The notes under the pieces are model-generated. The model was not told the origin of the DNA. It saw only the letters and a program-made list of their open reading frames with translations, and ran no database searches. A DNA stretch of 64,000 nt. Source: Slackia heliotrinireducens DSM 20476 (lineage in GTDB: Bacteria; Actinomycetota; Coriobacteriia; Coriobacteriales; Eggerthellaceae). Below, piece after piece: positions 1-64,000 of this stretch. Each line of letters starts with the position of its first letter. Positions within the stretch are counted from its first letter, which is position 1. Both the position numbers and the translations under genes were made by a program. Location of the stretch: assembly GCF_000023885.1 (NCBI RefSeq), contig NC_013165.1, forward strand, positions 310,001 to 374,000. The letters are read 5' to 3'.

Positions 1-559
1 CGATGAAGGCGGTGTTCGCCGAGCGCGACCCCCAGCTCGTCCGGGCGGCGTACCGCCAGGCGACCGAGCGCATAGCCGCGCTCAAGCCGCATGCGGGCGA
101 GCTGCTGGAGGACGCGGAGCCCGACGCGCTGGCCTACCTCGACTTCCCCTACGAGCACCACGTGAGGCTGCGCACCAACAACGTGCAGGAGCGCGCCAAC
201 GAGGAGATAAAGCGCAGGACCAAGGTCGTCGGGGTCTTCCCGTCGGTCGAGTCCATGATGCGGCTCGTGGGGTCCGTGCTCATCGACGTCAACGAGGAGT
301 GGCTCGAGATGAACTTCATCGACGCGGCGTCGCTCAAGGACGTCCGCCGGTCCGAGCCCGATCGCTCCCCGATCCCCGAAGACGTGGTCGAGCTCGCCAG
401 GGTCCGAGTCATGACGGCAATAGAGGAAAAACTGGGAAGGGCTGCGTGATGCGGATGGTGTAGGATGTAACCGGTTCCGGGTGATGCTGCGTTTGCTCGG
501 GCGGGCTAAAGCCCGCACCTCGCAAACGCAGTCGTGACACCAACAATCGGCGCACTACC
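1..559 (+). mobile_element. IS256-family insertion sequence, right-hand portion (copy A)
   Basis: The window opens inside this element. Every base compared matches positions 27490-28048 of the complete copy further right at a constant offset of 27489. It carries the 3' part of the transposase and ends with the same right terminal inverted repeat (GTGACACCAACAATCGGCGC then ACTACC, ending at 559). The left end and target duplication lie outside the window. The end falls 3 bases from the foot of the hairpin that terminates pckA. Confidence 0.9.
3..449 (+). CDS. IS256-family transposase, C-terminal 148 residues (5' end outside window)
   Basis: This is the C-terminal third of a DDE transposase of the IS256 family. 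The family-typical segment with the catalytic glutamate, VQERANEEIKRRTKVVGVFP, is present at about residues 61-80 of the fragment. The sequence is identical to the end of the full transposase at 26679-27938. The apparent start at base 3 is only the first codon in frame inside the window and not a true start. No frameshift is visible, so the gene may be intact upstream. Confidence 0.9.
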   Translation: MKAVFAERDPQLVRAAYRQATERIAALKPHAGELLEDAEPDALAYLDFPYEHHVRLRTNNVQERANEEIKRRTKVVGVFPSVESMMRLVGSVLIDVNEEWLEMNFIDAASLKDVRRSEPDRSPIPEDVVELARVRVMTAIEEKLGRAA

Positions 560-562
560 TAT

Positions 563-595
563 GCAGGGCGCAAGGAGCAGCTCCTTGCGCCCTGC
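563..595 (-). terminator. Hairpin terminator of pckA
   Basis: A perfect 15-bp inverted repeat (GCAGGGCGCAAGGAG, loop CAG) lies 68 bases after the pckA stop. On the minus strand it is followed at once by the end of IS256 copy A instead of a T-run, so the element may have inserted at the foot of the terminator. Confidence 0.7.
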
Positions 596-663
596 GGTTT
601 GCAGGTGCGGTTTGATGGGCGCCAGCAGGTTGATTCCTGCGATAGCCTGCGCCTGACCAGCGG

Positions 664-2280
664 TTATTCAGGGTCGGGACCTGAGGAGGCAAGGGCGCGT
701 CCGGCTGGGGTGCCTTCGTACTTCTTGAAGTTCTCGACGAAGAGCTTCGCCAGGTTGCGGGCCTTGGCGTCCCATTCGGCGGCTTCGGCATAGGTGTCGC
801 GCGGGTCCAAGATTGCGCTGTCCACACCGGGCAGTTCTGTGGGAACCTCCAGCCCGAAGATGGGGATGACCTTCGACGGAGCGCTCAGCACGTCGCCGTT
901 CAGGCACGCGTCGATGATGCCGCGGGTGTCTTTGATCGAGATGCGCTTGCCCGTGCCGTTCCAGCCGGTGTTAACCAAAAACGCCCGCGCGCCGGCCTTG
1001 TCCATCTTGCGTACCAGCTCATCGGCGTATTTCGTGGGATGCAGTTCCAAAAACGCCTGGCCGAAGCACGCCGAAAAGGTGGGCGTGGGCGTGTCGATGC
1101 CGCGCTCGGTGCCGGCCAGCTTCGCCGTGAATCCTGACAGGAAGTAGTATTTGGCCTGGTCATCCGTGAGGATCGACACGGGAGGCAGCACGCCGAAGGC
1201 GTCCGCGGACAAGAAGACCACCGTGTTCGCGTCGGGTCCGGCGGAAATCGGGCGCACCTTCTTGACGTTGTTTTCGATGTGGTCGATGGGGTAGGAAACG
1301 CGGGTGTTCTCGGTGACGGATTTGTCCGCGAAGTCGACGCGGCCGCTCGCGTCCACGGTGACGTTTTCCATCAGGGCGTTTCGCCTGATGGCGTTGTAAA
1401 TATCGGGTTCGGACTCCTGGTCCAGGTCGATGACTTTGGCATAGCATCCGCCCTCGAAATTGAACACGCCGTTGTCGTCCCAGCCGTGCTCGTCGTCGCC
1501 GATGAGCAGGCGTTTCGGGTCGGTGGACAGCGTGGTTTTGCCCGTGCCGGAAAGCCCGAAGAAGATGGCGGTGTTTTCGCCGTTCAGATCGGTGTTGGCG
1601 GAGCAGTGCATGGCGGCGATGCCCCGCAGCGGCAGGTAATAGTTCATCATCGAGAACATGCCCTTTTTCATCTCGCCGCCATACCAGGTGTTCAGGATGA
1701 CCTGCTCGCGGCTGGTGATGTTGAATGCCACGCACGTTTCGGAATGCAGGCCCAGCTCGCGGTAGTCGTCGACCTTCGCCTTGGATGCGGCGTACACCAC
1801 GAAGTCCGGTTCGAATACGGCCTGTTCGGCGGGGGTGGGCTGGATGAACATGTTCTTCACGAAATGCGCCTGCCACGCCACCTCGACGATGAAGCGCACG
1901 GCCATGCGGGTGTCTTCGTCGGCGCCGCAGAAGGCGTCCATCACGAACAGGCGCTTGCCGGAGAGCTGTTCCAGCGCGCGGCGCTTGACGGCGTCCCACA
2001 CGGCGGGGCTCATGGGATGGTTGTCATTTTCGAAATCGTCGGAGGTCCACCATACGGTGTTGCGGGAATTCTCGTCTGCGACCAGGTATTTGTCCTTCGG
2101 CGAGCGCCCCGTGTACACACCGGTCATGACGTTGACGGCGTCCATGCAGGTGAGCTGGCCTTTCTCGTAACCGGAAAGGTCGCTTCGCAGCTCTTCGTCA
2201 CGAAGGAAATCGTAGGACGGGTTGTGGATGATTTCGGAGGCATTGGTTATGCCGTATCGGGTCAGATCGAGTTTAGTCAT
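664..2280 (-). CDS. pckA: Phosphoenolpyruvate carboxykinase (ATP)
   Basis: ATP-type PEP carboxykinase catalyses oxaloacetate + ATP to PEP + ADP + CO2, in gluconeogenesis or in reverse as a CO2-fixing, ATP-yielding step in anaerobes. It is cytosolic. The 538-residue length is normal. The P-loop [13 protein letters not shown] lies near residue 240, the kinase-2/metal motif LIGDDEHGW near 260, and the substrate segment [17 protein letters not shown] near 200. The start chosen is the ATG of [10 protein letters not shown], which matches the family N-terminus; the frame stays open 35 codons further upstream but that extension is not family-like. A strong hairpin follows the stop. It is transcribed in the same direction as the membrane protein gene to its right, with a hairpin between, so it is probably its own unit. 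Confidence 0.97.
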
Positions 2281-2419
2281 GGCAAATCGTCGTCTTTCTG
2301 AATTCTGGGGCGGGACGGTGGGGACGGAGCCTTTTGTCCCGCTACTGAGGGTGAAAGGAACAAAGGGGAGGCCGCTTTGTCCCAAGGAAGGCCTCCATGT
2401 GTCCCCAGTGGCACAAAAG

Positions 2420-2450
2420 TGTGTCAGTAGGAAACGTCCCTACTGACACA
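2420..2450 (-). terminator. 12-bp stem hairpin after the CmpB-like gene
   Basis: TGTGTCAGTAGG at 2420-2431 pairs perfectly with CCTACTGACACA at 2439-2450, 10 bases beyond the stop of the membrane protein gene on the minus strand. There is no clear T-run. It is either a terminator or a processed hairpin between that gene and pckA. Confidence 0.5.
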
Positions 2451-2460
2451 CGGGGCTGGG

Positions 2461-3681
2461 CTATCTCGCGCGGGAGGCGTTGTCGGGGTTCATAATCATG
2501 GTCTGGAAACGGCTGGTCATGAAGTCGTTGTCGTAGTGCTCGTTGCAGAATTCGACAATGGCGGGGGTGTCTTCGTAATCCATGGTGCCGGCCTCGCGCT
2601 GGTACCAGCTGTCGAAGGATGCCAGTGTAAGCACGCAGTCGATCGTCATCAGCACCGTGCATACCATAGTCACGCTGTAGCGCCAGTTCCACGGGATCTT
2701 GTTCACGATCTTGAGCATGATGGGCAGGGCGAAGCGCACCCACGCCAGGCCGAGCGCGCCCCACATGCACATGAACATGAAGTTGGTACGGCCGTCGATA
2801 TTGAGGAACGTGCCGGAATAATCCCAGGCCACAATGCCGAAGGACACCTGCATGAACCAACTGACGAAGAACTCGAAGGCACCGCCGATAATGCCGCTCA
2901 CCACGAAGATGATGAAGGGGTTTCTGTTATAGAAGCGGTTGAGCGCCACGGTCATGAGCACGGCGCCGACACCGTAGATGGGGCTGAAGGGGCCGTACAG
3001 AAGGCCGGCGCGGTCCTGGTAAACCCCGAAATCCACTACCGTCATGTGGTAGATGACCTCGACGACCAGCCCCAAAAAGCAGCAGACCACAAACACCCAG
3101 AAGATGTTGAAGAAGTTCAGCGTGATGTAGCCGCGTCCGGTGGTGTCGCGGCCCAGCGTGCCGTCTTCGGCCTCGGCCTTGCGGTTGAGGGCCAGAAGCT
3201 TACGCTGCAGCCGACGTTCTTCCAGAAGGGCCGGGTCGCAGTAGGATTGGATGGCGATCAGGATGACCATGTTGATGCCCGGCGCAATCATCTGGGAGGA
3301 CATGCCGGTCATCATGTAGTTGCATACCATGATGAGCGCTTCGATCGTGATCAGCACGTTGGCGATAAGGGCCGCCCGACGCCGGTTGCCGCGAATGAGC
3401 CGTACGCCTAAAACGACGAACAGGACGGCCGCCGCGACGGAAAGCACGGTCGAAACCAAGGTGATGACAAGCGCCGTGGTGGTCTGATATTCCAGCTCCG
3501 ACAAATCGACTCGGCCGAAGAAGCCGACCAGTGTGAGTATCGCAAGCACGAACGAAAGCACCTGCAGGCCACCTGCGACGATGGACAGCGCGCCGTAGAT
3601 GCGCACGAACAGCGAAAGCTTTTCAGGCTCCTCGTCGCGGACGTTTTCGATAATGTCCAGCGTTCCGTTCGGTTCTGCCAT
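2461..3681 (-). CDS. CmpB-like polytopic membrane protein (putative ABC-transporter type IV)
   Basis: A 406-residue integral membrane protein. The C-terminal half, from about residue 235 (NIFWVFVVCCFLGLVVEVIY) onward, matches the CmpB-like family known as putative ABC-transporter type IV, including the YGPFSPIYGVGA segment and several long hydrophobic helices. The N-terminal half adds about four more hydrophobic segments after a short acidic cytosolic leader. The start is the ATG of MAEPNGTLD, 9 bases after an AAAGGATCC Shine-Dalgarno. No ATP-binding partner is encoded nearby, so a transport role is not shown; the substrate is unknown. Confidence 0.75.
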   Translation of the reverse strand: MAEPNGTLDIIENVRDEEPEKLSLFVRIYGALSIVAGGLQVLSFVLAILTLVGFFGRVDLSELEYQTTTALVITLVSTVLSVAAAVLFVVLGVRLIRGNRRRAALIANVLITIEALIMVCNYMMTGMSSQMIAPGINMVILIAIQSYCDPALLEERRLQRKLLALNRKAEAEDGTLGRDTTGRGYITLNFFNIFWVFVVCCFLGLVVEVIYHMTVVDFGVYQDRAGLLYGPFSPIYGVGAVLMTVALNRFYNRNPFIIFVVSGIIGGAFEFFVSWFMQVSFGIVAWDYSGTFLNIDGRTNFMFMCMWGALGLAWVRFALPIMLKIVNKIPWNWRYSVTMVCTVLMTIDCVLTLASFDSWYQREAGTMDYEDTPAIVEFCNEHYDNDFMTSRFQTMIMNPDNASRAR

Positions 3682-3713
3682 GTTGACGGATCCTTTCTTG
3701 CGACCTCGAAAAT

Positions 3714-3742
3714 GGGACAAAGGTGACTGTCTCCTTTGTCCC
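3714..3742. repeat. Quasi-palindrome GGGACAAAGG ... CCTTTGTCCC
   Basis: GGGACAAAGG and CCTTTGTCCC face each other across a short centre just upstream of the CmpB-like gene. Related CCTTTGTCCC or GGGACAAAGG strings occur near 2332-2390 and at 8342-8372, so this looks like a small dispersed REP-like family rather than a gene-specific operator. Confidence 0.5.
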
Positions 3743-4048
3743 AGCAATAGTTTAGGCGCATGATGGCGATGCGCAACAGAAAATATCAATATAGCAAAGG
3801 CGAGATAACAGGTAAGACACGACGGGCCTGGTGCGCCGTTGGAATCTCGGGCCGGTCGCTTCCATATGTCGATAAATCATGTGAATTCCCGCATATGAAA
3901 TGTACGACTTGTGCAGTGTGTCGGCTATGCCGTGCCGATATTGATACACTTTCCCGAGCGATTCAGCGGCGTGCCTCCGACGCACCAGGCGAACGAGGTT
4001 TGGCGCTGGATCGCTTTACGTTGTTTGTACTGAGGAGTCACCTGTTCT

Positions 4049-5467
4049 ATGTTTGAGTTGCTTTCCGCCATCGACGGGTTCGTGTGGGGCCCTGCGATGA
4101 TCGCGCTCCTTTTGGGGTCGCACGTGTTCCTGACGTTCCGCCTCGGATTCATTCAGAGGCGTCTGCCCCAGGCAATCCGCCTGTCGTGGAAGAAGGACAA
4201 GGGAGCGGAAGGCGACATCTCGAACTTCGGCGCGCTTTCCACCGCGCTGGCGGCAACCATCGGCACAGGCTCCATTGTCGGCGTGGCTACGGCAATCATC
4301 GCTGGCGGGCCCGGCGCCGTGTTCTGGATGTGGATCGCGGGCATCTTCGGCATCGCCACGAAATACGCCGAGGTGTTCGTTTCGCTCAAATACCGCGTGA
4401 AGGACCATAACGAAGAGATGCTCGGCGGCGCCATGTACGCCTGGGAACGCGCTTTCAAGAAGGACGGCAAGACTCCCATCTGGGCGAAGGTCATGGCTGT
4501 GCTGTTTGCGGTGTTTGCGGCCGTCGCCGCCATCGGCACGGGCAGCGCCGTGCAGGCGAGCGCCATGACGGGCATCATCACGTCGAACGTGGACGTGCCC
4601 GCCTGGGTCATCGGCATCATCATCGTGGTGATGTCGGGTGCCGTCATCCTTGGCGGCGTGAAGAAGATCTCTACCGTGTGCGAGCGGCTGGTGCCCGTTA
4701 TGGCCGTGGGCTATGCGGCGGGCTGCATCATCATCCTGTGCATGAATTGGCAGTACCTGCTGCCGGCGCTGTGGGAGATCCTCCGTTGCGCGTTCACTTC
4801 GAGGGCTGCGTTCGGCGGCGCCGTGGGCAGCGGCGTTGTGGTGGCGCTGCAGTTCGGATGCGCCCGCGGCCTGTTCAGCAACGAGAGCGGGCTGGGCTCG
4901 GCGCCGATCATCGCGGCGGCTGCGCAGACCCGCAACCCGGCGCAGCAGGCGCTGGTGGCCATGACCGGCGCGTTCTGGTCCACGGTGGTCATCTGCCTGT
5001 TAACGGGCATCGTGCTGGTTTCCACCATGCTGGCGTACCCTGAAATCCAGGAAATGATTCTGGCGAACCCGACTCTGTTCACGGGCGCGCAGCTGTCGTC
5101 CATCGCGTTCTCGAAGATACCGGTCATCGGCACGCCCATCCTGGTGCTGGGCATGGTTGCGTTCTCGTATTCCACCATCCTGGGTTGGAGCTATTACGGC
5201 AGCCGCTGCGCCACCTACCTGTTCGGCCATCGTGCCGTGCGGCCCTACCAGGTGATTTACGTGCTCATTTCGTTCCTCGGGGCCATCGGCGTGGGCGATG
5301 TGGTGTGGCTGGTCAGCGACATCGGCAACGCGTTTATGGCCATCCCGAACATCATCGTGACGCTGGCACTGTCGGGCCTGGTGGCGCGCGAGACGAAACA
5401 TTACGTCTACGACGGCCACCTGGACGACGAGTGCCTGGATGACATCCCGAAGGTGTATACCAAGTAA
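4049..5467 (+). CDS. AGCS-family sodium:alanine/glycine symporter
   Basis: A 472-residue secondary transporter of the alanine or glycine:cation symporter family, importing small amino acids with Na+ or H+. About ten hydrophobic helices span the protein. Family signatures are visible: the early ALAATIGTGSIVGVATAI stretch near residue 65 and NESGLGSAPIIAAAA near 277. The start ATG (MFELLSAIDGF) has GGAG about 12 bases upstream. The gene stands alone between a divergent neighbour and a non-coding stretch. Substrate choice among alanine, glycine and D-alanine cannot be read from the sequence. Confidence 0.93.
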   Translation: MFELLSAIDGFVWGPAMIALLLGSHVFLTFRLGFIQRRLPQAIRLSWKKDKGAEGDISNFGALSTALAATIGTGSIVGVATAIIAGGPGAVFWMWIAGIFGIATKYAEVFVSLKYRVKDHNEEMLGGAMYAWERAFKKDGKTPIWAKVMAVLFAVFAAVAAIGTGSAVQASAMTGIITSNVDVPAWVIGIIIVVMSGAVILGGVKKISTVCERLVPVMAVGYAAGCIIILCMNWQYLLPALWEILRCAFTSRAAFGGAVGSGVVVALQFGCARGLFSNESGLGSAPIIAAAAQTRNPAQQALVAMTGAFWSTVVICLLTGIVLVSTMLAYPEIQEMILANPTLFTGAQLSSIAFSKIPVIGTPILVLGMVAFSYSTILGWSYYGSRCATYLFGHRAVRPYQVIYVLISFLGAIGVGDVVWLVSDIGNAFMAIPNIIVTLALSGLVARETKHYVYDGHLDDECLDDIPKVYTK

Positions 5468-5660
5468 CCGTGGGGCTGTGGGCCAAAGCCAGTGTCCGGG
5501 CCCGTCGACGGGCAGCGCGGCGACCGTCGTCCTCAATTAGGAATTCTAGAGAAAAGGCCTAGTGGAGTAGACCAAAAGTGTCGACGGATTCTGCTTTGCG
5601 GGTGGTGCCGGCCCGCCCATCCGTTTTTGCGGTCTGCAACTTTTCCCGAAAACGGCCTTT

Positions 5661-5825
5661 TGCGCCAGGAAAATCAACTGGTGTACGACCTACTGGGGCC
5701 ATCGGATTCCGCCTTTGAATGGAGTAGCTATCTGACCTGGGGATACTCTTTAAGGCATATTCTCGACGACCGAGATGCGGCAGTCAAGTAGCTCTCAGGT
5801 CGTACACTACTTGTTTTTTGGCGCA
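5661..5825. repeat. 165-bp element with about 30-bp imperfect terminal inverted repeats
   Basis: TGCGCCAGG...GTGTACGACCT at 5661-5691 is mirrored by AGGTCGTACAC...TTGGCGCA at 5797-5825, with 11 outer-to-inner bases (AGGTCGTACAC) and GGCGCA exactly matched. The size and shape suggest a MITE or a large folded RNA; it encodes no protein. Confidence 0.5.
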
Positions 5826-5900
5826 GAAACGGGTTTTGGCCGAAAGGAGCGGGCGGCCGGCATTCGCGCCGGGGTGGGGTGCGAGCTTTCATCACAAGAA

Positions 5901-5931
5901 AGTGCACCGGCGGGAAGTCTGCCGGTGCACT
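5901..5931 (-). terminator. Terminator of the AAA+ operon
   Basis: AGTGCACCGGC (5901-5911) and GCCGGTGCACT (5921-5931) form a perfect 11-bp stem with a 9-base loop, 44 bases past the stop of the ATPase gene. On the minus strand it is followed by a T-rich tract (TTTCTTGT). Confidence 0.8.
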
Positions 5932-5975
5932 CTGAAATACATATGGGACAAGGAGAATGCCGTCGTTCCGAACGG

Positions 5976-7142
5976 CTAGCCGACGAAGCCGACGCGGAGC
6001 TTCTCGATGGAGCGGAACTCGTCGTCTGCCAGGGCGCGCTCCACGTCGCCTGCGCTCAGGCAACGGTCGAGCTTGCCTTGTGCCTTATTGGTCACGACGT
6101 GGTCGAGCAGCTTGCGCATCGTACGGGCGTTGGCGAATCCCTCCTGCTTCGACAGCGAGGGAATGTGCTGTTCGAGCACGTCTAGGGCATCCTTCTCCAC
6201 GGCGAACCCACGGTCGTTGGCCATCTTCCCGAAGATGCTCAGCAGGTCGGCGCTGCCGTATCCGTCGAAGCGGACCTCGAAGCCGATGCGGCCCTTCAGG
6301 CCTGGGTTGTGCTTCAGGAAGTCCTCCATCTCGTCGGGGTAGCCGGCGAAGATGACGATCACCTCTTGGCGCAGCTCCTCCATCAGCTGGTTGATGGCGT
6401 CGATGGCCTCCTGCCCGTGGTCGGCGCTGCGCGAGGTCGGGTCGTTGCGGCTCAGCCGATAGGCCTCGTCGATGAACAGGATGCCGCCGCAGGCGCTTTC
6501 GAAGGTCTTCCGCACGAAATGCGACGTCTCGCCCACATAGGGGCTGATCAGGTCGGTGGCGGATGCGTTGACGAACACGCCCTTGCCTGAGGTCACGCCC
6601 TTGCGGTCGTAGAGTTCCAGCAGGGCGCGGGCAACCATGGTCTTGCCGCCGCCGGGCGGGCCGACGAACATCATGTGCAGCGAATCGACGGCGTCGCGCC
6701 CGTAGGCGCCGATGGCCTCGACGATCGACATGATCGTCTTGACCTGCTTGTCGAGCCCGATGAAGCCGTGTTCGAGCAGCCCCGACTCGGACTGCGGCTT
6801 GATGGCCGCCAGGCTGGTCTTGTCCGTCTTCGGGTTGACGGCGTTGATCCGCGTGGCGACCTGAAGGGCCTTCTTGTCGGAGAAGTTGATCTTCAAAGGT
6901 GCGCAGGAAACCTGGCATCCGTCGAACATCTTCCGGATGGCCTCCTCGGCCGATTCCTTCGCGGCGAACGGCAGGACGGCGGTTCCGTCTTGGATGCATG
7001 CGCGTCCGAACAGGACCTTCGCGCCCGATCCGACAAGCAGGTCGCAGGCGAGCACCACCGATGCCCAGTCGATGGTGTCCTGGGGGAATCGGACCTTGCC
7101 CGCGCAGTACTCGGGCAGATCCATGCTGAACAGGTCGTCCAT
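5976..7142 (-). CDS. CbbX/SpoVK-like AAA+ ATPase
   Basis: A 388-residue AAA+ ATPase resembling the CbbX (CbxX/CfqX) group of remodelling ATPases. Walker A GPPGGGKT lies near residue 160, Walker B GGILFIDEAYRL near 217, and an arginine-finger region LKGRIGFEVRF near 285. The first 130 residues are a separate domain that I do not recognise. Start ATG follows GAAAGGAAG. It is the last gene of a three-gene leftward operon with two small uncharacterised proteins. No RuBisCO is present, so a rubisco-activase role is excluded; the partners may be its substrates or adaptors (inference). Confidence 0.85.
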   Translation of the reverse strand: MDDLFSMDLPEYCAGKVRFPQDTIDWASVVLACDLLVGSGAKVLFGRACIQDGTAVLPFAAKESAEEAIRKMFDGCQVSCAPLKINFSDKKALQVATRINAVNPKTDKTSLAAIKPQSESGLLEHGFIGLDKQVKTIMSIVEAIGAYGRDAVDSLHMMFVGPPGGGKTMVARALLELYDRKGVTSGKGVFVNASATDLISPYVGETSHFVRKTFESACGGILFIDEAYRLSRNDPTSRSADHGQEAIDAINQLMEELRQEVIVIFAGYPDEMEDFLKHNPGLKGRIGFEVRFDGYGSADLLSIFGKMANDRGFAVEKDALDVLEQHIPSLSKQEGFANARTMRKLLDHVVTNKAQGKLDRCLSAGDVERALADDEFRSIEKLRVGFVG

Positions 7143-7167
7143 TGCCGTTCACTTCCTTTCGAAAAGA

Positions 7168-7191
7168 GGGGCGGACGTCGTCGTCCGCCCC
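7168..7191 (-). promoter_or_regulatory. Intra-operon hairpin (possible attenuator)
   Basis: GGGGCGGAC and GTCCGCCCC form a perfect 9-bp GC stem with a 6-base loop between the middle gene and the ATPase gene. On the minus strand it is followed by TCTTTTCG and then the ATPase Shine-Dalgarno. It has the form of a weak terminator and would lower ATPase expression relative to the two upstream genes. Confidence 0.55.
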
Positions 7192-7203
7192 GGTTGCCGT
7201 GCC

Positions 7204-7677
7204 CTAAATGAGGGAGAGCAGATCCTCCAGAAACGGAAGGTCGTCAGGCGGGGTCTTGGCCGGCGCGCTCAGGGCGCGCAGCTCGCCGATGTGCGCCTCG
7301 ATGAAGTCCTTGGCCTGCATGATGAAGGCGTCCATGGCCTCGTCGTCGGGGTAGCGGCAGGTCCAGGTCTTCATATAGGCTGTCTCGCCGTCGCGAAGGT
7401 CGACCTTCACGGGGGCGAAGGCGGGGTCGGCGATTGCCTTGGCGGCCACTTTGCAGGCGTAGTCGTCGACGCGGTCCTTCGCGACCTTGTCGATCAGCTC
7501 GACGCGCGCCCAGACGCGGGGGAATCGCTCGTCGTCGTCGCGGGCGTTGGCAATCTTGATGGTGAAGGTTTCGCCGGCGGCTTCGAACGTGCCGGAGTGG
7601 CCGGTCTTGTCCTTCGGGCGGATTTTCGCGGCAGTGCAGTTGATGTAGGGGATGTCGTTGTAGCTGTCGAGAAGCAT
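7204..7677 (-). CDS. Uncharacterised acidic 157-residue protein
   Basis: I do not recognise this soluble protein. It is rich in aspartate and lysine, has no signal peptide or membrane helix, and begins MLLDSYNDIPYINCTAAKIRP after a good AAGGAGTCAGCC Shine-Dalgarno. Coding potential is supported by the clean start, the operon position between two other leftward genes (36-base gap upstream, hairpin downstream) and normal base composition. Its constant association with the AAA+ ATPase here suggests a partner or substrate of that ATPase, which is inference only. Confidence 0.7.
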   Translation of the reverse strand: MLLDSYNDIPYINCTAAKIRPKDKTGHSGTFEAAGETFTIKIANARDDDERFPRVWARVELIDKVAKDRVDDYACKVAAKAIADPAFAPVKVDLRDGETAYMKTWTCRYPDDEAMDAFIMQAKDFIEAHIGELRALSAPAKTPPDDLPFLEDLLSLI

Positions 7678-7713
7678 GGCTGACTCCTTATTTCTTGGTT
7701 GTCGGATGAGCGG

Positions 7714-8175
7714 TTAGTCGGCAAGGCTTTCGCGAAGTGCGCGCAGCAGTCCGAGGGCCTGCATGGGGTCGCCGCTGCGCTTGATGGCTTCGCTGGGGGA
7801 TTCGCCCTGCTCAATGGCGCGAAGCGGCGCGATATCCTGGTCGTAGCACATGGAAACGCAGGTCACCATGTGGTCGGGCGCCTCGTCGTCGATGCTGCGG
7901 TCGAGGTAAATGAGTACTTCGCCGTCGTCTGCAAGCTCGAGCGTGCCCACCTTGTGTAGCCAACCGGAGAGATGTCCGGTCAGCGCGACCATCGCAGCCT
8001 TGTTCTCGTCGTTGGCAAAGGTCTTCGTGTGGGCGAGCGCGCGCATGACTCCATCCTCGGGTATCGAGATTTCGACCTCTATGCCGTCGCGGTAGGCCAG
8101 CCATCCCTCGCCGTTGCGGATGTAGTACGAGTTGCTTTCTTCGAGCATTGCTTCCAGCTTTTCCTTATCAGTCAT
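7714..8175 (-). CDS. Uncharacterised 153-residue protein, first gene of the AAA+ operon
   Basis: I do not recognise this protein. It starts MTDKEKLEAMLEES at an ATG preceded by GAAAGGAGCCCAAT; the frame is open further upstream but without a comparable ribosome site. It looks like one globular alpha/beta domain, ends in a short helix (ALGLLRALRESLAD), and carries no membrane segment or metal-binding motif. It heads the operon with the 157-residue protein and the CbbX-like ATPase. Confidence 0.7.
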   Translation of the reverse strand: MTDKEKLEAMLEESNSYYIRNGEGWLAYRDGIEVEISIPEDGVMRALAHTKTFANDENKAAMVALTGHLSGWLHKVGTLELADDGEVLIYLDRSIDDEAPDHMVTCVSMCYDQDIAPLRAIEQGESPSEAIKRSGDPMQALGLLRALRESLAD

Positions 8176-8341
8176 ATTGGGCTCCTTTCGTCGTGCTTGA
8201 CGGCCTGCCCGCCTGGGGCCGAGCCGAGTGTGATTACACGATAAAGAGCTGGTCATAAGCTGATTGCGCAATCCGATGCGACAATCACCCGAGCCTTTCT
8301 TGTCGCACTGCGGGCCGTGTGACGGGTGGTTTGGCGGAAAT

Positions 8342-8372
8342 GGGGATAATGGGGACCGTCCCCTTTGTCCCA
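8342..8372. repeat. REP-like quasi-palindrome
   Basis: GGGGATAATGGGGAC faces GTCCCCTTTGTCCC. It shares the CCTTTGTCCC half with the palindrome at 3714-3742 and with strings upstream of pckA. Confidence 0.5.
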
Positions 8373-8374
8373 CG

Positions 8375-8601
8375 TGCAACGAGAATCGGTTTTCGTGCGC
8401 ACTTAGGGGGATAATCGGTAACAAATTGTGCGGATGAAGCCGTCTGGAAGCGCGCGCTTGCTCCGTTATGCGTCTGTTACGCCCCAAAAGATGGCTAACT
8501 GTGGCGTTACGCAGGGTATCCTTCGCGCGTTCGAGGCAATCGGGAGGTCTGGTTTTGCAGATTATCCCCCTAAGTGCGCAGAAAACAAGATTTTCGTTGC
8601 A
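8375..8601. repeat. 227-bp element with about 48-bp terminal inverted repeats
   Basis: The left arm starts TGCAACGAGAATC and contains TGCGCACTTAGGGGGATAAT. The right arm is its near-perfect reverse complement and ends GATTTTCGTTGCA. The shared core of 20 bases is exact; the outer parts differ at a few positions. Between the arms lies about 130 bp without a convincing gene. The form is that of a MITE. Confidence 0.7.
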
Positions 8602-8664
8602 GATGCCGCCTCGGAGAGCAGTGTCGTTGGCAAAAGCCAGTCCGCAGGGCCCGTGCGATACTGA

Positions 8665-8798
8665 CTCCGTCCATCCGTGCGAAGCTGGTGGCGTTGAAGG
8701 ATTTCGAGTACGAAGACCCCGGTCTGGGCTATCCGAGGTGGAAGCTCGATGCGGTGAACCGCCTGAAGAACCGCATGATCGATGACATCCTTCTTTAA
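8665..8798 (+). pseudogene. C-terminal remnant of an unidentified gene
   Basis: The frame reads TPSIRAKLVALKDFEYEDPG then LGYPRWKLDAVNRLKNRMID and DILL before a stop. It looks like a real protein C-terminus, but it starts just inside the edge of the inverted-repeat element at 8375-8601 and has no start codon of its own. I cannot name the parent family. Confidence 0.3.
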
Positions 8799-9110
8799 GA
8801 AGGCACGCGATGCAACTTTGAGCATTTGTGCCATACGAGCCCGAGGCGCGTCACCCGCTCGCCAATGAAGTGCGGACTGCAAATTGTCGTTTGCGATGTG
8901 TTGTTATGCGCAGATAAGTCACAAAACCCAATCGAACGTCGTAAACGGCGCGGCCGCTTGCAAATGCAGGAAACCGCATGGGGAGTTTTCGGCGGAGAGA
9001 AAAGGTCGAATACGTACGACCTGCTAAAATAGGCAATCCGCCTGCTGGGCGTTCGGTATGGGGACGCCGAGCTGGCTGATGAAGGTAGAAAAAAGACCAA
9101 GGGGGTAAAA

Positions 9111-9284
9111 ATGGCAGCGAAGATCAATACTGACGAATGCGTCGGCTGCGGAGTGTGCGCCGATTCGTGCCCGAACGAGGCAATTGAGGTCGTTGACGGC
9201 GTGGCCGTCGTGAACGAGGCCGAATGCGTCGACTGCGGCGTCTGCGTCGACGAGTGCGCCGTGGAGGCTATTACCGTCGAGTAG
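9111..9284 (+). CDS. 2[4Fe-4S] ferredoxin, clostridial type
   Basis: A 57-residue low-potential electron carrier. Two cluster motifs are visible: CVGCGVCADSCP (residues 10-21) and CVDCGVCVDECA (39-50), each with CxxCxxCxxxC spacing. The second lacks the usual proline after the last cysteine. The two halves are internally similar, as in all bacterial ferredoxins of this class. The start ATG (MAAKINTDEC) follows a GGGGG run 5-10 bases upstream, and a strong terminator follows, so the gene is monocistronic. It likely serves flavin- or ferredoxin-linked redox enzymes in this anaerobe; no partner is adjacent. Confidence 0.95.
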   Translation: MAAKINTDECVGCGVCADSCPNEAIEVVDGVAVVNEAECVDCGVCVDECAVEAITVE

Positions 9285-9335
9285 CAGCTAGAAAAAGCAG
9301 GCAGGCCAATAGCCCATAAAGGCCGGCCATGCGCG

Positions 9336-9384
9336 AAACCCCCTGGCATATACGGTTTTCACCGGTTGTGCCAGGGGGTTTGTT
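9336..9384 (+). terminator. Rho-independent terminator of the ferredoxin gene
   Basis: AAACCCCCTGGCA (from 9336) pairs with TGCCAGGGGGTTT (to 9381), followed by GTTT. It lies about 50 bases past the ferredoxin stop and is a textbook stem with a T-tract. Confidence 0.9.
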
Positions 9385-9428
9385 TAAGCTGGCGAACGTC
9401 GGCCCGCAAACCGGTATCTCACACGTGT

Positions 9429-9584
9429 GCACGAAACTGAGAAGCGTACGGAAAGGGGCGACATCAAACGCGGTTTTGAATATCGCGACCTGGGGAAACC
9501 CTGACGGATGGGGTTTCGACGGGTGAAAGGTCGGTTGGTTTCGACCCGTTTCTGTGGGTGTCCGTACACTTCTCGGTTTCGTGC
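9429..9584. repeat. 156-bp MITE-like element, copy 1
   Basis: Terminal inverted repeats of 24 bp: GCACGAAACTGAGAAGCGTA at the left (9429-9452) and the reverse complement of GCACGAAACCGAGAAGTGTA at the right (9561-9584). The interior contains ATCGCGACCTGGGGAAAC. A second copy with the same arms, interior block and almost the same length lies at 21761-21918. No protein is encoded. Confidence 0.75.
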
Positions 9585-9657
9585 GCATGGGGTGCGGCGT
9601 TCGGCCGTCTGGGCGCCCGGTGGCAGAGTCCGAGCGCCCGTGTTCACGCCGACGCAG

Positions 9658-10605
9658 CTACTCGGCGTCGTCGGTGTAATCGTAGAAGCCCTTGCCGGCA
9701 AGCAGGCCGGTCTCGCCTCGGTCGATCTTCTCCTTCAGCTTCTGGGCCAGGCGGTATTTCACGTGCTCGGGATTGTGTGCGTCGGGGTTCGACTGCAGCA
9801 CGGCGTAAATGGTGGGCAGGCTTACCGTGTCCAGAATGCGGAACGGACCGCGGGGCGCGTCGAGTGCCAGGCACCACACCTTGTCGATGGTTTGCGGGTC
9901 GGCCACGTCATCGGCCCACAGGTTCTCAGCGGCGCCGAACCACGGCAAAAGCAGGCTGTTCAGCAGGTAGCCGAACTGTTCCCTATGCAGGCAGATCGGA
10001 ATCATGCGGATGGACTCGGCGAAGGTCACCACGGCGTCGTAGGTCTCCTGGCTGGTGCCGGGGTGGTTCATGGCCTCGGCGGTGTTGCCGCGGTAGATGT
10101 CGTTGGCGAAATGCAGCGCCATGAACTTCTCGGGGCGGCCGGTGGCTTCGGCAAACAGGCTGGGCAGCAGGTACGAGCTGTTGGTCACGACCAGGGTCTT
10201 TTCGGGAAGCAGCGGTGCCAGCATATTATAGAAGTCGGTTTTCTGGTCCTTGCTCTCGATGACGGCTTCGATCACCAGGTCGGCGTCGGCCACGGCCTCG
10301 GCAAGATCGGTGGTCAATCTGATGCCGGCAAGCGCCGGAGCCACTTTCGCTTTCAGGGCGTCCAGCTCTTCGGGGGCGGCGCCTTCGTCGGAAAGGCCGC
10401 GGGCGCGCACGCTCGGGTCCGCTTTTGTGGCCTCCAGGACGTCCTCGTAGGTTTTGGCGTAGCGCTCGAGCCGGACCTTCGCACGCTCCAGCGAAGCGTC
10501 CGTGCGTCCCCAAACGGTGACGTTCAATCCGCAGTACGCAGACTGCAGGGCAATTTGGCTGCCCAGCACCCCGCCGCCGGCGACGGTTACGTTTTTGATG
10601 GCCAT
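9658..10605 (-). CDS. 3-hydroxyacyl-CoA dehydrogenase family protein
   Basis: A 315-residue NAD(P)-dependent dehydrogenase of the 3-hydroxyacyl-CoA dehydrogenase family, oxidising a 3-hydroxyacyl-CoA to the 3-oxo form or the reverse. The Rossmann start VTVAGGGVLGSQIALQSAY is at residues 6-24, with a further beta-strand DADLVIEAVIES near 107 and NSSYLL near 135. The C-terminal dimerisation domain (FGYLLNSLLLPWFGAAENL) follows. Start ATG lies behind AAAGGAGCAGGT. It sits on the left side of a LuxR regulator that is divergent from the acyl-CoA dehydrogenase/ETF genes, so it probably works on the same acyl-CoA pathway. The substrate chain length is unknown. Confidence 0.85.
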   Translation of the reverse strand: MAIKNVTVAGGGVLGSQIALQSAYCGLNVTVWGRTDASLERAKVRLERYAKTYEDVLEATKADPSVRARGLSDEGAAPEELDALKAKVAPALAGIRLTTDLAEAVADADLVIEAVIESKDQKTDFYNMLAPLLPEKTLVVTNSSYLLPSLFAEATGRPEKFMALHFANDIYRGNTAEAMNHPGTSQETYDAVVTFAESIRMIPICLHREQFGYLLNSLLLPWFGAAENLWADDVADPQTIDKVWCLALDAPRGPFRILDTVSLPTIYAVLQSNPDAHNPEHVKYRLAQKLKEKIDRGETGLLAGKGFYDYTDDAE

Positions 10606-10786
10606 ACCTGCTCCTTTCTTTTGTAGATGTGCCCTTCGGGTCACGGTGAGGCCACCTTACGAGCCGCAGGAGAAGGCGACAATCCGCGCAATGGTTTGAT
10701 TTTCGAAACAGGGCATGCACGTAAGGTCGCATGGGGACGGGCGGGGTCAACAAAAGGAAAGAACAGGCGTTTGAACAGGGAATACG

Positions 10787-12304
10787 TCAGACCAGCGGCG
10801 GGGTGCCCTTCTGCTCCAAATTGACGATTCGTTTCAGCTCGTAGCGACGGGTGACGCCCATCTTCCGATAGATATGGTTGATGTGGGTCTTCACGGTGCC
10901 GGGCGAAATGAACAGCTTGTCGGCGACTTCCTGAATGCTGTTGCCCTGCATGATGTGCACCAGCACCTCTTCCTCACGGTTGGAAAGTCCGTACTCGCCG
11001 GCCACGTCGGCGCAGCGGCGGTTGACCGCCTCGTGGAATATGACCACGCTGACCTCCATGTCGCGGGGGTCGGGGTCGCGCATGCGGTCGGCCACGGTGG
11101 GGGAGACGTCACCATCGGACTTGGTGCGGTCGGAGAATTCGAACAAAAACCCGCCGTCCTCGGGCGTAAACGCGGTATACAGCACGAACAGGCAGGTCAT
11201 AGCGGCAACAAGCGCCATGGCGAAGAAGCTCGAGCCTGCGGCGGCATCCATGACGGTTTTTCCCACGACGCGTCCTGCGGCCGAGCTGATCATGGTACAG
11301 CTGAAGGCGAAGCCGCCCAAGCGCACCACGGACGTCTCGAAACGGTTGGCGGTTTCGCACAGCGTGACCACCAACAGCAGCAGCTCGATGGAAAACGCCG
11401 TGGAAACCAGCACGCCGCCCAATGCCGTGCTGAATCCCAATGCCATAAGCCCGAAAACCATGACGGGTTGCGACAGGCGGTACAGAAAACGGATCGAAAG
11501 CCGTTTCGGGCGCAGGGCCAAAAGCATTGTGACCACCAGGCCCACGATGCCGAATCCGACGGCCCAGTAATACAGCTTGCCGAACCCTGCGTCCACAACG
11601 CCGAACACGAACCCGAACAAGGCCGACGTCATGATGGCGGCCTTCAGGATGCCGAACAGCTCGGAGGTGCGCCACGGGAAGCGGGGCGAATCCACGTTGA
11701 GCTGCAGCTTGCCGATCCGTTTGTCCATATCCTTAAACCGGCCGTTTTCGGAAATGACGTTCATGCCGTGCAGGAACCCCAGATAGGAAAGGACGGGAAG
11801 CAGGGCGGCGGCGAACACCTGCAGCACATCGGGCAGAACGAAGGCCGCATAGCACACGGCGGGGACAAGCAGCATGGCCGCCCCGAAGCAGAATCCGGCG
11901 CAGCGGGTTTGCGCGTAGCCGAACAGTTCGCACCAATACAGAAGGAACCATCCGTACTGCACGCCCACCAGCAGCGAACCGGCAAGGCTCAAGAACGCGG
12001 CGAACCCGGGAGCCGCGTATGAGAATCCGGCAAGAAAAACGCCCACCACGGCCAGCGTCAGAAACGTGATGTTGTTCGACGGTCGCAGCGGCACCAGCAT
12101 GCGCGAGAAGAACACGGCCAGGACCATGAATCCGGCGTAGCTGGCGATAAGTGCCAGCCGGTTCGCGAAAAAGACCAGGTCGGTGGCGCTTGCATTGCCA
12201 ACGACCTGGAAGTACACGAACCCCCAGGAAAGGTATGCGGCAAGTCCGCCGATGACGACGGCAAGGGACCGTTTCGGATAGATGCCTTGGGGATGATTCG
12301 TCAT
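10787..12304 (-). CDS. Membrane-anchored LuxR-family transcriptional regulator
   Basis: A 505-residue protein with about twelve hydrophobic helices over residues 10-395 and a C-terminal LuxR/NarL winged helix-turn-helix (LSNREEEVLVHIMQGNSIQE, then VADKLFISPGTVKTHINHIY) near residues 435-485. This fusion of a transporter-like membrane domain to a LuxR DNA-binding domain is expanded in Eggerthella and relatives, where members respond to small molecules used as substrates or electron acceptors. Start ATG follows AAGGAGGAACC. It is divergent from the acyl-CoA dehydrogenase operon and is the obvious candidate regulator of it. The ligand is unknown. Confidence 0.9.
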   Translation of the reverse strand: MTNHPQGIYPKRSLAVVIGGLAAYLSWGFVYFQVVGNASATDLVFFANRLALIASYAGFMVLAVFFSRMLVPLRPSNNITFLTLAVVGVFLAGFSYAAPGFAAFLSLAGSLLVGVQYGWFLLYWCELFGYAQTRCAGFCFGAAMLLVPAVCYAAFVLPDVLQVFAAALLPVLSYLGFLHGMNVISENGRFKDMDKRIGKLQLNVDSPRFPWRTSELFGILKAAIMTSALFGFVFGVVDAGFGKLYYWAVGFGIVGLVVTMLLALRPKRLSIRFLYRLSQPVMVFGLMALGFSTALGGVLVSTAFSIELLLLVVTLCETANRFETSVVRLGGFAFSCTMISSAAGRVVGKTVMDAAAGSSFFAMALVAAMTCLFVLYTAFTPEDGGFLFEFSDRTKSDGDVSPTVADRMRDPDPRDMEVSVVIFHEAVNRRCADVAGEYGLSNREEEVLVHIMQGNSIQEVADKLFISPGTVKTHINHIYRKMGVTRRYELKRIVNLEQKGTPPLV

Positions 12305-12666
12305 GGTTCCTCCTTGGCGTAGCGGGGTGGAATCGATGGCGGGTCTCGTTGGGGCGGGTCGGCTTGAAAGGGTTTGCGGCAGACGGCCGCATGTCGGCGG
12401 GCACGGGGCGGCTGGCGGATTGCGTCGCAACATCGGCGGGCCGGTCGGACTCGCCTTCGCCTGTGCCCGGCGTCATTGTACCCCATGTGCGCGACGGACG
12501 TTTTCGCCACTATGGTTGATGGGTCCCAAACACCTATAACCTTTGGTTAGATTTACGGTTTTTCGAATCAAACCCGTTCGGGATTGTCCGTTTCCCCCGC
12601 GGTCCGTATCGTTCGGGCCGCAAGTTTGGGCCGCAAAGGGCGCCCAATGGATGAAAGGAAGGGGAC
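12305..12666. promoter_or_regulatory. Divergent promoter region between luxR-type gene and acyl-CoA dehydrogenase
   Basis: These 362 bases must carry both promoters. The part 12520-12600 is locally AT-rich and holds the dyad at 12537-12549. I see no riboswitch or coding sequence. Confidence 0.55.
12537..12549. promoter_or_regulatory. Candidate operator dyad TAACC-TTT-GGTTA
   Basis: A perfect 5-bp inverted repeat with a 3-base centre in the AT-rich part of the divergent promoter region, 118 bases before the acyl-CoA dehydrogenase start. It is a plausible LuxR-type binding site by position and form; nothing else supports it. Confidence 0.3.
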
Positions 12667-13827
12667 ATGAGTCATTTCCTGACCGAGGACCAGAAGCTGA
12701 TCGTCCAATCCGTCCGTGAGTGGTGCGCGTCGTCGCGCACGCAGGAGCTGGCGGCAGCGTGCCGTGCCAGCGGGCAATTCTCTCGCGAGCTGTGGGAGCA
12801 CATGGCCGAGCAGGGCTATGTGGGTGCCACCATTCCGGAGGAGTACGGCGGGCTCGGCTACGACCAGACCACGTTCTTCCTGATTGCCGAGGAGCTGGGT
12901 AAGAACGCGTTCCCGCTGATGGGGGCCTTGACCGGCCACTGTTTGGGGCTGCTTCCCATCGAGTATTGGGGAACCGACGAGGTGAAGGCGAAGTATCTGC
13001 CGCGCATCGCCGCAGGCGAGATTCTGCTGTGCGGCTCGGTGACCGACCCGGCCGGTCTTACCAACTTCCCCGAGTGGGGCCTGCAGGAGGAGAAGGTGGA
13101 CGGCGGCTGGAAGTTGAACGGCACCAAGGTGCTGGGCACGAACGTCCAGAACGCCGACGTGAAAGTGGTGTTCGGCCGCCCGGGCCCCAACCGCAAGCAC
13201 ATGTTCGACCACGTGTACCTGGTGGAAAAGGATTGGGATGGCGTGAATCCCGGCGAGCAGGAGCGCAAGCTGGTTCCCGACGCGTCCGACTGGGGCACGC
13301 TGAACCTGAATGACGTGTTCGTGCCCGACCTGAACCGCATCGACGACAACGGCACGGGCGACGACTGGTTCGGCCTGAGCTTCATGCAGCTGGCACTGTC
13401 GGGCCTGGCCATGGGGCTGGGATGCTTCAAGATGGCCATGGGCTTCACCATGCAGCGCTCGCGCTACGGCCGTCCGCTGATCAGCCTGCAGTCCGTCAGC
13501 CACAAGATTGCCGACATGGCCATCCGCAACGAGATCAACCGCTGCCTGGTGTACACGGGCACGCGCCTGTGGGACGAAGGCCGCGGCGACGAGTGCTTCC
13601 GCATTGGCGCCATGGCGAAGGCGTACGTGACCGAAGAGACCAACAAGACCGCCCACGATGCGGTTCTGCTGCACGGCGGCGTGGGCTACACCATTCCCGC
13701 CATCGTCGGTCTGCTGTACGCCAGCTCCATCCAGCTTGAGCTGGCCGAAATGCCAGGCGACGTGCATCGCGACATCATCATGGAGACCTACGGCGTCAAG
13801 CCTGGTTGGAAGAACGGCCAGGACTAA
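12667..13827 (+). CDS. Acyl-CoA dehydrogenase
   Basis: A 386-residue FAD-dependent acyl-CoA dehydrogenase introducing a trans-2 double bond into an acyl-CoA and passing electrons to ETF. The N-terminal helical domain (LTEDQKLIVQSVREWCAS), the middle beta-barrel with CGSVTDPAGLTN near residue 120, and the C-terminal helical domain (QRSRYGRPLISLQSVSHKIA, near 260) are in order. Length is typical. Start ATG follows GAAAGGAAGGGGAC. The gene is first of a rightward operon with etfB (36-base gap) and etfA, so the redox partner is encoded directly downstream. The exact substrate is not readable. Confidence 0.93.
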   Translation: MSHFLTEDQKLIVQSVREWCASSRTQELAAACRASGQFSRELWEHMAEQGYVGATIPEEYGGLGYDQTTFFLIAEELGKNAFPLMGALTGHCLGLLPIEYWGTDEVKAKYLPRIAAGEILLCGSVTDPAGLTNFPEWGLQEEKVDGGWKLNGTKVLGTNVQNADVKVVFGRPGPNRKHMFDHVYLVEKDWDGVNPGEQERKLVPDASDWGTLNLNDVFVPDLNRIDDNGTGDDWFGLSFMQLALSGLAMGLGCFKMAMGFTMQRSRYGRPLISLQSVSHKIADMAIRNEINRCLVYTGTRLWDEGRGDECFRIGAMAKAYVTEETNKTAHDAVLLHGGVGYTIPAIVGLLYASSIQLELAEMPGDVHRDIIMETYGVKPGWKNGQD

Positions 13828-13863
13828 CGCAGACGTCGGCGTCGGAAACGAAAGGAGGGCGGT

Positions 13864-14634
13864 ATGCCGGCAATCGTGGCATGTTACAAGTGGGTGCCGG
13901 ACGAAGAGGGGATCCGCATCGGCGACGACCGGTCGGTGGACATCTCGCGCGCCCGCTGGGAAATCGGCAGCTTCGACCGCAGCGCCATAGAGGCGGCCGT
14001 GCAGGCGACCGAGGCTTCGGGCTGGACGCCCGTGACGCTGACATACGGTGGCGAAGGTGTCGAGAAATCCCTGAAGGACGCCTTGTCCCGCGGCCCGGAG
14101 AAGGGCTACTGGGTGGCTTCCGACCAGCAGGATCAAGCCGACGGGCGCGCGACGTCCAAGGTGCTGGCTGCCGCCGCGCACACGCTGGATGACGTGCGGT
14201 TGGTGGTGTGCGCCGAGGGCGCAAGCGACACCTACGCCCGCCAGGTGGGGCCGCGTTTGGGCGTTTGCCTGGGGTGGCCGGCGGTCACGTCGGTCCTCAG
14301 CTTCGAGCTGGGTGAGGACAGCGCAACCGTGGTGCGCAAGCTGGAAGACACGCTGCAGACCGTGGAGGTGCAGCTGCCTTGCGTGCTGTGCGTGCTGCCC
14401 GAAGGTTTCGAACCGCGGGTTCCCGGGTTGAAGGCGATTATGGCTGCCAACCGGAAGCCCAAGGAGCGCATCGATGCGGCCGACCTGGGAGCAGACGAGG
14501 CCCCGCTTGCGGAGCGCGTGAGCCTGGAAGGCTTCGCAATGGCCAGAAAGAACCTGGTCATAGCCGAAGACGACCCGGCCGTTGCCGCCCGTGAGCTGGT
14601 GGCTGCCCTACATAAGGAGGGGGTGCTGTCATGA
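13864..14634 (+). CDS. etfB: Electron transfer flavoprotein, beta subunit
   Basis: A 256-residue FixA/EtfB-type subunit. The N-terminus MPAIVACYKWVPDEEGIRI matches the family's nucleotide-binding start, and the late segment VLPEGFEPRVPGLKAIMAAN with RKP (near residues 178-200) is the conserved ETF-beta signature. It forms a heterodimer with the next gene product and takes electrons from the upstream acyl-CoA dehydrogenase. Start ATG follows CGAAAGGAGGGCGGT. Its stop overlaps the etfA start (ATGA), which implies translational coupling. Confidence 0.93.
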   Translation: MPAIVACYKWVPDEEGIRIGDDRSVDISRARWEIGSFDRSAIEAAVQATEASGWTPVTLTYGGEGVEKSLKDALSRGPEKGYWVASDQQDQADGRATSKVLAAAAHTLDDVRLVVCAEGASDTYARQVGPRLGVCLGWPAVTSVLSFELGEDSATVVRKLEDTLQTVEVQLPCVLCVLPEGFEPRVPGLKAIMAANRKPKERIDAADLGADEAPLAERVSLEGFAMARKNLVIAEDDPAVAARELVAALHKEGVLS

Positions 14635-15539
14635 GTGTGGCATTCGTGTACGCCGATAAACCGTCGGCGGCCGCCGAGCTGATCGGCATCGGTAAGCGCG
14701 GCGGGTTTAAGACCTTCGCGCTGGCCTTTTCGGAAGAGCAGGCGCAGGCCCTGTCGGATTGCGGCGCCGATGGCATAGTTGCGGCCGAAGGGGCTGCCAG
14801 ACCCGTCGAATGCAGTGCGCAGGGCGTGGCTGAGCTGCTGCGGCAGCGCGGGGCCGACGTGTTTTTGGTGGGTGCAAGCGCCCAAGGGCGTTCGCTCGCA
14901 GCGCTTGCGGCGGCTCACCTGGATTGCGCCATGTCCAGCGACGTGGCATCCGTGGAGCTGGACGGCACCTTTGCAACCGTCACCCGAGCCATGTACGGCG
15001 GTGCGGTGGTGGAGACCGCCCGGCTGCCCTATCCGGCGGTCGTCACCGTTTCGGCGGGGGCGGGCGTGCCGGTTGCGGGGTGCTCCCCGGTGGAGCATGT
15101 GCGGCTGGAAAGCGACGATCGCGTTCGGCTGCTGGACGAAACCCCTGTTGAGAAAAGCGGTGCCGACCTGCACGCCGCGAAGGTGATCGTTGCGGTGGGC
15201 ATGGGCGTGCGCGAGCAGGCCGACATGGCCATGATCGAGGCGCTGGCCGAACGGCTGGGTGCGGGGATCGGCTGCACGCGCGGCATAGCCGAATCGCGGC
15301 GATGGCTTCCCGTGGAACAGTACGTGGGGCTGTCGGGCGAGGACGTGGCTCCCGATCTGTACCTTGCCATAGGCGTATCGGGCCAGGTCCAGCACGTGGC
15401 CGGCGTGCGCGGCGCCAAGATTATCGCCGCGGTGAACTCCGATGCGAACGCGCCCATATTCCGCGCGGCGGACTATGGCGTAGTCGGCGATTTGTACAGC
15501 GTGGTGCCTGCGCTGATCGATGCGGCTGCGGGCCTGTAG
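14631..15539 (+). CDS. etfA: Electron transfer flavoprotein, alpha subunit
   Basis: A 302-residue FixB/EtfA subunit carrying the FAD site. The C-terminal FAD domain shows the family pattern GVSGQVQHVAGVRGAKIIAA near residue 246 and NSDANAPIFRAADYGVVGDL near 266-285. The N-terminal part is a Rossmann-like domain. The start overlaps the etfB stop by 4 bases. The dimer would pass electrons from acyl-CoA oxidation to a quinone reductase or another acceptor; no such gene is adjacent. Four copies of a 20-bp semi-palindrome follow the stop. Confidence 0.93.
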   Translation: MSVAFVYADKPSAAAELIGIGKRGGFKTFALAFSEEQAQALSDCGADGIVAAEGAARPVECSAQGVAELLRQRGADVFLVGASAQGRSLAALAAAHLDCAMSSDVASVELDGTFATVTRAMYGGAVVETARLPYPAVVTVSAGAGVPVAGCSPVEHVRLESDDRVRLLDETPVEKSGADLHAAKVIVAVGMGVREQADMAMIEALAERLGAGIGCTRGIAESRRWLPVEQYVGLSGEDVAPDLYLAIGVSGQVQHVAGVRGAKIIAAVNSDANAPIFRAADYGVVGDLYSVVPALIDAAAGL

Positions 15540-15547
15540 GCGAATAG

Positions 15548-15699
15548 ATGTGAGCTATAGGGCACAATTTCCGAAACTTATATATGTGAGCTATAGGGCA
15601 CATTGCGGCTTGCAGACCGAAGTTTCGGACGTACGACCCAACCTCGATGTGAGCTATAGGGCACATTTCAGGATGACAGATGTGAGCTATAGGGCACAT
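15548..15699. repeat. Four direct copies of ATGTGAGCTATAGGGCACAT
   Basis: Copies lie at 15548-15567 (last base differs), 15584-15603, 15647-15666 and 15680-15699, all in one orientation, with start-to-start spacings of 36, 63 and 33. Each copy is a semi-palindrome (ATGTG..CTATAG..CACAT). The asymmetric inner bases are kept in all copies. A fifth copy, inverted, lies at 59327-59346. Position between etfA and the acetoacetate-decarboxylase-like gene suggests operators or a dispersed repeat. Confidence 0.85.
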
Positions 15700-15791
15700 T
15701 TTCGCCCAAAGCTCGAAAAAACAAAGCACATAGCGTCAGGCGAAAGGACGCCTTCGACGCTGGATCATGCGAAAGGAAAGGAGGCCGGATC

Positions 15792-16622
15792 ATGGCCGAA
15801 ATCAGCTTCAAGAAGACCCCCGAGGAAATTGCTTATTTCAAGAACAACCCCATCGTCATGGGTGACGAGGAGGGCCTGTATTTCGCCTACATTACCGACC
15901 CTGAGGCCCTGGCGAACGCCCTGCCCGCGGGCATGGAGATCGTGTCGCCGGTCGTGTTCGGGTACGTGACGCACATCAGGAAGCCGTCGTTCTGCATCGA
16001 CTATCTTGAGGCCGCGATCATGACCATCGGCAGCTTCGACGGGCAGCCGGGCGTGTACCCGCTGGCGTTTCTGCTGGACAAGGGCGACACCGGCACCTTC
16101 TTGGGTCGCGACATCCTGTCCATCCCGAAGAAGACCGCCGACTCCATCGTGCTGAACCGCAGCGGCGACGAAATTACCGCCAAGGTGACCCGTTTGGGCG
16201 TCGACGTGCTGGACATCACGGCGCAGATCGGGGATTTCAACGACCCCATGTGCGCGCAGGTGTTTGCGGCCCGTGAGCCGGGGGCCGAGGTGCCGGGCTT
16301 GAACTACTTCTACAAATACGACGTTGACCTGGGTTCCGACGGCAAGGTGCACATCGGCGGCGTGCGCCTGCTGGCGTGTCCCATCACCATGACCTACCAC
16401 TCGTGGGAAAACGCGTCCGTCAACGTGGGCCTGGGCGCCTCGGAAGACGACCCGTGGGCGGCGCTGCCGGTTTTGAAGCCGCTGGGCGGTGGCTGGACCA
16501 ATTTCGACTGCCGTATGGACGGAGTGGCCAAGGTGGTCGCCATCGACGGCGATGCGGCTGAAGACGTTATCGCCAAGAACTTCGCTGCGCGTTACGACCG
16601 ATTCGCCATGAACGCCAAGTAG
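15792..16622 (+). CDS. Acetoacetate decarboxylase family protein
   Basis: A 276-residue member of the acetoacetate decarboxylase fold. The active-site region GRDILSIPKKTADS near residue 110-123 carries the paired lysines of true decarboxylases (Schiff-base lysine plus neighbour), so a decarboxylase, aldolase-dehydratase or hydrolase reaction on a beta-keto acid or its relatives is plausible. The start ATG (MAEISFKKTPEE) follows GAAAGGAAAGGAGGCC. It is downstream of the ETF operon, separated by the four-copy repeat array, and 15 bases upstream of a small membrane protein gene. The acid chain of the substrate is unknown. Confidence 0.82.
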   Translation: MAEISFKKTPEEIAYFKNNPIVMGDEEGLYFAYITDPEALANALPAGMEIVSPVVFGYVTHIRKPSFCIDYLEAAIMTIGSFDGQPGVYPLAFLLDKGDTGTFLGRDILSIPKKTADSIVLNRSGDEITAKVTRLGVDVLDITAQIGDFNDPMCAQVFAAREPGAEVPGLNYFYKYDVDLGSDGKVHIGGVRLLACPITMTYHSWENASVNVGLGASEDDPWAALPVLKPLGGGWTNFDCRMDGVAKVVAIDGDAAEDVIAKNFAARYDRFAMNAK

Positions 16623-16637
16623 GAAGGGGTGCACGGT

Positions 16638-17147
16638 ATGAAATTCGGGAAGGCTTTGCTCATTTCGTTCATCGTTATCGTGATTCTGGTCGTGATCATC
16701 GTCGGCATAAACGCCGCGGGGCTTATGGTCACATGGCCGATTCTGTTCTGCGGGTATTACTTCTGCAATCCAGGCAACATGGACCTGAACAGGGTCCCCG
16801 GCCTGGCCATCTGGGGCGCCGTCGGCTTGGCCGCCGGCCTGTTCGAACCTTATCTGGGCGCGGCGTTCGGCGAGCTTGAGGCCTTGCTGGGCCTGCTGGT
16901 GGCCGCGATGGTCGTTATCGCGCTGGGCATGACGGGCGGTCTGCCATGGGCCGAAAGCCACTTCATGCTGCTGATGCTGACGGTGGCCACGGGCGGCACG
17001 CACCTGATGACGGTGCAGGACATGCCGCAGATTTGGGTCAGCTATGCGGTGGGCATTTTGATCATGGCGCTGATCGGACTTACCAAGAACGCCATTGTGG
17101 CCCGCGGGAAGAAGAAGGCCGCCGTTGCGGAAGGAGAGTCGCAGTAG
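16638..17147 (+). CDS. Small membrane protein of unknown function
   Basis: A 169-residue protein with about five hydrophobic helices and a basic C-terminal tail (ARGKKKAAVAEGES). The start chosen is the ATG of MKFGKALLIS with AAGGGGT upstream; a GTG three codons earlier is possible. It follows the acetoacetate-decarboxylase-like gene by 15 bases and shares its terminator, so the two are an operon. A role in uptake or sensing for the acyl-CoA pathway is possible but not shown. Confidence 0.7.
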   Translation: MKFGKALLISFIVIVILVVIIVGINAAGLMVTWPILFCGYYFCNPGNMDLNRVPGLAIWGAVGLAAGLFEPYLGAAFGELEALLGLLVAAMVVIALGMTGGLPWAESHFMLLMLTVATGGTHLMTVQDMPQIWVSYAVGILIMALIGLTKNAIVARGKKKAAVAEGESQ

Positions 17148-17188
17148 CTTCCGACGCAGGCCGGGCTTCGTAACATAGTGCGCGTAAC

Positions 17189-17228
17189 CGCCGGCAGGGC
17201 AGGCCGAACAAGGTCCGCCCTGCCGGCG
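17189..17228 (+). terminator. Terminator after the acetoacetate-decarboxylase-like operon
   Basis: CGCCGGCAGGGC (17189-17200) pairs perfectly with GCCCTGCCGGCG (17217-17228), 42 bases past the stop; ATTT follows. Confidence 0.75.
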
Positions 17229-17301
17229 ATTTGGTGAACAGCCTCACGGCGCCCTTCGACGTGCAATACGCGCTGGTGTTCGCGATTCCATGGATGCCTC
17301 T

Positions 17302-17348
17302 TATAATCTGCGGTAACTAAGTCATTTGGATACTTACCGCAGATTATA
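17302..17348. repeat. Perfect 15-bp inverted repeat, 17-base spacer
   Basis: TATAATCTGCGGTAA at 17302-17316 is exactly mirrored by TTACCGCAGATTATA at 17334-17348. It stands at the border between the metabolic block and the accessory region. The AT-rich arms and lack of a T-run argue against a terminator; a recombination, protein-binding or transposon-end site is possible. Confidence 0.6.
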
Positions 17349-17571
17349 GTGTTGCACTGCTTGAGGGCCGGAACGGAAGCCAACCAGGAACATGCAAGAG
17401 AGCCCCTTTCTGGAGACTCCGCGTCCAAACTGCGAGACGGTTTTCGCTCTGGCATAGCGCATTACGTTCATTTTCCGTTGCACGATTCCGATTGCATAGG
17501 CTGTCGCTTCCGGCTTGGGGTGGCCGTCATTGTGCGTCTGAAGGGCATCATCGCATGGATGGCGGCTGAAT

Positions 17572-18411
17572 CTATTGGCTCGCATCTCCGGGGCGTTGTC
17601 CTGCGATTGCGTGGATCAGTTCGTTGGCCCACTCGATTGCGTCGTTCAGGTCTTGCAGCACGGGTAAGTCTGCGGCTGCCGAAGCATAGAGTTCGCCCCA
17701 TCCGGTCCCGCAACGTATCTCGCAGGGCCATGGTTGCGCTTTTCTGTAAGCGAATAGTCTTTCGCACGTTTCTCTCGTTTTTCGCAGGTCAACGCTCCCG
17801 TGCTTGGAGATGAGCTGCAGGTCGACAAGGTCGTGCGCCCGTTTGCTATTGGGTTCGCTCAGACCATGAAGTTTCTGGGCAATCTGATGGTGCAAAGGCA
17901 TAAGGGGTATCGGCCCGGGCTCGGGGAAGCCGAGAAGCGTGAACATTTCTGCCACGTCGGGAGACATTGACAGCTCTGGTTCACATGCGTCTCCGATCTC
18001 GTTGTGGCCGACCTCCAACGGCACGGTGCACCAAGCACGTCCGGCGTAGGAGAGCTTCACGTCGAAAGGCTGCATAACATATCGGTGGGGAACATCCGCA
18101 GGCGATGCGGGCGTGCGCGTAACGATTCGTCCAGTGAAGCCCTCCCAGCCTTCGTCAAGTCGCTCGGAGAGCTCGTCGATGAATCTGTCGAGGCTCTCGC
18201 TTCGCGCCGTATCGAGGTCGGTTGTGAAACGGGTGGCCGAATTCCCGAAGCGAAGCTTGAGGGCGGTGCCTCCTTTGACGACGCCGCTCGGCAGCAGCTG
18301 TCCCACTATGGCATTCGCAATGGTTGTGCGGTAACGGACGAAATCCCGTTCGGAAGACGTGATGCGGCGGATAGCCATGTCGAGATTTCTGGAGTTGTTA
18401 GGCCTTTTCAT
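17572..18411 (-). CDS. abiEii: AbiEii-type toxin, nucleotidyltransferase
   Basis: A 279-residue nucleotidyltransferase of the AbiEii/AbiGii toxin family. The characteristic motif KGGTALKLRFGNSATRFTTD then LD is at residues 45-66. Family members act as the toxin of type IV toxin-antitoxin systems and can abort phage infection; some pyrimidylate tRNA. The start overlaps the end of the antitoxin gene by 14 bases, so toxin translation is coupled to antitoxin translation. Length is slightly below many AbiEii proteins but the domain looks complete. Confidence 0.85.
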   Translation of the reverse strand: MKRPNNSRNLDMAIRRITSSERDFVRYRTTIANAIVGQLLPSGVVKGGTALKLRFGNSATRFTTDLDTARSESLDRFIDELSERLDEGWEGFTGRIVTRTPASPADVPHRYVMQPFDVKLSYAGRAWCTVPLEVGHNEIGDACEPELSMSPDVAEMFTLLGFPEPGPIPLMPLHHQIAQKLHGLSEPNSKRAHDLVDLQLISKHGSVDLRKTRETCERLFAYRKAQPWPCEIRCGTGWGELYASAAADLPVLQDLNDAIEWANELIHAIAGQRPGDASQ

Positions 18412-18940
18412 GACGTTCGATCGCCTCGATTGTAGCTTGATAGTTCTTTGGGGTTAGGTAGCCCTCGTTGCGGGCTCGCTCGGCTGCGGCTCGCAGGCGT
18501 TCAGGCATCACAGAGCCGATGCACGAACGAATTGCGGAACCGATTTCCTGCGATGGGATTCCCTCGTATGCGGTCACATCATGCACTTCGCCTCGAACAA
18601 TCGTTTCGAGACCATCAACTTTTCTCCCTCGGACCCGATGCGGCGATGCGACGTAGATTCGCGACGGGTCCGTGGGCGCGAGGTTGAGCAGGGCGATGAC
18701 GGATTCTCCGTATAGATAGGCGCCATTGCCGACACGGGCGACGGCAATGGCGTACGAATCGTTCTCGTGAGGCACATGGCGCACAAGCCTGTACAGTCCG
18801 TGCGAGACGTGGCTCAACTTGCCTCGGTGAGCGAGTTTGGCCAGTTCAACCGAAGGTATACCGGCTTGTTGCGCCTGCTGGGTCGAAATGAGGTAGTAGT
18901 TATCGACCGCGATTTCGTATATGTCGTCATAGTATGTCAT
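18398..18940 (-). CDS. abiEi: AbiEi-type antitoxin and transcriptional repressor
   Basis: A 180-residue AbiEi-like antitoxin. The N-terminal winged helix (IYEIAVDNYYLISTQQAQQA, then GIPSVELAKLAHRGKL and SHGLYRL) spans residues 7-52, followed by the family C-terminal domain. AbiEi proteins neutralise AbiEii and repress their own promoter by binding inverted repeats. A 34-bp palindrome ends exactly at this start codon, so this gene has no normal Shine-Dalgarno. An in-frame ATG at 18976, right after GAAGGAC, would add 12 residues; I prefer the shorter form because it matches the usual N-terminus. Confidence 0.82.
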   Translation of the reverse strand: MTYYDDIYEIAVDNYYLISTQQAQQAGIPSVELAKLAHRGKLSHVSHGLYRLVRHVPHENDSYAIAVARVGNGAYLYGESVIALLNLAPTDPSRIYVASPHRVRGRKVDGLETIVRGEVHDVTAYEGIPSQEIGSAIRSCIGSVMPERLRAAAERARNEGYLTPKNYQATIEAIERHEKA

Positions 18941-18974
18941 GGCACAATAATACCAAAAATGGTATTGTTGTGCC
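18941..18974. promoter_or_regulatory. AbiEi operator palindrome
   Basis: GGCACAATAATACCA and TGGTATTGTTGTGCC face each other across AAAA, 14 of 15 positions paired. It abuts the abiEi start codon and covers where the ribosome site would be. Self-repression through inverted repeats is established for AbiEi proteins. Confidence 0.65.
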
Positions 18975-19184
18975 ATGTCCTTCAAAAATCGAGCAAAGTA
19001 TGACGTTGGACCGCCGTTCACTACTCCGTCCGTCCGTTTTACTCCGCTGTCCGTGGGCGCACAGAGCGGCGTTCTACGACACGGTTTGTTGCTTTGCGCG
19101 TTGCCTTCCAACATCGGTGACCGCCATCGCATACAATGCAAGGCCTGAAAGCGACTGCCGCCACGCCGAAGGAGGAAGGTGCCC

Positions 19185-19682
19185 ATGATTACGGAGAACG
19201 ACGCCCGCGAGGTCATTCGGCTGGCTGCGGATGCCGGAATCGCCGTGTGGCTGGACGGAGGCTGGGGAATCGATGCGCTCATGGGGCGCCAGACCAGGCC
19301 GCATAACGACATCGATATCTTCGTTCAGAGAAAAGACGCGGACAGGCTTGTCGACCTGCTGGTGGCGAAGGGGTTCGCAGAAAGGCTGATGCCGTACACG
19401 CTTGCGGACCACACCACGTGGGAGGACAAAGGCGGCCGCACTGTCGACCTGCACGTGTTCGACTTCGCGGACGACGGCCGAATCGTGTTTCTGGGGGAGA
19501 GCTATCCGGGCGAGGTCTTTTCGGGGAAGGGGACCATCGGCGATATGCCGGTCGACTGCATAGAGCCGGCAAGCCAGCTCATGTTCCACTTGGGCTACGA
19601 CCACGACGAGAACGACCTCCACGACGTTCTGCTCCTGTGCCAGAAGTACGGCTTCGACGTCCCCGACGAATACCTCGGGTAG
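19185..19682 (+). CDS. LnuA-like nucleotidyltransferase
   Basis: A 165-residue protein related to lincosamide nucleotidyltransferase A and similar small nucleotidyltransferases that inactivate antibiotics by adenylylation. The catalytic segment WLDGGWGIDALMGRQTRPHN followed by DIDIF lies at residues 22-47. The start ATG follows GGAGGAAGG at the right distance. It stands alone between the AbiE pair and a repeat-rich gap. The motif places it in the family; whether it gives lincosamide resistance is not shown, since many such chromosomal proteins have other or no known substrates. Confidence 0.8.
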   Translation: MITENDAREVIRLAADAGIAVWLDGGWGIDALMGRQTRPHNDIDIFVQRKDADRLVDLLVAKGFAERLMPYTLADHTTWEDKGGRTVDLHVFDFADDGRIVFLGESYPGEVFSGKGTIGDMPVDCIEPASQLMFHLGYDHDENDLHDVLLLCQKYGFDVPDEYLG

Positions 19683-20024
19683 GCTTTGGGGTTGGGCGTT
19701 TTCACGCTCATCGCCAAAGTCTTGGGCAGGTGCAAAGGATCAGAGAATAAAACTCAGGCTGAAGGGTCGGTCATTTTTAATTCAGCATGCCGCGAAGGGC
19801 GTTTTCGCCGTGCACATGGGAGCCCCGGAAACGAGACTGTGCCGCCTGGAATCATGCGCGGATCGCCGAATATCCGTCCGCGCGTTTGCCGCAAGCCGGT
19901 CTGTATAGTTAGCGCAATATCAGCATTGGAAACCAGAATCCGCTAAATAAAGCAGAAAATGACATTATAATAAGCGTAAACTAGTTTACATAAAGAGGTT
20001 ACCGCGTTTTATAGGAGATGCAAC
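19683..20024. other. Intergenic region with repeat debris and a palindrome
   Basis: The stretch 19808-19873 repeats that at about 21916-21979 (CACATGGGAG, CCGGAAACGAGACTG, GCCGCCTGGAATCATGCG) with few differences. Here it lacks the arm TTCTCGGTTTCGTGCAC that precedes it in the other copy. The right end holds the palindrome at 19976-19989. No gene is seen. Confidence 0.6.
19976..19989. promoter_or_regulatory. Perfect palindrome GTAAACTAGTTTAC
   Basis: A 14-bp perfect palindrome 35 bases before the ATPase start, in AT-rich sequence. GGTAAACTAAGTG in the leader of the other ATPase gene (from 22978) resembles its left half. Confidence 0.45.
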
Positions 20025-21449
20025 ATGGCCATGATCGGAAGGCGAGACGAGCAAAAACTCTTTCTTGAATGGATAGGCTCCGATGCTGCAGAACTCATTT
20101 GTGTATATGGAAGACGGCGCGTGGGAAAGACCTTCTTCGTGAACGAAGTTCTGAGCGATTATTACGCATTCGATGCGAGCGGTCTTTCCGAGGGGAATGA
20201 GAGGGCGCAGCTCAGAGGGTTTCACGAGGCGCTGCTCGACTACGGAGACACAAGCGTTGAAGCTCCGAAGGACTGGTGGGAGGCCTTTCGCAGGCTTAAA
20301 ACCCTTCTCGACAAGGACACGTGCCCCCGTTCACCCGAGGGCAAGCGGGTCGTCTTTCTGGACGAGCTCCCCTGGTTTGATACGCCGCGATCTGATTTCC
20401 TTCTGGCTTTTTCCGATTTTTGGAATCGGTGGGCGCAACGACGACCCGACGTAAAGGTGATTATATGCGGTTCGGCAACGTCGTGGGTGCTCCGCGAAAT
20501 CCTGCGCACCGAGGGCAGCCTGAACCGTCGTGTGACCCATTCGCTCTACCTTGCCCCGTTCACCCTGAAGGAGACAGAGGAGTTTCTGCGGGTGGAGAAA
20601 CGCCTTGACTGGTCACGCCGAGACGTCATCGAGTGTTACATGGTGTTCGGTGGGTTGCCGTATTGCCTACGCATGATCCAGGCACGCCTGAGCCTTGCCC
20701 AAAACATCACCTCGTTGTGCCTTTCGCCGCAGGCACCTTTAAAGGACGAGGGGAGAAGGCTGCTCGATTCGACGCTGTCTGACAAGCCGTTGTATTACGA
20801 CGTGCTTTCCGCGCTCGGCAAGAAAAAGATCGGCATGACTCGCAAGCAGCTTGTAGATGCGTTGGGCGTGAAGGATGGAGGCACTTTCACTACGGCGCTG
20901 AGCGGTCTCGAAGAGTGCGGATATATCCGCCGATACAAGAGCCCCTATCGAAAGGGGCGCAAGACGATGTATCAGCTCATCGATCCGTTCCTGCTGTTCA
21001 GCTTCAAGTTCATCGGCGAAGACCGCGCGGCGTCGGACTGGGTTTCCTATTACGACACCCCCAGCTACCATGCCTGGCGGGGCAACGCGTTCGAGATTGT
21101 GTGTCTGAGCCATCTGCCCCAGATCAACCATGCGCTATCTCTGTCCACTATGAAGACGGTCGAGTTCCCTTGGAGCAGCAACGCGGATCCGGGGGCGCAG
21201 GTGGACCTGGTCATCGAGCGAGCGGATCGGATTACATATCTTTGTGAGATGAAGTTCACCGATGCGCCGTTCGTCATCAGTTCGGCGTACGCAGAGGATT
21301 TTGTTCGCAAACGTGAGGTGTTCAAAGCGGAAAGCGGCACTTCGAACAGCGTGCAACTGGTCTTAGTCGCTGCGGCGGGATTGAAGCAGAATTCGCATTC
21401 CGACCTGCTGTCTCAAACGATAACGGGCGACGATCTGTTCGTCTTCTAG
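20025..21449 (+). CDS. AAA ATPase with C-terminal nuclease-like domain (ATPase_2/DUF234 type)
   Basis: A 474-residue protein of the archaeal-type ATPase family with DUF234. Walker A YGRRRVGKTFF lies at residues 28-38, Walker B RVVFLDELPWFD near 108-119, then a winged-helix segment (KIGMTRKQLVDALGV, near 269). The C-terminal part has the D-x(n)-E-x-K pattern of PD-(D/E)XK nucleases: DPGAQVDLVIERADRITYLC followed by EMKF. These proteins are common in gut bacteria and mobile regions; their biological role is not established. Start ATG follows AGGAGATGCAAC. Upstream is a 14-bp palindrome that may be its operator. Confidence 0.82.
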   Translation: MAMIGRRDEQKLFLEWIGSDAAELICVYGRRRVGKTFFVNEVLSDYYAFDASGLSEGNERAQLRGFHEALLDYGDTSVEAPKDWWEAFRRLKTLLDKDTCPRSPEGKRVVFLDELPWFDTPRSDFLLAFSDFWNRWAQRRPDVKVIICGSATSWVLREILRTEGSLNRRVTHSLYLAPFTLKETEEFLRVEKRLDWSRRDVIECYMVFGGLPYCLRMIQARLSLAQNITSLCLSPQAPLKDEGRRLLDSTLSDKPLYYDVLSALGKKKIGMTRKQLVDALGVKDGGTFTTALSGLEECGYIRRYKSPYRKGRKTMYQLIDPFLLFSFKFIGEDRAASDWVSYYDTPSYHAWRGNAFEIVCLSHLPQINHALSLSTMKTVEFPWSSNADPGAQVDLVIERADRITYLCEMKFTDAPFVISSAYAEDFVRKREVFKAESGTSNSVQLVLVAAAGLKQNSHSDLLSQTITGDDLFVF

Positions 21450-21483
21450 GCGTCCGCATGGAAAGGAGCCCAGAGGGGCCCCA

Positions 21484-21538
21484 CCTTCCGGTCGGATGGG
21501 GTTCTCATCTGCGTTGACGTGCTTGGAGGCAAAAGAGA
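21484..21538. repeat. Direct repeat R1, left copy
   Basis: CTTCCGGTCGGATGGGGTTC continuing TCATCTGCGTTGACGTGCTT is repeated almost exactly at 22926-22979. The two copies flank the DUF3990/XRE pair. A weaker relative occurs at 24186-24225, after another ATPase gene. Confidence 0.7.
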
Positions 21539-21760
21539 AGCCAGGCGAAATATAGGGAAGCGCAGGGAACGGCGAAGGACCGCGCCCAGAAGCGCGACAG
21601 GCTCGACGCGAGGGCGAACAGACGCTCGAAGAGCTGCGCGGGCGAATCCAGCGAAATCTGGTGCAAAAAACGGCGATTTGGCCAACTGGGCTCGATGTCA
21701 TGTCGCCGGGGCAGCCGTCCTTTATTGGGCCGAGAAATGCCGTCTTCTCCTAGCGCGTGT

Positions 21761-21918
21761 GCACGAAACCGAGAAGTGTACGAGTCGGCTACGTTCGGCG
21801 TGGCCTTTGGAAAATCGCGACCTGGGGAAACGTCGAGCCACATGATGCCAAGCGGATGAAAACCGGTCGTTTCGGGCCTGTTTCGGCGGGCTTTGCCGTG
21901 CACTTCTCGGTTTCGTGC
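21761..21918. repeat. 158-bp MITE-like element, copy 2
   Basis: The ends GCACGAAACCGAGAAGTGTA (left) and its reverse complement with one change (right, ending at 21918) match those at 9429-9584, and the interior again holds ATCGCGACCTGGGGAAAC. Length differs by only 2 bases from copy 1. Confidence 0.75.
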
Positions 21919-22001
21919 ACATGGGAGCTCCGGAAACGAGACTGAGCCGCCTGGAATCATGCGTGGATCGTCGAATATGGGACCCGCGGGTCGGATCCGG
22001 T

Positions 22002-22649
22002 TTACGAGGCGATGCGCTCCAGCAAGTCCGAGGGGCTGCAGTGCAGCACGGTGGCGATGGCGACGGCTGTTTCCAGCGAGGCTTTGTTCACGTCCTTGCG
22101 GCGCTGCTCGTACTGCTGGATGGTCCGCACAGATATTCCGGACAGCTGCGCCAGCTGCTCTTGCGTGAGGCCGGAGAGTTTGCGCAGCCGCTTCAGGTTG
22201 GTGTCGGGCATCGCCTGGCGATACAGCTGCACCATGCGGTCCACGAACTGCTCGACGTTCATCTCGTGGTATGCGCCGTACAAGTCCTCGATGACCTCCA
22301 TAGGCACGGCCGTTAGGATGGCGCGGAACGTGAGGCCCGTTTCCCACTGGAAATAGGCGAGCGCCCAGCCGATCCAGTACGCCTTGCTGCCGCGCTCGCG
22401 AGGGCGCATGGCAAGCGGGCGCTGCAGCCCGACCGTCTCCTCGAACACGCGCAGGGCGAGCTCGTTTCCGCTCATGCCCATGATCACGGCTGACTCGCCG
22501 CTTTCGAACCGGCGCGCAAGGCCCGACTCGATGAACAGCGCCATGAAGTCTTGAGGGAGATATCCTGCTTCGTTTACGGCGAAGTCCATGGCGTACCCGA
22601 GCGTGGCCTGGGCTTTCGGCCGCATGTTGTCATCGTAGGCGTGGATCAT
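22002..22649 (-). CDS. XRE-family regulator paired with DUF3990 (antitoxin-like)
   Basis: A 215-residue protein. The N-terminal part (LGYAMDFAVNEAGY, MALFIESGLARRFESGESAV) and the middle segment YWIGWALAYFQWETGLTFRA near residue 107 belong to a regulator family commonly encoded beside DUF3990 proteins. The C-terminus is a Cro/C1-type helix-turn-helix (LRKLSGLTQEQLAQLSGISV, near 155-175). The start ATG follows AAGGTGGGGCCCG and lies inside the end of the DUF3990 gene (20-base overlap). By analogy with two-gene toxin-antitoxin modules it is probably the antitoxin and repressor (inference). Confidence 0.75.
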   Translation of the reverse strand: MIHAYDDNMRPKAQATLGYAMDFAVNEAGYLPQDFMALFIESGLARRFESGESAVIMGMSGNELALRVFEETVGLQRPLAMRPRERGSKAYWIGWALAYFQWETGLTFRAILTAVPMEVIEDLYGAYHEMNVEQFVDRMVQLYRQAMPDTNLKRLRKLSGLTQEQLAQLSGISVRTIQQYEQRRKDVNKASLETAVAIATVLHCSPSDLLERIAS

Positions 22650-22842
22650 CGGGCCCCACCTTCTGGTCGAGGATGTGCAGGATGTACAAGTCGTCGGGCT
22701 CGCGGCGATTGCGCTCAAGGTTGAAATAGGCCGATCGGATAGCATAGAACCCGCGCCCGTAGTCGTTTCTCGCCCGGCCTCCGCCGAACACGGGCTTGTC
22801 CACAACGTGGTCCGACCCATGGAATAATACCAGCTTCGCCAT
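22630..22842 (-). CDS. DUF3990 protein, shortened (toxin-like)
   Basis: A 70-residue product beginning MAKLVLFHGSDHVVDKPVFG then GGRARNDYGRGFYAI, the clear N-terminus of DUF3990 proteins. Family members are usually about twice as long, so the middle and end are missing; the last 35 residues (ERNRREPDDLYILHILDQKV) may be a joined C-terminal piece. Start ATG follows AAAGGAGGGG. It overlaps the regulator gene downstream. I read it as a decayed or internally deleted toxin whose regulator is kept. Confidence 0.65.
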   Translation of the reverse strand: MAKLVLFHGSDHVVDKPVFGGGRARNDYGRGFYAIRSAYFNLERNRREPDDLYILHILDQKVGPDDPRLR

Positions 22843-22925
22843 GAACCCCTCCTTTCGTTCGCTTTGGCTATCGATTATACCAAAACTACGCCCACAGGAG
22901 TAGTAATGCTGAACAAAGGGAGTCT

Positions 22926-22979
22926 CCCTTCCGGTCGGATGCGGTTCTCATCTGCGTTGACGTGCTTGGCGGCAAAAGG
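22926..22979. repeat. Direct repeat R1, right copy
   Basis: Matches 21484-21538 apart from single-base changes (CTTCCGGTCGGATGCGGTTC and TCATCTGCGTTGACGTGCTT). It ends at the AT-rich leader of the next ATPase gene, in which an AGGGAAA(T/A)-type unit is repeated several times. Confidence 0.7.
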
Positions 22980-23033
22980 TAAACTAAGTGAAAATTAGGG
23001 AATAAAAGGGAAATTTAGGGAAATAAAGGGAAA

Positions 23034-24134
23034 ATGCCCATGGGAGCCAATCCATTCACTCCGACGTTCGGTAGCGTCCCGCCTGAGCTTGCGGGGCGTG
23101 CTCAGCTTATAAAGGACATCCTGGAGGGGTTGGAGAACGGCCCCGGAGACCCGAATCGTGCGAGCATATTCGTAGGCCCCAGGGGGTCCGGGAAGACGGC
23201 TTTGCTAGCCGCAATTGCAGAGCAAGCCGAGGAGATGGGCTGGATAAGCGTCAACGTGACAGCACGTGAAGGCATGCTTGATGAAATCATGGTTCAAACA
23301 CGGGAAAAGGGCAGCCATCTTATCAGGCCCGAGGCATCGTCGCACGTGACCGGCGTGCAGATCCGCGGCGTCGGGTTCTCCCGAGAGCTGGTTGACAGGC
23401 GCTCGACATGGCGTTCGGAGATGACCGCGATTCTTCAAGAGCTTAACGATGCGGGAGCTGGCCTTCTGATTACGGTGGATGAGGCGGCGTCGAGCTCCGA
23501 AGAGCTGTATACGTTGGTCGATGTGTTCCAGCACTTCGTTCGGGAGCATCGGAACGTGGCTTTGCTTCTGGCGGGGCTTCCGCATAACGTATCGCTGCTG
23601 CTTGATGACGATGGCATTTCGTTCCTCCGGCGTGCGTTCAGGCATTCTATGGAGGCGATCGACGACAATGACGTAGCCGACGCAATAAAAGAGACCGTGG
23701 AAAACGCGGGAAGGTCGATTGACCCAAAGGCCCTTGCGCTGGCTGCGCGCGGTGCCGGCGGATTTGCCTTCCTTATCCAGCTTATTGGCTACCATATGTG
23801 GCGGCAGCATCCGAACGAGGAACGTGTGACGCTTGAGGACGTTGAGAACGCTCTGGCGCTGGCGAAACACGATATGGAGCGAATGGTTCTGGAGCCCACG
23901 GTTCGCAGCTTGACGCCTCGCGAGATGGATTATCTGCTTGCCATGACGCAAGACGGCTCGGTGAGCCAGGTGTCTTCGATCGCCGAGCGCATGGGGGTCG
24001 CGCCCAACAACGCTTCCAAAGTGCGCAAACGCTTGGTCGAGCGCGGCATCATCGGTCCGCGCGGGCGAGGCAGAGTGGCTTTTGAGGTGCCGATGCTGAA
24101 AGAGTACTTGCTCGAGCGGGCTGGCGAGCTCTGA
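23034..24134 (+). CDS. AAA ATPase, Orc1/Cdc6-like P-loop protein with C-terminal winged helix
   Basis: A 366-residue ATPase of the AAA/ATP-binding type. Walker A FVGPRGSGKTALL lies near residue 46-58 and Walker B LLITVDEAASSSEE near 144. The end has a winged-helix DNA-binding look (MTQDGSVSQVSSIAERMGVA, then NNASKVRKRLVERGIIG, near 303-340). The N-terminus MGANPFTPTFGSVPPELAGR is typical; an ATG two codons earlier is equally possible. The leader is AT-rich with repeated AGGGAAA units. These proteins are frequent in actinobacterial accessory DNA; a role is not established. Confidence 0.8.
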   Translation: MPMGANPFTPTFGSVPPELAGRAQLIKDILEGLENGPGDPNRASIFVGPRGSGKTALLAAIAEQAEEMGWISVNVTAREGMLDEIMVQTREKGSHLIRPEASSHVTGVQIRGVGFSRELVDRRSTWRSEMTAILQELNDAGAGLLITVDEAASSSEELYTLVDVFQHFVREHRNVALLLAGLPHNVSLLLDDDGISFLRRAFRHSMEAIDDNDVADAIKETVENAGRSIDPKALALAARGAGGFAFLIQLIGYHMWRQHPNEERVTLEDVENALALAKHDMERMVLEPTVRSLTPREMDYLLAMTQDGSVSQVSSIAERMGVAPNNASKVRKRLVERGIIGPRGRGRVAFEVPMLKEYLLERAGEL

Positions 24135-24168
24135 TGAAGGCGTAGGCAAAATGGCGGCAACACAGGAG

Positions 24169-24193
24169 GACCAGAAGGGATGGTCTTCTGGTC
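24169..24193 (+). terminator. Hairpin after the AAA ATPase gene
   Basis: GACCAGAAG and CTTCTGGTC form a perfect 9-bp stem with a 7-base loop, 35 bases past the stop. No T-run follows. The right arm overlaps a diverged copy of direct repeat R1. Confidence 0.5.
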
Positions 24194-24283
24194 GGATTCG
24201 GTTTGCACCTGCGGTCCGGCTTAAGGACGCATTTGAAACGACGTCGGCGTACACTGTCGAGTCATGGCTAGCACTTTCAAGAA

Positions 24284-24751
24284 ATGGGGTTACGCATGGG
24301 CGAAGTCGATGCGCTGAGCGAAATCATCAGGGAGCTTTACGCGATTGTCAAACGGCTTGAGGAAGAGTACCAAGACCAGGAAAGACATTTCACGCTTGAC
24401 GGTCATTTGGTTGGCAGCATCGGCGAAGTGTATGCGGCAAAGCGCTATGGGCTAAAGCTGTTCCCCTCGTCACATGAGAGGCACGATGGCGAAACCCTGG
24501 ATGGAACAAGGCGACTGGTGCAGGTCAAGGCGACGCAACGAAATTCGGTCGGAATCAGCTCGGAGCCGGAACACCTCATCGTGCTGCGTATAAACGAGAA
24601 CGGTGAATTCGAAGAGGTGTTCAACGGGCCAGGCAACATCGTCTGGGCGCTGTTCGAAGGGAAGCCCCTCCCCAAGAATGGTCAGTATCAGGTCTCGGTC
24701 GGCAAGCTGGCTAAACTCAACGAGGCCGTAGCCGATGGCGATCGGATTTAG
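24284..24751 (+). CDS. DUF6998-like protein, possible PD-(D/E)XK fold
   Basis: A 155-residue protein. The segment HFTLDGHLVGSIGEVYAAKR near residue 36, then a D...VQVKAT pattern (RRLVQVKATQRNSVGIS, near 76), is what I know from DUF6998 proteins found beside restriction and defence genes, and it fits a PD-(D/E)XK nuclease core (E-V-Y ... Q-V-K). The ribosome site is weak; ATG at 24296 (MGEVDALSEI) is an alternative start. It follows the ATPase by 160 bases on the same strand. Function is not known. Confidence 0.65.
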   Translation: MGLRMGEVDALSEIIRELYAIVKRLEEEYQDQERHFTLDGHLVGSIGEVYAAKRYGLKLFPSSHERHDGETLDGTRRLVQVKATQRNSVGISSEPEHLIVLRINENGEFEEVFNGPGNIVWALFEGKPLPKNGQYQVSVGKLAKLNEAVADGDRI

Positions 24752-25557
24752 TCGGCATTTGGGTGGCAGCAGCTGCGCACAGCCATGCTCCAAAGATTCT
24801 TGATTCTGATCCGTCTTGGCATGGTCAGGGTTTTTAGCGTGGCAATTCTTCGTGTTCGGCTGCATCAGCCCAATGCGGAACGTTGTATCAGCGGAGCATG
24901 AAACGGTGTATCAAATAAATCGAAATCGTCAGCCGCACCCCGAGAAGCAGTAGAACAGGTCCGTCAGGTGCGACGGGTCGAAGCCATGCAGGTCGAGCGT
25001 CGCGAACGCGCAGGAGCTGAACGTGTAGCACATGGAGTGCACGTTGCCCATGCCGGTGAAGCGGCGAGGCTCGTGCAGCTGCGGAACAAGTAGATCAGCC
25101 CCTGCTGCGTTTCCTGCTGCTCCTAGCCCTGTTGTTGCGACGCGTCCTGCGCACCCTGCGTGGCCGCCTGCCCACCATTGGCCTCACCGTCAGCAAAATG
25201 GTTTGACGCGAGATGGACGTGGAAGCATGGCTTGGAAAAGTTGGGACGATAGAGTGGGAGTAAACTCGTAGTTCTACACAATACTACGCCTTGCTACTTT
25301 ATGGACATGTTTCCGCAGGTAGTAGGCAAATTCCATGCAACGACGCGCGACGGCTCGCAACGACTCGTTCCGACCGAAGCGCGTCTTTTCCTTATTTTTC
25401 CTTACGGCTTCTTACGCGTTGTAGCGCGTTGTCGCTTTCCGTTCGGCCTTGCTTAAACCCTTTCTTGCGCACCGATTGCGCTGCTGCCCAATGGCTAAAG
25501 CCGTCTTTGCTAGAATACGACGCAAGGACTTAGCTGATAAGTTTGAAGGAGATTGCA
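24752..25557. other. Intergenic region (806 bp) with a surface-protein remnant
   Basis: It contains the BspA-like fragment on the minus strand (24929-25088) and then about 450 bases leading into the pentad-repeat gene. The segment 25380-25450 is rich in TTCCTTA units. No other gene is seen. Confidence 0.6.
24929..25088 (-). pseudogene. Fragment of a BspA-like (DUF285) surface protein
   Basis: The frame reads RFTGMGNVHSMCYTFSSCAF then ATLDLHGFDPSHLTDLFYCF and SGCG before a stop. The spacing of M-x-x-x-F-x-x-C, L-D-L and D-x-S-x-x-T-D is that of DUF285/BspA leucine-rich repeats of secreted gut-bacterial proteins. Only about one and a half repeats remain, with no start, signal peptide or anchor. 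Confidence 0.55.
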
Positions 25558-25569
25558 ATGATCATCTTC

Positions 25570-26411
25570 GGTTTTGGGTATGACAAAGACGGTTTCAACA
25601 AACATGGTTTTGACCGCGAGGGATATGGCCGTTCGGGCTTTAATGCCGATGGCTGGGATCGCGATGGCTACGACCGTGTTGGCTATGATCGTAAAGGCTA
25701 CGATAGGGATGGCTACGACAAAAAAGGCTATGACAAGCATGGCTTCAATCGTGATGGTTACGACAAAAACGGTTATGGCAGAGATGGTTATAACAAAAGA
25801 GGTTATGACAAGAAGGGCTTTGGAAAGGATGGCTATAACGCTGCAGGTTACGATGAGCGCGGTTTCAATCGCCAAGGTTTTGACAGTGAAGGGTACGACA
25901 AAAAAGGTTTCAATAAGAAGGGTTTTGACAGGGACGGCTACGACAAAAATGGCTTAGACAGCCAAGGTTATGACCGCGATGGATACAACACCGATGGCTG
26001 GGATCGCGATGGCTATGATCGAGATGGCTACGATCGAGATGGCTATGATAGGAACGGCTTTGACCGCAATGGCTTTGACAAAGAAGGCTATGACGAAGCC
26101 GGCTTCGACGCGGAAGGCTACAGGAAATCAGGACTTGATCGCTTTGGCTACGATCGCGAGGGCTTCGACTATTACGGCTTTAACAAAGACGGCTTCGATA
26201 GAAACGGTTTTGATAGAAGCGGCTATGACAGCGAAGGTTTCGACAAAGCCGGGTTCAATAAAGATGGCTTTGACCGAGACGGATTTGACAAAGATGGCCT
26301 AGACAAAGAAGGCTATGACAAAGATGGTTTTGACAAGTGCGGTTTCGATAAAAACGGATTCAATAAAGATGGTTTTAATGCTAGGGGTTTTGGAGCTGAT
26401 GGGCTGCATCG
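25570..26411 (+). repeat. 15-bp tandem coding repeats
   Basis: About 56 units related to GGCTATGACCGAGAT. Neighbouring units often share exact stretches (for instance 26005-26055), so the array can expand or shrink by slippage without losing frame. Confidence 0.85.
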
Positions 26412-26561
26412 TAATGGTACGCAATATGACGAAAACGGCTTTAACTCCGCAGGACTCAATGAGTTAGGGCTAGATGAAGACGGTTTTAATTGCGATGGCC
26501 TGAAACCGTTGGAAATCGAAGATAAAGGACAGCTCATACACGAAACCGTCGATGAAGAGAT

Positions 26562-26569
26562 TAATCCTA
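26562..26569. repeat. Target-site duplication TAATCCTA, left
   Basis: Identical to 28049-28056. Eight-base duplications are normal for IS256-family insertion. Confidence 0.85.
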
Positions 26570-28048
26570 GATCGCGTGCCGAAAGTTGGTGTCACGGGCC
26601 GCTTTGAGATAGGAGCGGCCATTGCCTAGAATCGGTTTTTGCAGAAACGAACGATTCGAGAGAAAGGCAACGGCCACCATGGACACTCTACAGGAAAAGG
26701 AAGCTTTGAAAAACCTCCCGTTCAGGGAGGACGGAACGATAGACCTCGTCGAGCTCGCGAGGGTCCAGCTGGAGGCGACGGTCAACCAGATCATGGACTG
26801 GCAGGCCGACGAGCTGTGCGGAGAGGGCAACCGCCGCAACGGCTATCGCGAGCGCAAGCTCGTCACCGTGCTCGGCGAGATCACGCTGCGCATACCGAAG
26901 CTGCGCGAGGGGACGTACTTCCCAAGCGAGCTGATAAGGCCCTACTCGCGCGTGGACCGCGCCATGATCGCGGTCGTGAAGGAGGTCTACGTGCGGGGGC
27001 TGTCGACCCGCAAGATCGAGAAGGCCGCAGACGCGCTGGAGTTCGCGTCCCTGAGCCCCTCGCGCGTCTCGCGCATGACCTCCGACCTCGACGAGGAGGT
27101 CGCCGCGCTCAACGCGGAGCGCTTCGACGGCGTCGAGTTCCCCTACCTGTGGCTGGACGCCACCTACCTCAGCTGCCGCGACGAGGGCCATGTGCAGTCC
27201 AAGGGCGTCGTCACGGCCATAGGCTGCGGCGACGACGGCTCGCGCCGCTTCGTCGGCTTCGGCGTGGTCGACACGGAGTCGGCCGTGTCGTGGAAGGCGT
27301 TCCTGCGCGGCCTGCGCAAGCGGGGCGTGACCGGCGTCAGGTGCGTCGTCTCGGACGACCACGAGGGGCTCGTGCAGGCGATCGCGGAGGTCTTCCAGGG
27401 CGCCGCGTGGCAGCGCTGCATCGTGCACCTCGAGCGCAACGTGGCCGGCTGGTTCTCGAAGAGGGAGGACAAGGCCGTCGCCACGGCGGCGATGAAGGCG
27501 GTGTTCGCCGAGCGCGACCCCCAGCTCGTCCGGGCGGCGTACCGCCAGGCGACCGAGCGCATAGCCGCGCTCAAGCCGCATGCGGGCGAGCTGCTGGAGG
27601 ACGCGGAGCCCGACGCGCTGGCCTACCTCGACTTCCCCTACGAGCACCACGTGAGGCTGCGCACCAACAACGTGCAGGAGCGCGCCAACGAGGAGATAAA
27701 GCGCAGGACCAAGGTCGTCGGGGTCTTCCCGTCGGTCGAGTCCATGATGCGGCTCGTGGGGTCCGTGCTCATCGACGTCAACGAGGAGTGGCTCGAGATG
27801 AACTTCATCGACGCGGCGTCGCTCAAGGACGTCCGCCGGTCCGAGCCCGATCGCTCCCCGATCCCCGAAGACGTGGTCGAGCTCGCCAGGGTCCGAGTCA
27901 TGACGGCAATAGAGGAAAAACTGGGAAGGGCTGCGTGATGCGGATGGTGTAGGATGTAACCGGTTCCGGGTGATGCTGCGTTTGCTCGGGCGGGCTAAAG
28001 CCCGCACCTCGCAAACGCAGTCGTGACACCAACAATCGGCGCACTACC
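26570..28048 (+). mobile_element. Complete IS256-family insertion sequence (copy B), 1479 bp
   Basis: Bounded by the duplication TAATCCTA. The terminal inverted repeats are imperfect over 27 bases: the left end reads GATCGCGTGCCGAAAGTTGG then TGTCACG, and the right end is its counterpart (CGTGACACCAACAATCGGCG then CACTACC). One transposase gene fills the element. The right 559 bases match copy A at the window start exactly, so one copy arose recently. Confidence 0.93.
26679..27938 (+). CDS. IS256-family transposase
   Basis: A 419-residue DDE transposase. The catalytic aspartates are in YLWLDATYLSCRDEG (near residue 155) and CVVSDDHEGLVQAI (near 222), and the glutamate is in NVQERANEEIKRRTKVVGVF (near 332), with the family spacing. 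Start ATG (MDTLQEKEAL) follows GAGAAAGG; the frame extends upstream within the element without a better start. The gene is intact, so the element is probably active. Confidence 0.95.
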   Translation: MDTLQEKEALKNLPFREDGTIDLVELARVQLEATVNQIMDWQADELCGEGNRRNGYRERKLVTVLGEITLRIPKLREGTYFPSELIRPYSRVDRAMIAVVKEVYVRGLSTRKIEKAADALEFASLSPSRVSRMTSDLDEEVAALNAERFDGVEFPYLWLDATYLSCRDEGHVQSKGVVTAIGCGDDGSRRFVGFGVVDTESAVSWKAFLRGLRKRGVTGVRCVVSDDHEGLVQAIAEVFQGAAWQRCIVHLERNVAGWFSKREDKAVATAAMKAVFAERDPQLVRAAYRQATERIAALKPHAGELLEDAEPDALAYLDFPYEHHVRLRTNNVQERANEEIKRRTKVVGVFPSVESMMRLVGSVLIDVNEEWLEMNFIDAASLKDVRRSEPDRSPIPEDVVELARVRVMTAIEEKLGRAA

Positions 28049-28056
28049 TAATCCTA
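28049..28056. repeat. Target-site duplication TAATCCTA, right
   Basis: Second copy of the 8-base duplication made by IS256 copy B. Both copies sit in the same codon phase (T AAT CCT A). Confidence 0.85.
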
Positions 28057-29615
28057 TCGTTCGTAGAGCATATTTAATGTGCGAAGACGGAGATTTTTTG
28101 AAAGCGAATGAGCTTGTTGAAAAGGCGCTTAACAGTAATCCTGAAGACGGTAATGCCTATCTTGCCGCATTGATGGTCGAAAAGCACGTTACTAGCGAGG
28201 ATCAGCTTTCTTATGTTAGCGCGTTCGATTTTGAAGATATAACCGAAAGCGCAAACTATTCAAAAGCGGTTAGATTCGGATCTGAAAAGGTCAAAGCGAG
28301 ACTTGGCGCATACGCTCAGAAAAATAAAGCTCTTGTAGATGATTGGGTTGTGCTCGAAAGAGATGAGTCAAGGGGTCGTATTCTCATCATGTCTCGTTAT
28401 GCAATGAGCCGTGATTACAATATCTCTGACGAGCGCGAGAGAAGCCTTGAAATGGATGACGTTGCCTCTATTCCGGGTAATTACATTACTTGGGAAGATA
28501 GCGTTATTAGAAAATGGATGAATAGCACTTACTTGGATAGTGTTCCCTTGTTTATTAAGGCACGTATCATCGAGTCTGAAGTTTATACAGCAGGCACAGA
28601 GCGTTATTGGTATCATTATCCGAGTAATTGGCAGGTTCCTGCGTGCACGACCTGGGATAAAGTCTTTTCTCTTAGTGTAGATGAAGTTGAAAAGTATTTT
28701 TGGAATAAACGCGATAGAATAGCTCGCTACAAAGATAGTTATTATGCTGCAACATGGGGTTTAAGGTCTCCGGGGTTCCGCAGAGTAACTATGTTCCATG
28801 GTCTTGGGTGGGACAATATGACTGATAGCAATGCTGTCGTTTGCTACGGTAACGTTTCTGTTAGCGATGGTATGTGGGGCAGCGCATATGGCAGAACTGC
28901 AGGCAGTTATGGAGTTGATCGCTACGCTGATGGTATTGACTATCGTCCAGCTATGTGGATAGATGGTAATGTAACGCCATCGGAAGCAAAAGCTCATAAT
29001 TGGTTCCCCGAATTTGAAATTTCATATATTGAAGATATACGAGCTGGCGCGACAAGGAATATTTCGTTCGGTGGTTATCTTTGGCGCGTGCTGGTGGCTA
29101 CGGATGATGCGGCTCTTCTGATAACAGAAAATATCGTGCGTGATGCAAGTTATACTGGCAAAACAATAGACAGTATAGAAAGAAACCCCTCTATCAATTG
29201 GGAAAACTCTCCTGTTCGCAATTGGCTAAATGGTGAGTTTATTGACGAGATGGACGAGGAATCTGCGCAAAGAATTCTTTCCAAGAAGAACATTACTCAC
29301 GACAACGCCTTTATTAAGAACGCAACAAGTTTCGATGATACGTATTTACTTCGTCATACGGAATATGCGCCGCAAATTACAATTGATAAGGTCTTTTGTT
29401 TAGACCCGTTTGAGGCTTCGAAGTATTTCAGCGATGACGATGATAGGATTTGCATGCAAACAGGCGATCCCACAGCATGGCATCTTCGTTCATTCAGCAG
29501 GGATGTCGACAGCTATGCCTTCAAAGTGAGCGCGCAAGGTCATGTTGACTGGCGCGGATACACTGCAGTGGCTAATTTTGGAATCAGGCCCGCAGTCTGG
29601 ATTAAGCTTCCTTAA
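28049..29615 (+). pseudogene. 3' part of IS-interrupted gene: TPR-like segment plus two DUF6273 domains
   Basis: The frame begins IVRRAYLMCEDGDFLKANEL then VEKALNSNPEDGNAYLAALM, a TPR-like stretch often found before DUF6273. Two DUF6273 copies follow: the first (ILIMSRYAMSRDYNI ... YYAATWGLRSPG ... GIDYRPAMWIDG) over about 110-310 and the second (ALLITENIVRDASYTG ... AWHLRSF ... NFGIRPAVWIKLP) to the end. DUF6273 proteins resemble formylglycine/sulfatase-modifying and C-type-lectin-like folds in pattern, but their role is unknown. A GTG at 28023 inside the IS end opens the same frame, so a 530-residue product could still be made. Confidence 0.8.
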
Positions 29616-29640
29616 ATCTCGTTTCACTCGCTGTTAAAGT

Positions 29641-29692
29641 GTTGTTAGAGTCAGGCGTTTACCGCTGGTTGAATATGCCCGACTCTAACAAC
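29641..29692 (+). terminator. Terminator-like hairpin after the DUF6273 gene
   Basis: GTTGTTAGAGTC (29641-29652) and GACTCTAACAAC (29681-29692) are perfect 12-bp complements around a 28-base loop, 25 bases past the stop. No T-run follows. Confidence 0.5.
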
Positions 29693-29758
29693 GGTAGTTA
29701 CATCGCTTTTTCGCCTGCAGCTTCACTGGGGTCTTCTTCCTGCTCGGCATAAAAGCGC

Positions 29759-30177
29759 CTATATCGCGACAAGGTAAGCTTCCCTAAGGTATGAACTATT
29801 TGGAAGGTTCGATATCCTGTCCGTCACTACACTCTTGAAAATCGCTAACTCAGTGTTGCTTTTCACCTGCTTGATTGGCGTTGCTAAGAATTCCGAGAAC
29901 AGCATGTATTTGAACGTTACAGTTATAGGGCCATATGAGATTGACTCGCCATCTTCATGCGTGCTTATCCTCGAATTGTTATGCGACAGGAATATCACTG
30001 TAAGCGTCCAGTCGCCTTGACCATATGCGGCTTCCAGCTTCTTAGCCGAAGCGGAATTATCCGGTTTAATAAATTGATGTGACCGTCTATGTAAACGTCA
30101 GACAAGCTTCCGCCATGTGGTTCAAATGCAATGACATTTCGTGCTTCGACGTCGATACACTCAACGTCCCCAAATTT
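29759..30177 (-). pseudogene. Frameshifted tail following the 30178 gene
   Basis: After the TAA of the next gene the same frame continues as KFGDVECIDVEARNVIAFEP and HGGSLSDVYIDGHIN. Near 30070 the reading shifts to the frame FIKPDNSASAKKLEAAYGQG then DWTLTVIFLSHNNSRIS and on to a stop at 29759. All read like real protein, so this is a decayed coding stretch, perhaps the former C-terminus of the 30178 gene or a separate gene. I do not recognise the family. Confidence 0.45.
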
Positions 30178-31335
30178 TTAAGTTGAAAGATTAGTTTCGT
30201 TTACGGACGATCCGATTCCTGCAATTCTGTATTGGTCTTCACGGTATTGAATCGATACAGCATAATCTACAGCACGCTGCTCGAATGTGCCACCTGTTGC
30301 CGTGTTTGCAGCTGCCACATTCGCAAGGTACCGGTCAATTGTTTCCTCCGTTGGCTTTGGCATCTTGGCCGGTTCCGTTACCGTCATTTGTTGATGGCGA
30401 ACCATTAATGCTCTTATTAGGCGCGCTACGTACTTTCGCGTCGGATAAGCGAGCTTTCCGAGTACTTCGAAAATCTCCATCATCCTGTATGGCCCGTCGC
30501 CTAGCTCCCTATTAGGACGATTGTATTTAGATTTCGCCCAAGACCAATCAAGGGAATACACCGATTTAGCATTGTTTAGATATGGCTCATTTGCGTTTGC
30601 TTCATATTCTTCCCATAGTCTGTTCAACCCCCCGCCGCGTGGCGAGAACTCATAGATTACTTCACCAGGTAGTTTGTCGAATTTCTTTACTGTAGATAGC
30701 TCGAAATGCAAGATTACGCGATGCGGGTCAAAGGAGATTTCAAACAGCCTCTCCAGGTCGTCAGCTATGACTGTGTCTACGTCAAGCCGCGCAAGGGCTG
30801 TGCTTAGTGTTTCAATCGCTTCTTGCTCCGTGTCGTTGCCATAGAACCGGTTAGCGTAATCTGCATCGGAATCGTACATTTCTTCGATGTCGTTCTTCGT
30901 GAAGCTATCGTTTGAACTCTTGTAACCCATGCTCATTGCAACGGACTCAATTACGTTCCATGGGTATTGATCGAGTCCCACAACCGACGATATCCTTCCG
31001 TAGCTCAGGCTGCACGTGCCCCTTAGTCGCGATATAAGCGCCGCATTCTCTAATACCTCTACTGCTTCTGGGCGTGATAGGTAATACGAGTTCTCAAGCT
31101 TGTCTACACAGGTAAAGTATTTCTGAGCAAGGTTTCCAAGCTCTGGAATTCCTGCAAGTGTCAGCATCACGCTCTTTTTCAGTGTTGGCGTTGCTTCGCC
31201 GCCATCCATCCACAGTCGCCATGCCTCGGTTAGCTCATCATGCGCTTCTGTATCGGTAAGCCCTTGCGGCTGGCAAATACTCGTGACTATAGACGCGAGT
31301 TGTCGTTCTTCGCGTCCGCAGCCTTGAACAGCCAC
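30178..31335 (-). CDS. Unrecognised 385-residue protein, probably 5'-truncated
   Basis: I cannot assign a family. The protein is soluble, acidic and mixed alpha/beta, for example LRGTCSLSYGRISSVVGLDQ and LFEISFDPHRVILHFELSTV, and low in GC compared with the left part of the window. Its first 16 codons overlap the end of the phage-scaffold remnant upstream in another frame, and no ribosome site precedes the ATG. This suggests that the original N-terminus was lost at a junction near 31287. The same frame continues past the stop into a decayed tail (29759-30177). Confidence 0.45.
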   Translation of the reverse strand: MAVQGCGREERQLASIVTSICQPQGLTDTEAHDELTEAWRLWMDGGEATPTLKKSVMLTLAGIPELGNLAQKYFTCVDKLENSYYLSRPEAVEVLENAALISRLRGTCSLSYGRISSVVGLDQYPWNVIESVAMSMGYKSSNDSFTKNDIEEMYDSDADYANRFYGNDTEQEAIETLSTALARLDVDTVIADDLERLFEISFDPHRVILHFELSTVKKFDKLPGEVIYEFSPRGGGLNRLWEEYEANANEPYLNNAKSVYSLDWSWAKSKYNRPNRELGDGPYRMMEIFEVLGKLAYPTRKYVARLIRALMVRHQQMTVTEPAKMPKPTEETIDRYLANVAAANTATGGTFEQRAVDYAVSIQYREDQYRIAGIGSSVNETNLST

Positions 31336-31787
31336 GGTTCGGCTTCTTTGAGCGCGTTCACGTCGCCGTCGTGCTCGGAAAGGAGCGCCTTAGCAGCTGT
31401 CACGTTACGAGCGCCCGCAAGCCGAAGCTCGCAAGCAACGCGTTCGTCTGCGCTCTGCTGCTTCAGCTCGGCGATCTCAGCGGTGAGCTTCTCAGCGGAT
31501 TCCTTTGTCTCGGCAGCCTTCGCGATCTGAGCCTCGAGCTCTGCAATCTTCGCGTCGCGCTGCTTGATTGCCGCCTGGTAAGCGCCGTCGGCTGCGTGCT
31601 TGCCTTGCGCTGCGCCACCGTTGTCGTTCACGACAGGGTTGCCGTCACCGTCTGTCTTCGCGTGCTTGCCTACGCCCGCGTCCGCCTGCTGGGTTTGCCC
31701 CGCTTGCTGTTGCTGTTGCGCGTCCGCCTGCCCCGACGTTTGCTGCTGCGCCGCTGCCTGCGTCCCGCCATCGTACTCACGAGCCAT
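31287..31787 (-). CDS. Phage scaffold-like protein (GP20 type), prophage remnant
   Basis: A 166-residue protein with a Q/A-rich N-terminus and a long coiled coil (KQRDAKIAELEAQIAKAAET, AEIAELKQQSADE) followed by LRLAGARNVTAAKALLSEHD near residue 125 and EAEPWLFKAA. This order is that of phage minor structural/scaffold protein GP20. The end (DAKNDNSRL) looks cut. Start ATG follows GAGAGGCGG. No other phage morphogenesis genes flank it, so it is a relic of a larger prophage. Confidence 0.6.
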   Translation of the reverse strand: MAREYDGGTQAAAQQQTSGQADAQQQQQAGQTQQADAGVGKHAKTDGDGNPVVNDNGGAAQGKHAADGAYQAAIKQRDAKIAELEAQIAKAAETKESAEKLTAEIAELKQQSADERVACELRLAGARNVTAAKALLSEHDGDVNALKEAEPWLFKAADAKNDNSRL

Positions 31788-31994
31788 TTCAAACCGCCTC
31801 TCCGTAATCGGGGGCGGCAAGCTTAGACCGCCCGTGTTACCTGATGCGGTAAATCTATTCGGCTGTCACAAGGTGTCTTCACATCGCTTTTATGCGTTCC
31901 AATATGCTCATACACACGGCGCAGAATGCTGATTTGATTTCCATGCTGCGCGTATAATTGAATTTGTTACGAGTTCTTTGGAAAAGGGGTAGCA

Positions 31995-33194
31995 ATGGGA
32001 CTGTTCTCAAAGCTGTTTTCAAAAAAACCTGCGTCACAGCCGCAGGTTGTAGTTTCGCAAAAGACGATCTCTCAAAACCCGAGCAAGCAGGCAAGCAAGC
32101 CCGCAAAGCTCCATCCTAAAGGAAAGCCCGATGCTGAAGGCCTCTATCCTGGCGATATTGCCATGCTGAATATTGCGGATTCGCTCATAGTCGGCTCTGA
32201 ACGCTTTCCTGAAAGCTTGTCAGCATATGGCGTAACGAACCCGAAAAAGACGCTAGACAACTTGCAGTACAAGGGCTTCGTCGCGGTTGGCGATGCAAAG
32301 AGCGCCCTATCCAGCATGAAAGCTGGCGAGCTCAAGGAGATTGCAAAGATTCTAGGCGCGAAGCAGAGCGGCAAAAAAGCGGATATCATAGCGGCCATAT
32401 CCGAAGCTGATGATGGCAGACTCGAAGGTCTCGTTTCGGCGCGTATGTGGCGTCTTACCGAGTCGGGAAGCGCTGCTGTATCTCGGAATGCGTACGTTGG
32501 CTTCATGATGGCTGACCACGGCTATGACACATCATTTGTTGACTTTTGGAAAATGAGCGAGATATGTTTAGCTCATCCGCAAATGCAGTACAGAGACATC
32601 TTCTACCATCAGCTCGATGATAAGAAGAACGCACTTTCCTTGGAAATTGTTACAACAACGGCTTCACTTGCGAAAGTTAAGAACATTTCACCAGATGCAC
32701 TGCGGAAGAAAAACAATCTGTTCTATACCACAGCAGAGTTCTGCGAATGCTTGAGATCCATGGCTCTATTCGTCGAAGAAGAAGGTTCTTCGTACATAAA
32801 TGCCTCAGACCTCTATTTCCAATACCTCTTCGAGAGAATTAACGTTCATGCCGGCTTGGGAATGGCCAACGACGCTAGGCTGATATACGGAAGGGACAAG
32901 ATATCCAGAAATCAGCTGAGCACCTATCTCTCGGATTTCTATCGTGATTGCAGTGTTGGGGATTTCGCCGCGAAGGAAGTAATGCGCATTAAAGAAAAGG
33001 CCGGCATAAGCGACGATGACTTTAGAGAAGCCCTAATTAGGTCATTTAACCGTGCCGAACACGGCGGCTTTATGTCGCCTATCGAGGCCGCAGACTTCGT
33101 GATTCTCGAGCTTTCTGGCGAAAATCAAAAGGCTGAAGCTCTCTGCCGCAAAGTCGGGAAGAAGGCCCTTACGGCAATGGGTATGAAATGCTAG
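31995..33194 (+). CDS. SAP-domain protein of unknown function
   Basis: A 399-residue protein. After a lysine/proline-rich linker, residues about 104-135 (LSSMKAGELKEIAKILGAKQ then SGKKADIIAAI) match the SAP/HeH helix-extension-helix used for DNA binding. The remaining 260 residues are mainly helical and not recognised. Start ATG (MGLFSKLFSKKP) follows AAAAGGGG. Composition is AT-richer than the metabolic genes, in line with acquired DNA. A DNA-binding role is likely; anything further is open. Confidence 0.65.
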   Translation: MGLFSKLFSKKPASQPQVVVSQKTISQNPSKQASKPAKLHPKGKPDAEGLYPGDIAMLNIADSLIVGSERFPESLSAYGVTNPKKTLDNLQYKGFVAVGDAKSALSSMKAGELKEIAKILGAKQSGKKADIIAAISEADDGRLEGLVSARMWRLTESGSAAVSRNAYVGFMMADHGYDTSFVDFWKMSEICLAHPQMQYRDIFYHQLDDKKNALSLEIVTTTASLAKVKNISPDALRKKNNLFYTTAEFCECLRSMALFVEEEGSSYINASDLYFQYLFERINVHAGLGMANDARLIYGRDKISRNQLSTYLSDFYRDCSVGDFAAKEVMRIKEKAGISDDDFREALIRSFNRAEHGGFMSPIEAADFVILELSGENQKAEALCRKVGKKALTAMGMKC

Positions 33195-33653
33195 TTGCGG
33201 CGTTACCGCTCCTGAATTAGTTCTGTGCCGCCCGGTCGTGGTTGCTGGCACGCCACGGCGCTAATGTTGTCGAGGCTTGCCCTCCCTCGCGCCCCGCAGC
33301 AGGGCCCGAGGCGCTACCGTATTAGGGTCGCGCGTGCGGGGATGCCGCCAGCCTGCTCGCCGTGTGGACTTGGGGCGCGGGAATTGGGGGGCGGGCCGAA
33401 ATGGTCTAGGTTAGAGATGGGGAAGGGCACTGTGAAAGAGAAATAGGGTAGGAGCGAGTGGTTGCGGCGGCGATGATTGTCATCGAATCCGCATCGGTTC
33501 CGTTTACGCGCCCGCAAACTTTCAATACGCATTCTCATAGATGGTCTTGCTGCCAAGAATGGTACAGTTGAGCTTACGAAAAATGATGAAGTACCTGTTG
33601 AATATTGACTTTGTATTTCGGCAAGACCATCGCTAGAGGAGGCGAAAGCCAAG
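33195..33653. other. Intergenic region with a possible gene fragment
   Basis: A GC-rich segment (33225-33420) without a convincing gene is followed by a frame at 33486-33608 (plus strand) reading RKLSIRILIDGLAAKNGTVE then LTKNDEVPVEY before a stop. It may be the C-terminus of a lost gene; support is weak. Confidence 0.35.
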
Positions 33654-34172
33654 GTGGCATATCAGCACGACTACTATAGAGGTTCGATCGTCCATCATTT
33701 CGGCGGATACAACCAGCAAGAGATTTGCGCCAACTGCGTGCGATGGAAAAAGAAAGGTGGATGCGCTGCGAGAACTAGGTTTGCATCGCCTATAGGCCAC
33801 TGCGATCTATTTCAGTTTAAAAAGTACGCCAACTATCGCTTGGATGGTCATGGGGGTGTCGAGTACACGCCTGAGTATCAGGAGTATTTGGAAAAGAAGA
33901 AAGAGAAGTCCAAAAAGAAGGCACCCAAAGTCAAAAAGAGCAAGTTGCCAAAGCAGAAGCCCGAAAAGAAAAACAAAGGGCCGTTGGATGTTCTTAAGGC
34001 TGCGAATCTCGAGTACATCGATAAGCGTGATGTCGGGGGAGCCTTATGGGTTGTTGGCGGTAAAGAAATAGGAAGCGAGCTCAGTAAGTTATCTCGATAC
34101 GGGTTGTCTTTTCATTACAAGAAAGGCGGCGGTAAAACAACCGGTGGCAGATCCGCATGGTGGAGTAAGTAA
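33654..34172 (+). CDS. Cysteine-rich, lysine-rich protein with a GGALWVVGG-type C-terminal domain
   Basis: A 172-residue protein with three parts: a cysteine cluster (CANCVRWKKKGGC then HCDLFQF, residues 23-54) that could bind zinc, a highly basic linker (residues 85-115, mostly K/P), and a C-terminal domain EYIDKRDVGGALWVVGGKEI then GRSAWWS. I have seen the last pattern as a C-terminal module of bacterial DNA-processing proteins, but I cannot name it. The start is GTG with AGAGGAGGCG upstream at a long spacing. Likely nucleic-acid binding (inference). Confidence 0.6.
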   Translation: MAYQHDYYRGSIVHHFGGYNQQEICANCVRWKKKGGCAARTRFASPIGHCDLFQFKKYANYRLDGHGGVEYTPEYQEYLEKKKEKSKKKAPKVKKSKLPKQKPEKKNKGPLDVLKAANLEYIDKRDVGGALWVVGGKEIGSELSKLSRYGLSFHYKKGGGKTTGGRSAWWSK

Positions 34173-34239
34173 AATCATTGCGAAATGAAGCAGCATTGGG
34201 GAAGAGGCGTTCTGACTATCTTCCCCAATGCTGTTTAAG

Positions 34240-34515
34240 CTATGCGGGTGAGACGGATGTACCTACATAGGCGCAGTAGGTCAGGATGCTGACTAGTTCA
34301 AACAATAAGTCTTTGCCGTCTGACGTTAGGTACAAATTGCCGCAAGAAGTAACGATTGGGCTAATGTTTCCTGCCCAAGGGGTGGGGGTTTCGGGATTGT
34401 TGATGTCATAAATAGCATCGGATGGCAAAACCTGAGAAAGCCCATCCCTGATGAGGTTTATCTGTCGTGCCGTCTCCAGGGCATCTTTGACGGAACTGGG
34501 ACTGGCGTTGGTCAC
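34240..34515 (-). CDS. Short hypothetical protein, possibly a gene remnant
   Basis: A 91-codon frame from a GTG without a ribosome site. The same frame stays open and protein-like upstream to about 34610 (ACLSTASPEPAANLTDNEEA), but no ATG is seen there, so it looks like the 3' end of a larger lost gene. No family recognised. Confidence 0.3.
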   Translation of the reverse strand: MTNASPSSVKDALETARQINLIRDGLSQVLPSDAIYDINNPETPTPWAGNISPIVTSCGNLYLTSDGKDLLFELVSILTYCAYVGTSVSPA

Positions 34516-34817
34516 TTCGCCAAGATAATGATCGTTGGTGTCGGAATGAGCTTCTTCGTTGTCGGTTAGATTGGCAGCAGGCTCAGGCGACGCAGTACTG
34601 AGGCATGCTCGAGGATAGGTTGGTTTAGGTCGTTTAACAATTTACCAAGCTTCAGATACCCTATACTCAACCCACAAAGCTTAGTTCCGTTGCTGGCCGA
34701 CGATTAGGGCCAATAGTGCTATTTCTCTTTTGGATTGTCGATAAGTGCTCTCTTGCTGCCATGCTCGATCCATCCGTTGCAAGAGGCGTGCACAATTACC
34801 AATCGTGACATGCGGTC
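34516..34817. other. Intergenic region
   Basis: The first 100 bases continue the frame of the hypothetical protein on the minus strand. The rest shows nothing I recognise. Confidence 0.4.
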
Positions 34818-35774
34818 TTAGAACAGTTCGGGCTGCTCTTCGTGACATAGCTCACAATCAGGAATCGTGTCGGGGATGCCGGGGCGGTGCAGTAGCTGCA
34901 TGCCATCGAATTCGCATTCGTGGTCATAATCGATATGGTTTACCACTGCACTTTTTCTCAGTGGCTTGCCGCAACACGCACATTTGTTGTTGTCTCGTTT
35001 AATGAGCCATTGCTTAACGTACTCGTTTTTCGGAATTCCTCTTGCAAACAACTGCCAGGCATGACTATCATCATGTTTCGTTCGTGCATAATCGGGCGAG
35101 TTGGTTGGCATTGCTATGGACGATTTGCTCGCGCAGAACTTCGGAACAACAAGTCTATGTACGTGAGGCCGATCTTCGTCCAAATGCAATACCAGACAGA
35201 CGGTGTGATTGAAGAAGAGTTCGTCTTTGAGGGAAATTGCCCATTCAGCAGCCGCCTCTCTGAGCAGATCCATCCTGCCTTCAAGCGTGCTGTTGGGAAT
35301 CAATTCCTCTGGAACAGTCTGGTCATCTGGGAATAACCAGAGTATCTCCCAACGCGTAGCGTTCCAGGCGTATTTCAATATGGTTTGATATGTGTCATTA
35401 CGAACAGGCTCGTCTTCCCAGTTTGAAACGATGCTCCAGCCTGTTTCGGAATGAATTGCCGCAAGGTTGTACTCTGTGAACTCGTTTAGATAGGACACTC
35501 CATTGTTGTGTCGGAGCAGATATCCAATATGGTTCGTTAAGTGCGAACGGCTTTTTATGGGGCCACCACCGTCTATCTCACAAGATTGAAAAACGCTATC
35601 GCAAAAAGTGCTGTCATCCATGCTCAACGGCTGTCCTGAATCGTGTACTTGCAGACTTAAAGCAATGTCTATTCTATATTTAGCTTGGAAGCGTTTCCAA
35701 TAGAACTCAATGCTAGAATGGGATTCGTTGCGTCTGTTGGATTCAGGTTCAGAGCAGATACACGTGAGATCCAA
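34818..35774 (-). CDS. HNH endonuclease-like protein
   Basis: A protein of up to 318 residues. The C-terminus holds an HNH/zinc-finger nuclease module: KRDNNKCACCGKPLRKSAVV, then NHIDYDHEC and PDCELCHEE, with paired CxxC motifs (residues about 262-315). The N-terminal 250 residues are not recognised. The start is uncertain: TTG at 35774 gives the longest form, ATG at 35621 (MDDSTFCDSV) a 267-residue form with a weak AGGAC ribosome site. It is divergent from the DUF262 nuclease gene with little room for two promoters. Probably a restriction-type or repair nuclease. Confidence 0.6.
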   Translation of the reverse strand: MDLTCICSEPESNRRNESHSSIEFYWKRFQAKYRIDIALSLQVHDSGQPLSMDDSTFCDSVFQSCEIDGGGPIKSRSHLTNHIGYLLRHNNGVSYLNEFTEYNLAAIHSETGWSIVSNWEDEPVRNDTYQTILKYAWNATRWEILWLFPDDQTVPEELIPNSTLEGRMDLLREAAAEWAISLKDELFFNHTVCLVLHLDEDRPHVHRLVVPKFCASKSSIAMPTNSPDYARTKHDDSHAWQLFARGIPKNEYVKQWLIKRDNNKCACCGKPLRKSAVVNHIDYDHECEFDGMQLLHRPGIPDTIPDCELCHEEQPELF

Positions 35775-35796
35775 GAGCCAAGTAAGAGGAGCTAGA

Positions 35797-37608
35797 ATGA
35801 AGGATCGCTATTCAGTAACCAATTACTCGGTTCAGAGCATCTTAGGGCTTATCGAGTCGGAGGATATTGCTATTCCTGAAATTCAGAGGCCGTTTGTCTG
35901 GAGCAGCACAAAAGTTCGCGATCTTGTGGATTCGCTTTATCATGGATACCCAACCGGCTACCTCATTACCTGGAAAAACCCAGACGTAAAGGTCAAGGGT
36001 GGCGGGACGTCTGAGGGAAAGACGGTTCTTATTGACGGCCAGCAGCGAGTTACTGCGTTGATGGCGGCGCTTGCGGGTCTAAAGGTTTTGAACGACGACT
36101 ACGAATCCAAGCGTATAAAGATCGCGTTCAATCCTCTCTACGAAGGTGAGGACACGCCGTTTGCGGTGCTGACGCCGATTATCGAAAAGGATAGTAAGTG
36201 GGTTTCCGACATTGCTACATTCTTCTCAAAAGATTTCAGCACATTCAGGTTCATTAACGATTACTGTGGGAAGAATCCCGAGTGCGACCCCGATTTGCTC
36301 GATGCAAAACTCACAGATATCAGGGCTATTGCAACCAGGCAGCTTGGATGCATCGTTATTGATGCAGACTGCACCATTGATGAAGTTACCGACATTTTCA
36401 TTCGCATCAACTCCAAGGGTGCCGTTTTGTCCCAAGCGGACTTTGCCATGTCTAAGATTGCAGCTGATGAGGCCCATGGCGGATCGATGCTCCGTAAGGC
36501 GATTGACTACTACTGTCATCTTGCTGTGAAGCCAGAATTCTGGTCGATCGTCTCCGATCGAGATCCTGAATACATGGCTAGCGAATACGCGCAGAAAGCC
36601 GAGTGGCTGAAGAGCGATCACGACAATATATACGACCCTGACTATAACGACGTTTTGCGTGTGGCATTCATGCATGAGTTCGGGCGAGGAAAGTTGCCGG
36701 ACTTGGTTGCTCTCCTTTCAGGACGTGACTTTGAAGCACGAGATTATAAGGGAGAAATAGCTGACGAGTCTTTTGAACGCCTGAAAGCGGGCGTGCTCCG
36801 ATTCATGGATCGTAATAATTTTCAGGACTTCGTGCTTTCGCTCCGTTCTGCGGGCTTCATTTCGCCTCAAATAATCTATTCAAAGGGTGCGGTCAATTTC
36901 GCCTACAACCTCTATCTAACGTTGCGAAGGAATAAGGACATCCCGTCGACGGACGTAAAGCGTTGGGTGCAGCGCTGGTATGTCATGTCGGTGCTTACGG
37001 GCCGTTATTCGGGGTCTTCGGAAACAGTGATGGATCGCGATATCCGCATGATTGCTGAACAGGGTTTCTTTACGGTATACGAGAACGTAGTCGCTGCAAG
37101 GCTATCTGATACGTTCTGGCAAGTAGAGCTTCCGCAGAAGCTTGAAACAACGAGTACTCGTACGGGTGCATGGCTTGTTTACGTGGCAAGTCAAGTAAAA
37201 GAAGCGGCGAACACATTGTTCTCCGGTGGAGTCAAGGTTTCAGACGTGGTGGCTACTATCGGCGACATCCATCATATATTTCCGCGGAATTATCTCAAGA
37301 AAGAGATCAATGCTCCGCAGAGCCTTTATAACCAGGTGGCGAATTACGCTTACCTTGAGAAGCGCATCAATATTAAGATTGCTGACCGCAAGCCTGGCGA
37401 ATACTTCACTGAGGCAAAAAACGCTTGCTTATCAGGGTCTGAATACTTTGGGGACTTAACGGATAGCGACTCATTGATGACGAACCTTACAGATAACTGC
37501 ATTCCGGAGGGAATCTTTGGCATGGGCGCAGAAGATTACGAGGCATTCCTTGCTGCGCGTAGGCGTCTGATGGCAAAGAAAATAGAAGCGTATTTCAAAG
37601 GACTGTAA
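35797..37608 (+). CDS. DUF262/HNH protein, GmrSD-like type IV restriction nuclease (I)
   Basis: A 603-residue protein. The N-terminal DUF262 (ParB/Srx-like NTPase) domain shows IPEIQRPFVWSSTKVRDLVD (residues 28-47) and the DGQQR motif near residue 81. The C-terminal HNH motif IGDIHHIFPRNYLKKEI lies near 488. GmrSD-type proteins cut DNA with modified cytosines and protect against phages with such genomes. Start ATG follows AAGAGGAGC; an earlier in-frame start lacks a ribosome site. The gene stands alone at the left edge of the defence island. The modification recognised is unknown. Confidence 0.85.
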   Translation: MKDRYSVTNYSVQSILGLIESEDIAIPEIQRPFVWSSTKVRDLVDSLYHGYPTGYLITWKNPDVKVKGGGTSEGKTVLIDGQQRVTALMAALAGLKVLNDDYESKRIKIAFNPLYEGEDTPFAVLTPIIEKDSKWVSDIATFFSKDFSTFRFINDYCGKNPECDPDLLDAKLTDIRAIATRQLGCIVIDADCTIDEVTDIFIRINSKGAVLSQADFAMSKIAADEAHGGSMLRKAIDYYCHLAVKPEFWSIVSDRDPEYMASEYAQKAEWLKSDHDNIYDPDYNDVLRVAFMHEFGRGKLPDLVALLSGRDFEARDYKGEIADESFERLKAGVLRFMDRNNFQDFVLSLRSAGFISPQIIYSKGAVNFAYNLYLTLRRNKDIPSTDVKRWVQRWYVMSVLTGRYSGSSETVMDRDIRMIAEQGFFTVYENVVAARLSDTFWQVELPQKLETTSTRTGAWLVYVASQVKEAANTLFSGGVKVSDVVATIGDIHHIFPRNYLKKEINAPQSLYNQVANYAYLEKRINIKIADRKPGEYFTEAKNACLSGSEYFGDLTDSDSLMTNLTDNCIPEGIFGMGAEDYEAFLAARRRLMAKKIEAYFKGL

Positions 37609-38172
37609 TTTCCTCGGAGAACCTGCGTTGTTAAGTCTTAAAAGAGAAGTGTCCACTGGGGTTGAAGGCCTATTCAATGCTCTTTGGCAAGCAATTAAGC
37701 TGATCAGAGTAACAGGGGTGCTGGCGGATTCAATAGATACAGGTGGTCTTCCGGCAATAGCAATTGCACCATCCCTATTGATTTGACGGCCTTTCTGATG
37801 GCTGCGTAAGTTAACGATTCTGACTACCCTTATCTTACCATGGGCGTCATTTCGGCGCGTTATTGATCGAACATGCAGTGAAATTAGCCTTATGGGCGAA
37901 CTCGCCAAAGGTGTCGGCCTATGTTATTTAATTTGAGCGTGTTGGGCCGCAAGACATTCGAACTCATCACCATAGCTTACCTGACCGTGTTCTATATGGG
38001 CAGTGGCGATGTCCGCTACGACATCGTGGTGTGCTCATCATCGACGAGGGTGGGGTGCTCATCCTCCACTCTATCAACGCGATTGCGCCGTCGGCGAAAG
38101 ACTTCGCTCCAGGGTTTGATAACCTGGGGCTTCATTATGTTCCTATCTAAGGCGCTTGATCTCAGACCCTTG
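37609..38172. other. Intergenic region between convergent DUF262 and SLATT genes
   Basis: 564 bases with no convincing gene. A frame at about 37921-38080 (GRKTFELITIAYLTVFYMGS) has some protein character but is short. CCAGGGTTTGATAACCTGG near 38110 is a small hairpin that could end one of the flanking transcripts. Confidence 0.45.
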
Positions 38173-38733
38173 CTAACCGAGTCTCAGAGCTTTCGGTAGC
38201 AGCTTGTCCAATTCGTCATCAGTGAAGAATTGCTCCTCATCGTTTTTCAATGCGACTCGTGTCGCTCTGTACGCTCGCGGCGTTGTTTTCGGAGTGCTGC
38301 TATAAACACCGCTGGTTTCCAGCAATAATGCATCTCTGGCCTGGCGTACGTCTTGGTCCGTAAGAATGTCGAAATCCGTAATCAATGAAATGTACTTCTC
38401 GCGGATCAACCAAATCTGGTTTGCTGCCTCTGTATGGGAGTTTGCTTTAGCCGTGAAATTCTTTTCCTTGTCAAACGCGCTGATGAGGGCAAGAACCGCT
38501 GAGGCAACAACGGCAATCCAAAGTTGTACCTTCCCGTCAGAAACGAGAAGACTCATTACCGAACAGGTTGACACTACGGACAACACAAGCTGAAGCCAGC
38601 TGATCGCTTTTTCGCCAATGGCGTAAAACGCGGCGTCTTTGTTGTGGCAGGTGTATGTGTAGGTCAACCGTCCATATTCGTCGCGTATCTGGTTTTTCAG
38701 AGCCTCCCTATAGTCTTGGGAATCGTGAGCCAT
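38173..38733 (-). CDS. SLATT-domain two-TM effector (CBASS)
   Basis: A 186-residue protein with two membrane helices (SWLQLVLSVVSTCSVMSLLV near residue 44 and LWIAVVASAVLALISAF near 71) followed by a long helical cytosolic part (AANQIWLIREKYISLITDFD). This is the SLATT family, predicted to form membrane pores that kill the infected cell when a nucleotide signal binds. Start ATG (MAHDSQDYREAL) lies inside the CD-NTase gene (26-base overlap), so the pair is co-translated. It is the last gene of the long leftward defence operon. Confidence 0.82.
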   Translation of the reverse strand: MAHDSQDYREALKNQIRDEYGRLTYTYTCHNKDAAFYAIGEKAISWLQLVLSVVSTCSVMSLLVSDGKVQLWIAVVASAVLALISAFDKEKNFTAKANSHTEAANQIWLIREKYISLITDFDILTDQDVRQARDALLLETSGVYSSTPKTTPRAYRATRVALKNDEEQFFTDDELDKLLPKALRLG

Positions 38734-39598
38734 AGATTTCCTTCCATGCGTCATTTGTCGCATGCATATAGCCATTATCCTGGTCTTTGATTGCTTCGAT
38801 CGCCTTGTTTCGCGCGGCAGCCGCTTTGTTGCGGAAATACCCTGAGGTGGTAACGTATCGACCGCTTCCGAAGACCTTCCATGTCGATTGCGTCGCATCT
38901 AAATTAGCCACATATGCGAAGAAGTCTCTAGTTAGCCGGTCGTAGAATATGTATCCGTCATCACGGTGGCTGTAATGCTTCATGAAGTTGTAAGCGAACA
39001 CGTCAATCGCAATGCCGCTGATTGATACGGAATTAGCTTCTCGCCACGCCCTTGCCATTTTGCATAGCCTCTTAAGGTTGCCATTGCATGCTTCGTCCAT
39101 AGAGTTCAGCTCGTTGATTTCTGCAACGGGGTCGCATGCTCTCCATCTGCCGCCTCCGTTGGAGTCAGGAAAGAGATAGCTTCCGTCTTCACACTCGAAG
39201 GCAGGAAGGACCTCGAAATTGATCCCGTCCGAAAAATCCACGGCAACGATTTGCCCATCGCCCTTAAGACGCGTTGAGGGATAGGTGGTCGCTATCGACA
39301 TCTTTGCAGCTTGGAGCAGCGCGCTTTGTCCGTTTGATGCGTATGCATCGTATTTGACATACATGTTGTAAGGAAATCGGAAGAGAATATCGACGTCGCT
39401 GCCGTCGATACGTGTTCCACGACCATAAGACCCCACATATCGACCATGAGCTTCGTCTGAACTAGAGTCCCAGAAATCTGCATTGAGGCGTTTCGTTATC
39501 GAGTGGTAACGGTATGAAATCACAGCTAGCGTATCGCATGAAATCGCTAGGTTTCCGCAGAATCTTTCGAATTGTTTAGCTATTGGATAGGTAGCCAA
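38708..39598 (-). CDS. CD-NTase (SMODS) cyclic-oligonucleotide synthase
   Basis: A 296-residue cGAS/DncV-like nucleotidyltransferase. The catalytic loop GSYGRGTRIDGSDVDILF (residues 56-73) has the GS..G.T...D.D pattern, and a third acidic residue is in VDFSDGINFEVLP near 121. It should make a cyclic or linear nucleotide second messenger upon phage infection that opens the SLATT effector: a minimal type I CBASS without Cap2/Cap3. The start is TTG with a strong AGGAGG six bases upstream, and that Shine-Dalgarno contains the stop of brxL. The nucleotide product cannot be told. Confidence 0.87.
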   Translation of the reverse strand: MATYPIAKQFERFCGNLAISCDTLAVISYRYHSITKRLNADFWDSSSDEAHGRYVGSYGRGTRIDGSDVDILFRFPYNMYVKYDAYASNGQSALLQAAKMSIATTYPSTRLKGDGQIVAVDFSDGINFEVLPAFECEDGSYLFPDSNGGGRWRACDPVAEINELNSMDEACNGNLKRLCKMARAWREANSVSISGIAIDVFAYNFMKHYSHRDDGYIFYDRLTRDFFAYVANLDATQSTWKVFGSGRYVTTSGYFRNKAAAARNKAIEAIKDQDNGYMHATNDAWKEIYGSRFPRL

Positions 39599-39607
39599 TC
39601 GATCCTC

Positions 39608-41692
39608 CTAAAGCTTCATATACGTAATCTCAAACTGCTTGACCATGCGCATCTCTTGGACGCGGCTTTCAATTGCAAACGCATTACCGCTGTCGAATTT
39701 TTGCCAGATGTCGAGTCCGCGGTCGAGCAGAATGTCCCACTTGTCGTCGATTACGAAATGACGAGCATGAATGGTGTTTGTATCGTCGAAATCCCACTCT
39801 AACGTCAGACCGAACGGATGCAACGCATCTGCAATCTGGCACAGATAGTCATCTTGCTTCACTGGGTCGTACTGGTCCGGACATGTGAGCAGGTGCACGT
39901 GTATTTCCGGAACGCAGTAGTCGAAGTGGGTAATAATGACCTCGAGAACCTCCATCAGGTTTCGACACTGGTGGAACGTTCGAATGTAAGGGTCGATAAT
40001 CTCGATGCTCCGTGCGCCTTCGAGATACGGGCCGAAAAGCTTCTCGTACGACACTCCTCGTTGGTTCTCGCGATACGACTTATGTCCGACGAATGGACCT
40101 TCGTCTGCCTTACTCACGATAGCGCTTTGCGACAATTGAAGATCAGGATTCTCGGGAACTGATGCGTCATCCATGGAAAGCAGAGGTTCCTCAGCGTCCC
40201 TTCTCTCCCAAGGCACTTTATCGCGCGAGTGGTACGTGTTCGGGAAGTTGATTTCCTCTAGCGTTGACACCTCGCGCCATTGCCCGCCTATCTCTCGGTA
40301 CGAGAAATCGACCCTTGCGAATGTCTCGTCGATGCGGTAGAGCTGGTCTTTGACACGTTTTCGCATCTCCAAGGCGAACTCGATAATCTCGGCCTCTTCC
40401 TCGATCGTCGCATTCTTTCCTGGGAACAGGAGCTTCATGAGGCCCGAGTAGGTTTTCATGACTCCGTCGCGGTCGCGCGTCGAGAGAGTTTCGGACAGCT
40501 CGAATCGCTCCCAGAGCTGTCCCGAGTAATCGAGGCCACGCAGACTGCGCAGCGCTTCTGCAAGGTAATCCACGATGAAGCCGTAGTCGGTGCAGAACAT
40601 CTCGCCGCGGATGATGTCGACCTCCCATCCCGGGATATAGGCGTGAATGCGGTCGATGAACGCTGGATCGTGGTAGACCTTCGGCAGGTCCTCGAACAGG
40701 TCAGTCTGGTTGATCATGTAAGCGACATCGTGACTCGTGTTGCCGACAAACGCCATCGAAGCCTCGGCGGTAACCTGCTCGATGCCGCGGCTGAAGCTCT
40801 TGTTAGCCATGTAGTTCTTCAAGATGTCCACGATGTCGGCCTTCGGGCGCTTGTTAACGCCTGCGAATTCGTCGAAAGCGACGCAGTCCCAATAGCCGAC
40901 GAGGCCGATGCGTCCGGTTGAGTTGTTCACAAACAGCTTTGCCGGCGTCACTTCGCCGCCTGAGATAAGGATGCCGTGAGGGCTGAACTCACTGAACACA
41001 TGGCTCTTGCCAGTGCCTTTAGGGCCCAACTCGATTAGATTGTAATTCCGTTCGCAATAGGTGACGAGGCGAGTCAATTGGAAGAGCTTTGAGCGCTTCC
41101 CGAGCTGCTCTGGGTCGAGCCCGATACTTCTGATGATTACATCCAGCCATTCATCGACGGTGAATCTTGTGCGCTTCTCTATGTACCCGTCGAGATCGAA
41201 CCGCGCCATCTGGATCGGTTTAAGCTGCTGGAGCAGATAAGGCGACTCATCCTTCGCCTCGTTTGGGCTGTAGCCGATATCAGCGACGCACCAGACGCCG
41301 GATACCAGAAGGCGCCTGTTACGCTTCACGGTGTCCGAGTCGACGAGCACCCGCGATATGCCAAGGTTTTCGAACGTCGCCTCATAGGCGTCGCGCTTCT
41401 CGTTGAGCATAACGGATACTTTATCGATGACGCGCATGTAGCCCGATTGTTTGATGTCGCTGCGTATTGCCCCCGCCTCGGCTCGCTGCACGTAATGTTT
41501 CGCGAGGATATCGCGAACGCGCTCCACGCCCGCGGCAATCTGCTCCTCATCATCGGTAGCGCAATTTTGCCCGAGCAGGTATTCGAGCACGTAGCTCGGA
41601 ACGGCGGCATTACCGCGCACCAGTTTTACGAGGTCCTTACGGACAACGTAACCGGTGAAGATTTCATTAAGCTTCCTATCGAGTTCGTTCAT
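39608..41692 (-). CDS. brxL: BREX Lon-like protease BrxL
   Basis: A 694-residue BrxL. The AAA+ core shows Walker A LIELGPKGTGKSHVFSEF (near residue 222) and a Walker B-like CVAFDEFAGV (near 270). The C-terminal 130 residues (KLFGPYLEGARSIEIIDPYI) match the MIT_C-like domain seen in BrxL proteins. The gene starts MNELDRKLNEIF after GGAGATATCCG. BrxL forms DNA-encircling hexamers and is part of type 1 BREX. Its stop TAG is embedded in the TAGGAGG of the next gene, the CD-NTase. Confidence 0.9.
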   Translation of the reverse strand: MNELDRKLNEIFTGYVVRKDLVKLVRGNAAVPSYVLEYLLGQNCATDDEEQIAAGVERVRDILAKHYVQRAEAGAIRSDIKQSGYMRVIDKVSVMLNEKRDAYEATFENLGISRVLVDSDTVKRNRRLLVSGVWCVADIGYSPNEAKDESPYLLQQLKPIQMARFDLDGYIEKRTRFTVDEWLDVIIRSIGLDPEQLGKRSKLFQLTRLVTYCERNYNLIELGPKGTGKSHVFSEFSPHGILISGGEVTPAKLFVNNSTGRIGLVGYWDCVAFDEFAGVNKRPKADIVDILKNYMANKSFSRGIEQVTAEASMAFVGNTSHDVAYMINQTDLFEDLPKVYHDPAFIDRIHAYIPGWEVDIIRGEMFCTDYGFIVDYLAEALRSLRGLDYSGQLWERFELSETLSTRDRDGVMKTYSGLMKLLFPGKNATIEEEAEIIEFALEMRKRVKDQLYRIDETFARVDFSYREIGGQWREVSTLEEINFPNTYHSRDKVPWERRDAEEPLLSMDDASVPENPDLQLSQSAIVSKADEGPFVGHKSYRENQRGVSYEKLFGPYLEGARSIEIIDPYIRTFHQCRNLMEVLEVIITHFDYCVPEIHVHLLTCPDQYDPVKQDDYLCQIADALHPFGLTLEWDFDDTNTIHARHFVIDDKWDILLDRGLDIWQKFDSGNAFAIESRVQEMRMVKQFEITYMKL

Positions 41693-41706
41693 CGGATATC
41701 TCCTGT

Positions 41707-42030
41707 TTACGCATATAACACTATACCTTCTACGAGCTTATCCCACTTAGCCTCTAGATAGTCAGCGTTTGCCACAACCCATTCTGAAGCTTCTGAGAGC
41801 TTTCGTCTCGATATGTTGCCCTCAATGACCTTGCCAGAAGGTATTTCAAGAACAACTTCTTTCCCTTGATACCTCGCATGCAAATGCGGAAGATTGTGGC
41901 CCCGTTCTTTTGTGTGAATCACAAATGTAATACCATTCTTATAACCGACCCTCCCGCGCTGGTATACGTAATCAAAAATCGAAACCCATTCTTTGAACTC
42001 TAAATTATCAAACAGTATTTCTTCGTGCAA
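41707..42030 (-). CDS. DUF4160 protein inside the BREX operon
   Basis: A 107-residue protein. ERGHNLPHLHARYQGKEVVL followed by EIPSGKVIEGNISRRKL (residues 42-78) is the DUF4160 pattern; relatives are usually encoded next to DUF2442 proteins in two-gene toxin-antitoxin-like modules. Here the DUF2442 partner is missing and the gene lies between the second pglX and brxL on the same strand. The start is TTG, seven bases after GGAGG; the pglX stop TAA falls within that spacer. A regulatory or accessory BREX role is possible (inference). Confidence 0.72.
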   Translation of the reverse strand: MHEEILFDNLEFKEWVSIFDYVYQRGRVGYKNGITFVIHTKERGHNLPHLHARYQGKEVVLEIPSGKVIEGNISRRKLSEASEWVVANADYLEAKWDKLVEGIVLYA

Positions 42031-42034
42031 TTGA

Positions 42035-45000
42035 TTACCTCCAATCGCTCAGTCCCTGGACCTTGGCCAGGGCATGCGGGAACTTGTTGTAGTTGATCTT
42101 GACGCCGTCGTCGAGGTCGATGGCCACGCGCTCGTGAGCGAGCGGGTACACGACCTCCTTCTCCCACGCCTCCAGCTCGGAGATCTGCGCGCGCATCCTG
42201 TCGGCGGCCTTTAGGTCGGCCGCCCGCTCCGAGCGCCCGAGCACCTGCACGCGCAGCCGAAGCTTGTCCTCGTAGGCGCGCAGGTACTTCGTGAGAATCT
42301 CTCCCACGGTACCCTCGCTGTATCGGTGCATGTAGACGAGGCACGAGAAGCCCTTCTGCGGGCTCTGGAACAGCCAGTAGATCGGCCTCTTCTGGTAGGT
42401 CTTGACATGGTCGGAGTAGAAGTCGCGCACGAAGTAGGTGCGCAGATCGCATCCCAGCGCCCCTTCGATGAAGGCGACGTTCTCGTCGAGGGTCGACTCG
42501 CCGTAGGCCGCCGCGAGGAATCGGTAGAACTGCGTGACGACGTCGTCGTCGAACCACTCGGCGTCGAGCACGGGCAGGATGTTGTCCTCGTCCGGCACGA
42601 AGGAGGGGTCGGGCACCTTGGCCAGGAAGTCCCTCGCGGTGTCGCCCTGGTTCGCGAGCACGAACCCGGGGGCGTCGAGCGAGTACCTGCCGAAGATGCA
42701 GCCTACGCCGTAGCTGATAAGGGACTTCACGTCGCGCTGGAGGTCGGCCAGGCGCACGCTCACCTTGTCGTCGGACACCTCGATGGGAACCTCACCCTCC
42801 ATGCCGTAGATGCGCGCGAATACTCGGTTGAGCTTCTCCTCATTTGCCTTTAGCTGGTCGAAGCGGCTCCGACACTCTGATTGCCACAAGGCGAATGCGT
42901 CTTCAACGCGGCTGGTCCGCGCAAGCGGGTGCCTCTCGAAGTCCCAGCTGGTCTCGAAGGAGTCCCAATCTTTACGAGCTACTGCGACATTAGTATCGAC
43001 AGTTCTTCTTACTTCATCGCATCGAGAATCATCATTCCAGGGAATACTGCCCAACTCTCGAATCTTTAAATGCATTGTTGGTGCCAATAATTCCAGGTAA
43101 CGTTTTGCAACACTCGAGTTCAGCAGCCCCAATAAGGCATTTCGGCTGTCATCATCAGGATAAATGCCCATACCAGTCATTTCAGAGAGATCGTTTGTTT
43201 TTAACCTGAATGATTGTTCGCCGCTTGTAACGTCAGACCATGTGATATACGGACGGAACTTTAAATCGTCACTATAATCTTGAGCATGGTTGCCATTTTT
43301 CTCAGCGCTTTCAAATGCGTATTTACCGTTTTCTCGCCAGTCCACGACGTATTCAGCATTACCGTACCACTTTCTAAAGGCTCCACCCTTGTTGCATGGA
43401 TACCAGCGATAGCCTTCAATAAAAGTTGCATCCGAGGAAACCCCATTAAAGAGTATCTTTCCTCTTGCAACTTCCCACCAGAATCTTAAAAAGGCTCCGT
43501 TGTTGCCCGTTTTAATCCCAACCGAAGCGCGTCCCAATGAAGCGACATTTCCTAAATTCCGAAAAGCTCCCATCATCGTCTCGCTTACCAAATAGGCAAT
43601 CGGACAGCCTGGTATTGTTTTAAAAAGGTCAGTGTCAGCTTTGTATAGCCAACCGCATTTTGGATTATGAATCGCATTCAAAAGGGCCGTGTCTTTTTCT
43701 GAGGTTCGATGGCTTAACTTGAAAAAAGAGCCTTTGACACCCGATAGGTGACCTTTCCCAAGAATCCATCCAGCATTTGCATCAAAAACATCGGGGTGCG
43801 CATTTGTTCCTCGTGTGTCTAAGAATGAATATAGAGTCGTTTGCTCAAGTATCTTTCTACGGAGCTTTTCGAACGACGAGATGTACATACAAGTGTCAGA
43901 AGTAATTATGCTTTCCACTCCATATTGCTTTGTGAAGTGTAAACAGCGTTCGATAAAACACGTACAGAGGTCGGCTTTGGCATCAGGATAATTCCCCTTA
44001 CACCATCTGCTTAGATAAGTACTCATATTGCCGCTTCCAAGATAGGGCGGGTTAGCTACCACGCAGTGGTAGGAGCCGGAGAGCGCCTCAACGTTCTCCA
44101 ACATGGCGCCGAGGCGTCCCGCGAGGTCCCTGGCGAACATGTCGGATTGCGCCTTCGGGGCGAGGCGCTCGATCTCGGCCGCTACCGCCCGGGCGTCCCC
44201 GGCCTCGGGGACGTAGAGGCTGCCGACCTCGCCCATGTGGGCCATCGCCTCGATGAGCCCGACCCGCTCCTTGAACGACTGGGAGAGATAGGGCATGTCG
44301 GCCTCGTCGAGGGCGACAGGGCGCAGGACGGTGACGTCGGCGTCCACGTCCCTCTCGAGGAAGCGCGGGTCGCGCTCCAGCGCCTTCATCTCGAGGGCGA
44401 ACTTGGCTATCTCCGCAGCGCGGGCGTCGATCTCGAGCCCCTTGAGGTTGTTCTGGAGGATCATGGCGGGGATCTCCTCGGGAAGCCAGCCCTCCTCCTC
44501 GTACATGGAGTAGAGCAGGTCGAAGGCGTACACGAGGATGTGCCCCGACCCGCAGGCCGGGTCGAGCACGCGGACCTCCTCGGCGGACGAGACCTCGATG
44601 TGAGGCTCGTCGCCCTCGGGCGCGATGTAGTAGTCCATCCGCTCGGCCAGAGGGGAGCCGGGATGGTTGAGCATCCACAGGCGCCCCAGCGAGTTCTCGC
44701 ACAGGTAGCGGACGATCCACTCGGGCGTGAACAGCTGGGTCGCCGGGCCTATCTCGGCGGGGCCCGCCTTCACGCTCCTTTTGAAGCCTGAATACACCTG
44801 ATCATGCAACTCGGCGATGTAGAACTGGTAGAGCCATCCGAGCACCTCGACCGACGAGCAGGCGCCGGCGTCCATCTCCGCGACGATGCGGCCCAGGATC
44901 GACCCCTCGGACAGCAGCCCCCGGGGCATGAGGAGGCTGGATGCGGCGTCCTCCGAGAAGAGGTACGGCATGGGCTTCGCGTAGTGCGCGCACACGGCGC

Positions 45001-45430
45001 GCAGCAGCTCGGCGTACGCGGCCTCCGTGGCGTTCGCGCGCTGCGTCGAGCCGGACAGCAGGGAGACGACCCTCTCGCGCACGGCGGGGGCGAGCCCGTA
45101 CTCGGGGTCGAAGGAGCCCTGCGCCGCGTCTGCGAGGACGGCGGGCATGGTCGAGCCGGCGCGCGGCGTCACGGCCGGCGTCGGCGTGTAGCCGCGGGCG
45201 TCCATGAAGCGCAGTGCGCACAGCCTGTTGAACCAGGTGTACGCCCCGGCCTCCACCACCGCGTCGCGCCCCTCGGCCTCGATCCTCGCCTCTAGCCGCA
45301 CAACCCCGGTCCCGTCCGAGAGCCTCTCCGGGCTGTCGGCGGCGAGCACCGCCTCGAGGCGTCCCTCAACCTCTCGGCGCAGCTCGTCGCGCACGCCGGT
45401 CGCCAGTCTCTTTATCCTGCTCGAGTCCAT
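42035..45430 (-). CDS. pglX: BREX adenine-specific methyltransferase PglX, copy 2
   Basis: An 1131-residue PglX, the m6A DNA methyltransferase that marks host DNA in BREX. Motif I VLDPACGSGHILVYAF lies near residue 286 and motif IV NPPYLGSGN near 462. It is almost identical to copy 1 over residues 1-460 (except a patch near 205-220: ELHDQVYSGFKRSVK) and over the last 240 or so. The middle (about 463-820), where target recognition is expected, is unrelated in detail. The start ATG is 5 bases past the stop of copy 1 with GGAAGTAAGAAG as ribosome site. The frame is open upstream of the ATG only because of GC bias. Confidence 0.92.
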   Translation of the reverse strand: MDSSRIKRLATGVRDELRREVEGRLEAVLAADSPERLSDGTGVVRLEARIEAEGRDAVVEAGAYTWFNRLCALRFMDARGYTPTPAVTPRAGSTMPAVLADAAQGSFDPEYGLAPAVRERVVSLLSGSTQRANATEAAYAELLRAVCAHYAKPMPYLFSEDAASSLLMPRGLLSEGSILGRIVAEMDAGACSSVEVLGWLYQFYIAELHDQVYSGFKRSVKAGPAEIGPATQLFTPEWIVRYLCENSLGRLWMLNHPGSPLAERMDYYIAPEGDEPHIEVSSAEEVRVLDPACGSGHILVYAFDLLYSMYEEEGWLPEEIPAMILQNNLKGLEIDARAAEIAKFALEMKALERDPRFLERDVDADVTVLRPVALDEADMPYLSQSFKERVGLIEAMAHMGEVGSLYVPEAGDARAVAAEIERLAPKAQSDMFARDLAGRLGAMLENVEALSGSYHCVVANPPYLGSGNMSTYLSRWCKGNYPDAKADLCTCFIERCLHFTKQYGVESIITSDTCMYISSFEKLRRKILEQTTLYSFLDTRGTNAHPDVFDANAGWILGKGHLSGVKGSFFKLSHRTSEKDTALLNAIHNPKCGWLYKADTDLFKTIPGCPIAYLVSETMMGAFRNLGNVASLGRASVGIKTGNNGAFLRFWWEVARGKILFNGVSSDATFIEGYRWYPCNKGGAFRKWYGNAEYVVDWRENGKYAFESAEKNGNHAQDYSDDLKFRPYITWSDVTSGEQSFRLKTNDLSEMTGMGIYPDDDSRNALLGLLNSSVAKRYLELLAPTMHLKIRELGSIPWNDDSRCDEVRRTVDTNVAVARKDWDSFETSWDFERHPLARTSRVEDAFALWQSECRSRFDQLKANEEKLNRVFARIYGMEGEVPIEVSDDKVSVRLADLQRDVKSLISYGVGCIFGRYSLDAPGFVLANQGDTARDFLAKVPDPSFVPDEDNILPVLDAEWFDDDVVTQFYRFLAAAYGESTLDENVAFIEGALGCDLRTYFVRDFYSDHVKTYQKRPIYWLFQSPQKGFSCLVYMHRYSEGTVGEILTKYLRAYEDKLRLRVQVLGRSERAADLKAADRMRAQISELEAWEKEVVYPLAHERVAIDLDDGVKINYNKFPHALAKVQGLSDWR

Positions 45431-45435
45431 GCTTC

Positions 45436-48400
45436 TTACTTCCAATCGCTCAGACCCTGGACCTTGGCCAGGGCATGCGGGAACTTGTTGTAGTTGATCT
45501 TGACGCCGTCGTCGAGGTCGATGGCCACGCGCTCGTGAGCGAGCGGGTACACGACCTCCTTCTCCCACGCCTCCAGCTCGGAGATCTGCGCGCGCATCCT
45601 GTCGGCGGCCTTTAGGTCGGCCGCGCGCTCCGAGCGTGAGAGCACCTGCACGCGCAGCCGAAGCTTGTCCTCGTAGGCGCGCAGGTACTTCGTGAGGACC
45701 TCGCCCACGGTGCCCTCGTTGTAACGGTGCATGTAGACGAGGCACGAGAAGCTCTTCTGCGGGCTCTGGAACAGCCAGTAGATCGGCCTCTTCTGGTAGG
45801 TCTTCACGTGGTCGGAGTAGAAGTCGCGCACGAAGTAGGTGCGCAGGTCGCACCCGAGCGCCCCCTCGATGAACGCGACGTTCTCGTCGAGGGTCGACTC
45901 GCCGTAGGCCGCCGCGAGGAAGCGGTAGAACTGCGTGACTATATCGTCGTCGAACCACTCGGCGTCGAGAACGGGGAGGATGTTGTCCGCGTCGGGCACC
46001 AGCGTCGGCTCGGGCACTTTAACCAAGTAGTCGGCGACCGTTGCGCCCTGGTCGGCCAGCACGAGGCCGGGGGCGTCGAGCGAGTAGCGGCCGAATATGC
46101 AGCCGACGCCGTAGCTGATGAGCGACCTCACGTCGCGCTGCAGGTCGGCGAGGCGCACGCTGACCTTGTCGTCGGGCACCTCGATTGGCACCTCGCCCTC
46201 CATGCCGTAGATGCGCGCGAAGATCCGGTTGAGCTCCTCCTCGTTGGACTTCAGTATTTCGAAGCGGTCTCGGCACTCTGATTGCCACAGCGTGTACGCA
46301 TCGGCGACGCACTCGGTCCGCACGAGCGGGTGCGTCTCGAAGTCCCAGCTCGTCTCGAAGGAGTCCCAGTCGGATTTGGCTAAGGAAACGTTTTCACTGA
46401 CAGCTGCTTCGACCAATCTGAGATCGAACTCCGAAAAAAGAGCTGGGGCTTTTGCAACAACACCTGAGTTGTAATGAAGCGTTGGATTGAGCATTTTCAG
46501 TATTTCTGACATAACCGAACTATTCATTAGACCCAAATAATACAGAATGTGACTGCGAGGAAACATTGATGACCCACTTGAATCAAAGATAGTCCCTGCG
46601 GGCGAATAACGGAATCCCGGCATTCCTGTACATAATTCAGTCCAAGTTAGCGATTCCGCAAAATACATTTCTTCGCTGCGGACTTCCTTGGTATAACTGC
46701 CCCCATTGTATTTGGACGTGATTAGCGCCTTCACCTCCGCGCCATCATCTTCCCAATTTACAAAGCATTCCCTATTCCCATACCATTTTCTAAAATCTCC
46801 TCCCTTATCATATGGGAACCATTTGCAACGTGATGCTTTAGCAACATCAGCATTTTCGGCAGTCAAGCATACTTTGTCTGCAGATACCTCATGCCACAAT
46901 CTAAGGAAGTGACCATTATCAGTTGTTGTTAATCCCTTTCTCGGCCGACCGTCAACTGACAGCGGCGTTCCGTTCAAAAATGCGCTTTTCATACCGTTGC
47001 CTACCCAATAGGCAATTGGCATTCCAGGAATTATTTTATAGTCGCTGACATAAGCACGATATAGCCAAGTGGAAGATGCGTCGCATATTGCTTTGCGGCA
47101 GATTGATGACTTGTTCGCCTCGCCAAGAAAGTCAACCAAGCGAATATACGTACCTTCCCTTTCACTATCTTTAATATGCTGGAATATCGTTGCTGTCGTG
47201 GAAACAACCTCTCCGCCAATTGCGTCGAATGCTCGTGCACCTAAATGCGCCATAGATATGATGCATTCGTGATTGATGATTTTCTCACGCATCTTTTCGT
47301 AGGAGCTGAGGAACATCCAGCTTTGCATAGTTATGAGGGCGCTGTAGCCTCGACGCAGATTGAAGCGCTTTGCTCGCTCAATAAAGCATGTGCATAGGTC
47401 CGCCTTCTCGTCTGGATAGTTTTCCTTTACAAAGTCGCTTGCGGGTTTGTAAAGGGTGCTGGTCCCCATGTACGGCGGGTTGGCCACCACGCAATGGTAG
47501 GAGCCGGAGAGGGCCTCAACGTTCTCCAACATGGCGCCGAGGCGTCCCGCGAGGTCCCTGGCGAACATGTCGGATTGCGCCTTCGGGGCGAGGCGCTCGA
47601 TCTCGGCCGCTACCGCCCGGGCGTCCCCGGCCTCGGGGACGTAGAGGCTGCCGACCTCGCCCATGTGGGCCATCGCCTCGATGAGCCCGACCCGCTCCTT
47701 GAACGACTGGGAGAGATAGGGCATGTCGGCCTCGTCGAGGGCGACAGGGCGCAGGACGGTGACGTCGGCGTCCACGTCCCTCTCGAGGAAGCGCGGGTCG
47801 CGCTCCAGCGCCTTCATCTCGAGGGCGAACTTGGCTATCTCCGCAGCGCGGGCGTCGATCTCGAGCCCCTTGAGGTTGTTCTGGAGGATCATGGCGGGGA
47901 TCTCCTCGGGAAGCCAGCCCTCCTCCTCGTACATGGAGTAGAGCAGGTCGAAGGCGTACACGAGGATGTGCCCCGACCCGCAGGCCGGGTCGAGCACGCG
48001 GACCTCCTCGGCGGACGAGACCTCGATGTGAGGCTCGTCGCCCTCGGGCGCGATGTAGTAGTCCATCCGCTCGGCCAGAGGGGAGCCGGGATGGTTGAGC
48101 ATCCAGAGGCGCCCCAGCGAGTTCTCGCACAGGTAGCGGACGATCCACTCGGGCGTGAACAGCTGGGTCGCCGGGCCTATCTCGGCGGGGCCCGCCTTCT
48201 TGTTCTTCTTGAAGCCGGCGAACACCTCGTCCTTGCGCTCGGCGATGTAGAACTGGTAGAGCCATCCGAGCACCTCGACCGACGAGCAGGCGCCGGCGTC
48301 CATCTCCGCGACGATGCGGCCCAGGATCGACCCCTCAGACAGCAGCCCCCGGGGCATGAGGAGGCTGGATGCGGCGTCCTCCGAGAAGAGGTACGGCATG

Positions 48401-48858
48401 GGCTTCGCGTAGTGCGCGCACACGGCGCGCAGCAGCTCGGCGTACGCGGCCTCCGTGGCGTTCGCGCGCTGCGTCGAGCCGGACAGCAGGGAGACGACCC
48501 TCTCGCGCACGGCGGGGGCGAGCCCGTACTCGGGGTCGAAGGAGCCCTGCGCCGCGTCTGCGAGGACGGCGGGCATGGTCGAGCCGGCGCGCGGCGTCAC
48601 GGCCGGCGTCGGCGTGTAGCCGCGGGCGTCCATGAAGCGCAGTGCGCACAGCCTGTTGAACCAGGTGTACGCCCCGGCCTCCACCACCGCGTCGCGCCCC
48701 TCGGCCTCGATCCTCGCCTCTAGCCGCACAACCCCGGTCCCGTCCGAGAGCCTCTCCGGGCTGTCGGCGGCGAGCACCGCCTCGAGGCGTCCCTCAACCT
48801 CTCGGCGCAGCTCGTCGCGCACGCCGGTCGCCAGTCTCTTTATCCTGCTAGAGTCCAT
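45436..48858 (-). CDS. pglX: BREX adenine-specific methyltransferase PglX, copy 1
   Basis: An 1140-residue PglX with motif I VLDPACGSGHILVYAF near residue 286 and motif IV NPPYMGTST near 462. The N-terminal 460 residues and the C-terminal 240 are nearly the same as in copy 2 at DNA level, while the central specificity region (for example FDAIGGEVVSTTATIFQHIK) differs. Start ATG follows TAGGAAG, which overlaps the pglZ stop. It comes before copy 2 in the transcript. Both copies look intact, so the cell may methylate two sequence motifs, or the pair may exchange recognition regions by recombination. Confidence 0.93.
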   Translation of the reverse strand: MDSSRIKRLATGVRDELRREVEGRLEAVLAADSPERLSDGTGVVRLEARIEAEGRDAVVEAGAYTWFNRLCALRFMDARGYTPTPAVTPRAGSTMPAVLADAAQGSFDPEYGLAPAVRERVVSLLSGSTQRANATEAAYAELLRAVCAHYAKPMPYLFSEDAASSLLMPRGLLSEGSILGRIVAEMDAGACSSVEVLGWLYQFYIAERKDEVFAGFKKNKKAGPAEIGPATQLFTPEWIVRYLCENSLGRLWMLNHPGSPLAERMDYYIAPEGDEPHIEVSSAEEVRVLDPACGSGHILVYAFDLLYSMYEEEGWLPEEIPAMILQNNLKGLEIDARAAEIAKFALEMKALERDPRFLERDVDADVTVLRPVALDEADMPYLSQSFKERVGLIEAMAHMGEVGSLYVPEAGDARAVAAEIERLAPKAQSDMFARDLAGRLGAMLENVEALSGSYHCVVANPPYMGTSTLYKPASDFVKENYPDEKADLCTCFIERAKRFNLRRGYSALITMQSWMFLSSYEKMREKIINHECIISMAHLGARAFDAIGGEVVSTTATIFQHIKDSEREGTYIRLVDFLGEANKSSICRKAICDASSTWLYRAYVSDYKIIPGMPIAYWVGNGMKSAFLNGTPLSVDGRPRKGLTTTDNGHFLRLWHEVSADKVCLTAENADVAKASRCKWFPYDKGGDFRKWYGNRECFVNWEDDGAEVKALITSKYNGGSYTKEVRSEEMYFAESLTWTELCTGMPGFRYSPAGTIFDSSGSSMFPRSHILYYLGLMNSSVMSEILKMLNPTLHYNSGVVAKAPALFSEFDLRLVEAAVSENVSLAKSDWDSFETSWDFETHPLVRTECVADAYTLWQSECRDRFEILKSNEEELNRIFARIYGMEGEVPIEVPDDKVSVRLADLQRDVRSLISYGVGCIFGRYSLDAPGLVLADQGATVADYLVKVPEPTLVPDADNILPVLDAEWFDDDIVTQFYRFLAAAYGESTLDENVAFIEGALGCDLRTYFVRDFYSDHVKTYQKRPIYWLFQSPQKSFSCLVYMHRYNEGTVGEVLTKYLRAYEDKLRLRVQVLSRSERAADLKAADRMRAQISELEAWEKEVVYPLAHERVAIDLDDGVKINYNKFPHALAKVQGLSDWK

Positions 48859-48870
48859 TTGCTCTACTTC

Positions 48871-51441
48871 CTAAAAATCCATGCCGAAAGCGCGGTTGAC
48901 GGAGTATTCTTGCTCCCATGCGCTCTCATATGCGTTCGTATTGCCTATGCGCGCCGAAATCCTTACTACGACGCTTGCGCAATCGTCGACCTCGTCGATG
49001 AGCGGCATCGTCACGCGAGTCTTGCGCGTTTCGACGTCGTCGGACTCGCTGGCGAGTTCGATGGTCTTCTCCGTGGCGCTCACGAGAGCGCCGTCCTTCG
49101 AGTACACGCCCACCTTTACGGTCTGCGGCGAAACCGATTCGCTGCAAGGGTCGGACTGGTAGACAGTGACCGAGACCGAAGGGCCGGTGACAACTGGCCT
49201 CCCTATGACAAAGCCTTCGACTCCCGTTGGGCGTGAAGCCTTGGCGCCTTTTGCTGCCTCGACGGTGATGACTGGAACGACGTTCTCCTGCAGTGACGCC
49301 CCGCCGTGAACGAATCGCGACCCGCTGCCGGAGAGCCTGAGCCTGGTCACGCCCTTCGGGAACGCCACGTTGTAATCGCCTTCGAGCGACAGGTCCACCG
49401 CAGCGTACTCTACGAGCGATTCGCTCTTGGGGATGCTCTTGCCCACCACGAAACGTCTGGTATGGTCGCAGCTCACGTCGTCGGCCGACTTGAGCTGCGA
49501 GAGGCCGGGAACGTCCACGTAGGCGTATGTCTCCGGGTTTTGGGATTGGTAGATGAACCCATGGTCGCTCGTAATCACGACCTTTCCGCAACCCGATTGA
49601 ATGAGCGCCTGGACCAGCTTCTCGATTTCTGCGCAAGCACGCTCAACAGCTTCGAAGACGTCGCCCTCTGTGTCGCGCGTGTCCCCGGTCTTGTCGATGA
49701 CGTTGTGGTAGACGACAGCCACAGGGGCATCGGAAAGGTCGAGCTTTGTGCCCATGACGTCTTTGGCCTGCAGCGCCACGGCGCCGGGTATCCGGGCAGA
49801 AATTATCTTGCCCCGGTTCGCGGTCCCCCAAGTCGGAGCACCGGCCTTGCGCACATACGTTGTAGCCGGGTCGATCTCCATTGCCCCGTCGGGGAGGAGG
49901 GCAGCCATGCCGAGCTGGGTGTAGCTGGGTATGGCGCTGAGCGCGTATGCGCACTTGACTGCGGCTCTGCCGGCGATTCCCTTCAGCTTTGAGGCGGAGA
50001 GCCTCGACGCGAGGTCGCTTCCGGCCTCGTACCTCAGGGCGTCGGAAACGATGACGCCGACTCGTTTGCCCCGTTCAGCCCTGGGAAGGGCAAGCTCGAC
50101 GTGCTCCCTGAAGAACCTTGATTGGGATGGCAGCTCGGACGGGGGCCAGGCTCCGTCGTCCATCAGGTGCATCTGCCAACGATCGGTCAGGTCCACGAGG
50201 AACAGGTCGTACGCGCCGCGGAGCTCGTCCATGGCCTTGGTCATGGACGACTTGAACCTGCCGGCGGGCACCCTGTCGAACGCGAGGTGCGCCTCGCGGT
50301 AGCGCCTATCGACGAGATGCCAGGCGGAGCAGTACTTCTCGAGTATCTGCGCGGTCCCCGTTCCGGAGCCGCATTCCTTCTTGTATCGGGCGCATTCCGA
50401 CCTGAAGCCGGTTATTGCGATGAGGAGGCTGTAATAGGCGCCGTATCTGTAATGGTACAGGCTGTGCTTCCTTGCGTCGCGCACGCGCTCCATCGCTGCC
50501 GAGCTCGTGCTCGAGGCGGACACCTCCGCCGCGAAGCCCGAGAGGATCCATTCGTCGATTTCGGGTATCGCGTCGACCTCCGACAGCGTCTCAGCCGTCC
50601 TCATATCTTGCGGCACCAGCGCGGCGACGGCCTTGGAGTATTCCTGCACGACGCGGTCGAACTCGTCTCTCGTTCGCCCGTCGCGGGCGAGGTCGCCAAG
50701 GATCCTGGAGGCTTCCGCGTCATCGGCTCGCATATCGTCTTGGACGATCGGGCCGCACATGCCCTCCAAGAGTCTGAACGCCAGGTCGCCCGCGTTCGGT
50801 GCGTCCCCCTCTCCGACCCGGTAGCCGATATGTTCCCTCATGGCCGCCCAGAAAGTTCCAGACAGACCGGCGTCGACCAGCATGCGCATGGACTGCTCGT
50901 CGCCGCGCGCCCACTCGAGGACGGCCTTCTTGGCCATCGAGCGTGCCGCATCCCTTTCCTCCGCGTCGGCTGCCTTCATGGTTGCGGCGGCCATCGCGAA
51001 GAGAAAGCTTTGAGTGCCCGATTTCGGAAGGGACGTAGCCGCGAGCGCGGCCCTCCGCTCCTTGCTGTTGAAGAAGGCCGCATGGTCGGCCAACATGCCG
51101 GCGAGAGTGACGGGTATTCCGCATTCGTCCGCCCAGACGCCCTCCATCGAACAAGAAAAGGGCCTTGCCGCGATCTTGACGTCGAGCAGCAGGTCATCGG
51201 CGGGATTTGGCGCGCCGCCGTGGCGGTAGACCACGAACCTCTTGCCGGGCTGCTCCCTCAGGATTGTCCTCTTCGTTGCGAGTTCGTGTCCTGTCGCGTC
51301 GACGATATCGGCCCCTTCAATCTTGAGGCCTTCGATCGAGTCGGCGTATTCCGAGGACTCGTCCTCCCAGAAGACGAGCCTCGTGCTGTGCCCGAACGCC
51401 GCCTTCAACCTGTTTTCGATTTCGCTGTATTCGATGTCCAT
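48871..51441 (-). CDS. pglZ: BREX phosphatase-like protein PglZ
   Basis: An 856-residue PglZ of the BREX-1 type. The alkaline-phosphatase-like core shows GVIVSDALRYEAGSDLASRL near residue 466 and KVVITSDHGFIYQS near 625, with metal-binding Asp/His residues in both. The C-terminal part is a beta-rich domain. Start ATG (MDIEYSEIENRL) is 7 bases past the brxC stop (TAGGAGAGACATG), so translation is coupled. PglZ is a core component required for BREX methylation and defence; its precise activity is debated. Confidence 0.92.
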   Translation of the reverse strand: MDIEYSEIENRLKAAFGHSTRLVFWEDESSEYADSIEGLKIEGADIVDATGHELATKRTILREQPGKRFVVYRHGGAPNPADDLLLDVKIAARPFSCSMEGVWADECGIPVTLAGMLADHAAFFNSKERRAALAATSLPKSGTQSFLFAMAAATMKAADAEERDAARSMAKKAVLEWARGDEQSMRMLVDAGLSGTFWAAMREHIGYRVGEGDAPNAGDLAFRLLEGMCGPIVQDDMRADDAEASRILGDLARDGRTRDEFDRVVQEYSKAVAALVPQDMRTAETLSEVDAIPEIDEWILSGFAAEVSASSTSSAAMERVRDARKHSLYHYRYGAYYSLLIAITGFRSECARYKKECGSGTGTAQILEKYCSAWHLVDRRYREAHLAFDRVPAGRFKSSMTKAMDELRGAYDLFLVDLTDRWQMHLMDDGAWPPSELPSQSRFFREHVELALPRAERGKRVGVIVSDALRYEAGSDLASRLSASKLKGIAGRAAVKCAYALSAIPSYTQLGMAALLPDGAMEIDPATTYVRKAGAPTWGTANRGKIISARIPGAVALQAKDVMGTKLDLSDAPVAVVYHNVIDKTGDTRDTEGDVFEAVERACAEIEKLVQALIQSGCGKVVITSDHGFIYQSQNPETYAYVDVPGLSQLKSADDVSCDHTRRFVVGKSIPKSESLVEYAAVDLSLEGDYNVAFPKGVTRLRLSGSGSRFVHGGASLQENVVPVITVEAAKGAKASRPTGVEGFVIGRPVVTGPSVSVTVYQSDPCSESVSPQTVKVGVYSKDGALVSATEKTIELASESDDVETRKTRVTMPLIDEVDDCASVVVRISARIGNTNAYESAWEQEYSVNRAFGMDF

Positions 51442-51448
51442 GTCTCTC

Positions 51449-54400
51449 CTAGATGGAAACGATGTCTCCGCCCGAAACGACTGCTACGATCGAGGCCCTG
51501 AGGGCAGCGAGGTATTTGTCAACATCGTCCTCGGTCGTGATGGCGGGTTTGCTGTACCCCTTTGCCGACAGGCTCGTGACCGGGATGGTCTTCGGAACGT
51601 GCACCGGCGGCACGTCGTCATCATCGGGAGGCGTGGGCACGTCGATTGGCGGCGTGACGGGAGGTGCCGGTTTTGGGGTCACGAGCTCGAGCAGACGAGC
51701 TGCCTTGTCCTTCTTGAAGTCCTCGGTGAACGATTTGATCTTGTACGGGATGCGGATAAGGCCCAGCTGCTCCTCTGCCTCTGAGAACAGGCCGTCGAAC
51801 TCCTCGGCCGCCTCCTGCGGGAGCGCGGCGATATCGTATGTACCCTCGTATGAGGCCCTGTACTCGGCGAGCTTCCTTCTCTCAGCATCCCTCAGGCTCG
51901 CGCGCGCGGATTCGGCCTCTTTCTTCAGGGCCTCCATCTGCTTGGCTGCCTGGGGTATCCCGGAGTTCTTGAAGCATTCCGGATCCTCCACGATCGCGCT
52001 GATCGCTGCGACTCCCTCGTCGACGATACCAAGCTCGGTGAGGTGTGCCGCCTCCGACGCCATGAAGGACCTCAGCTCGAGCCACCGCTTGCTCATCGGC
52101 GACCCCCCGGCGAACGAGGCCATCTTTTTCAGATCGCTCGTCGCGTCGGCGTACTCCTGTGCTTTTGCTGGGAACTCGCCGAGAGCCCATCTCCAATCCG
52201 ATGCGTTCTTAGCGCACTCCTCGACCTTCGCAAGCGCCGCTTCATAGGCGTCGCCGAATGGGTAAACGTGCGCTGCAGAGGCGGTTGACCCGAAGCCTTT
52301 GGCGAGGGATGCGGCTACCTCGGCTAGCTCCGAGGCGATCGTCTTCTGGTCCACGCCCTTGGGCTGCGTGCCGGCGAACAGCTTGAATGCGCGGCTGAGC
52401 GCGGCGATGTCCTCGGGCGATACCTCGTCGATGGTTGAGACCACCAGCTTATCGAGGTCCCGCTTCCTTTTGAGGGCGTCAGCCAGCGCCGACTTCTCGA
52501 GCGGGGACCCCGACTTCCGGACCTCGATCTTGTTCGCGGCGAAGAGCCGCGCTATCGCGGAGCGGACCGCGATTTCCGGCCAGCCGTACTCGTTCTTGAT
52601 GAAGTAACCCGTCAGGCTGCCTGAGCCGTCGCCTGCGACGGTCGACGCGACCGCCCCCTTGGTGAGCCTGATTCGAGAGAGGACCGTCTCGCAGTACTCC
52701 GGGAGGCCGAAGGCCGCCTCGGAGGAGAAGCACTGCGTGTATACGTCGTTGTCGCTGAATTTCTGCCCGATCTGTTGCAGTCCCGTGTATGACCTGCGGA
52801 CGAGCTCCTGTGTTGCGGACTGGACGGCGTCTGCCGCGGTGCCTGTCACCTGGCCGGTGATATCGACCCCTCCCGCATTGTACCGGGCGTCGGACAGGAG
52901 CTGGGCTAGCTCGTCCTTGAGCCTGGCGTAGAGCTTTCCGTTCGCCACCTGCTTGTCGTGTAGGATGGCTTCCCGAATTTCGCCGGCGCCGCTGTGGACG
53001 CCCGTGTACGTCTCGGTCTGCTTGAACGTCCTCACGCCTATCAGGAACTCCTTGCAGTTTCGGAGCTCGATCGTGAGCGTCTTGGGTGGCGTGGGCACTA
53101 TGTCGCCGAACAGCCCGCCGTCATCGCGGTCGGTGACTATGTCGACCGTGAGGTCGTTCTTCTGCAGGCCCTGGGCCTCGCCGTCGATCTTGAGGTTGTA
53201 CAGGTACGAATGCTCGAATGAACCGTTCCGATACGTGACCCTGGTCGCGCCGCACACGTCCTTGAAGAGCTCCGCAATCTGCTTTCTCGTCTCCACTTCT
53301 GGGACGATGGTGTTCGCGATCTCCTTCTCGACTTCCTTCTCGTCGTTGGTCAGGTACTCGTAGATGTTGCCGTTGCGCCTGACGTAGACCTGCTCTTCAA
53401 GGGTGTCGAGCGCGTCGCGTATCTTTCCGTTCAGCTCGCTCGTGCTCTCGCCGAAGGACCCGTACAGTAGCACGCGCAGGTTCCCAGGCGTCGCCCTGAA
53501 GTCCTGGCAGTACTTGACGAGTAGGAGCGCCTTGAGCAGGCGCACCGCCACCTCGTCGTCGAGCTGGTCCTCTGCCGTGGAGATTGCGGCGTACACCTCG
53601 CTCTTGAGGTCGTTGCGCAGGCCCTCGAACATCAGGTCGAAGGGTGCGAGCGTCCCCTGCTCGGTGCTGGCGCCGGCGTCGCATATGCGCTGCGCGACCA
53701 TCTGGAAGACGCCGAGCATCGATCGGGCTCCGGTGGAGTTGTGCCTGCCCGTGAAGCAGTTGTGGTCCGACAGTCCGCGCAACGCGGTCATGAACACCTC
53801 GAACTGGTAGGGCACGAAGGGATAGGTGTCGCAGAACTCCTGTGCCCCCTGGTACTGCTTGTAGCGCTTGGCGCCGTCTGCGAAGTCGAACAGAACGTCG
53901 AAGTCGGCACGGTACTCCTCGTACATCTCTTCCAGGAAGGGCTCGTCCCCTGGATGCTTTGCCAGGAGCCTGTCGCGTATGACCTCCTTCGCGTCTGACG
54001 ACGTGAGCACCATCCTCGTCTTGAAGCGGTCCTTGATCTTCGAGAAGTCGTTGGCGCTGATCTGCTTCATCTGGCCGACGACATCCTCGACGTTCTCCTG
54101 CGAGGTGACGATGACCCAGGAGTCCCCGTGGCAGAAGTTGTCGAGCTCCTCGGCGATGGTCTGGAGGTTCACCATTAGGCTCGTGTTCTGGGCTATGAAC
54201 TGCCCGACCTCGTCGACGAAGAAGTTGAGCCTGAAGCCTTTCCCGTGCTCGGCGATGTAGGCCTGGACGCGTTGTGCGAACATGCGGATATCGGGCTTGT
54301 AGGTCTGCTGGTAGTAGCTGATGACGTTTGCGGTCGTGCCCTCTGGGTTTCCGCATACCTCGTCGAATGCCGACGTGATCTTCTTTCCGTAGAGCAGCGA

Positions 54401-54991
54401 TGAGGAGCGAACCTGCTCCCAGGGCTTGCCGCAGAGCTCCTCGACCCTCGCCTTGAACGCTTCGAAGTGGCCTTCGCGGTCGAGGTCGTACTCGAGCTTG
54501 GCGATGTGCTGCTGGTCCCCGTCGAAGTACCCGCAGTGGTGGTTGAACGCCTTGATGAAGGCAGAGAGTATCGCGCCTGCTTCGGAACGGCCCGCGTTGG
54601 GCGCGAAGCTGTCGATGTTGAACAGCACGCTTTCCGATGGGTGCCTCAGCCTCGACTGCTCCATCGCCGCTGCAAGCGCTGGCGTGTCCGACAGCTTGGG
54701 GAGGATGTAGTCCATGGCGCCCCTGCCGTCCACCTGCCTGTCCTCCATGACGACGGCCATGATCTTGAGCAGGTGGGACTTGCCGCTCCCGAAGAAGCCC
54801 GAGATCCACGCACCGTTGCCCGCGGAGTCGGGGTCGTTGTACTCGTCGAAGAATCGCTGCAGGTGCGACTTCGCCTCGTTCGTGATGACGAACTCCTCCA
54901 GCTCGCTCTTCAGATGCCCGAGCTCGTTCGCCTTGACGACAGGGTCGATTGGGCGATAGATGTCCTTGAGGAAGGTGTCCTTCAGCAGCAT
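51449..54991 (-). CDS. brxC: BREX P-loop ATPase BrxC
   Basis: An 1180-residue BrxC, the large ATPase of BREX. The N-terminus MLLKDTFLKDIYRPIDPVVK and the P-loop ISGFFGSGKSHLLKIM (residues 64-79) are family hallmarks; a second ATPase-type acidic motif is in RLNFFVDEVGQFIAQN near 256. Long coiled-coil stretches occur late in the protein, followed by a proline/aspartate-rich linker (near 1120) and a basic tail. The start ATG follows GGAGTGACGAA, which overlaps the brxB stop. Confidence 0.93.
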   Translation of the reverse strand: MLLKDTFLKDIYRPIDPVVKANELGHLKSELEEFVITNEAKSHLQRFFDEYNDPDSAGNGAWISGFFGSGKSHLLKIMAVVMEDRQVDGRGAMDYILPKLSDTPALAAAMEQSRLRHPSESVLFNIDSFAPNAGRSEAGAILSAFIKAFNHHCGYFDGDQQHIAKLEYDLDREGHFEAFKARVEELCGKPWEQVRSSSLLYGKKITSAFDEVCGNPEGTTANVISYYQQTYKPDIRMFAQRVQAYIAEHGKGFRLNFFVDEVGQFIAQNTSLMVNLQTIAEELDNFCHGDSWVIVTSQENVEDVVGQMKQISANDFSKIKDRFKTRMVLTSSDAKEVIRDRLLAKHPGDEPFLEEMYEEYRADFDVLFDFADGAKRYKQYQGAQEFCDTYPFVPYQFEVFMTALRGLSDHNCFTGRHNSTGARSMLGVFQMVAQRICDAGASTEQGTLAPFDLMFEGLRNDLKSEVYAAISTAEDQLDDEVAVRLLKALLLVKYCQDFRATPGNLRVLLYGSFGESTSELNGKIRDALDTLEEQVYVRRNGNIYEYLTNDEKEVEKEIANTIVPEVETRKQIAELFKDVCGATRVTYRNGSFEHSYLYNLKIDGEAQGLQKNDLTVDIVTDRDDGGLFGDIVPTPPKTLTIELRNCKEFLIGVRTFKQTETYTGVHSGAGEIREAILHDKQVANGKLYARLKDELAQLLSDARYNAGGVDITGQVTGTAADAVQSATQELVRRSYTGLQQIGQKFSDNDVYTQCFSSEAAFGLPEYCETVLSRIRLTKGAVASTVAGDGSGSLTGYFIKNEYGWPEIAVRSAIARLFAANKIEVRKSGSPLEKSALADALKRKRDLDKLVVSTIDEVSPEDIAALSRAFKLFAGTQPKGVDQKTIASELAEVAASLAKGFGSTASAAHVYPFGDAYEAALAKVEECAKNASDWRWALGEFPAKAQEYADATSDLKKMASFAGGSPMSKRWLELRSFMASEAAHLTELGIVDEGVAAISAIVEDPECFKNSGIPQAAKQMEALKKEAESARASLRDAERRKLAEYRASYEGTYDIAALPQEAAEEFDGLFSEAEEQLGLIRIPYKIKSFTEDFKKDKAARLLELVTPKPAPPVTPPIDVPTPPDDDDVPPVHVPKTIPVTSLSAKGYSKPAITTEDDVDKYLAALRASIVAVVSGGDIVSI

Positions 54992-55002
54992 TTCGTCACT
55001 CC

Positions 55003-55605
55003 TTACAGGTCGAATACTCGGGTCGCACGGTAGTAGCCTCCGGTCGTACCCTGGTCGAGGTTGAGTATGTTCAGCGAGGTGGAGCCGTCGCTGCGGCGCT
55101 CGAAGCGCCCGGGGAACACGAGGACTACGGGCTTCGTGGCGCTCATCTCTTGAAGCAATGTGTGGGTTCTCACGTACGGATAGGTCTCCCCGACGCCAGT
55201 AATGAACACGATGTCGGCGTCCGGGTTATCCTCGATGGCCGCATTGACCGCCGGGGCTATGACGTCGCGCACGCTGACGGTGTCCTGGAGCATCATGATG
55301 AGCTCCTCGCGCGAAGCATCGGGTTCCGCCTCGACAAGGGGCTCCCACATGCCCTGTTCGTCGAGGAATGCGAGCACGATGTCGTAGAGGTTCACGACGA
55401 GTGGGCGCACCGAACGGGCAGGCAGGTCGGATTCGCATATCGCCCGCACGAGGTCCCTCGCGTAGGGTTCCTGTTCTGGTTTGTAGTCCAGGACGTAGAG
55501 CGCGTTTCTCATCATGTAGCCGCCCCTGCCAAGGAGAGAATTCTCGGAAAGCTTCTCGACGATGAAGGAGCGTGCATCGTTGATGTGCTCGAATTCCGCA
55601 GACAT
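55003..55605 (-). CDS. brxB: BREX protein BrxB (DUF1788)
   Basis: A 200-residue BrxB. FVGVGETYPYVRTH-like family sequence appears here as FITGVGETYPYVRTHTLLQE near residue 138, followed by VVLVFPGRFE near 160. The start ATG shares its A with the brxA stop (TAATG). The frame extends 40 codons further upstream into brxA, but without family-like sequence. It is a small core protein of type 1 BREX with unclear function. Confidence 0.9.
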   Translation of the reverse strand: MSAEFEHINDARSFIVEKLSENSLLGRGGYMMRNALYVLDYKPEQEPYARDLVRAICESDLPARSVRPLVVNLYDIVLAFLDEQGMWEPLVEAEPDASREELIMMLQDTVSVRDVIAPAVNAAIEDNPDADIVFITGVGETYPYVRTHTLLQEMSATKPVVLVFPGRFERRSDGSTSLNILNLDQGTTGGYYRATRVFDL

Positions 55606-56195
55606 TAGATCAGCCTCCCCGGGAACAGCCGCAGGTCGTCTTTCCTGGACGGATCGAGGGCGTTTTTGAACATTGGCGTTGGATATAGCGGTGTGATCCG
55701 AGCATCTTCGGAGAGCAGCTTGCATTCCGCGAGCATGAGGAATACTTGGTTCCGCATTTTCTTCCTACCCTCGTCCGACAGCGCTGTCAGCTCAGGGTGA
55801 ATCTCTGCCTGCTCTTCGAAGAACGCATCGTATGCTTCCATGGTGAAGTCTGGAATTGTCCTGTTGTACCTGCCGGCGATCATCTGCTCCGACAGATCCC
55901 TCACGAATTGGTACGTCCTGCATACGGCCACCCAGAACATGGCGCATCTGTCGTCTCCGTATGATCCTTGCAGGAATTCGAGTTCGGCGTCCGTCAGCGT
56001 GCGGAGTCGCTTCACTATCTCGCCAGTGACCCGCTTTCGCGAGCTCACGGCATTTAGCTGGAAAAGGTTCTCGTCAATGATTCTCCTGCGGACCTCGCTC
56101 CAGTCCTTAGTCTCGTTGTATATCTCGACGGCCAGCATGCTCTCCTGCATGCGCACCTTCGAGCCACTCATTGACAGGCTGTAGTTCGACGACAT
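55605..56195 (-). CDS. brxA: BREX protein BrxA (DUF1819)
   Basis: A 196-residue BrxA. The N-terminus YSLSMSGSKVRMQESMLAVE and NLFQLNAVSSRKRVTGEIVK near residue 43 match DUF1819, an all-helical DNA-binding-type BREX component. The start ATG (MSSNYSLSMS) lies one base after the stop of a small RHH-like gene, with GGTGA as the nearest ribosome-site-like bases, so it probably depends on translation of that gene. Confidence 0.9.
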   Translation of the reverse strand: MSSNYSLSMSGSKVRMQESMLAVEIYNETKDWSEVRRRIIDENLFQLNAVSSRKRVTGEIVKRLRTLTDAELEFLQGSYGDDRCAMFWVAVCRTYQFVRDLSEQMIAGRYNRTIPDFTMEAYDAFFEEQAEIHPELTALSDEGRKKMRNQVFLMLAECKLLSEDARITPLYPTPMFKNALDPSRKDDLRLFPGRLI

Positions 56196-56196
56196 T

Positions 56197-56397
56197 TTAA
56201 TCACCGGACTCTTCGAAGAGCTCTTTGTTCGCAATCAGCTCGTCAAGGGCAAGGGATGTCAGCAGAGCTGACACGCTCACGCATTTTTCCTCGGCAACCT
56301 TCTCGATAGCGGATTTCATCTCCGGGGTCGCGGCGAAGATAATCCTGTCAGTCTTCTTGTTTCCGAGCACGTGTTTCCTCAGCTCGTTCTCATCCAT
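56197..56397 (-). CDS. Small ribbon-helix-helix-like protein heading the BREX operon
   Basis: A 66-residue protein (MDENELRKHVLGNKKTDRII, then FAATPEMKSAIEKVAEEKCV and SVSALLTSLALDELI). The short strand followed by two amphipathic helices fits the ribbon-helix-helix fold of small DNA-binding repressors. The start ATG follows GGAGAAAGG; an in-frame TTG two codons earlier is possible. It ends one base before brxA and is therefore the first gene of the BREX-CBASS transcript. A repressor of the operon is the simplest reading; a helper role is possible. Confidence 0.65.
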   Translation of the reverse strand: MDENELRKHVLGNKKTDRIIFAATPEMKSAIEKVAEEKCVSVSALLTSLALDELIANKELFEESGD

Positions 56398-56866
56398 AAT
56401 CAATAACCTTTCTCCGCATCTAATGAATGCATAAAAGTTATTAAAATTTTACCACGATGGTCTCACATTCATGGCAAAGATCGCAGGTCTTTCAGCGCAC
56501 GGATACGCGCCCAATGTGAATAGTTCTGGATGTCGGCAGGCCGCCGATTGGGCATGAACGACACTCCAATAGCGCTTGGGCCGAAAGCCTCTCACGTCTT
56601 GCCTATATTTGATGATTCGCAGAGGGCGCCGTGGTTGGGTGCAGCGCTAAGACGCTAGCTTGTGCTCCGAACGCAAGCTAGCTGGGTTCCCAAGTAAAAA
56701 TGTTTTTACCGACATCGCGCTATACAAAGCCTTTCGACGATCTCCTATGGTGATTGGCTGGTTGGCTCTATCAATCCCGTGCGATCGCCCGACTTGTCTT
56801 TCTTGAGGCTTGCGAGAAGCCCTTCCGAAGGGTTCACATGGGCTTCTCGTTCAATTTCGCGGCTGG
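56398..56866. other. BREX leader and intergenic region
   Basis: 469 bases with no gene. 56415-56460 is AT-rich and should hold the BREX promoter. GCTAGCTTG (56654-56662) and CAAGCTAGC (56674-56682) form a 9-bp hairpin. The right end holds the hairpin at 56813-56849. Confidence 0.55.
56813..56849 (-). terminator. Hairpin after the TerB/448-aa unit
   Basis: CGAGAAGCCC (56813-56822) and GGGCTTCTCG (56840-56849) are perfect 10-bp complements, 18 bases past the stop of the 448-residue gene. There is no clear T-run on the minus strand. Confidence 0.5.
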
Positions 56867-58213
56867 TCAAAGACGAGCATTGTCTTCTGCCAGCAGGGCT
56901 CGGCTTCGCTCCAAAATGCGGTTCCATTCTTCGGAAATGTCGTCGTTAATGGCGAGAAGGTTCCTGGTGTCGCGCTCGGCGGCCATCTGCAGTTCGCGTG
57001 CGCCCTGCATGCCGAAACGGGCCCAGGCGGTGATATTCAGCTCGCCGAAGAACTTCACCCAGTTGCCCCAAGAGGTAACTGTTGCGTGGCCTAGGTCAAT
57101 CAGACACATTGACCCGACGCCCACGGTGAGCATGCGCTGCAGCTCCGGGCTGTCGCCTGAGGGCACGCACTCCGTCCATGGAATGCCGCCAACATAATGG
57201 CGTTTCAAAGCATAGATTGCCCGCACGAGAAGCTCGTTAATGGTGACTGGGAACGTAGTGGCCACACCGTGCCTCACGTCGTATCCCTGCTCATATACCT
57301 GGGTCATGACGGTTGCGAAGGACTGCCAGTCGCCTTTGTCATTCGTGAACTTGCCGAAATTGCAGAGATCGAAGAATTCCCAGAATGGAAGGGGGAGCCC
57401 CATTCCGCGTCCTTGGGATCCGCTGCTTCCGGTTATGTCTGACATGCAATGGCCAAACCAGTTTGCGATGCCGGAGAAAACCTTTGCAGGCAGGGTTTCT
57501 CCTTTGAGCTCTACCCCTTTGCCTGCGCCAGGCACGATAACGATTTGTCCTGATTTGCCGTCAAGGAAAGTCGAGGTATCGGTAAATTGGTTGCAGATTG
57601 AAGCAACAAGGCCGATTAGATCTGGGTAATGTGCTGCTGACTTCGCATGATGGTTTTTCGTAGTCATGTTTTTGACTGCATGGTCGACGCCCTTTGAAGT
57701 CGTCTGGTCATAGCATGCCTTGAACTGCCTTTCAAGAAAGCCCCTTGCCGAAGCGGGGCTGTTCTCGTTGCCGAGCCGCGGCTTCCAGGCCTGCTCCCCT
57801 GTCTTCTCGTCCTTTATCGTCTTTGCGAACCGTACGACCGCGGCGTCGAACATATTGTCTGAAGCCTTGTCCGCCAGCCCTTCTCCAGGAGACCCGACGA
57901 AGACAACATCGACCAATCCGCTGATGAGGCCGCATGCCGCAGAAAGTGCATAATCAAGCGCATCGCAATCGACCCCTTTGTTGAGGGCTTGGTTGTAGCG
58001 TTTGGCGATGTCCTTGATCTCGGTTTCCGAAAGAAAATCTTCGTAGCAAGCCGGCCTATTGTTCATTTGAGCCATAACGATGGCGTCGATCTTCTGCGCA
58101 TCGAGAGCGTATCCTGACTCGAGTGCATCCAGACGCGCGTCGACGACGGTTGTTTCCATCTGGATTGCTCGGAGTCTTTCCAGATACGGATCGGTTTTGG
58201 GGTGGTTTGCCAC
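56867..58213 (-). CDS. Unrecognised 448-residue protein of a two-gene unit
   Basis: I do not recognise this family. The protein is soluble, without signal peptide or clear membrane helix. The first 60 residues are helical (YLERLRAIQMETTVVDARLD). Later segments include ACGLISGLVDVVFVGSPGEG, a glycine-rich SGSQGRGMGLPLPFWEFFDL, and NELLVRAIYALKRHYVGGIP, then a C-terminal helical tail. No nuclease, NTPase or kinase motif is evident. The start is GTG three bases after the TerB-like gene's stop, with GAAGGAT as ribosome site, so the two are translationally coupled. Its place between BREX and a GmrSD nuclease suggests a defence or stress role (inference). Confidence 0.7.
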   Translation of the reverse strand: MANHPKTDPYLERLRAIQMETTVVDARLDALESGYALDAQKIDAIVMAQMNNRPACYEDFLSETEIKDIAKRYNQALNKGVDCDALDYALSAACGLISGLVDVVFVGSPGEGLADKASDNMFDAAVVRFAKTIKDEKTGEQAWKPRLGNENSPASARGFLERQFKACYDQTTSKGVDHAVKNMTTKNHHAKSAAHYPDLIGLVASICNQFTDTSTFLDGKSGQIVIVPGAGKGVELKGETLPAKVFSGIANWFGHCMSDITGSSGSQGRGMGLPLPFWEFFDLCNFGKFTNDKGDWQSFATVMTQVYEQGYDVRHGVATTFPVTINELLVRAIYALKRHYVGGIPWTECVPSGDSPELQRMLTVGVGSMCLIDLGHATVTSWGNWVKFFGELNITAWARFGMQGARELQMAAERDTRNLLAINDDISEEWNRILERSRALLAEDNARL

Positions 58214-58216
58214 GGG

Positions 58217-59224
58217 CTATCCTTCCATGCCAGACTCGAGCTCTGCCTTTTGGGTCAACAGGTTGGCTATCTGCTTCTCGATGCTTGCGATGTCTCGTTT
58301 GCTGGCATGCAGCTCCTCGAGCTGTTTGAGGCGCGCTTGTTCTAGCTCGATGGCTTTGATGAGATTCTCCGTGATCTCCTGCTTGGTCATGTCGTCTTTC
58401 TGCTGCTTCCTGATGGCTGCTTGCAGCTTCTTCTTGTCGTGGGCGGCGGTGATGTTTTCCTTGACGCTGATGCCGACGGCGGCGGCGCCGCCTCCCGCAA
58501 CAGCGCCTGCTGCAACAATGGCTGCGGTTCCTGCGGCTACGCCGCCTCCACCTGCTGCAATTGCTCCACCGCCCAACGCCGCAAGGCCTGCATTGACGGC
58601 GGCAATACCGCCCAAACCCTGCAGACCGCCTATCGCGGCGCCAATGGCCGGGGCTGCGACGCCTGCCGTTACGGCGCAAACTGCAGCACCGGCGGCTATT
58701 GCTCCTACGCCCAAGGCGGCTTTGGCAATCGTTGCCTTCGTCGAGACGTCAAAACCTTGCATGGCCATGTAAAGCTCGCACATGGTCTTTTCGGCCTTGT
58801 CCTCTTTGATGCCCATCTCTTTTGCGACTTTCATCATCGCGCTGTCTTCGGCAGATAGCTGATAGCCCTTGATGTAGGTGAGGGCCGCCATCTCTTCGAA
58901 CAATTGCTGGCGATACTTCTTAGGGCCAGCAGTAGCGAAGGACTGTATCGACGCATCTGGGTCGTTATTCACCTCGTGCTCCATGTAGGCGAGCGTCGAT
59001 TCGTTGATTCCGAGCGCGCACGCTGTACCTTCGACCAGCGCTTTTTCATCTTCGGTGTAGTCGGTGTCGACGAGCGAGATGTAATAGAGGCCTTTGACGA
59101 AGCCCAGACGTTCTTCCTTGTTCTTGATTTTCTTGCGCAACTGAATGATCGCTTCAAGCGTTTCGTCGCTTGCGTCAGCGACTTTCATATCGATAGGGTT
59201 CTTTTTGGCGGCTTCGATACTCAT
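58217..59224 (-). CDS. TerB-like protein with glycine/alanine-rich hydrophobic core
   Basis: A 335-residue protein. The N-terminal 135 residues (LRKKIKNKEERLGFVKGLYY, ISLVDTDYTEDEKALVEGTA) resemble the TerB/DUF533 helical domain with acidic metal-binding residues. Then comes a 100-residue Ala/Gly/Val stretch (near 165-255) that could insert in a membrane as glycine-zipper helices. The end is a charged coiled coil (LIKAIELEQARLKQLEELHA). Start ATG follows AAAGGAGG. It is first in a two-gene unit with the 448-residue protein; an inverted ATGTGAGCTATAGGGCACAT repeat lies 103 bases upstream. Confidence 0.72.
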   Translation of the reverse strand: MSIEAAKKNPIDMKVADASDETLEAIIQLRKKIKNKEERLGFVKGLYYISLVDTDYTEDEKALVEGTACALGINESTLAYMEHEVNNDPDASIQSFATAGPKKYRQQLFEEMAALTYIKGYQLSAEDSAMMKVAKEMGIKEDKAEKTMCELYMAMQGFDVSTKATIAKAALGVGAIAAGAAVCAVTAGVAAPAIGAAIGGLQGLGGIAAVNAGLAALGGGAIAAGGGGVAAGTAAIVAAGAVAGGGAAAVGISVKENITAAHDKKKLQAAIRKQQKDDMTKQEITENLIKAIELEQARLKQLEELHASKRDIASIEKQIANLLTQKAELESGMEG

Positions 59225-59326
59225 TTTTCCTCCTTTGTGCTGGCTCAAGCTCATTATATTCTTCTGGGTGCTGATGACGGCGGTGTGTGCGTAAGAGGTC
59301 GCATCCGACTGCGACTGTCAAGGGCA

Positions 59327-59346
59327 ATGTGCCCTATAGCTCACAT
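59327..59346 (-). repeat. Fifth copy of ATGTGAGCTATAGGGCACAT
   Basis: An exact copy of the 20-bp semi-palindrome at 15584-15699, here on the minus strand, which makes it co-oriented with the TerB-like gene 103 bases downstream. Upstream of that gene it could be an operator. Confidence 0.8.
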
Positions 59347-59518
59347 TTCGGCCCTTTGGCTATCTTCCAAGGGGCCGTTTTTGTATGCGGGTGTTTTCTT
59401 GCTCGTCAAAAAAGATTCCCTCAATCCCTTAAATAGGATCAGCTAGGTCGCCGGTGCGAACCGATGTGTGTTTCAAGTCCGTTCAGGGTTGTGCCGGATC
59501 AAGGCGTTTGGAACGGCC

Positions 59519-59866
59519 CTACCACGCGCAAATGGCATCCAGTCGCGCATCGAGCGCGTCGAGCATGTCCTGCTCCGATTTGAAGTCGTCCCACAAGAGC
59601 AGGTAGTGCATAGTGCCGCCTGTGTACAGGTAGAGGCCCTCGGTGTCCACGACCAGCACCCTGTCCAGCCAGAGCATGTCTTGTCCGAAGGTCATGCCCT
59701 CATGCTCTATCTTGTCGACATGCATGTACTGCTCCAGCTGGTCTTCCAGGTTGCTCGTTGTGTAGATGTTGAGCTTCACCTCCACAGGAAGCCACAATCC
59801 TCTGTACAGGACCAGGTTATCGACGAACGTATTGGGTTCTGCCGCTAACTGACTACTCCTGTTCAT
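59519..59866 (-). CDS. Unrecognised 115-residue protein overlapping the GmrSD-like gene
   Basis: The product (MNRSSQLAAEPNTFVDNLVL, then YRGLWLPVEVKLNIYTTSNL) has a D-x(n)-E-x-K spacing in VDNLVLYRGLWLPVEVKLN (residues 15-33) that recalls the core of PD-(D/E)XK nucleases, followed by a conserved-looking LEDQLEQYMHVDKIEHEGMT. I do not know the family. The ATG lies 14 bases inside the 3' end of the DUF262 gene with AATCGGAGA upstream, so translation is coupled. It may be a small accessory or a nuclease subunit of the restriction system. Confidence 0.6.
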   Translation of the reverse strand: MNRSSQLAAEPNTFVDNLVLYRGLWLPVEVKLNIYTTSNLEDQLEQYMHVDKIEHEGMTFGQDMLWLDRVLVVDTEGLYLYTGGTMHYLLLWDDFKSEQDMLDALDARLDAICAW

Positions 59867-61925
59867 TCTCCGATTCGGGTCGAATCTCAAAGTAGAGATC
59901 GTCTCCATTGAGGCCAATCCTTTCGAACACAGCCTCTAGAACACGCATTTTGGACGCTGTCGATGTTGCAAGGTAGACGTATAGATCTTGTCCGATGTTA
60001 GTCCATCCAGCTTTTGGCTCCCCCATTTCGGAGATAAAGGTGCCAGGGAACTCGTCTAGTCTTGCTATATGGTGCATGCCTGCGGGATCGAGTTCGCAAA
60101 TCTGGCGAAGCACGCCCTCAGCAGCGTCTTTCCAGGTTGTGACGTAATGCCTTGAATCCATGAATGTATACGAAGCTATTCTCGTGCCAGTGAAATCAAA
60201 GTCATCATCGAGTGCGTGTTGTGATCCGGATACTTCTTTTGCAACGAAATTGGTGGTGGGGAATGGCCATAGATTTAAGAACTTTTCTGCCATCAGGTCA
60301 TTGCGCAACTCAAGTTCAGTAAGCGTCCATTGCTTTTGTTGTGCAATCCATTTATTGAGAGGAAGTGGCGAGTCGATAAACCCGTCTTTCATTGTGAGCT
60401 TTTCGCTAAAGGGCCTGTTGCTATACTTGCCGTTGTAGGCGGTCAGGGTAAGGTTGGCTATGCGGTTTTTCCAGGTCTCGTGAATGCGGTCATGATCGGG
60501 GCCCAGATCTTTTTTCCAGACTTCGGTCAGTGTTTGCGGCATTACATGCTCCACCGACAACCCGTGTTCCTTAGCTAGCATCATTTCAGGAACATTAACT
60601 ATCTCGTACGAATCTTCGTTTTCAAGACGGTTGAAATAGTAGACTTTATTCTTTGGTCGCATGTTGTAGAAGTCACGAGTGCGTACCTTTTCTTCAAACT
60701 CTTCGTCTGCGGGAAACCTGCCGGTGCTGCTTTTCTTCTCGAGGACGTATATGACGGCATCCACATAATCTGCATCGTCGTCAATCAATCGATCTGCATC
60801 GTTGTTCAATGTGGCGAATATTTTATTGAGGGCATTTGTTGGAACTTCGCATACGAGTCGTCTGAACAGATAGCTTTCGATGGCCGCAAGCACCCTGCGC
60901 ATGTCATCTTCGCCGATGTTTCCGTCATTATGCCTTTCAAGTACAGCGAAGAGGAACGGGTTCACAACTGTCATCTCTAGCAGAGCAAGGCGTTTTAATA
61001 TCGCATCCACAGAACTTATGCCAGTAGTAGCTTCCATTATTTGGGCATAGAAACGAGCGTGTTTTAACATGTCTTCAAGAAGAGGCTCGGTTTCTATTTC
61101 AAAGGTTGTTACGTAGGATTTAAAAGTACGGTATACGCCATTGATGTTCGGCCATTTGCTCTGTTTAAAGGTCAAATACTGACGAATAAACTCACTGACC
61201 TGATAGGAAGTCTGTTCTTCGATTCGATTCCAGTACTGCTCATACATCCTCTCTTGAAGTTTCTGTTCTAGGCCCATCAAAATGTAATTGCGTATCTTGT
61301 CGGCTTCGCTGAGATCGAGACCGGTTGAATTCAGGCTTTCAAAGATCAGCTGCGGATCGTCGCCTGATTTGAGGGTAATATCAATGACGACCAGCTTCTT
61401 TACTGCTTCGAATAGGTCTTTTGCGGAGACATTTGCATTCTGGATGGCTTCGTAGAAGTACAAGTAGTTCTGGGTTACATTCGATTCCTTAATCGGATCG
61501 GCTGCATGGTCAAATAGGCTGTTGAAGGCTTTCATGTCGTTTTTTACCGGTTTGAGTTTGATTTTGCGTTCTTCCGGTTGCCACTTGTCAATGAGGTAAT
61601 CCTCTTTGATTTTGTCTCCAAGTTGAGTGGACTCGCAGGGAATCTTTTTCTCATAGATGAGATTCATAAGAGCAAGCAAAAGGAGCGAAACGGTAGTAAG
61701 TCTCTGTTGCCCATCAATGATGATGTAATCGTCGCCTTCGGTTGATGAGACGATGCTGCCGAAGAAATGTGAAGGGCGGTTCTCCTTAACAACGTCCAGC
61801 AAGTCGTTCAATAGCTGCTGGCAATTGTCCCTTTTCCAGTCGTAATTGCGCTGGTAGACAGGAATAACGAATCGTTTATCGGATCCTTCCATAAATTTTA
61901 AAAGCGGTTTTGAATAGCCTTCCAT
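59853..61925 (-). CDS. DUF262/DUF1524 protein, GmrSD-like type IV restriction nuclease (II)
   Basis: A 690-residue protein. The DUF262 domain shows RFVIPVYQRNYDWKRDNCQQ (residues 18-37) and IIDGQQRLTT near 69-78. The DUF1524 HNH nuclease motif LSVEHVMPQTLTEVWKKDLG lies near 452, with the downstream NRIANLTLTAYNGKYSNRPF. A C-terminal DUF5655-like domain ends the protein (GWTNIGQDLYVYLATSTASK). Start ATG (MEGYSKPLLK) follows GGGAGACGAT; the open frame upstream has no ribosome site. It belongs to the same broad class as the 35797 gene but is a different subfamily. Confidence 0.87.
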   Translation of the reverse strand: MEGYSKPLLKFMEGSDKRFVIPVYQRNYDWKRDNCQQLLNDLLDVVKENRPSHFFGSIVSSTEGDDYIIIDGQQRLTTVSLLLLALMNLIYEKKIPCESTQLGDKIKEDYLIDKWQPEERKIKLKPVKNDMKAFNSLFDHAADPIKESNVTQNYLYFYEAIQNANVSAKDLFEAVKKLVVIDITLKSGDDPQLIFESLNSTGLDLSEADKIRNYILMGLEQKLQERMYEQYWNRIEEQTSYQVSEFIRQYLTFKQSKWPNINGVYRTFKSYVTTFEIETEPLLEDMLKHARFYAQIMEATTGISSVDAILKRLALLEMTVVNPFLFAVLERHNDGNIGEDDMRRVLAAIESYLFRRLVCEVPTNALNKIFATLNNDADRLIDDDADYVDAVIYVLEKKSSTGRFPADEEFEEKVRTRDFYNMRPKNKVYYFNRLENEDSYEIVNVPEMMLAKEHGLSVEHVMPQTLTEVWKKDLGPDHDRIHETWKNRIANLTLTAYNGKYSNRPFSEKLTMKDGFIDSPLPLNKWIAQQKQWTLTELELRNDLMAEKFLNLWPFPTTNFVAKEVSGSQHALDDDFDFTGTRIASYTFMDSRHYVTTWKDAAEGVLRQICELDPAGMHHIARLDEFPGTFISEMGEPKAGWTNIGQDLYVYLATSTASKMRVLEAVFERIGLNGDDLYFEIRPESENEQE

Positions 61926-62455
61926 ATCGTCTCCCGTCCGTTTCTGCTCTGTGTCTGGGCTTGTTTTAGGACATAAGCAGAGTTCTTCTTTTGAGCACAA
62001 TCCAGTATAAATAACTCTGTAGCAAATACATTGCAAATCTCATAGCTGATTAAGTGTTAGCTACGAGATGTTGCTGCTTCGTGGGTGGACAGTTTGCTGA
62101 AATTGACACCAAGCCTTTTCCAACGGTGGTTGGGCTGCAATTGCTCTTCAGATTCCTAGAAGTGTTGCGGATGTTTCTTGCCGAACGTGCTGTCACATCT
62201 TTGCAGCATACAGACGACAGCTCTATGGGAAACGGGGACTTCTGCCGTTTGCTAATGTTCGCAGTTTAAGGAATGTGGCTCGATGAGTGCATATGCATGC
62301 GCCAAGAAACTCAATAGGGTTTGGTTCCTCCTGGTTTTTGCAAGGTATTCAGTTGCTCTTATGATTCGTTGTTTACCGACAGGCTTCTCGTAGGTGGTAC
62401 CATCGTCTCCACTCCTATAGCGAAGAAATAATCGGAAAGAATCACGGGAATCGGA
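61926..62455. other. Intergenic region between divergent GmrSD-like and methyltransferase genes
   Basis: 530 bases that must hold two promoters. An AT-rich patch at 61990-62060 probably serves the leftward gene. Short frames here are not convincing. Confidence 0.5.
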
Positions 62456-63064
62456 ATGGGTATGGACAGCGCAAACATGGATAGTTCGACTATCAACTAT
62501 TACGAGGAGAACGCCGGGTCGTTCGTGGCGGAGACCGTCGGCGCGTCGATGTCCGACGCCCTTGGCAGATTTGCGGCGCTGCTTCCCGAAGGGGGCAAGA
62601 TCCTCGATTGGGGCTGCGGCTCGGGAAGGGATAGCAAGGCATTGGCCGACATGGGCTTCGATGTGGTTGCCACAGATGCGTCGGAGGCAATGTGTGAATC
62701 GGCGAGGGCTGTCGCGGGCGTCGAGGTGCGATGTGAGGACTTCATGGGCCTCATTGAACGCGAAGCATTCAATGGAATTTGGGCGTGCGCCAGCCTCATT
62801 CATTTGAAACGTAGCCAGCTGCCAGAGGCCTTTGCCCGAGCCAATGTGGCCCTCAAGCAAGGGGGCGTTCTGTACGCCAGCTTCAAGCTCGGCGACTTCG
62901 AGGGATACCGCAGTGGCCGATGGTTCACGGACCTCCAGTCTGGTGATTTGTCTGTACTGCTAACAGGGGACTGGGAGCTGTTAGATTGCTGGGAAAGCGC
63001 CGACGTGCGAGAGGGAAGGGGAGACGAGAAATGGCTGAACTTCTTGGCTCGCAAGGCATGCTGA
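62456..63064 (+). CDS. Class I SAM-dependent methyltransferase
   Basis: A methyltransferase of up to 202 residues. Motif I ILDWGCGSGRDSKALADMGF lies near residue 48, followed by VVATDASEAMCESA (motif II) and the late FARANVALKQGGVLYASFKL. The type is that of small-molecule or tRNA/protein methyltransferases; there is no NPPY or PC motif for DNA. Three ATGs (62456, 62462, 62477) compete and none has a strong ribosome site. The 3' end overlaps the HNH gene by 34 bases, so the two form a unit. The substrate is unknown. Confidence 0.8.
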   Translation: MGMDSANMDSSTINYYEENAGSFVAETVGASMSDALGRFAALLPEGGKILDWGCGSGRDSKALADMGFDVVATDASEAMCESARAVAGVEVRCEDFMGLIEREAFNGIWACASLIHLKRSQLPEAFARANVALKQGGVLYASFKLGDFEGYRSGRWFTDLQSGDLSVLLTGDWELLDCWESADVREGRGDEKWLNFLARKAC

Positions 63065-64000
63065 CCTGCACGGGCGACGCATTCAAGAGCACCCGCCTGG
63101 AGAGGATGCTCGCCCCGAGAGGCCTGACGAACAGCTACAAGCTGCTGTGGCTGAGGGGCGTGTTCGAAGAGGTCGTGGACGGGAACGCCGACATGTCTTT
63201 CGCTCGCATCGTAGCGCGCATGGTCGCCGCCTCGTGGTATCCGATCGTCTACTACAGGCTCAGCTTCGGACTCCAGGACAAGATGGGCGAGTGCGTCGAC
63301 GCGGTAAGGGACGCCCACGGGCTGTCCGGCGACGCCAAATCCTCCGAAATAATAGCCGCCGTTGAAGGGAGCGAGAACCCCGAGGTCCGCCGCTGCATCA
63401 AGGAGCGCTGCAAATACGTCCCGCACCTGCTGATCCGTCTATTCTACGAGGATAGCATGCGGGACGAACAGGAGAGGGTCGGCAAAAGGCTCGGCGACAT
63501 TGCGATACGCAACGCCATAGTCGCCGCCAACCGCAGCGATTCCGCCGGCGCCCCCTATGTGTTCAACGAGGCCTTCGACGGGCTGACGGTGGATCCGAAA
63601 TGGGCGGCGTACTTTCGTGACAACCAGCAAATTGTGCGCGGATGGCTGGACATGAAGCTCGTGCGGTACCTTCAGGATCGAAACCCCAGCATGCCGGCGA
63701 TTCCCCTGAAGATATACCCGCCGCAAACACGCAATCTGGGCGCGGCCACGCGGTACTGGAAAGAGGCGCTTGCCCTTGCCGGCCTGCGGGAGATATACAC
63801 GGGCGTTCCCTTCACCGAGGATGCTTTGCAGGAGAGGGGCGGGCTCTCCATAGATCACTTCATCCCCTGGAGCTTCGTGCTGCACGACGAGCCGTGGAAC
63901 CTGGTCCCGATGTTCAAGAACGCCAACAGCTCGAAGGGCGATCGGCTTCCCGACCTGGGTGACTTCCTCGTGCCGTTCGCCTCGCAGCAGTTCGACGCGC
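63031..64000 (+). CDS. HNH endonuclease-type protein, 3' end outside window
   Basis: The frame is open to the window edge, 323 codons. The N-terminal part (RGLTNSYKLLWLRGVFEEVV, SWYPIVYYRLSFGLQDKMGE) and middle (WLDMKLVRYLQDRNPSMPAI) are helical; the HNH motif SIDHFIPWSFVLHDEPWNLV followed by PMFKNANSSKGDRLP lies near residues 272-306. I know similar proteins as HNH endonucleases of defence loci. Start ATG (MAELLGSQGM) follows AGGGGAGACGAGAA and overlaps the methyltransferase gene; ATG at 63058 is an alternative. Confidence 0.8.
   Translation, partial: MAELLGSQGMLTCTGDAFKSTRLERMLAPRGLTNSYKLLWLRGVFEEVVDGNADMSFARIVARMVAASWYPIVYYRLSFGLQDKMGECVDAVRDAHGLSGDAKSSEIIAAVEGSENPEVRRCIKERCKYVPHLLIRLFYEDSMRDEQERVGKRLGDIAIRNAIVAANRSDSAGAPYVFNEAFDGLTVDPKWAAYFRDNQQIVRGWLDMKLVRYLQDRNPSMPAIPLKIYPPQTRNLGAATRYWKEALALAGLREIYTGVPFTEDALQERGGLSIDHFIPWSFVLHDEPWNLVPMFKNANSSKGDRLPDLGDFLVPFASQQFDA

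Follow-up and report, generated by a model that had tools for sequence, protein, structure and literature searches.

How a single BREX locus comes to hold two adjacent copies of pglX, and why some parts of these copies are nearly identical and others hardly alike, is the question raised by a stretch of the Slackia heliotrinireducens DSM 20476 genome. The window, that is, the whole stretch of 64 kb under analysis, comprises positions 310001-374000 of this genome, which consists of a single contig of 3.17 Mb with 99.89% completeness and 1.23% contamination. The results described below indicate that the locus probably encodes a type I BREX system with two specificities whose pglX copies evolve in concert, and they suggest that recognition in PglX is organised as a two-part cassette.

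A Complete Type I BREX Set with Two pglX Genes

The type I BREX set was found to be complete on the minus strand, with brxA, brxB, brxC, pglX, pglZ, and brxL all matched by PADLOC, and the gene order was brxA-brxB-brxC-pglZ-pglX-B-pglX-A-DUF4160 gene-brxL (Table 1). The tandem pglX genes reported by a first-pass annotation of this DNA were confirmed, as both match pglX within this set and both reading frames run without interruption. The start of pglX-A was taken as the ATG at 45430, leaving a gap of 5 nt from the pglX-B stop, and the 1,307-aa ORF listed from 45958 corresponds to the open frame extending back into pglX-B. The true start of brxB probably lies about 40 codons inside its ORF. A third pglX was not found in the genome, in which four candidates were scored and two matched, and the search for terminator-like or promoter-like sites on the minus strand of 41600-49200 returned none, a negative result of little evidential weight. 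The BREX set is followed by a cyclase gene and by a gene for a CBASS-type 2TM (SLATT_4) effector.

The gamma-class catalytic motifs of PglX, which mark membership of type I BREX, were found in the sequence, and profile A2 matched PDB 8c45 and 9ewz across almost their full length. The AlphaFold2 model of pglX-A presented a mean pLDDT of 89.5, with Salmonella PglX (8q56) and E. coli BrxX (9ewz) as top PDB matches, and pglX-A is predicted to fold like BrxX, C-terminal domain included. The domain plan, the catalytic motifs, and the fold are those of the type I PglX/BrxX of E. coli HS (PDB 9EWZ) and Salmonella D23580 (PDB 8C45/8Q56).

Table 1. Features of the BREX locus and of the tandem pglX pair (positions in the window).
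Feature	Positions	Strand	Evidence or remark
brxA	55605..56234	-	PADLOC BrxA, 275 bits
brxB	55003..55725	-	PADLOC BrxB, 467 bits; residues 41-240 matched
brxC	51449..54991	-	PADLOC BrxC, 1460 bits
pglZ	48871..51441	-	PADLOC PglZ, 2053 bits
pglX-B, upstream copy, 1,140 aa	45436..48858	-	PADLOC PglX, 1351 bits; ATQLFTP, DPACGSGH, and NPPY motifs
pglX-A, downstream copy, 1,131 aa	42035..45430	-	PADLOC PglX, 1271 bits
DUF4160 gene, between pglX-A and brxL	41707..42030	-	Pfam PF13711, 64.9 bits; low GC (42%)
brxL	39608..41692	-	PADLOC BrxL, 1122 bits
5′ repeat, copy A	44043..45430	-	98.1% to the corresponding part of copy B (self-BLAST)
5′ repeat, copy B	47471..48858	-	self-BLAST
3′ repeat (C-terminal domain), copy A	42035..42967	-	89.7% to 45436-46368
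3′ repeat (C-terminal domain), copy B	45436..46368	-	self-BLAST
Divergent centre, copy A (post-NPPY segment, sixth-base loop, target-recognition domain)	42968..44042	-	GC3 37-43%
Divergent centre, copy B	46369..47470	-	GC3 39-61%
Patch, copy A (codons 208-220, LHDQVYSGFKRSV)	44772..44809	-	16 differences to copy B
Patch, copy B (RKDEVFAGFKKNK), family-typical	48200..48237	-	copy-to-copy comparison

Repeats and Divergence along the Pair

The pglX 5′ and 3′ pairs were the two longest matches in the whole-window self-BLAST, the former joining 44043-45443 with 47471-48871 (1,404 columns, 98.1%) and the latter 42035-42967 with 45436-46368 (936 columns, 89.7%), which reproduced the repeat coordinates annotated earlier to within about 25 bases. 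Next in length was an exact repeat of 561 bp, shared by 1-561 and 27490-28050. The description of both ends as almost base-for-base identical is adequate for the 5′ repeat; however, it does not apply to the 3′ repeat, whose identity climbs towards the 3′ end, with dS falling from 0.51-0.85 in four stretches of codons 827-980 to 0.04 in codons 1101-1140. In the C-terminal part, dN was well below dS, and one difference-free run extended from positions 755 to 1347 in the numbering of the copy-to-copy comparison.

The differences between the copies had been located in their central part, where protein identity over residues 487-820 is indeed 31%; however, this location was incomplete, since a 38-bp patch situated 0.7 kb upstream differs as well. 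The interpretation of the centre as the specificity region stands, given that the divergent part spans the post-NPPY methyltransferase segment and the target-recognition domain. In both copies, GC3 was 92-95% at the ends and fell to 37-61% in the centre, a compositional break that fits imported DNA and agrees with the proposed replacement of the recognition domain. The synonymous divergence between A and B was 0.012 for codons 1-207, 1.58 for codons 208-220, 0.012 for codons 221-449, and saturated for codons 464-800, while dN was zero in both conserved N-terminal stretches. This profile backs gene conversion, which the first-pass annotation had named as an expected outcome.

Inversion of pglX is known in some lactobacilli. 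In the locus analysed here, phase-variable inversion was rejected, since the repeats are direct, as judged by self-BLAST orientation and by the finding of no inverted repeats of at least 30 nt (seed 14) in 40000-52000, an inverted partner copy is lacking, and the two recombinase families searched, Phage_integrase and Resolvase, gave 8 and 3 matches in the genome, none of them in the window. The combination of direct repeats and no match of either family in the window leaves homologous recombination as the evident route. A crossover or conversion tract ending between the patch and the centre would yield a mismatched enzyme, so free domain swapping between the copies is probably restricted by selection.

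The 38-bp Patch

Over their first 1,340 bases, copies A and B differ at 19 sites, 16 of which are packed in this single patch, the remaining three being scattered single substitutions that are all synonymous. Within the patch, 4.8 synonymous changes were counted over 7.3 sites, and the contrast between its dS and that of the flanks indicates an old or imported allele lying within recently homogenised DNA, and not a cluster of new amino-acid changes. The GC3 of patch A (61.5%) was lower than in any other window of 13 codons within the N-terminal part, where the minimum was 76.9%, that of patch B being 100%, which marks patch A as the odd one without fixing its source. The same value is higher than in 98% of windows of this size from the centre of copy A and is thus intermediate, so that, in a stretch of only 13 codons, it falls short of proving an import together with the centre. 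A recognition domain of low GC3 set in a backbone of high GC3 is common: in a survey of 113 pglX genes, a few of them present twice, 43 showed high-GC3 ends; the recognition domain dropped by more than 15 points in 25 of these 43, and a drop of the patch was observed in 2.

Residue 209, which lies in the patch, is Lys in copy B, as in 132 of 140 PglX proteins, and His in copy A. In the copy A model, the patch is predicted to cover the final part of helix 195-217 together with the subsequent loop, and the sole stretch with pLDDT below 50 (residues 541-550) would fall, as positioned by eye, at the site of the sixth-base loop of E. coli BrxX.

In the E. coli BrxX-DNA structure, K226, K515, K522, and K533 are listed among the residues that line the upper jaw with positive charge (PMC11842806, in excerpt). 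The last three residues come after the NPPY motif of this protein (508-511), and the start of the patch aligns to its residues 225-226, so that K226, which contacts the DNA backbone, corresponds to K209 in B and H209 in A. The base-reading features were mapped by reading the alignment to E. coli BrxX by eye, with contacts as given in the excerpt of PMC11842806: R751 corresponds to R in B and a gap in A, K681 to K/V, D684 to T/K, and Q784 to S/M; the sixth-base loop is E. coli-like in B and divergent in A, and the equivalent of N823 is H in both copies. Since five of the six features differ, copies A and B are expected, as far as these low-identity alignments can indicate, to read two different DNA motifs. 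From the His rule given in PMC11341690, it may be weakly predicted that both motifs have a G directly ahead of the methylated A and differ at other positions.

Coupling of the Patch to the Post-NPPY Segment

The relationship between the patch and the remainder of PglX was analysed in a family-wide protein set, in which 174 matched frames were reduced to 162 covering residues 150-800 (the two window proteins included) and to 140 after removal of near-duplicates. Pairwise patch distances, from which the part explained by backbone distance had been removed, were compared with those of sliding windows outside the patch neighbourhood by partial Mantel tests. Residues 461-473, comprising NPPY and the positions just after it, were the most coupled to the patch (r 0.32, p 0.0005, first of 542 windows, 140 proteins), and also ranked first in the subsets of 33 Coriobacteriia (0.46) and 107 other proteins (0.29). 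No coupling to the patch was observed for the recognition domain in the same 140 proteins (r 0.04 for residues 611-700 and 0.01 for residues 701-820).

When the proteins were matched into 68 disjoint nearest pairs, residues 461-473 showed a partial rank correlation with the patch of 0.53 (rho; p 0.0002, first of 271 windows). The removal of tandem members (61 pairs left) gave 0.45 (p 0.0002, 5th of 271 windows), and the removal of both tandem members and Coriobacteriia (46 pairs left) again gave 0.45 (p 0.001, 7th of 271). Windows 241-249 and 273-281 ranked above it in these reduced pair sets, and the coupling of the patch is therefore not exclusive to the post-NPPY segment. These tests were exploratory, and one of them, in which 13 segments were tried, correlated the patch with residues 464-486 (0.20, p 0.001) and, under a different control for both, with residues 226-290 (0.34, p 0.001) and 291-370 (0.23, p 0.001), in addition to weak correlations with residues 140-204 (p 0.04) and 521-560 (p 0.03). 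Column-level mutual information was dropped, since a set of about 113 effective sequences left it too noisy.

Particular residues illustrate this coupling. Met464 occurred together with Lys209 in 112 of the 140 proteins, His209 with Leu464 in all three of its occurrences (copy A, L060, and L163), and Asn209 with Ile464 in four of four, all of which are Bacteroidota records and not independent. Leu464 does not require His209, considering that 12 proteins combine it with Lys209. Both partners thus changed together in copy A, which carries His209 and Leu464, although its intervening residues 225-463 match copy B. Phe469 was found with a short patch in 20/20 proteins against 38/116 of the others, 18 of the 20 being Coriobacteriia, and outside that class the association was not significant (p 0.13); this count covers 136 of 141 rows, the search pattern having missed L103, L106, L114, L144, and L147. 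The Fisher tests applied to the residue 209/464 and Phe469 counts ignore relatedness, and the partial Mantel and disjoint-pair tests were those relied upon.

Other Tandem Pairs and Relatives

A total of 129 loci were examined (80 from genome contigs, 33 from viral contigs, and 16 from an earlier retrieval, a few of them duplicates), and two long pglX genes stood side by side in six distinct loci besides the window, namely L170, L092, L156 (the same as L155), L157, L121, and L166. Their centres are 28-33% identical over residues 487-820, and their ends are better conserved though not always near-identical, being only about 63-87% alike in L156 and L157; in L092, a distance of 1.7 kb separates the copies, the first of which carries an insertion. 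It is proposed here to treat the concerted tandem pglX pair as a class, characterised by tandem full-length copies whose ends are more alike than their centres.

L166 also presents a patch island, in which 7.5 changes were counted over 9.2 synonymous sites, against dS of 0.52 and 0.30 beside it, and its copies diverge again from residue 371 onwards. The copies of L121 begin to differ approximately at the patch and do so as far as the hinge, and L170 has no patch island, its copies combining an identical patch with different centres. The island is thus clear in two of the seven tandem pairs (the window and L166), and L156, L157, and L092 are equivocal. The recognition domains of L170 copy 2 and L092 copy 2 are 97% identical on different backbones, which indicates that such domains travel; the patches of these two copies are only 80% alike.

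No sister strain or close relative was found in the genus (12 genomes, including its own), the family (138), or a class sample (396), in which the best full-length match reached 62%. The nearest full-length PglX proteins were 59-62% identical, shorter pieces showed 65-77% identity, plasmid records gave no near-DNA match and proteins below 60%, and phage records gave 33-45%. In the class sample, matches with an E value of at most 1e-150 were obtained in 39 genomes, and two full copies occurred only in this genome. Three of the nearest relatives, seen with flanks and with pglZ upstream of pglX (L057, L058, and L059), each carry a single pglX, and the L061 contig ends inside the gene. Judged by six relatives, derived residues in 861-1140 numbered 15 in A and 7 in B, with 3 undecided; this excess and the loss of the near-invariant Lys209 suggest that copy A may be weaker than B.

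Proposed Origin of the Pair and Alternative Explanations

The explanation that appears rather likely is that of a single type I BREX operon with two PglX specificity subunits, built on one backbone and reading different motifs, in which the patch is kept different by the need to match the post-NPPY segment. Both copies would be expressed and active, and the common BREX machinery would use two sites for methylation of the host and restriction of phages. A foreign recognition segment would have entered one copy or both, the patch arriving with it, and gene conversion between the copies would then have homogenised the remaining N-terminal half. The 38-bp patch would have escaped this homogenisation under the protection of selection, since it has to fit the post-NPPY segment, with which it would form one DNA-contacting surface. 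More tentatively, and with doubts that slightly outweigh its appeal, PglX specificity may be seen as a bipartite cassette, in which the 13-residue patch before ATQLFTP must match the post-NPPY segment and a productive exchange occurs only when a segment moves with its own patch. Under this same tentative reading, tandem pglX pairs would be natural experiments, in which conversion wipes out all but the parts that must differ.

The pair could instead act as a recombinational reservoir, in which only one copy is functional, either at any given time or altogether, and the tandem pair serves as a store from which homologous recombination generates pglX alleles that are new or collapsed. The outcome would resemble that of phase-variable pglX, whose phase variation is called common in an excerpt of PMC11341690. 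The long direct repeats with their perfect runs are good substrates for such a process, and a gene-conversion footprint is present in the dS profile; however, both frames are complete and 5 nt apart, no further pglX copy was found in the genome, the window holds no Phage_integrase or Resolvase match, and conversion has spared the patch, all of which makes this role unlikely. Slightly less plausible still is a reading of copy A as a duplicate in decay or with a dominant-negative effect, its patch being a neutral leftover of patchy conversion. Its lost Lys209, found in 132/140 proteins, and its larger share of derived residues (15 v 7) are what decay would leave, but the frame of copy A is intact, its C-terminal dN is well below dS, its predicted model is confidently BrxX-like, its His209 comes with Leu464 as in 3/3 proteins, and the patch covaries across the family.

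The near-identical N-terminal domains would also permit exchange between the two proteins, and two PglX monomers per complex are speculated upon in PMC11341690 (in excerpt), from which mixed complexes requiring both motifs, and hence a new compound specificity, could be imagined. This is very improbable, considering that E. coli BrxX bound DNA as a 1:1 complex, according to an excerpt of PMC11842806, and that nothing in this analysis supports it directly. An assembly artefact joining the pglX alleles of two strains in tandem is scarcely credible: a 1.4 kb repeat could mislead a short-read assembly, but the genome is one 3.17 Mb contig with the completeness and contamination given above, and a like architecture is present in six other distinct loci.

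Relation to Known Systems

PglX is reported as the sole specificity factor of BREX, and its retargeting often fails: three E. coli/E. fergusonii BrxX loop hybrids lost defence (PMC11842806), and 18 of 23 designed PglX mutants were deemed inactive (PMC11341690). A naturally matched patch, if it exists, would offer an explicit rule for the design of BREX specificity swaps. Tandem pairs, in turn, would show one BREX operon guarding two motifs at once, raising the cost of escape for phages. No description of tandem pglX pairs or of coupling between the patch and NPPY was found in the open-licence literature searched.

As in the BREX systems of E. coli HS and Salmonella, PglX is here a single-chain methyltransferase plus specificity factor. 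However, the E. coli HS and Salmonella D23580 systems are described with one PglX, whereas the Slackia locus has two, placed after pglZ. Lactobacillus rhamnosus carries a full-length plus a partial pglX; in Slackia, in contrast, two full-length copies lie next to each other in direct orientation, and no Phage_integrase match occurs in the window. In Helicobacter pylori methyltransferases, specificity domains move between and within conserved backbones, as stated in excerpts of PMC3983042 and PMC3077401. The Slackia exchange differs from this in that it sits in a BREX tandem pair and is accompanied by a separate patch.

Split PglX in Coriobacteriia

In genomes of the class Coriobacteriia, the majority of the PglX found occurred in a split form, in which the first piece, of ~820-880 aa, carries the methyltransferase and recognition domain and stops at the hinge towards the C-terminal domain (WDSFETSWDF...), the latter being encoded by its own gene. 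When 396 genomes were searched, with the genome of the window excluded, 36 of the 45 C-terminal matches were held by stand-alone frames of 263-367 aa, some of which were cut by contig ends, and longer frames held the other 9. The gene order of the halves varied, and the C-terminal gene was placed first in genomes G068, G298, G308, G387 and G390. A search of an open-licence library yielded no paper on BREX PglX of Coriobacteriia.

The halves are separated by intervening open frames that differ between loci, and a Pfam search of two of these frames yielded no match. By eye, an RNxxxH-like stretch, HIRNSLAHG, was noticed in the frame of locus L033, which we take to be reminiscent of HEPN RNases.

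Positions of split PglX (examples), intervening frames and window features
Locus	Feature	Positions
L053	Split PglX	15001-19350
L033, L054, L056, L066	Split PglX	
L053	Frame between halves	17521-18120
L033	Frame between halves	838-1503
L055	Frame between halves	8473-10829
L056	Frame between halves	8985-9792
L066	Frame between halves	6539-13413
L067	Frame between halves	8803-9333
Window	Flanking defence genes (two GmrSD-type; cyclase with 2TM effector)	35710-37608, 38173-39598, 59853-62036
Window	DUF4160 gene	41707-42030
Window	Exact 561-bp repeat	1-561, 27490-28050

Probable traffic of recognition domains

The second copies of the tandem pglX pairs L170 and L092 shared 97% identity in their recognition domains and an identical segment following the NPPY methyltransferase motif (461-480), carried on clearly different backbones, which points to a probable transfer of the specificity domain. 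Among 113 pglX genes from the fetched loci, 43 were high-GC3, and in these the ends averaged ~82% GC3 and the recognition domain ~60%, suggesting, from base composition, that such domains are frequently imported.

Neighbourhood of BREX in the window

The BREX set of the window lies in a defence island, flanked by a GmrSD-type gene with both domains, a second GmrSD-type gene that has only the N domain, and a cyclase with a 2TM effector. The tandem copy pglX-A is separated from brxL by a DUF4160 gene of low GC (42%). Elsewhere, the exact repeat contains a frame resembling the last part of a transposase, presumably of IS256 type.
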